From IMG/VR virus record IMGVR_UViG_3300006332_000263, positions 1 to 22,416 of that record: a stretch of 22,416 bases of DNA; one strand, 5' to 3'. This document shows positions 1 through 22,416 of this stretch, one piece after another; the first letter of the stretch is position 1, and each line of letters begins with the position of its first letter. This DNA is from a virus. Below the pieces are notes generated by a model. The model saw nothing but the letters and a program-made list of their open reading frames with translations. It was not told the origin of the DNA and made no database searches. Made by a program: the position numbers and the translations under genes.

Positions 1-102
1 GTTCACCGCTGTACTATTAGGAGCGTAACGTTTTATTACAAATGTGCCGACCTCAACCGATGTTCCTTTATAATAAGAGTATACAAAACAGGATTTCAAT
101 CT

Positions 103-270
103 ATGTTCAACAAAGATCTAACACCAATGTACGACGGAAGAGTTCTAATGAACAAAACCGCAATGCAAGATCCAGTAGTCAAAGCGACACTAGACGCGAT
201 GGCAAAGAGAAATTTTGAACCACAGCGATTAAACGCTTACGGTATTTGGTACATATCAGATAGGCACTAG
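103..270 (+). CDS. Small hypothetical protein, 55 aa
   Basis: I do not recognise this protein. The ATG at 103 opens a 55-residue frame ending in TAG at 268-270, rich in Met, Asp, Lys and Arg, with no membrane segment or signal peptide. An AGGA at 90-93 lies nine bases upstream, and a TATAAT at 69-74 could be a -10 box, although no good -35 is visible. The frame stays open to the window edge. The codons before 103 are full of rare-looking Arg and Cys codons, so I take the internal ATG with its Shine-Dalgarno as the start. The putative structured RNA begins immediately after its stop. It may be a small phage accessory protein; the chance of a spurious ORF is real. Confidence 0.45.
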   Translation: MFNKDLTPMYDGRVLMNKTAMQDPVVKATLDAMAKRNFEPQRLNAYGIWYISDRH

Positions 271-455
271 GTGCCTTGGGCGTACATCTCGACAGCGGAA
301 GCATTACCGCGTTAAAAGTCCAATTGTTGTAAGTCCCAATCAGCTGAGTCGGGCACGGGTAAGCGACCCCAGAGGAAAATGCTTTTTAAATCGAACCTCC
401 GACTCGACCACTTCACAAACTGTCCCCTTTGTAGTGTTAGGGGGCAGTTTTTTTA
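271..455 (+). ncRNA. Candidate structured non-coding RNA
   Basis: No plausible gene lies between the stop at 270 and the gene at 487. The stretch is dense in complementary segments: GTGCC 271-275 with GGCAC 352-356; TTGGG 276-280 with CCCAA 335-339; GCGG 295-298 with CCGC 307-310; GGGT 357-360 with ACCC 366-369; GAGG 372-375 with CCTC 396-399; and GAGTCGG 346-352 with CCGACTC 399-405. The last helix is seven base pairs and is followed by GACCA, recalling a tRNA acceptor, but only 60 bases separate its ends and no D, anticodon or T arms can be drawn. It conflicts partly with the first helix, so two conformations are possible. The strand follows from the downstream terminator. It could be a free small RNA or a leader controlling the gene at 487. 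The family is unknown to me. Confidence 0.45.
417..454 (+). terminator. Intrinsic terminator
   Basis: AAACTG (417-422) pairs with CAGTTT (445-450), continued by a U-G pair and by CCCC (424-427) with GGGG (440-443), around a 12-base loop. The stem runs into an uninterrupted run of seven T (448-454). This is a strong rho-independent terminator for + strand transcription. It ends the candidate RNA at 271 and lies upstream of the next gene. Confidence 0.85.
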
Positions 456-456
456 G

Positions 457-462
457 TATAAT
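457..462 (+). promoter_or_regulatory. Possible -10 box for gene at 487
   Basis: A TATAAT lies directly after the T-run of the terminator and 24 bases before the ATG at 487. No recognisable -35 sits 16-18 bases upstream, where the terminator loop lies, so it would need an activator or a phage-modified polymerase. The assignment is weak. Confidence 0.35.
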
Positions 463-486
463 AGAATCAACAACAAAAAAGCAAAC

Positions 487-738
487 ATGACTTTTCAACC
501 AAGACTCAACCTATCTGGCGACACTGGAGAATATAACGGTTGGGCAGACTGGACAACTTGGAACTGTGCCCTATGGATAGGTGGGGACGAGGGACTATAC
601 AATGAAGCAAGATTTTCTAGATCCTATGGAGAGTTCGTCCAGACTATGCAAGCAATGGGTATGAACAAAACACCAGACGGGGCAGACTGGGACGTAGCAG
701 ACTATGACGAGATGCAGGAGATGATGGATGAACTGTAA
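487..738 (+). CDS. Conserved small phage protein of the GW-TTWN-LW type (DUF7249-like)
   Basis: This 83-residue acidic, aromatic-rich protein contains the segment NGWADWTTWNCALWIGGDEG at residues 17-36. It resembles the NGW-x-N-x-ETWNVALW-x-x-NDEGLY motif I recall from a widespread family of small phage proteins, probably filed as DUF7249; that name is from memory and unchecked. The C-terminal half is Asp/Glu/Met rich (ADWDVADYDEMQEMMDEL). There are no membrane segments. Function is unknown. It sits just after a strong terminator and has no clear Shine-Dalgarno, only the A-rich AAAAAAGCAAAC leader. The next gene has its own promoter, so this is probably a single-gene transcript. Confidence 0.85.
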   Translation: MTFQPRLNLSGDTGEYNGWADWTTWNCALWIGGDEGLYNEARFSRSYGEFVQTMQAMGMNKTPDGADWDVADYDEMQEMMDEL

Positions 739-767
739 ACAATTGTTACAGAGGGGCATAAATACCA

Positions 768-795
768 TTGATGCCCTTCTCATACCTGCTATAAT
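768..795 (+). promoter_or_regulatory. Sigma70-type promoter with extended -10
   Basis: TTGATG (768-773), a 16-base spacer and TATAAT (790-795) preceded by TG at 787-788 make a near-consensus extended -10 promoter. It lies 25 bases before the ATG at 821. Host sigma70-type recognition implies early or middle expression of the two genes 821-1137. Confidence 0.7.
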
Positions 796-820
796 GAGTA
801 CATACCACAAAGGAGCAAAC

Positions 821-1009
821 ATGACTACTTGGGCAATCCAACCTTCACACTTCGGTAACGAAGTTAAGATATGGGCAGACGTATTCCACGCTGATCACTT
901 CGCAGAAGCAAAACGTCAAGCACTTAGACAGGCAGAATTGCTAGGCGAACCAATCACAATTTGGAAAGTCGGTACAATCTCTGAGTTCAAGTGGATGGAG
1001 GTTAAGTAA
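821..1009 (+). CDS. Small hypothetical protein, 62 aa
   Basis: I do not recognise this protein. The ATG at 821 is chosen over an in-frame ATG at 728 because it follows a Shine-Dalgarno AAAGGAG at 809-815 and the promoter at 768-795, and because the codons before it would overlap the previous gene's end and the promoter. The protein is soluble-looking, with a helical middle (HFAEAKRQALRQAELLG) between two beta-like segments (EVKIWADVF and PITIWKVGT). This suggests a small alpha/beta fold. The next gene starts inside its stop codon (TAATG), so the two are translationally coupled. Confidence 0.75.
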   Translation: MTTWAIQPSHFGNEVKIWADVFHADHFAEAKRQALRQAELLGEPITIWKVGTISEFKWMEVK

Positions 1010-1137
1010 TGGACAACACCACATACGACCTTCTACTTAATGACAAGTTCATACGCCAGCACTTCGTCATCGTCACATTAGAAGATGAAGACGAGGACGA
1101 TGGGAGACTATTCCCGAAAGATGCACCAATCGGTTAA
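1009..1137 (+). CDS. Small acidic hypothetical protein, 42 aa
   Basis: The ATG at 1009-1011 shares bases with the TAA of the preceding gene (TAATG). The 42-residue product has a run of acidic residues in the middle (LEDEDEDDGR) and no recognisable domain. Coupling to the 62-aa gene, a stop just before a strong terminator and the shared promoter argue that it is a real second gene of a two-gene transcript. Its role is unknown; an acidic stretch like this could mimic nucleic acid or bind cations, but that is speculation. Confidence 0.55.
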   Translation: MDNTTYDLLLNDKFIRQHFVIVTLEDEDEDDGRLFPKDAPIG

Positions 1138-1145
1138 GGCACTAT

Positions 1146-1166
1146 CCCCCCCTAGGGGGGTTTTTT
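1146..1166 (+). terminator. Intrinsic terminator with C7-TA-G6 palindrome
   Basis: Seven C (1146-1152), TA, and six G (1155-1160) are followed by six T (1161-1166). The hairpin is pure G-C with a minimal loop and sits nine bases after the stop at 1137. It closes the 821-1137 transcript. Confidence 0.85.
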
Positions 1167-1239
1167 ATATCCGCCTGCTAAGCTTAACATCCATACGCTT
1201 TCTAAGCTATAAAGTCTTGCATGAGCGAGCGTGATATAA

Positions 1240-1247
1240 AATAAATA
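1240..1247 (+). promoter_or_regulatory. Possible late promoter element AATAAATA
   Basis: AATAAATA differs by one base from the T4 late promoter TATAAATA found exactly elsewhere in the window, and it ends 22 bases before the ATG at 1270. A TATAAA at 1235-1240 overlaps it and offers a sigma70-like alternative, but no -35 is well spaced. The surrounding 1170-1269 gap is otherwise A/T-rich and empty. Confidence 0.35.
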
Positions 1248-1269
1248 ATTTTTCAAAAAATTTTTCCCT

Positions 1270-1449
1270 ATGAAAACATTCGACGTAGAGACCACAGTAA
1301 CATATAAGCAGTGGATCAGAGTACAAGCAGAAGATGAGTATGCTGCCCAGAAACGTGTCAACGACATGGCATGGGATGTAACTGCGATACAATATCAGGT
1401 TATGGAGAAGGCAGAATCCACAGGAACGGTTAGAGACTGCCCAGAGTGA
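1270..1449 (+). CDS. Small hypothetical protein, 59 aa
   Basis: The ATG at 1270 opens 59 codons ending in TGA at 1447-1449. The protein begins with a beta-like segment (MKTFDVETTVTYKQWIRVQA) followed by a helix (EDEYAAQKRVNDMAWDV). This layout resembles small phage proteins built on a beta-strand plus 'EDE-A' helix, but I cannot name a family. There is no strong Shine-Dalgarno in the upstream TTTTTCCCT. The stop overlaps the GTG start of the PPTase-like gene by four bases (GTGA), so the two are probably co-translated. Confidence 0.65.
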   Translation: MKTFDVETTVTYKQWIRVQAEDEYAAQKRVNDMAWDVTAIQYQVMEKAESTGTVRDCPE

Positions 1450-1892
1450 AACCCATATACTCCGATGAAGTAGCGAGCGTTTATCTAACCTCAGATGTAA
1501 AACTCGCCCTAAGAATGTTTCTCTGCAGAGTTCCTCTGAGTTGCAAAGAACCTGTGAGAATGTATTGGAATAAATCAGACACTGCTCATTGTACAGTAGT
1601 TGCAGTAGGTTTCAAAGAACTCGGAGTGGATATAGAGTACATGAGATATAGAAGGTTTGAAGATATTTCAAGACGTTACTTTCATAAGGATGAGATTACT
1701 GATAACATGCATACCTTCTATGAGTTATGGTGTAAGAAAGAAGCATACACCAAGTGGAAGAAAGGAAAGATAGCAAAGTACATGTCTCAGAAGATAGACA
1801 AGGATATGACTCAACTAGTTCCACAATCGAGATATCAGATGATAGAACTAGATGGGTTACCTTACAACATTAGAGGGTATCTATGTTATTGA
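1446..1892 (+). CDS. Sfp-type 4'-phosphopantetheinyl transferase-like protein
   Basis: This 148-residue protein shows the bipartite signature of the Sfp/AcpS superfamily. LGVDIE at residues 59-64 supplies the Mg2+-binding Asp62 and Glu64, and WCKKEAYTK at 95-103 supplies Glu99 and the Lys motif that binds CoA phosphate. An N-x-S segment at 42-44 and VVAVG at 51-55 fit the strand before GVDIE, and SRRYFHKDEI at 75-84 matches the usual 'F-s-x-x-E' stretch. Known members move the phosphopantetheine arm of CoA to a serine of an acyl or peptidyl carrier protein. At 148 aa it is shorter than two-domain Sfp (about 225 aa), and the Asp62-Trp95 spacing of 33 is a little short. The GTG start overlaps the previous stop. 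No carrier-protein gene is visible nearby. The fold is likely; activity is inferred only. Confidence 0.75.
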   Translation: MKPIYSDEVASVYLTSDVKLALRMFLCRVPLSCKEPVRMYWNKSDTAHCTVVAVGFKELGVDIEYMRYRRFEDISRRYFHKDEITDNMHTFYELWCKKEAYTKWKKGKIAKYMSQKIDKDMTQLVPQSRYQMIELDGLPYNIRGYLCY

Positions 1893-1917
1893 CAATGTGT
1901 TGATACTCTGATATAAT
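1889..1917 (+). promoter_or_regulatory. Consensus sigma70 promoter
   Basis: TTGACA (1889-1894), a 17-base spacer and TATAAT (1912-1917) match both hexamers exactly. The -35 overlaps the TGA stop (1890-1892) of the PPTase-like gene. It lies 29 bases before the ATG at 1946 and should drive the three small genes 1946-2536 with host polymerase early in infection. Confidence 0.85.
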
Positions 1918-1945
1918 ATATACTATATACCACTCTCTCCTTTCT

Positions 1946-2122
1946 ATGCAATACGTCTTATTCAACGAACACTTTGACGAAGTAGGTACGTATGACAGTA
2001 TCTACGATCTTCGTAAGTTTCTTTGTGATCGTAAGTATGAATTAGATTGCGATAAGGATATAGGGGATACGTTTGATTACATCAAGCATATCAAGTGGCA
2101 TTTCGATATCAAACAACAATAG
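1946..2122 (+). CDS. Small hypothetical protein, 58 aa
   Basis: The ATG at 1946 follows a consensus promoter closely and opens 58 codons to TAG at 2120-2122. The product is rich in Asp, Tyr, Phe and Lys (MQYVLFNEHF, then a helix DSIYDLRKFLCDRKYEL, then DYIKHIKWHFDIKQQ), with no membrane segment. I recognise no family. Its stop overlaps the Shine-Dalgarno of the next gene by two bases, indicating one operon. It is first in a unit of three small genes, with a CT-rich leader (CACTCTCTCCTTTCT) instead of a Shine-Dalgarno. Confidence 0.7.
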   Translation: MQYVLFNEHFDEVGTYDSIYDLRKFLCDRKYELDCDKDIGDTFDYIKHIKWHFDIKQQ

Positions 2123-2130
2123 GAGGATAC

Positions 2131-2346
2131 ATGTCAGGCGATTGCAAACAACAACCGCATATCTACTATTCAGAGCATGGTAGAAAAACACTCGAAGAGT
2201 ATTATGTCAATAGAATCGAAGCACTCAACGAGGAAGTAGATAGATTAAAAGGTATAGTTGATTACCTTGAAAGCAAAGTTAAAACTCATCATACGATCTT
2301 TACAAATTATGAACTCTCATTTATCAAACGAAGAACTTCTCGTTAG
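2131..2346 (+). CDS. Small coiled-coil protein, 71 aa
   Basis: The ATG at 2131 is preceded by a perfect AGGAGG at 2121-2126, which decides this start over the upstream in-frame ATG at 2095. Residues 29-50 have heptad-spaced Ile, Leu and Val with charged residues between, a short parallel coiled coil, and the tail is basic (FIKRRTSR). An oligomerising or adaptor role is plausible, but no family is recognised. The 3' end overlaps the next gene by 38 bases in another frame. Confidence 0.7.
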   Translation: MSGDCKQQPHIYYSEHGRKTLEEYYVNRIEALNEEVDRLKGIVDYLESKVKTHHTIFTNYELSFIKRRTSR

Positions 2347-2536
2347 ATTAGAAGCACTCGAAGAAAAAGTCAGGAAGTCTAACCTGATGATGAGACGACC
2401 TGGTCATGAGGATTATGAGAAGTTGGTCGATGTTGTATGCGACCACGAAGAAAGAATTTTAAAGGAAGAAGAGGAACTTCAGAAGTGTGCAGAGACTGTC
2501 TCTGAGCTTTCTGAGGCAGAGGATGCGAATTGGTAA
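2309..2536 (+). CDS. Small acidic coiled-coil protein, 75 aa
   Basis: I take the ATG at 2309 (MNSHLSNEELLVRLEALEEK) as the start. An in-frame ATG at 2258 would lie deep inside the preceding gene. The overlap is 38 bases even so. Nearly the whole protein is predicted helical: LLVRLEALEEKVRKS at 10-24 and HEERILKEEEELQKCAETV at 46-64 have heptad leucines and many Glu. It may pair with the coiled-coil product of the overlapping gene. No known family; no enzymatic motif. Confidence 0.7.
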   Translation: MNSHLSNEELLVRLEALEEKVRKSNLMMRRPGHEDYEKLVDVVCDHEERILKEEEELQKCAETVSELSEAEDANW

Positions 2537-2572
2537 AAAATCGCGAATCCTAACCAAAGGGCAAAAATCGCG
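2536..2572 (+). repeat. Short direct repeat AAAAATCGCG
   Basis: AAAAATCGCG occurs at 2536-2545 and again at 2563-2572, with starts 27 bases apart, in the intergenic gap before the gene at 2611. The first copy extends into the palindrome TCGCGA. A protein-binding site pair in front of a late-type promoter is possible. Confidence 0.5.
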
Positions 2573-2581
2573 TCGTTGATC

Positions 2582-2589
2582 TCTAAATA
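2582..2589 (+). promoter_or_regulatory. Possible late promoter TCTAAATA
   Basis: TCTAAATA differs by one base from TATAAATA and lies 21 bases before the ATG at 2611, a distance similar to those of the exact late promoters at gp25 and gp8. It would start transcription of the run of genes 2611-4096. Confidence 0.4.
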
Positions 2590-2610
2590 TTCTATTAGTA
2601 AGTACAAACC

Positions 2611-2826
2611 ATGATAGGACTGGAAGCATTAGAAGGAGAATTCGTTATCCGAGATAACGATGAAATCGTAAGGCTTTCGAGAGTCAGGGATATACCTCCC
2701 TCTTTCGATCATCTGATTAAATTCGCTCCTACCCCTCCAGAACCACCACATGATGTAAATGACCATATGGAGATGGCAAAATATGCAGAGTACTTGCAGG
2801 AGTTAATGACAAGAGAACGCAAATGA
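2611..2826 (+). CDS. Small hypothetical protein, 71 aa
   Basis: This 71-residue protein starts MIGLEALEGEFVIRDNDEIV, a beta-like N-terminus, continues with a Pro-rich middle (FAPTPPEPPHDV) and ends in a helix (EMAKYAEYLQELMTRERK). I do not recognise the family. It overlaps the next gene by four bases (ATGA), and the pair sits upstream of late tail genes, so a late, virion-related role is possible. No Shine-Dalgarno stands out before the ATG. Confidence 0.65.
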   Translation: MIGLEALEGEFVIRDNDEIVRLSRVRDIPPSFDHLIKFAPTPPEPPHDVNDHMEMAKYAEYLQELMTRERK

Positions 2827-3029
2827 CCAAATACGAGTTTGAATACGATTCATGGTTCAGAGATGATATACCAAAGGCACAATACGGAAGTCTTCAGTGT
2901 TGGATAGAGAATGAGAAGACAAAACCTTGGACGAATGCATACGATATGACTATTCATAGTATAATGTATGAGATAGCAGTCAAGAACGGATTACTAACAG
3001 AAGCATATGGCAGTAACCATCACGCCTGA
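2823..3029 (+). CDS. Small hypothetical protein, 68 aa
   Basis: The ATG overlaps the previous stop as ATGA. The 68-residue product is rich in aromatic and acidic residues (YEFEYDSWFRDD, QCWIENEKTKPWTNAYD) and ends in a helix with His-His-Ala. No family is recognised. It overlaps the next gene by 23 bases, making a continuous translational chain 2611-3516. Confidence 0.65.
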   Translation: MTKYEFEYDSWFRDDIPKAQYGSLQCWIENEKTKPWTNAYDMTIHSIMYEIAVKNGLLTEAYGSNHHA

Positions 3030-3516
3030 TGGGACAGCAACGTTCCTTACAGATTTAACTAGACCTAACTTCGCAATGAATGAGACGGTGAGTGCGACAT
3101 GTACAGTTGCATCACCTCAGATATGTAATGTAACCAATGTTACAGCTGCTATACAGGCACCTGCAGTCGAACCCGATCTAGTCATCACTGATGGTACTAC
3201 ATCTGTGAATATAGGAGGATCAATACAGGATCCTTTTGTTGATATCTTCAAATACGTAGATCAAGGGGAATCAGATAAGACACAGACCCCTACAACAATC
3301 GAAAGAGTAATTAATATGCCAGGAGAGAAGATCTACTATGATCTTGAACAAGATGGTACAGTATATGTCAGTAGGTTCTTTGATATTACTGTACAATGGG
3401 AAGCAGGTACTACAGGCAACCTAGTAGCACAGACACCTGCAACATTCGTACTTGAATTGAAGATATATAATGAGTGGGAAGGTATACGTGCCTTCGTTTC
3501 AAATTACTACAATTAA
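3007..3516 (+). CDS. Beta-rich virion-type protein, 169 aa
   Basis: This 169-residue protein is Thr, Val, Asn and Ala rich with few Lys, typical of phage structural beta-sandwich proteins. It opens with MAVTITPDGTATFLTDLTRP, has four Cys-poor beta-like repeats of alternating hydrophobic residues, and ends with a Trp/Tyr/Phe-rich segment (EWEGIRAFVSNYYN). It lies one base upstream of the PAAR spike-tip gene, so a baseplate or tail-spike role is likely by context, but no T4 homologue is evident (it does not resemble gp53 or gp5). The start at 3007 gives a 23-base overlap with the previous gene. Confidence 0.75.
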   Translation: MAVTITPDGTATFLTDLTRPNFAMNETVSATCTVASPQICNVTNVTAAIQAPAVEPDLVITDGTTSVNIGGSIQDPFVDIFKYVDQGESDKTQTPTTIERVINMPGEKIYYDLEQDGTVYVSRFFDITVQWEAGTTGNLVAQTPATFVLELKIYNEWEGIRAFVSNYYN

Positions 3517-3517
3517 A

Positions 3518-3805
3518 ATGCCAGCAGTCACACGAGTCGGAGATGCAGATGTAGCCCATTGTTCTGGAATGTCTAGAGCACAGGGTTCAGGTAACGTCTT
3601 CGCTAATGGTAGACCTATCTCTCGTCAAGGAGATAAGAACACCATTCACTTAAAACCAGGTAATCCATGTCCTCCACACTCTGCTTCTATATCAAGTGGT
3701 AGTTCTACGGTCTTTGTAAATGGCAAAGGTTGTGGTAGAGTAGGAGATGGACTAGGTGGTTGCACATCAGTGGCAGCTGGTTCGTCAAACGTATTCGCAG
3801 GTTAA
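3518..3805 (+). CDS. PAAR-type tail spike tip protein (gp5.4-like)
   Basis: At 95 aa it matches the length of T4 gp5.4. It begins MPAVTRVGDADVAHC, the opening PAAR-type strand, followed by VFANGRPISRQGD (27-39) and a second related segment, VFVNGKGCGRVGDGL (65-79), and closes with another NVFAG. His14, His44, His54 and Cys15, Cys51, Cys81 are candidate metal ligands at the tip. PAAR proteins cap the beta-helical spike trimer and sharpen it for membrane penetration. The ATG at 3518 is chosen over 3470, which would extend back through the previous stop region; it begins one base after the stop at 3516. Confidence 0.88.
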   Translation: MPAVTRVGDADVAHCSGMSRAQGSGNVFANGRPISRQGDKNTIHLKPGNPCPPHSASISSGSSTVFVNGKGCGRVGDGLGGCTSVAAGSSNVFAG

Positions 3806-3810
3806 TTATT

Positions 3811-3951
3811 ATGGCAATGAGATATTCAATGGGTCAACCTACAATTGAGGCTACCCCAAAGAAAACAAGACAGGGTAAAGGACAACATTCAAAGTACTCT
3901 GCTACATCAAGAAATAAAGCAAAGAAGAGGTATCGTGGCCAAGGCAAATAG
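3811..3951 (+). CDS. Small strongly basic protein, 46 aa
   Basis: The 46-residue product begins MAMRYSMGQPTIEATPKK and is then dominated by Lys, Arg, Gln and Ser (KKTRQGKGQHSKYS, NKAKKRYRGQGK). It is very basic with no hydrophobic core, so it is probably disordered, and could bind nucleic acid or an acidic virion surface. No Shine-Dalgarno lies directly before the ATG, which is only five bases after the PAAR stop, so translation is likely coupled. Similar tiny basic proteins sit beside PAAR genes in other cyanophages as I remember, but I cannot confirm this. Confidence 0.65.
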   Translation: MAMRYSMGQPTIEATPKKTRQGKGQHSKYSATSRNKAKKRYRGQGK

Positions 3952-4096
3952 AATTGTAGATGGCAAAAGAAATGCTAACGTTCCCGTAGATATGAGTGAT
4001 CATTTCTACGATCATGGGAATGAATATTGCAGGTATCTTATTACAGATCCACGCTGTGATGCATCACGTAGAAAAAAGTCACAAAAAGAAGTATAA
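3935..4096 (+). CDS. Small hypothetical protein, 53 aa
   Basis: I take the GTG at 3935 (protein MAKANRIVDGKRNANVPVDM) because AGAAGAGG at 3923-3930 is a good Shine-Dalgarno five bases away. The in-frame upstream ATG at 3845 would force a 107-base overlap with the basic protein. The product contains HFYDHGNEYCRYL with several His and Cys and a basic tail (ASRRKKSQKEV); a metal site is conceivable. The TAA stop is part of the late promoter TATAAATA for gp25. It overlaps the previous gene by 17 bases. Confidence 0.55.
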   Translation: MAKANRIVDGKRNANVPVDMSDHFYDHGNEYCRYLITDPRCDASRRKKSQKEV

Positions 4097-4099
4097 ATA
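4092..4099 (+). promoter_or_regulatory. T4-type late promoter for gp25 operon
   Basis: TATAAATA matches the T4 late consensus exactly and lies 27 bases before the GTG of gp25. The stop codon TAA (4094-4096) of the preceding gene is inside it. CTTATAGG at 4112-4119 follows and recurs before gp8; its ATAGG may serve as the ribosome binding site. Confidence 0.75.
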
Positions 4100-4126
4100 T
4101 AAACTAGGTTACTTATAGGCTAGTTT

Positions 4127-4516
4127 GTGGCATTAATATCGAAGTCATTCCGTGACTTCTCGTTGACATTTGAAAAGAACGCAGTGACAAATGATATTTT
4201 GGCACTGAATAATGAATCAGCCATTAAAGAATCAGTTAAAAATATTGTACTCTACAATTTTTACGAGAAACCTTTTGATCCAGCATTCGGTGGTAATGTC
4301 ATCGGATTGTTGTTTGAAAATTATAATGCAAACGACGCTAAAAAAATCAAGAGACGATTAAAAGACGCAATTAATACTTATGAACCACGGGTGGCGGTTT
4401 ATGAGATTAAAACTAAGTTCACTGAAGATCGTAATCATTTAGATGTAAGCATAGCATACGTTATTATGGGTATTCCACCAACTTTCGATTCTATTGATAT
4501 AGTATTTAAACCGTAA
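4127..4516 (+). CDS. 25: Baseplate wedge protein gp25-like
   Basis: This 129-residue protein matches the gp25/TssE-type baseplate family (T4 gp25 is about 132 aa). The characteristic NFYEKPFDPAFGGNV is at residues 44-58 and the EPRV motif at 86-89. In T4, gp25 sits at the heart of the wedge next to gp6 and gp53 and links the baseplate to sheath assembly. The start is GTG at 4127 (MALISK), preceded by CTTATAGG; no ATG lies suitably close. Its stop shares bases with the ATG of gp6 (TAATG), so the two are coupled. In T4 gene 25 lies in a different cluster from 6-7-8; here it leads them. Confidence 0.93.
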   Translation: MALISKSFRDFSLTFEKNAVTNDILALNNESAIKESVKNIVLYNFYEKPFDPAFGGNVIGLLFENYNANDAKKIKRRLKDAINTYEPRVAVYEIKTKFTEDRNHLDVSIAYVIMGIPPTFDSIDIVFKP

Positions 4517-6369
4517 TGGCATTTAATCAGGTCAACGCCCTCGAATTTAACGAGATAAAGGCACAAATTAAAAGTTATCTAAGAAGTCAAGATCAATTTA
4601 GTGATTATGACTTTGAAGGATCTTCTTTAACGGTGCTTTTAGACGTTTTAGCGTACAATACTTACTATACAGCAGTCAATGCGAACCTAGCAGTTAATGA
4701 AGGGTTCCTAGAGACTGCTGTTTTGCGTGAAAACGTAGTAAAACTTGCTAGAATGATTGGTTACACTCCAAAATCAGCAAGATCGGCACAATGTACTGTT
4801 AATATATCAGTTCAGACTGTAGTTCCTTACCCAAAAACTGTTACAATTAACAAAGGACTAGTTTTAAACTTCACAGGATTAGATAATAATAACTTTGTAT
4901 TCTCACTTGGTACAGATACTACACAGAGTGTTGACAGTACAAGTGGAATTGCAACATTTACAGGTCTTACATTATTTGAAGGAGTATTCCTTACAGATAC
5001 TTTTGTAAAAGATATTAACCAAAGACAAAGATTTATACTTACTAATAAAAATGCAGACACAACTTCTATGAGAGTTGAGGTCACTTCTGGAACTATCACT
5101 GAACGTTATCTACAAGCAACAGATATTACAAAGATTGATTCTACCTCTAAGGTATTTTTCTTAGAAGAATCTGAATATGAGATCCCAGAAATTCTGTTTG
5201 GTGACGGAAAGGTTGGAAAAGATTTATTAAATGGAGATGTCATAAGCGTATCTTATTCTACATCTAGTGGAACTGGTGCAAATGGTCTAAAAGTGTTCGA
5301 GAATATTGGTACATTTAGAGATAACCTAGGAAATTCAATTACTTCTGGTATCACTACGACTGCTACTTCCTTTCCAGATGGAGGTTCAAGAGCAGAAAGT
5401 ACAGAAGCAATCAAATTTGCTGCTCCTAAATTCTATTCTGCCTTTGGTAGAGCAGTTTCTACACGGGATTATGAAGCAATTCTTCCACAAATCTATCCAA
5501 ACATAGGATCTATCTCTTGTTATGGTGGAGAAGAAGCAGAACCACCCGAATATGGTAAGGTATTTTTGGCAATCAAACCAAAAAATGCAGATAAATTATC
5601 TCTTTCTGAGAAAAATGTCATTTTAAAGAAGTTGAGAGAGTATTCTGTTGCTGCGATTCAACCTACAATCATTGATCCATCCATTTTATACATTGATATT
5701 AGCAGTTTTGTGTATTTTAATCCAAATGTTACGCGGAATGAAGCGTCTCAAGTTAAAAATAGCGTCCTTGCTGCGTTAAATGTCTTGAATACTAGCGGAG
5801 AATTCAATAAATTTGGCGGAAAATTCAAATATTCTAGACTTCAAGGTATAATTGATGGTTCAGAAGTCTCAATTACTTCAAATATTACTCGTCTCAAGAT
5901 GAGAAAGAACGTCACCGTGACACTTGGTGCACGTGTGAACTATAAAATATGCTATGGTAACCGCATTAAGCAAGGTACAAGTACAAAACCATGTGTTTAC
6001 AGTAGCGGATTTAAAGTTGTTGGAGACGATTTCAACACTTATTACCTAAATGACGATGGTGCAGGTTTATTGAGACTGTATTACATTAAAGGAACTGGTG
6101 AATTTGAGTATGTTGATGGATTATGGGGTACTGTAGATTACAGTATGGGTGAAATTGTGGTCAATGATTTGATCATTCAGTCTACAAATGTAGCAAATAA
6201 TCAATTACAGATCTCTGGAACTCCAGAATCAAACGATTTGATTTCATTGAGAGAAACCTATTTGACAATAGGTATAGATAATACGACTGTAAGTGTAGTA
6301 GAAGACACTATCAGTAGTGGTTCAAACTTATCTGGTACAGGAGTGGTACCAGAGTCCAGCTATAACTAA
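4516..6369 (+). CDS. 6: Baseplate wedge protein gp6-like
   Basis: The 617-residue protein aligns in layout with T4 gp6 (660 aa) and the baseplate-J superfamily. The N-terminal helical part carries SSLTVLLDVLAYNTYY (36-51) and FLETAVLRENVVKLARMIGY (64-83), hallmarks of this family. The middle contains GRAVSTRDYEAILPQIYP near residues 310-327, the conserved J-like segment. gp6 forms dimers that tie the six wedges into the baseplate ring. The C-terminal 150 residues are beta-rich (NDDGAGLLRLYYIKGTGEFE). It starts at the stop of gp25 and ends six bases before the giant gene, so all are one transcript. Confidence 0.92.
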   Translation: MAFNQVNALEFNEIKAQIKSYLRSQDQFSDYDFEGSSLTVLLDVLAYNTYYTAVNANLAVNEGFLETAVLRENVVKLARMIGYTPKSARSAQCTVNISVQTVVPYPKTVTINKGLVLNFTGLDNNNFVFSLGTDTTQSVDSTSGIATFTGLTLFEGVFLTDTFVKDINQRQRFILTNKNADTTSMRVEVTSGTITERYLQATDITKIDSTSKVFFLEESEYEIPEILFGDGKVGKDLLNGDVISVSYSTSSGTGANGLKVFENIGTFRDNLGNSITSGITTTATSFPDGGSRAESTEAIKFAAPKFYSAFGRAVSTRDYEAILPQIYPNIGSISCYGGEEAEPPEYGKVFLAIKPKNADKLSLSEKNVILKKLREYSVAAIQPTIIDPSILYIDISSFVYFNPNVTRNEASQVKNSVLAALNVLNTSGEFNKFGGKFKYSRLQGIIDGSEVSITSNITRLKMRKNVTVTLGARVNYKICYGNRIKQGTSTKPCVYSSGFKVVGDDFNTYYLNDDGAGLLRLYYIKGTGEFEYVDGLWGTVDYSMGEIVVNDLIIQSTNVANNQLQISGTPESNDLISLRETYLTIGIDNTTVSVVEDTISSGSNLSGTGVVPESSYN

Positions 6370-6375
6370 TTACAG

Positions 6376-9300
6376 ATGACAAATTCTTCATGGAAGGTTA
6401 GCTCGTGGACTACGCCAACCACAACGGTATCTGTACCTCCAGTACCGTCTGAGGTTAGTCCTGAATCTAAATCGCAAATATCCCTAAGTGTTACGGGACA
6501 GTTTGCGTCGTTTATACAGGAAAATTATCCAACCTTCATATCATTTGTTAAACACTACTATAAGTCACAAGAATTAAAAGGATATTGTTTTGATGTAATT
6601 CAAAACTGGTCAGATTATTACAATATTGACAATTATGGCGGTCTAGTTACTGAAACTAAACTTATTTCAGCGTTAACAACATCTTCAACTGCAGTTGACG
6701 TTGAATCTACTCGTGATTTTCCAGATGAGGGTCTTTTGCTTGTAGATGACGAGATCATTTACTACCAAAAGAAAGGATCTACACTATTTCAAGATTGTGC
6801 AAGAGGATTTAACGCTGTAAAGGCAGTTGGAGAGGTTGGAACTTACCAATTTGAGAGTACAACTGCTGCAACACACGAACTTGGAGCAAAAGTTGTTAAT
6901 TTAAACAACATTTTCCCACTTTACGTTCTTGGAAAGTTCAAAGAACAGTTTTTATCGACATTTCCGAAGAATTTTGCAACTGGAGTTACTGAATCTACTG
7001 TAATTAAGCGAATTAAGGACTTCTATGCTGCAAAGGGGTCAACAAGGTCATTCCAGTTTGTCCTAAGAACACTATTTGGAGTAGAATCAGAAGTTAACTA
7101 CCCAAGAGACAGAATATTCAAACCATCTGATGCATATTACACTTCCAGAGAGGTAATTCGTGCGGTTGCTGTTTCTGGAAACCCCATTGATCTTGTAGGA
7201 CAAGTATTATACCAAGAAAACGATACAAATGACCCAAATGTTGCTTCTGCTCGAATTTATGTTAAAGGAGTCGTTGAAGTTTTTACTGCAAGTGGTACAG
7301 TCTTTGAAATTGACGTAGATACTAATAATTCACTAGGTACATTTGTTACACCATACAAATCTACTCTTGCTTCCGACCTTGGAGGTAATTTAACTGACCA
7401 AGTAGTTACAGTTGACTCTACAATTGGTTGGCCAGAGCAAAATGGACGATTTAGAATTGAAGATGAGATTATTAACTATACAGACAAGACTGTAACGCAA
7501 TTTATAGGTTGTACACGTGCTAGAGAGGACACACTATGCGTAGCACATGATGCAGGTCAAGAAGTATTCGCTGCATTCAAGATTTTTGGATATTCTAACA
7601 TAGACAACTCTGAAATTCAGTTAAAAGTCTATGGTGGTACTAGAGGTGTTGTATTATCCAGTGGTGGTAAGTATTACCTTCCAGATAGTAAAGTCACAAC
7701 ACCTGCAGCACCTGGTTTCGATAGTATTGATCCAATATGGGATAGTTACATATACAATGTTAGAAAGGCACTGAGAGGGGAGTCTGCGACCCTAGGACAA
7801 GTCAATCCAGATGGTTCGGTACGTTGTACTGTTAGAACAAAAGAAAAACATCGTTTATTAAGAGATGATGTGATTAGGATCCTCAATGCTCCTGAAGACA
7901 TCTATAATAACTTGCATGATGTTGCAGGTATTATTAGTGATACTGAATTTGAATTTATATTCAGTACATCACCATCTGGCGGTATATCAAACTTTGAGTT
8001 TTACATTGCTAGAGAGTTTGCTTTTGGTAGAAGTGACTTTAACTCTATTAACGTTGGAATCAGTCCATATACAGGAGACGTACAAAATACTTACAGGAGT
8101 AGTACAGATGCTATTGTCACTAGTACAGGTGTACCATCGCATAAGGTAGGTCCTTTTGGTTCTGGAGACTTAAATCCTGGTAACCAACGATATCTTAAGA
8201 GAATACCTCTTACACCATCAACTAAGAGTACTAAAACTGCTACTCCTGTTGGTCAGGTGGGTATTGGTGCAAATGGTGTCCCATTCTTTTCATATAAAGG
8301 AGAATCTAAGAAAAAGTTTGGTGGATTGAAGTCAATCACTAAAATTAATGGTGGAGAAGGTTATGATATTACAAACCCTCCTACAGTTGAGTTTGAATCG
8401 GAATATCAACTCAATAAAGCGTATGCTTCTGGTATTAGAGTCAAGTATAACGGAAATAGGTATAGATCTCTTTCTGCAGGCACATCATCTACTACATTGT
8501 ACCCAACACACACTTCTGGTGACGTTGCAGTGGGGCAAATTACTTGGCAGTACGAAGGAACACCTGCTGAAGCAACTGTTACAGTAAAAGGATCTGTAAC
8601 TGCTATAAACGTAACTAATGGTGGTAGTGGATATACCACAGAACCTATTGTGTCTATCACTGGAGGTGGAGCAACCTCAGATAACCAAGCATCTGGGTCA
8701 GCAGTGATTACATCTGGTATAGTTACTGGTATTAACGTTGTTAGTGGTGGATCTGGTTACACTAGCGTTCCTACCATCACAATCACTGGTGGTAATGGTT
8801 CTGGAGCAACTGCAACTGCAACTTGTCGAGGTCCTGTTGATGCAATTAACATTACTAATGCAGGAACTCAATATGATTATGAACCAACTATTAATTTGAT
8901 TTCTGGTAGTGGTGCTGTTGCATATCCGTCTATATTGAACGGAAAAATTGAAAGTATTATTGTTACATTCGGTGGTAGTGGATATTTCGGTGCTCCAGAC
9001 GTTGTTATCACTGGAGACGGAGTTGGTGCTACTGCATTTGCTCAAGTAGACCTTTCTAGTAATATTGTTACTGGTATTGTCATAACAAACAAAGGTGTAG
9101 GGTATAGTGCAGGTGCTACAACAGTTAGTATTGTATATCCTGGTACAGGTGCACAATTTCAGACTAATTTAACAGAATTAACATTTAATGAAGCAGCAAC
9201 TTATCAAGAACTAGGAGTTACATCAAATCAGTTCACAAATAGGAAAACTGTAGATTATGCAAATGGTACAACCATGCAAGGGGAGAACTATTTGATATAT

Positions 9301-12300
9301 GGTGGAGAATATGGATATTTGTATAACCCTAAGCAACTTAGATTCTTATTAAGAGATAATATTAATGATTCATTACAAGAATTAAATCCTACCTCACATT
9401 CACCGATTATTGGTTGGGCATATGATGGACATCCCATATATGGACCTTATGGTTTTGAAGATCCACAAAATGCAGCCCCATTTAACTCATATAAGTTAAT
9501 GATCTCTAGTTATGATGTAAAGACCTCTAGAGATACTCTTCTAAGCGGTCTAGCAGACCCTATGGGAACTTATATTGAAGATTATGAGTATACGGAAGGA
9601 TCTGGAGATTTAGACCAATATAATGGAAGATTTTGCGTTACTCCAGAATATCCAAATGGAGTTTATGCATATTTTGCTACAATCAAAGGTTCTGCTGGTG
9701 AACCCAAGTTTCCTTACTTTATAGGACCTAATTTCTACTCAGAAGCGGATGCTGTCAACTGGAATGGTAATGGATTGCAGAAAAACTTTACAGAAGATGC
9801 AATTAGGTATAAAGCCCCATTTATCGGTACAGATAACATTGTAGCGAAGAGAAAGAAACTTGATAACAGAGTTGACTTCTTCTTGGCACTAGAAGACACC
9901 ACAACATTGATTGTGATGGAAACTGGTGAGGTATTAACCTATCTTGAAGATGGAATTGGGTATTTCAGTTACTATCCAGTAATTAGAGGTGGTAGTGCTG
10001 ATTCTATGGTAGTTTCAGCAACTAACAAATATTCATCTGCTGGTGTTGACCAATATCTAGTTGAAGGTGGTGGTAAAGACTATAAAGTTAATGATAGACT
10101 TCAATTTGATAATACTGGTACTGGTGGAGAAGGTGTAAGTGCAGTAGTGTCTGCTATTGAGGGTTTATCTGTTAATTCACTTTCCATGTTTGAGGTAACA
10201 GGTGAAAATAGGTATTTTGCAACTGTTAATACTGCAGATAACCATTTACTACAAGCTGGCAATACACAAGTTATTAGTGTAGTAGATAACCTCTATACAA
10301 GAACTATTAAGACAAAAATTATTGGTGGTAAGTATCATTTTAACTATGCTGATGTACGTAGCATGAAACTTGTTGCTCCATATCAAAATACTACTGCATA
10401 TTCTCTAGGTGACCTAATTTACGTTCAAGACCGAGTTTATCGTGCTTCTACTGGTACATCTAGTTCAACAGCACCAACTCATGAATCTGGTACTCTTACT
10501 GACGGTTCTATGGATTGGTTATACTTAAGAAAGCGTACAGATGGTAATTTATATCAAGATGGGTGGAGTAGCATTACAGGTGGTTCTGGATATCTTAATG
10601 GTACATATACTGGAGTTCCTTTAGAAACTAATGGATCTGGTAGAGGTGCAACTGCTACTATAGTCGTTTCTGGTGGTTCTGTAACAAATGTTACAATTAC
10701 TGAGAAAGGAACAGCATATAACGTTGGTGATACCATTACTGCTACAGATTTGAACTTAGGTAATAATGGAGGTTCGAGTTTTACTATAACATTGACCCAA
10801 GTTGAAACTGAAGCACAAATTCATCTTAATAAAGCTCATCAGCTTGATATTGGCGATATAGTCAATCTTTCAGGTGTCACACCTTCGGAATATAATAAAA
10901 CCGACTATACAGTTGTTCGTAGTGATACATTAAACAGATTTACCGTAAAACGCAACTTTGCAACTATTGCAGCTGCTACAATTACAGCTGCAGAGGTTTA
11001 TGTCCAAGAACCAAAATTAAAATTGATTAATGGGCACAAATACACTTTTGACACTTCTGATTCTAGTAATGTTGGAAAAACACTTGCATTTACGTTAGAT
11101 TCCGCAAATACCGATATTTTCACTTATAAGAATATTACTGATGAAGTTAGAGACGCAATTACTGCAGATCAGACATCTATTACGATTTTAGTCAATGATT
11201 TGCCAGGAATCTTCTATTACTTCGATATTCAAGGATCTACAAGTGGAAACTACTTTACAGCAATTAATGATCCGATAATAGGCACTCAATCTGTCTTTTC
11301 AAAGACTGATACAAGTTTTACCTACGAAATGAAGGTAGCACCTGAAAGTGGGTACACAACTGGCGTATCTTACACTACAGACTCAATATACCCATCTGGA
11401 GGTATCGCATCAATCACTATCGGTGATCCTGGTAGAAATTACTCATCTCTTCCAAAATTAAGTTCATCTACTAGATCTGGATCTGGTGCAACTGCTTTTG
11501 CGACTATTTCTGGAACATTATCTAATGTATCAGTTACAAACGTTGGATCTGGATATAATAATTCATCTTTACCAACTGGAGTTGTTACATTACCAGATTA
11601 TGTTGATTTGACACTTACAGGTATACTTGGAACTTTTATTCCAAATGAAATTCTTATATCACAACCAAGTCAAGGAAACCAGACTGCTAGAGGTCAAGTA
11701 ATTAGTTACAACCCAATTACATCTATATTAAGAGTTAAACCACTTAGGAACGAAAGAACAGGTGCAGGTAACAAAGGATACATTATGTTCTCTACTGGGA
11801 CTGCTGAGACCAATAATGTGTTCAGTGCAGATTCACAGGCATCTATAAGTGCAATAAGTGGAACTCAGGCAACTGTGGCAACTGTGGTGTCTGGTGGTGG
11901 TACATTAGATGAAGTTAGTGTTACTAATCCTGGTTCTAACTATAGAGCTGCTCCATCTATTATATTTGATGATCCTTACTATGGATCAGTAGATACAATC
12001 ACAACTATAACTCAACCAGCAGGTAACGGAACATATACCGCAGATACAACAACTACTGGGGTAACCCAAACCAGTGTTGCTCCTGTCAATGGTACAAATG
12101 CCACTTTCACAGTTGCCACAGATGGTAACGGAAGGATAGCAACTATCACAGTAACCGCAGGTGGTACTGCGTATGCATTAGGTGATGTTATCACTTTCGA
12201 TGGTACAAAGATACCAGGTGGTGCATCTAATGAAGACTTTACTGTGACAGTTAACGGATTGGCACATGCTAATCCTGCAACGATCTCTACTCTATTAGAT

Positions 12301-15300
12301 GCTTCTGTGGATACTATTACTGTTACAAACAGTGGATCTGGTTATCTTTCTGCACCTAACATTGAGGTTACTGGTGGTAATGGAATCAATGCTAAGTTTA
12401 ACGCTATTATTATTAACGAAGGTGTTAACAGTATTAATATAGAAAATGGTGGTATTCAGTATCAAAGTGCTCCAGTAGTTAATATTACTCAGAAAACAGG
12501 TTCAGGTGCTTCTATATTACTTAAGTCATCTAACATGGGTGAGATATTGAAGATTGGTGGAGATAATATCACATTTAACTATTCTCATGATAGAACCTTA
12601 AAACCAGAACTTAATACAACATATAATCTACAACTTACAAGAACTCAAGTTCTAGATTACTTTACTATTACTAATGGTGGTTCAAACTTTGTATCAACAC
12701 CTGAAATTGTTCTTGTTGGTGGAGGTGGATCTTTATTTGAAACAAGGGCAAAGATAGAAAATGAAGTTATACAATCTATTACAATCATCAATGAGGGTAG
12801 AGGTTTCTTAGCTGCTCCTACAGTTCAAGCAAGAGTAACTCATACATGGGTTGGATTGCAATCTAATAGCACTCTTAACTTCCCATACAACACTAAGATA
12901 CCAACAGGTACAAAGGTAACACTTCAGCAACTTACTGGTCAGTTCCCAAATCCATTAGCAGAAAATACAACTTATTATGCTGTTGCTGCTACTATAGCAA
13001 ATGCATTAGCAGATAACCAAATCAAACTTGCTGCAACTCTTGCAGATGCTAATCTTGGTAACACTATATCATTCACTAGTGCACCTGTAGGTGATGCTTT
13101 AACAGGTCAGACATACTTCACATTACAGACTACCGACTTAGGTGACAATATTACTGCGTTTATGAAACCTGCTACTTTCTCTGTTGGAGAGAGGATTTAT
13201 CAAGGTGCTTCTACATCTTCATTTACTGCATATGGATTTGTTAAGAACTGGGATGCTTCTGGTCGTGTTGTTAGTGTAGAAATCGTAGAAGGTGAATTTA
13301 AAGTAGGTGAACCTGTATTTGGTGAGGAGACTGCTGCATTTGGTCAGATTCATGAGTTTACTAGAGCAGATGCTGTATTCGAGGTTTCTCCTATTAGTAT
13401 CTCGGCAACTACCTGGGAGAAGACAACTGGTTTCTTAGACCTTAACGAACAAAGACTATATGATAGTGACAGATATCAGGAATTTTCATATGACATATCG
13501 TCATCTATCAACATTAATGATTGGAAAAGTCCACTTAAGTTCGCTGCTCACCCAGCAGGTTTTAAAGTTGTTGGTACACAAATACTATCACAAGCAAGCA
13601 CCAAATCCTTCAGATCCAAACCATCTCTTAACCTTAATTCTGGTAACTCGTTTGATTGGTGGGTTCCAACAACAAATAGTTTAGGAACTACATTTAACGG
13701 TACAACATATATCATTCCTAAACCATCTGCTAAGGCAACTGGTAAGTTATCTGTTATTAAAAACTTTGCTCTTGGTAAACCTGACTATAGTGCTGCTGTT
13801 CCAACGGAGATACAGGTATTTGGTAAACAACTATTAGATATCCAGAAGATCTTATCTTGTATCGCATATAAGATTGATGATATTACAGATAGATCACTTT
13901 CTTTCGATGGATCATCATCTACCGTAGTTGATACGTCTTCTAATAGAATTACACTTACGAATCATAATCTTATTGATGATCAACGTGTCATCTACAATTC
14001 TGGTGGTGATAGATTCCAAGATGCAAGAAATCTAATTATCTCAAATATTGATTATATCGTAGAAGAGACTATTGGTTTCTTAAATGCTACATATCCAAGT
14101 TTACAATACAATTCAGCAACCTGTGCTAGAGATACAAGACTAGTTGTTGCTGCATGGGCAAATGATTTGAGATATGGTGGTAACTTCTTCTCACTAGCAG
14201 CTGCCAATGCATATGTTGGTGCAGTTGTACCACTAGGCAATGCTTATATTGATGCTGCTAATCTACTCAAAGACAATAAGAACTTGATTGCTGCTGAAGC
14301 AGTTCATTTAATGTTGAATGATCCTACTGTTGGTATTGCATCTGGTTATCCTGGCGTACCTGGTGGAGATCAAAACTGTATTGATGATATTGTTGATGTA
14401 GTTGAAGCAATCGCTTACAATTTACAATATGGATCAAATAGTGAGGTATGGGATGCTGCAAATTATTATGTGAACACAGTACACCTAGATGGTGAAGAAA
14501 CACAATCAGTATGGGCGTTTAATAAAGCAAAAGAGTTAGCAGCAAATATCATCGTCAATACTTCAATTACTATTCAAGGATCTCATGGTTATACTCAAGT
14601 TACTAATACTGGTGTCACCTTTGATGCTGCTGTCTGTGCTACAGTTGATGCTGCAATGGACACCCTCTTTAATATTGTTACCACTGCTATTAGTAGTGAT
14701 AGTCTTTCTACTGTAACTAGAACCAATCCTTCAAATCATATCTTACACATTGAAGGTGAAGAGACTGAGACCATCTATGCCTTTAATAAAGCAAGAGATC
14801 TTTGTAACCTTGCTATAGTCAACAACCTACCAATAGGCACATACACGACTATAAATCCAGTAAAAGACCTCAGTATTACGGTAGCCTCAGACAGTTGTGC
14901 AACTGTCACAAGTGCCATCACATCCTTTGCAAAAATCATTACTGATGCTATTGATAATCCATCTACATTACCCGAACCAAATATAGGAAATTATCCTGAT
15001 ATTAGAACTGGTACTCCTATTGGTGGATTATCTAATGGTAGTGCATATTATGTTAGGTACATTAATGCAGATACTATTGAACTTAGAAATATACCTGGTG
15101 GACCTGCAATTGGTTTAACTTCTGTTGGTTCTGGTGGTGGTCACACAATTAGGTGTTTTATTGATGGTACAAATACTCAATTTAGAGTAGTTAATAATGG
15201 CACAGCAATGACTACTAAGTTGGGCAAAACTCCTGATAAGGATCAACTGTTTGTTATTGCTAATGGTATTGTTCAGAATCCACAAAATTATTCATACGCA

Positions 15301-18300
15301 AATGATATTATAACATTTAATCAACCATTGCTTAGTGGTACATCTGTACTAGCAATGTACTATGATCGTAAATCATACACCTCTAGTTTCCAGTTGGATA
15401 CTATTGGAGATGAACTTAAGACTTTTGGTGCAATAACACCAGGTATTGGATATAGTAATGGAACTTACATAAATGTACCATTAAAGAATAATCTTGGATC
15501 TGGTAGTGGTGCTACTGCAGATATTACAGTTTCTGGTAATAAGGTAACCAATGTTGTATTGAATCAAGCAGGTAATGGATATACTGAGGATGATGTATTG
15601 GGTCTATCTGATGTGGGTGAACAGTTAACTAATAACTATGTTCCTTCTACAGCAACGTATACACCTGCTAGTGGTGATTTGGAGTTAACTATTGGTAATC
15701 ACACTCTAACAACTAATGATACAGTTAGAATTGCTAATAACGCCCTAACCTTCAGTTGTTCTTATGGTGGTGGTGGAACTGCAGCATATCCACGTCCTAC
15801 AGATCCTATTGGTAATCTATTTGATGTTCCTATTACTGCGACAAGTGCGACTACTATCACAGTCAATGCTTTACAGGGTACATCTCCTACCAACACTGAT
15901 GCCCATACATGGCAAGGTTTAAGCACTTATCAATTCCAACCAACTAAGGTTAAGTATATTCCTGCAACAGGTGACATGATAGTTACTGCTGCTGCTCATG
16001 GAATGTTTAAGGGCGATAGAGTACAGATTGCCACTGATTCATTAACATTTACATGCTCTAAGGATAGTAACTCTAGTAACCACACATATCCTCGTCTTGC
16101 TGATCCTGCGGATGGTGCATGGTTGACTATTTCTAGTGTCACTACAGATGCGTTTACTGTTAATGTTGGAAGAAGTGAGAGATTTGAATTTACACCTTCA
16201 GCATCAACATACAATGCTGCAACAGGTGATGTGACTCTTGATATTGGCGATCATTCATTACTTGCTCCAATAGAACATACAGCAACTGGTGCGGTTTATA
16301 CACCTGCAGACGGTAAGGTAGTAATAACCGTCACTGGTCATGGAATGTCTAATGGTGACAGAGTATGGATCGTAGATGATTCATTATCATTTACATGTAC
16401 TCATGGTTCAGGTACGAAGACATATCCTAGATCAACTGACCCGATTAGTGGTAAGTTTGTAGAGATTTTTGATGTAACAAATAATACATTTACTATTCAG
16501 TGTTTGGAGACTATTCCATCAACAAATACCACTACTCATACATTTACTGGTGCATCTAGTTCTGGTATTAGACAGGCAAGAGATTTTGTAACAATTAAGA
16601 GAAATGGATTGATCTATACTTGTGAGATGGATGACAGAGCAACACGTCATGCCTATCCTCGTAAGGGTGATCCTGCAGATGGTGCACCATTGGGTATTAA
16701 AGCAGTCTCAGGCAACGTTATTACTGTAAACGTTGGTAAGTCACCTATCGTAAATTACACCCCTACAGATGCCACATACAACCCAACTACGGGTATTATG
16801 GAATTAACTATTGGTTCTCATAATATTGTATCTGGTACAAGTATTAAACTTGCAGAGAATGCAATAACCTTTAGTTGTGGATATGGTGGTGCTAGTGGTG
16901 CAGCTGCAGAGAAATCATATCCAAGATCATTAACAGATGGATTTGATGTAACTGCTGTTAACTATAATCCTGACAATGGGGTTATGACAGTTACTTCACC
17001 GTCACATGGCATGGTAGCAGATGACTGGATTAAATTCAAACCAGAATCATTAACATTTACATGTAATCTTGATGGCAACACTAAGAAGAAACAGTATCCA
17101 CGCACTACAGATTATGCATATGATAGGTGGTTAAAGGTATCAAATGTTACAACTAATACATTTGACGTTACTGTTCTAGATGTAATACCTTCTACTAACA
17201 CAGATGTACATTTATTCAGTCCATTGGCTAAGTTAGGACCTTCAAATGCCGACTATAATCCTACTACAGGTGTGATGACAATCACCAATAAGCAGTTGAC
17301 TGTATCAGATGCTACATATAATCCTACATCTGGTGATATGGTTCTGACTGTTGGTACTCATGGATTGACTGATCTTGACGTAGTGAGAATTGATACAGAA
17401 TCTATATCATTCAGTTGTGAGTATAATGGTGTTACTCAAACTAAGGCATATCCTAGAACAAGCAATGATTATATCAATGGTGTTGACGTTCCAATTACAG
17501 CATACACACCTACTACCATTACTGTTAATGTAAATGGTGGGCAAGGTGCTATCAGTCATGCTGTACCTCATACATTTGTAAGTGCGACTGCAAATGGTGT
17601 TAAGGTTGGTCATGGATTAACAAACGGAGACTTCATTAAGATTAAGGATGATTCACTACAATTCTCTTGTACAACTGGTGTAGGGGCTAAGACTTATCCT
17701 AGAGGTGTACAGGCACAATATACTGCAGGTGCAGGTACAACCTATGATCCACTCACAGGTCTTATGGTTGTTACCACAACTACTAACCATGCAATTCAGG
17801 TTGGTGATAAGATTAAATTTGATGATGGTGCTACATCATTCAGTTGTACTGCAGGTTCATTCCCCCACACATATGTTGGTGGTACTGTTAATAATGCTGT
17901 TACTGTAGTTACAGACAGCAATACTCAGAAGAATGTAACTGACGCATCATATAATCCTGCAAATGGTCAGGTAGAATTGACAATCGGTGCTCATAGTTAT
18001 ACAACAAGTGATACTGTTAAGATCACTACTAACTCTCTAACATTTACTTGTGATGAAGATAGTAATGCTACTAACCACACATACCCAAGACTTACTGATC
18101 CTGCATACGAACAAGTATTACCAATTCTTGCTGAGACTGCTACTACAATTACTGTTGCTGTTGGTACTGCAGCTACTACTGCTGCTACCGCATATCCAAG
18201 ATCAGGAGACTATGCTAGTGGTAAATGGTTAACAGTGTCTGAGAGGACTGCTAACACCTTCACTGTTAAGGTATTAGATGTAGTTCCTTCAACAAATATT

Positions 18301-20718
18301 GCACCTCATACATTTGTTACAGGTGCTGCAAATGGAATTACATTAAAGGATCCTGCAAGTCAAGAGTTTATTCCTGTATCAAATGTTACATTTAATACAT
18401 TTGATGTTCAAGTTTTAAACACTACACCTTCTACAAACACTACTGTTCATACGTTTATTCTTGCAGAGAGTGATGCTATTACTATTGCACCATTTGAGAA
18501 GAAGCGTGATCCATTCTTTGACACCGCATTAAATGTTGTTTCAACTACAGCAACAACTATTAGTGTTAAGACTCTAACTAAAACACCTTCTAGTAATGTT
18601 GATGCACATTCATTTGTATCTGCATTATCAAATTCAGTTATTACAGGTGGTAATTATACTCATAAGTTTGTAACTGCAGATGCAGGTGCTATTAAGACGG
18701 GTGATAGACATACATTTGTGAGTGCCACTTCTACAGCTGTCACAAGGGGTATTGTCACACATGGTGTATATGCATATAACAAACTTGCTGATGCTGGTAG
18801 GTTGATAAGAGATAACTTAGAGTTTATCGCAACCACTGCATATGGTAGAATGCTTGCTGCTAACCCAAGTTTCAATGGCGATCTTTATAAGGTCAAGTGT
18901 ATTCGTGATACTAAGTTAATATGTGATGCTGTTGCTGATAACGTAGAGTTTGGTGGAAACGATGCCACATATGATGTTGCAAGTTTCTATGTTGGAACTG
19001 TACACTTAACTGGTGAAGAGGATGAATCAGTAGCAGTGTTTAATGCTGCTAGAGATATTTGTCAGGAAGTTATGCGTAATATTACAGTTACAACTAACTC
19101 AACGACTCTAGGATCTCAAGTTAAGGATCTTACAATTACTAATGATAGTGGTAACGATGTATATGACACAAATGACTGTACCGCAGTTGCTTCGACTATC
19201 ACAACTCTCTTTGGTATTGTTACCACTGCTGTTGGTACGACTGCTGGTGGATCTGGAAACCTCAATAGTGTTACTAGAACAGCATCATCGAATCCATTCT
19301 TCCAAGTAGAAGTTGCTACTACAACATTTGATGGACTTGACACAACATTTACTGCTCAGGTAGGCGGTAGTACACAAGTACTACCCGCACAGGATAACTT
19401 CTTGATATTCTTGAATAGTACCCTTCAGGTTAAGGGCAGCACTGCTGCATACACATATACAGGTAGTACATTAACATTTACAGAAGCACCTTTATCGGGT
19501 ATGGACTTCTATGGGTTCTACTTTGGTAAGTTGGAACTTATTGATGAACTTGCACCATTCTTTGATAATAGTAAGAAGAACTTTACTATGAAGAGAGATA
19601 ATGAACCAATCTCTTTAGAATCTGATAACTCATCTGTTATTGCATCTAATAACTTGTTGATCTTCTTAAATGGTGTATTCCAAGAACCTCAAACAGCATA
19701 TAACTTGAGAGGATCTATCATTGAATTTAGTGAACCACCAAGGGCAGGTTCTGAATGTACTGCGTTTATATTCACAGGATCTGCTGATGACGTTTTAGTC
19801 AGTAATACATATAACTCTGTTGATCCTGGTGATAGAATGCAAGTTCAGAGTGAGGGTGATGATAGATTGATCGCAACAGTTTCCAGTTCTACTTCTCTTG
19901 ACAGTTATGAATATACAGGTCTAAGACCGATTGTAGCAGAATTTGAGGCTGTAATTACAAGTGGTAGAGTAACTCAAGTTAATATAACTAATCCTGGTTC
20001 TAACTATGAAAATGCTCCTATCTTATTATTCCAAGGTGGTGGAGGAGAAGGTGCATTTGCAGAAACAGTTATTGAAGAAGGTAGCGGTAAAGTTATCTCT
20101 ATAATCAATTTACAGGGAGGTAATAATTTTGTAGCTACTCCAACTGTTATACCAGTACACCCATTAGATCTAGAAAGAAAGCAAAGGAATAGAATTATAT
20201 CTGATTCTAATGTCATTGCTAACGCATATCTAACTCAAGCAATGACAACATCCAGTACTACTATAAATCTAACTAAGGTGTGGTATGATGTTTCTCAAAA
20301 ATATGGGTTCCCAGATGAAGGTGAAGTTCTTATACCATTCTATAATACATCAGAAAGTCATTGGAGTGCGGAGAGAATTCTCTATGGTGCAAAGAGTGTA
20401 GGAACACCTGGTACACTTACTGTTGCTACAAATGGTAGAGGTACTAACGGAACTACTCCTCATGCACATACTCCACTCTCAGGAACTTGGACTTCATCAG
20501 GAACCGCATGTACTGTGACCACAGCAAGTTCACATTATTTGATAACAGATATGTACCAGTATTTGAATTTTACTAGTGGTGCTACGAATCATTCTATTGA
20601 TGGTTCTTACAAAATTACTAGAACTGGTAACTCAACATTTAATGTTGAACTACCTTACTCATTCTCAGGAAGCGGAAACGTAAGTCTTCTCCCAGAAGTT
20701 CGTCTGAGATCGTTATAA
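6376..20718 (+). CDS. Giant modular virion protein, 4,780 aa, in gp7 position
   Basis: A single uninterrupted frame of 4,781 codons lies between gp6 and gp8, where T4 has gene 7 (1,032 aa), so it is the positional gp7 counterpart at over four times the size. Residues 30-300 are baseplate-like: FIQENYPTFISFVKHYY, then IKDFYAAKGSTRSFQFVLR and a PRDRIFKPSD segment shared by large phage tail proteins. Beyond this come FPDEG modules, G-S-G-Y repeats, two chitin-binding-like modules, a YHYH motif (1013-1030), helical Cys modules (2549-2862, 4131-4301), about ten YPR repeats (3089-4125), NGxxQ modules and a C-terminal FPDEG copy. It most likely forms peripheral wedge or fibre-like structures contacting the host. 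No signal peptide or catalytic site is seen. The stop TAA lies in the gp8 late promoter. Homology to T4 gp7 itself is not established. Confidence 0.9.
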   Translation: MTNSSWKVSSWTTPTTTVSVPPVPSEVSPESKSQISLSVTGQFASFIQENYPTFISFVKHYYKSQELKGYCFDVIQNWSDYYNIDNYGGLVTETKLISALTTSSTAVDVESTRDFPDEGLLLVDDEIIYYQKKGSTLFQDCARGFNAVKAVGEVGTYQFESTTAATHELGAKVVNLNNIFPLYVLGKFKEQFLSTFPKNFATGVTESTVIKRIKDFYAAKGSTRSFQFVLRTLFGVESEVNYPRDRIFKPSDAYYTSREVIRAVAVSGNPIDLVGQVLYQENDTNDPNVASARIYVKGVVEVFTASGTVFEIDVDTNNSLGTFVTPYKSTLASDLGGNLTDQVVTVDSTIGWPEQNGRFRIEDEIINYTDKTVTQFIGCTRAREDTLCVAHDAGQEVFAAFKIFGYSNIDNSEIQLKVYGGTRGVVLSSGGKYYLPDSKVTTPAAPGFDSIDPIWDSYIYNVRKALRGESATLGQVNPDGSVRCTVRTKEKHRLLRDDVIRILNAPEDIYNNLHDVAGIISDTEFEFIFSTSPSGGISNFEFYIAREFAFGRSDFNSINVGISPYTGDVQNTYRSSTDAIVTSTGVPSHKVGPFGSGDLNPGNQRYLKRIPLTPSTKSTKTATPVGQVGIGANGVPFFSYKGESKKKFGGLKSITKINGGEGYDITNPPTVEFESEYQLNKAYASGIRVKYNGNRYRSLSAGTSSTTLYPTHTSGDVAVGQITWQYEGTPAEATVTVKGSVTAINVTNGGSGYTTEPIVSITGGGATSDNQASGSAVITSGIVTGINVVSGGSGYTSVPTITITGGNGSGATATATCRGPVDAINITNAGTQYDYEPTINLISGSGAVAYPSILNGKIESIIVTFGGSGYFGAPDVVITGDGVGATAFAQVDLSSNIVTGIVITNKGVGYSAGATTVSIVYPGTGAQFQTNLTELTFNEAATYQELGVTSNQFTNRKTVDYANGTTMQGENYLIYGGEYGYLYNPKQLRFLLRDNINDSLQELNPTSHSPIIGWAYDGHPIYGPYGFEDPQNAAPFNSYKLMISSYDVKTSRDTLLSGLADPMGTYIEDYEYTEGSGDLDQYNGRFCVTPEYPNGVYAYFATIKGSAGEPKFPYFIGPNFYSEADAVNWNGNGLQKNFTEDAIRYKAPFIGTDNIVAKRKKLDNRVDFFLALEDTTTLIVMETGEVLTYLEDGIGYFSYYPVIRGGSADSMVVSATNKYSSAGVDQYLVEGGGKDYKVNDRLQFDNTGTGGEGVSAVVSAIEGLSVNSLSMFEVTGENRYFATVNTADNHLLQAGNTQVISVVDNLYTRTIKTKIIGGKYHFNYADVRSMKLVAPYQNTTAYSLGDLIYVQDRVYRASTGTSSSTAPTHESGTLTDGSMDWLYLRKRTDGNLYQDGWSSITGGSGYLNGTYTGVPLETNGSGRGATATIVVSGGSVTNVTITEKGTAYNVGDTITATDLNLGNNGGSSFTITLTQVETEAQIHLNKAHQLDIGDIVNLSGVTPSEYNKTDYTVVRSDTLNRFTVKRNFATIAAATITAAEVYVQEPKLKLINGHKYTFDTSDSSNVGKTLAFTLDSANTDIFTYKNITDEVRDAITADQTSITILVNDLPGIFYYFDIQGSTSGNYFTAINDPIIGTQSVFSKTDTSFTYEMKVAPESGYTTGVSYTTDSIYPSGGIASITIGDPGRNYSSLPKLSSSTRSGSGATAFATISGTLSNVSVTNVGSGYNNSSLPTGVVTLPDYVDLTLTGILGTFIPNEILISQPSQGNQTARGQVISYNPITSILRVKPLRNERTGAGNKGYIMFSTGTAETNNVFSADSQASISAISGTQATVATVVSGGGTLDEVSVTNPGSNYRAAPSIIFDDPYYGSVDTITTITQPAGNGTYTADTTTTGVTQTSVAPVNGTNATFTVATDGNGRIATITVTAGGTAYALGDVITFDGTKIPGGASNEDFTVTVNGLAHANPATISTLLDASVDTITVTNSGSGYLSAPNIEVTGGNGINAKFNAIIINEGVNSINIENGGIQYQSAPVVNITQKTGSGASILLKSSNMGEILKIGGDNITFNYSHDRTLKPELNTTYNLQLTRTQVLDYFTITNGGSNFVSTPEIVLVGGGGSLFETRAKIENEVIQSITIINEGRGFLAAPTVQARVTHTWVGLQSNSTLNFPYNTKIPTGTKVTLQQLTGQFPNPLAENTTYYAVAATIANALADNQIKLAATLADANLGNTISFTSAPVGDALTGQTYFTLQTTDLGDNITAFMKPATFSVGERIYQGASTSSFTAYGFVKNWDASGRVVSVEIVEGEFKVGEPVFGEETAAFGQIHEFTRADAVFEVSPISISATTWEKTTGFLDLNEQRLYDSDRYQEFSYDISSSININDWKSPLKFAAHPAGFKVVGTQILSQASTKSFRSKPSLNLNSGNSFDWWVPTTNSLGTTFNGTTYIIPKPSAKATGKLSVIKNFALGKPDYSAAVPTEIQVFGKQLLDIQKILSCIAYKIDDITDRSLSFDGSSSTVVDTSSNRITLTNHNLIDDQRVIYNSGGDRFQDARNLIISNIDYIVEETIGFLNATYPSLQYNSATCARDTRLVVAAWANDLRYGGNFFSLAAANAYVGAVVPLGNAYIDAANLLKDNKNLIAAEAVHLMLNDPTVGIASGYPGVPGGDQNCIDDIVDVVEAIAYNLQYGSNSEVWDAANYYVNTVHLDGEETQSVWAFNKAKELAANIIVNTSITIQGSHGYTQVTNTGVTFDAAVCATVDAAMDTLFNIVTTAISSDSLSTVTRTNPSNHILHIEGEETETIYAFNKARDLCNLAIVNNLPIGTYTTINPVKDLSITVASDSCATVTSAITSFAKIITDAIDNPSTLPEPNIGNYPDIRTGTPIGGLSNGSAYYVRYINADTIELRNIPGGPAIGLTSVGSGGGHTIRCFIDGTNTQFRVVNNGTAMTTKLGKTPDKDQLFVIANGIVQNPQNYSYANDIITFNQPLLSGTSVLAMYYDRKSYTSSFQLDTIGDELKTFGAITPGIGYSNGTYINVPLKNNLGSGSGATADITVSGNKVTNVVLNQAGNGYTEDDVLGLSDVGEQLTNNYVPSTATYTPASGDLELTIGNHTLTTNDTVRIANNALTFSCSYGGGGTAAYPRPTDPIGNLFDVPITATSATTITVNALQGTSPTNTDAHTWQGLSTYQFQPTKVKYIPATGDMIVTAAAHGMFKGDRVQIATDSLTFTCSKDSNSSNHTYPRLADPADGAWLTISSVTTDAFTVNVGRSERFEFTPSASTYNAATGDVTLDIGDHSLLAPIEHTATGAVYTPADGKVVITVTGHGMSNGDRVWIVDDSLSFTCTHGSGTKTYPRSTDPISGKFVEIFDVTNNTFTIQCLETIPSTNTTTHTFTGASSSGIRQARDFVTIKRNGLIYTCEMDDRATRHAYPRKGDPADGAPLGIKAVSGNVITVNVGKSPIVNYTPTDATYNPTTGIMELTIGSHNIVSGTSIKLAENAITFSCGYGGASGAAAEKSYPRSLTDGFDVTAVNYNPDNGVMTVTSPSHGMVADDWIKFKPESLTFTCNLDGNTKKKQYPRTTDYAYDRWLKVSNVTTNTFDVTVLDVIPSTNTDVHLFSPLAKLGPSNADYNPTTGVMTITNKQLTVSDATYNPTSGDMVLTVGTHGLTDLDVVRIDTESISFSCEYNGVTQTKAYPRTSNDYINGVDVPITAYTPTTITVNVNGGQGAISHAVPHTFVSATANGVKVGHGLTNGDFIKIKDDSLQFSCTTGVGAKTYPRGVQAQYTAGAGTTYDPLTGLMVVTTTTNHAIQVGDKIKFDDGATSFSCTAGSFPHTYVGGTVNNAVTVVTDSNTQKNVTDASYNPANGQVELTIGAHSYTTSDTVKITTNSLTFTCDEDSNATNHTYPRLTDPAYEQVLPILAETATTITVAVGTAATTAATAYPRSGDYASGKWLTVSERTANTFTVKVLDVVPSTNIAPHTFVTGAANGITLKDPASQEFIPVSNVTFNTFDVQVLNTTPSTNTTVHTFILAESDAITIAPFEKKRDPFFDTALNVVSTTATTISVKTLTKTPSSNVDAHSFVSALSNSVITGGNYTHKFVTADAGAIKTGDRHTFVSATSTAVTRGIVTHGVYAYNKLADAGRLIRDNLEFIATTAYGRMLAANPSFNGDLYKVKCIRDTKLICDAVADNVEFGGNDATYDVASFYVGTVHLTGEEDESVAVFNAARDICQEVMRNITVTTNSTTLGSQVKDLTITNDSGNDVYDTNDCTAVASTITTLFGIVTTAVGTTAGGSGNLNSVTRTASSNPFFQVEVATTTFDGLDTTFTAQVGGSTQVLPAQDNFLIFLNSTLQVKGSTAAYTYTGSTLTFTEAPLSGMDFYGFYFGKLELIDELAPFFDNSKKNFTMKRDNEPISLESDNSSVIASNNLLIFLNGVFQEPQTAYNLRGSIIEFSEPPRAGSECTAFIFTGSADDVLVSNTYNSVDPGDRMQVQSEGDDRLIATVSSSTSLDSYEYTGLRPIVAEFEAVITSGRVTQVNITNPGSNYENAPILLFQGGGGEGAFAETVIEEGSGKVISIINLQGGNNFVATPTVIPVHPLDLERKQRNRIISDSNVIANAYLTQAMTTSSTTINLTKVWYDVSQKYGFPDEGEVLIPFYNTSESHWSAERILYGAKSVGTPGTLTVATNGRGTNGTTPHAHTPLSGTWTSSGTACTVTTASSHYLITDMYQYLNFTSGATNHSIDGSYKITRTGNSTFNVELPYSFSGSGNVSLLPEVRLRSL
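6667..6820 (+). repeat. FPDEG module 1 of giant protein
   Basis: Residues about 98-149 read T-T-S-S-T-A, then FPDEGLLLVDDEIIYY and a Cys-Ala-Arg-Gly-Phe turn. Related copies occur at 7396-7560 (WPEQNGRFRIEDEIINYTD with CTRARED) and near the C-terminus at 20236-20400 (GFPDEGEVLIPFYN). They are beta-type modules common in phage tail proteins. Confidence 0.65.
8401..8559 (+). repeat. Chitin-binding-like module 1
   Basis: Residues 676-728 follow the pattern Y-x-x-G-x-x-V-x-Y-x-x-x-x-Y-R, then GTSSTTLYPTHTSGD and a closing ITWQYEG. This resembles small carbohydrate-binding (CBM5/12-like) repeats of phage fibres. A second copy lies at 10378-10530 (Y-S-L-G-D-L-I-Y-V ... YRASTGTSSSTAPTHESGT ... MDWLYLR). 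Confidence 0.6.
8599..9160 (+). repeat. G-S-G-Y glycine-rich beta repeats, cluster 1
   Basis: Five consecutive units of about 35-40 residues follow the pattern I-x-x-I-x-V-T-x-G-G-S-G-Y-x-x-x-P-x-V-x-I-T-G-G-x-G-x-G-A-x-A. Examples are NVVSGGSGYTSVPTITITGG and VTFGGSGYFGAPDVVITGDG. An earlier degenerate unit (INGGEGYDITNPPTVEFES) starts near 8343. Confidence 0.8.
9412..9465 (+). other. YHYH domain motif within giant protein
   Basis: GWAYDGHPIYGPYGF at residues 1013-1027 matches the hallmark of the YHYH domain, named for its conserved residues. The domain occurs in bacterial secreted proteins and in large marine phage structural proteins; its biochemical role is not known to me. Confidence 0.85.
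10378..10530 (+). repeat. Chitin-binding-like module 2
   Basis: Residues about 1335-1385, with the same Y-x-x-G-D-x-x-Y-V, YRAS, PTHESGT and terminal Trp order as the copy at 8401. The two are separated by the YHYH-containing region, indicating duplication of a larger segment or repeated insertion. Confidence 0.6.
10567..10746 (+). repeat. G-S-G-Y beta repeat, isolated pair
   Basis: ITGGSGYLNGTYTGVPLETN is followed by GSGRGATATIVVSGG and a second half VTITEKGTAYNVGDTITAT. The NGTY form of this unit is repeated at 15409-15610 and again in gp8. Confidence 0.75.
11398..11962 (+). repeat. G-S-G-Y beta repeats, cluster 2
   Basis: Three diverged units: SITIGDPGRNYSSLPKLSSS, SVTNVGSGYNNSSLP, and SVTNPGSNYRAAPSIIFDDP. 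The intervening sequence is non-repetitive and beta-rich. Confidence 0.7.
12307..12834 (+). repeat. G-S-G-Y beta repeats, cluster 3
   Basis: Four units: TITVTNSGSGYLSAPNIEVT, INIENGGIQYQSAPVVNIT, FTITNGGSNFVSTPEIVLVG and SITIINEGRGFLAAPTVQAR. Tyr gives way to Phe in the last two units. Confidence 0.75.
14020..14960 (+). repeat. Helical Cys/VHL-GEE modules, first block
   Basis: Residues about 2549-2862 switch from beta to predicted alpha-helical, with three related sub-units: a CARDTRLVVAAWANDLRYGG unit, a VEAIAYNLQYGSN/VHLDGEETQSVWAFNKAK unit, and IEGEETETIYAFNKARDLC, each followed by a Cys-Ala-T-V helix. A full copy recurs at 18766-19280. Confidence 0.7.
15240..15372 (+). repeat. NGxxQ hairpin module 1
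   Basis: QLFVIANGIVQNPQNYSYA followed by DIITFNQPLLSGTSVLAMYY. Copies recur at 19399-19530 (FLIFLNSTLQVKG ... LTFTEAPLSG) and 19654-19780 (LLIFLNGVFQEPQTAYN ... IIEFSEPPRAGS). Such units are widespread in phage tail-fibre-type proteins. Confidence 0.65.
15409..15610 (+). repeat. G-S-G-Y beta repeat, NGTY form
   Basis: GAITPGIGYSNGTYINVPLK, then GSGSGATADITVSGNKVTNV and NQAGNGYTEDDVLGL. It is closely similar in layout to the module inside gp8 at 21364-21575 and immediately precedes the YPR array. Confidence 0.7.
15640..18750 (+). repeat. YPR repeat array of giant protein
   Basis: Residues about 3089-4125 hold ten exact YPR tripeptides in units of variable length. The fullest unit runs YNPTTGVMTITxxxHGL, D-x-V-x-I, SLTFTC, TYPRxxDP, WLxVSxVTTNTFTVxV, PSTNxxxHTFVSAxxNGV. 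Later units lose the front half, leaving only PSTN-HTF segments near 18400-18750. DNA copies are similar too (TCATTAACATTTACATG recurs at 16039 and 17047), suggesting fairly recent duplication. Confidence 0.85.
18766..19280 (+). repeat. Helical Cys/VHL-GEE module, second block
   Basis: Residues about 4131-4301 repeat the block at 14020: LIRDNLEFIATTAYGRMLA, CIRDTKLICDAVADNVEFGG, VHLTGEEDESVAVFNAARD, then a Cys-T-A-V-A helix and SVTRT, which also closes the first block (STVTRT). The two blocks bracket the YPR array. Confidence 0.75.
19936..20160 (+). repeat. G-S-G-Y beta repeat, C-terminal pair
   Basis: QVNITNPGSNYENAPILLFQ followed by GGGGEGAFAETVIEEGSG and INLQGGNNFVATPTVIPVHP. This is the last unit before the C-terminal FPDEG module. 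Confidence 0.7.
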
Positions 20719-20721
20719 ATA
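20714..20721 (+). promoter_or_regulatory. T4-type late promoter for gp8
   Basis: An exact TATAAATA lies 20 bases before the ATG of gp8, with the giant gene's stop codon TAA (20716-20718) inside it. CTTATAGG at 20732-20739 follows, as before gp25, giving both promoters the same downstream leader element. Confidence 0.75.
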
Positions 20722-20741
20722 ACCAATAAAGCTTATAGGTA

Positions 20742-22256
20742 ATGGCATTAGTCACTGATAAATTTAGAATATACGCGGCTGAGAGCTTCAGGGACACTCT
20801 GCAAAGCTCTAATAAGGTGTATATGTTCGTCGGTAGGGCAAAGACATGGGGGTCATCTGACATCCCACCAACAGGCGAGCCTATTGATAGTTTTGAGTAT
20901 GCAAGATCAACATTCCAAGATTCTGTTGCCTTTAAGCGTGTTGATATTTCTGATACTGCATTAGTAGTTCCTAGAGTTGACTGGGTAGATCCTACCAAGA
21001 CAACTGGTGGAGTCGGTCGTACATATTCAATGTACAAACCAGATTATGCACCAACTAAGACTACTGCAAATGGTGCATCTAGATTATATGATAGTAACTT
21101 CTATGTTATGAACTCAGACTTCAATGTCTACAAGTGTCTTTATAATGGAGAAGATCCAGATTATCCAAGAGGTAGACCTTCATTGGTTGAACCAACTGGT
21201 ACATCAACAACTATCATTGAAACATCAGATAGTCCTGGCGTATATTCTTATCGTTGGAAATATCTTTATACTATTGACGCTGACAACATTCTAAAGTTTG
21301 TTACTTCAGAATTTGTTCCTGTATTATCAAATAGCTTAGTTACATCTGCTGCTAACCCAGGTTCGATTGACACGGTTGTTATTGAGAACGCAGGTGCAGG
21401 TTATAATAACGGTACATATACCAATGTTCCTATTCGTGGTGACTGGGAAATTAATGGTGGTACACAGGCACTTTGTACTGTATCTGTTGTCTCTGGTGCT
21501 ATATCTTCTGTTACTGTAACTCAAGCAGGTTCTGGATATAGTTTCGCTTCTATTGACGTTGCACTCATTACTAATGTTGGTAATGGTACTAATGCAGCAC
21601 TTGACGTTGTACTACCTCCTCAAGGTGGTCACGGTGCAGATGCTGTTAGAGAATTAGGTTCATATCGTCTCATGTTCACTAGTAAGTTAGAAACTACTAG
21701 TGCTTTTGTTGACTTCCCTAATGACTTATCATATAGAAGGGTTGGTCTTGTACTAAACCCATTTGATTATAATACCACATCTGTTTGCAGTCAGAATACA
21801 AGATCTGCTGTAAAAGCAATGATCTTCCCTCAGTCTGGTACTGGTACACCTAGTGGAAATTTCCAAACAGGTGAGACTATTACACAGGCAACCACAGGAG
21901 CAAAAGGATTTGTGGTTTCATATAATTCCACAACTAAAGTCTTGAAATATTATCAAGATGCGGTTGATGGTACTGTAAATGGTAATATTATTCCTTTTTC
22001 TGGTTCAAATCAGATTACAGGTACTATATCATCATTTGTTGCAACTCCTGATGCAACATTTGGTACTGCAGGTGTTCCCCTATCACAGATAACTATTGGT
22101 GTATCTGTGTATGAGTTAGGTCTTTCATTCGTTACTGGTTATGCCAACGAAGAAATAGAACTAAACTCAGGTGAAATGCTGTACATAGATAATAGGATTC
22201 CGATCACAAGATCTGCGGATCAAAACGAAGAGCTAAAAGTAGTAATTGAATTCTAA
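20742..22256 (+). CDS. 8: Baseplate wedge protein gp8-like
   Basis: The 504-residue protein resembles T4 gp8 (334 aa) in its N-terminal order: MALVTDKFRIYAAESFRDTL, VYMFVGRAKTWGSSDIPP, VVPRVDWVDPTK, FYVMNSDFNVYKCLYNG and YSYRWKYLYTIDAD match the FITFGR-x-PW, VIPRRDW, VYRCLD and YVWEYLFEI landmarks of T4 gp8. gp8 forms dimers joining gp7 and gp10 in the wedge. Residues about 208-277 are a G-S-G-Y module (VVIENAGAGYNNGTYTNVP, then VTVTQAGSGYSF) like those in the upstream giant protein and absent, as far as I recall, from T4 gp8, which helps explain the extra length. It starts under its own late promoter; the next gene begins at the base after its stop. Confidence 0.88.
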   Translation: MALVTDKFRIYAAESFRDTLQSSNKVYMFVGRAKTWGSSDIPPTGEPIDSFEYARSTFQDSVAFKRVDISDTALVVPRVDWVDPTKTTGGVGRTYSMYKPDYAPTKTTANGASRLYDSNFYVMNSDFNVYKCLYNGEDPDYPRGRPSLVEPTGTSTTIIETSDSPGVYSYRWKYLYTIDADNILKFVTSEFVPVLSNSLVTSAANPGSIDTVVIENAGAGYNNGTYTNVPIRGDWEINGGTQALCTVSVVSGAISSVTVTQAGSGYSFASIDVALITNVGNGTNAALDVVLPPQGGHGADAVRELGSYRLMFTSKLETTSAFVDFPNDLSYRRVGLVLNPFDYNTTSVCSQNTRSAVKAMIFPQSGTGTPSGNFQTGETITQATTGAKGFVVSYNSTTKVLKYYQDAVDGTVNGNIIPFSGSNQITGTISSFVATPDATFGTAGVPLSQITIGVSVYELGLSFVTGYANEEIELNSGEMLYIDNRIPITRSADQNEELKVVIEF

Positions 22257-22416
22257 ATGGCACAGAATACTAACCTGAATATAGCTCCTTACTACGACGA
22301 TTTTGATCAGAGTAAGGGCTTCCTAAAAGTATTGTTTAAGCCTGGTTACCCAGTACAGGCTAGAGAACTTACTACGCTTCAGAGTGTACTGCAAAATCAA
22401 ATTGACACATTTGGTA
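22257..22416 (+). CDS. DUF4815-like baseplate/fibre protein, 5' part
   Basis: The ATG immediately follows the gp8 stop and the frame is open to the window end (53 codons seen). MAQNTNLNIAPYYDDFDQSK, then FLKVLFKPGYPVQARELTTL and QSVLQNQIDTFG match the N-terminus of the DUF4815 family as I remember it. These are large cyanophage structural proteins that follow gp8, where T4 has gp9 and gp10. They are probably wedge or fibre-attachment components. Truncated by the window edge, so length and later domains cannot be judged. Confidence 0.85.
   Translation, partial: MAQNTNLNIAPYYDDFDQSKGFLKVLFKPGYPVQARELTTLQSVLQNQIDTFG

Follow-up and report, generated by a model that had tools for sequence, protein, structure and literature searches.

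A shortened Sfp-type phosphopantetheinyl transferase in a T4-like cyanophage and its probable acyl carrier protein substrate

Gene organization upstream of the baseplate genes

The stretch of DNA analyzed here (the window) comes from an IMG/VR record and covers 22.4 kb of the genome of a T4-like cyanophage, a virus of the marine cyanobacterium Prochlorococcus. Near its start lies a gene for a phosphopantetheinyl transferase (PPTase) of the Sfp type. The features of the region are as follows.

1146-1166, plus strand: intrinsic-terminator-like site, dividing the cluster from the upstream genes
1202-1236, plus strand: conserved intergenic element CTAAGCTATAAAGTCTTGCATGAGCGAGCGTGATAT, at the head of the gene cluster
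1270-1449, plus strand: 59-aa open reading frame (ORF) of unknown function, with weak DpnD-PcfM similarity below the cut-off
1446-1892, plus strand: Sfp-type PPTase ORF, 148 aa, GTG start and TGA stop; Mg2+-binding residues Asp62, Glu64 and Glu99, general acid Lys103, and Ser44-Asp45 replacing the usual Ser-His
1889-1917, plus strand: perfect sigma-70-type promoter, TTGACA-17-TATAAT, 12 of 12 positions, with TG before the -10 box
1946-2122, plus strand: 58-aa conserved cyanophage protein, homologue of T4-GC 391 (PHROG 718), the right border of the cassette
3470-3805, plus strand: PAAR spike protein homologue (PHROG 281), 86% identical to the PAAR protein of P-HM2, the downstream synteny anchor
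4127-6369, plus strand: baseplate wedge genes gp25 and gp6, which anchored synteny in the presence/absence survey

On the 3' side of the PPTase gene, small conserved cyanophage genes are followed by PAAR, gp25, gp6, gp7 and gp8, with gp6 about 80% identical to those of P-HM1, P-HM2 and MED4-213. This order bears out the "T4-like" label given in the preliminary description of the sequence. At the gp7 (baseplate wedge initiator) position the window has a single ORF of 4780 aa with many internal repeats (6376-20718). The ORF at 3007-3516, which adjoins PAAR in the baseplate region, belongs to PHROG 23903 ("toxin") and corresponds to a "putative RTX toxin" of P-HM2; the P-HM2 homologue has no Pfam match, and the toxin label is doubtful.

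The conserved intergenic element at the head of the cluster matches once in the window and in none of 100 shuffled sequences. Its consensus, CTAA(G/T)CTATAAAGTCTTGCAT(GA/CC)GCGAGCG, recurs at 3312-3347, 4930-4965 and 4826-4860 of three related contigs (L271, L029 and L062), and the DNA immediately upstream of it varies from contig to contig. It is possibly a phage promoter or another signal. The element is not specific to the PPTase, as it is equally present in contigs that lack the gene, and a reading of this leader as a T4 late promoter was not used, since that motif (NATAAATA) is found in some close relatives only.

The PPTase start codon overlaps the stop codon of the 59-aa ORF in the sequence GTGA, and the two genes are therefore probably translationally coupled. 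The 59-aa ORF is retained in several contigs without PPTase and is missing in lineages in which the PPTase gene directly follows the conserved element. The sigma-70-type promoter overlaps the PPTase stop codon and is directed at the next gene (1946-2122), which is thus likely to be an early gene that starts independently; the -10 region of this promoter is also kept in L271, which lacks the PPTase.

Family assignment and predicted structure

We conclude that ORF 1446-1892 is a genuine PPTase superfamily gene, as it has relatives at 52 loci in IMG/VR viral contigs, a median dN/dS of 0.21 (37 pairs) and a start codon overlapping the preceding ORF. A dN/dS of about 0.2 reflects strong purifying selection. 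The ORF and both signature motifs, GVDIE at residues 60 to 64 and WCKKEAYTK at residues 95 to 103, lie exactly where the preliminary description had placed them. Its motif spacing of 33 residues corresponds to the distance from Asp62 to Trp95; the distance from Glu64 to Glu99 is 35, and the Glu109-Glu151 distance in Sfp (numbering of PMC4103896) is 42. Residue conservation was assessed over 30 to 42 relatives, and Asp62, Glu64, Trp95, Lys98, Glu99 and Lys103 are unchanged across 30 aligned relatives with 39 to 95% identity to the window protein.

The Pfam ACPS family (PF01648), proposed earlier as the profile to search, matched the ORF with an E value of 3.5e-8 and 33.9 bits, above the curated cut-off of 25 bits, and the phage relatives scored 34 to 39 bits. 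A search of the PDB with the window protein alone reached Sfp weakly (E value of 0.05), and a profile of the phage family reached it with an E value of 7e-9. The nearest NCBIfam models were the Sfp-type AusB and the cyanobacterial HetI, both matched well under their equivalog cut-offs.

An AlphaFold model built on the alignment of relatives had a mean pLDDT of 88 and a pTM of 0.82. When it was compared with the PDB by Foldseek, the first two ranks were taken by the Sfp-CoA and Sfp-CoA-PCP complexes (1qr0/4mrt) with a probability of 1.00 and TM-scores by query of 0.56 to 0.61, and the best viral structure match was the protein of MED4-213. In this comparison, which the preliminary description had suggested making against both Sfp and AcpS, Sfp came out on top (E value of 8e-4) and AcpS was reached at an E value of 4 or worse. 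An AcpS-type identity is ruled out by the signature, the fold and the lack of an NCBIfam AcpS match.

The protein carries the Sfp-type signature, (V/I)G(V/I)D-x-E followed by W-x-x-KE-A-x-x-K, together with the Asp-Glu-Glu triad. Alignment with Sfp implies that the three acidic residues would cluster in space, and characterized group II PPTases cannot do without the first and third of the Mg residues (PMC4103896). In the human enzyme, Glu181 acts as the base and Lys185, at the Glu+4 position, as the general acid (PMC2148441), and Glu99 and Lys103 of the window protein have the same spacing. The canonical architecture of Sfp-type enzymes, with two complete pseudo-repeats in about 220 to 240 aa, is not found in the 148-aa phage protein: about 60 residues precede GVDIE, compared with about 103 to 110 in the host enzymes, so that its N-terminal half is some 45 residues shorter than theirs. 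We therefore classify it as a shortened, non-canonical Sfp-type enzyme. Profile, fold and invariant catalytic residues thus agree both with the original call of an Sfp-type PPTase-like enzyme and with its characterization as a minimal or diverged form.

In a phylogenetic tree based on 81 columns and having long branches, the phage PPTases group together in a single well-supported clade, separate from the picocyanobacterial enzymes. Because of this position, the gene is probably not a recent copy of the gene of its present host. Recent capture from a host is hinted at by a shared "KEA..KW..GKIA" helix, yet it finds no support in this 81-column, long-branch tree.

Distribution of the PPTase and the phage ACP

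The PPTase gene is found in only three cyanophage genomes among several hundred, those of the Prochlorococcus phages P-HM1, P-HM2 and MED4-213. As a measure of the breadth of the search, gp6 of the window matched 373 records with Synechococcus in the name and 61 with Cyanophage. The earlier statement that such a gene is unusual among cyanophage auxiliary genes thus holds as to frequency; the gene is not new, having been noted in P-HM1 and P-HM2 in 2010. In these two phages it is annotated as "4'-P-pantetheinyl transferase", and the MED4-213 copy is annotated as hypothetical. Sullivan et al. (2010) named the acyl carrier protein (ACP) and its "synthetase" in P-HM1 and P-HM2 (PMC3037559), and listed ACP, PPTase and PF05118-like proteins among the genes present only in those two phages (PMC3037559). 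P-HM2 encodes two such aspartyl/asparaginyl beta-hydroxylase-like proteins (PF05118), at 148600-149301 and 161912-162400.

Using gp6 as the probe and counting loci with at least 3.2 kb of upstream sequence, we found the PPTase present at 11 of 22 loci and absent from the other 11. Direct comparison of the window with L271, a contig without PPTase, revealed high identity in the leader, the 59-aa ORF and the gene that comes next, and no recognizable PPTase remnant. The PPTase is a clean presence/absence cassette gene.

The ACP was found in the same three isolates, P-HM1, P-HM2 and MED4-213, and in none of the remaining cyanophage records of the collection searched. In P-HM2 it is PHM2_029, lies at 18917-19411 and is annotated "acyl carrier protein ACP". 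The family (T4-GC 457, PHROG 27464) comprises proteins of about 160 aa, whose core matches the NCBIfam acyl carrier protein model (75 versus 71 bits) and keeps the DSLD motif. Using the neighboring YadA-domain gene as the probe, we found the ACP at the same place in 59 of 60 viral contigs of the clade, with Asp-Ser-Leu in 59 of 59; the sixtieth contig ends near the ACP site. We therefore count the ACP among the core genes of the clade; its dN/dS is 0.17. The window contig (22 kb) ends before the ACP site, and we infer that the window's own phage also carries the gene.

The gene that overlaps the ACP gene (1832-2329 of L017; 19368-19865 of P-HM2) resembles a 2OG-Fe(II) oxygenase, just under the Pfam cut-off. 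PHROG 274 labels its family "DNA endonuclease V," a probable mislabeling. In G030, a metagenomic contig of the most divergent lineage, an insert with a transaldolase-like (talC) gene separates the ACP from cpeT (L093, 18230-18763 and 16170-16823).

Both genes were seen in P-HM1, P-HM2, MED4-213 and G030, where the search proposed in the preliminary description, for a phage carrier-like protein with a D-S-L motif, thus succeeded. The ACP lies about 22 to 26 kb upstream of the PPTase in genomes that show both sites, with about 22 kb in the isolates; G030 has the two genes on the same strand at a distance of about 25 kb. None of the other PPTase contigs, the window among them, extends to the ACP site; G004 and G008 break off inside the intervening fibre gene. 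Two further contigs (G098 and G121) are fully syntenic and carry the ACP but lack the PPTase, which rules out strict co-occurrence of the two genes. No PPTase without ACP was found among the contigs and genomes long enough to show both sites. The distribution is thus nested, with the PPTase confined to the ACP-bearing clade, a pattern consistent with an enzyme that supports the ACP yet is replaceable, the substitute presumably being the host PPTase.

Proposed role and comparison with known systems

The results favor, with fair though incomplete confidence, a small Sfp-type PPTase that loads an ACP, in the first place most likely that of the phage itself. The enzyme would move 4'-phosphopantetheine from CoA onto the conserved serine of the Asp-Ser-Leu motif. 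The PPTase is presumably active, with the phage ACP as its main substrate and host AcpP perhaps as a side substrate, and relatives without the gene would rely on the single Sfp-type PPTase of the host. Holo-ACP would then work with the type II fatty-acid synthase of the host and serve host acyl metabolism. This use appears the most likely because helix II of the phage ACP is close to that of host AcpP; no acyltransferases or thioesterases that could use the ACP were recognized among the P-HM2 proteins scanned.

Several observations count against this proposal. The PPTase is dispensable for the ACP, since G098 and G121 keep the ACP without it, and the two genes do not share an operon. Both genes are shown by three isolates of one genus, of which P-HM1 and P-HM2 are closely related, and by one contig, and shared ancestry alone could explain their co-occurrence.

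It is also conceivable, though unlikely, that the PPTase mainly modifies host AcpP, replenishing holo-ACP and thereby keeping fatty-acid synthesis going once the host genome is degraded. The high-light Prochlorococcus genomes searched, which included single-cell genomes, some of them incomplete, usually have one Sfp-type PPTase, about 220 aa long, and a single AcpP scoring above the cut-off, so that host fatty-acid synthesis would rest on a single enzyme. Cyanobacterial Sfp-type PPTases modify their fatty-acid ACP (PMC5605751), and the DSL-VELVM-LEE core is common to the phage and host ACPs. However, every visible genome with the PPTase also encodes an ACP, the PPTase never occurs in cyanophages that lack one, and host AcpP is presumably mostly in the holo form already. 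The preliminary description had named host fatty-acid or polyketide carriers, or a phage protein, as targets. The phage's own ACP is now better supported, and hijacking of host polyketide carriers is improbable, as the high-light Prochlorococcus genomes searched mostly have only AcpP above the cut-off.

A second question is how well the enzyme works. The Ser-His pair that contacts the CoA phosphate in canonical enzymes is represented by a retained Ser and, in every relative, an invariant Asp. The N-terminal basic residues of the CoA-phosphate site in Sfp, Lys28 and Lys31 (PMC2148441), have their equivalents in the shortened region of the phage protein, where no alignment is possible. In the human PPTase, the equivalent His binds the 3'-phosphate of CoA and the H111A change reduces CoA affinity, and loss of the arginines that contact the 3'-phosphate increases kcat (PMC2148441). 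By analogy, CoA handling by the phage enzyme may be altered, and the short N-terminal half together with Ser-Asp could weaken CoA binding. These same features, read with the human H111A result, would suit a catalytically weak or repurposed protein that binds CoA or a carrier but transfers inefficiently, acting for example as a regulator or a CoA/ACP sink. We regard this as decidedly unlikely, as the Mg2+ and acid/base residues are invariant even in very diverged relatives under strong purifying selection. Likewise unlikely, and speculative, is the idea of a minimal, phage-adapted Sfp enzyme of 16 to 17 kDa that frees the phage acyl-carrier system from the single host PPTase, its half-size N-terminal lobe and Ser-Asp pair cutting dependence on the 3'-phosphate. 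If this were true, faster product release or acceptance of dephospho-CoA would be possible.

Modification of a protein other than an ACP, whether from phage or host, is highly improbable: the gene does adjoin small proteins of unknown function, which is nothing specific, but the PPTase family is known for acting on PP-binding domains, and the whole phage genomes searched yielded one PP-binding domain protein each, the ACP.

Loading of the phage ACP by the PPTase would be of interest beyond this locus. Prochlorococcus is the most abundant photosynthetic cell, and photosynthesis and carbon genes are a well-known feature of its phages. A viral ACP that is conserved, and is accompanied in some members by an enzyme to activate it, suggests that viruses exert control over acyl and lipid metabolism. 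The system is testable, as nature provides versions of one locus with and without the PPTase and the host usually has one AcpP and one PPTase; no tests of either phage protein were found in the papers searched. A 148-aa Sfp-type enzyme, if active, would also be a useful small protein-labeling tool.

The window PPTase is a well-supported further member of a known viral gene family. New here are the confirmation of the fold, the shortened architecture and the Ser-Asp change, together with the core status of the ACP, the nested distribution, the precise PPTase cassette and the conserved intergenic element at the head of the cluster. Its orthologues are the proteins of T4-GC 500 (PHM1_077 and PHM2_076; PHROG 23098) in P-HM1, P-HM2 and MED4-213, which have about 50% identity to it, carry the same motifs and likewise sit upstream of PAAR-gp25-gp6. 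Compared with them, the window protein lacks about 11 residues near the N terminus and has about 11 extra near the C terminus, and the window has the 59-aa ORF between the conserved element and the PPTase gene. Bacillus subtilis Sfp (1qr0, 4mrt), the best fold match, shares with it W-x-x-KEA, the Asp-Glu-Glu triad and the Lys at Glu+4, but is about 224 aa long rather than 148, has about 105 rather than about 60 residues before the GVDIE strand, has Ser-His in place of Ser-Asp and is 18 to 20% identical over the aligned part. The Sfp-type PPTases of host Prochlorococcus and Synechococcus (217 to 237 aa) belong to the same superfamily and have a partly similar "KEA..KW..GKIA" helix. AcpS-type holo-ACP synthases, which are trimeric and act on fatty-acid ACPs, are similarly short (about 120 aa), but the signature of the window protein is of the Sfp type. 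The presumed partner, the phage ACP of T4-GC 457, has a TIGR00517-like core with DSLD and differs from host AcpP in a phage-specific N terminus (M-[SA]-YN-TY-IK) and a C-terminal tail, both of which are absent from AcpP.
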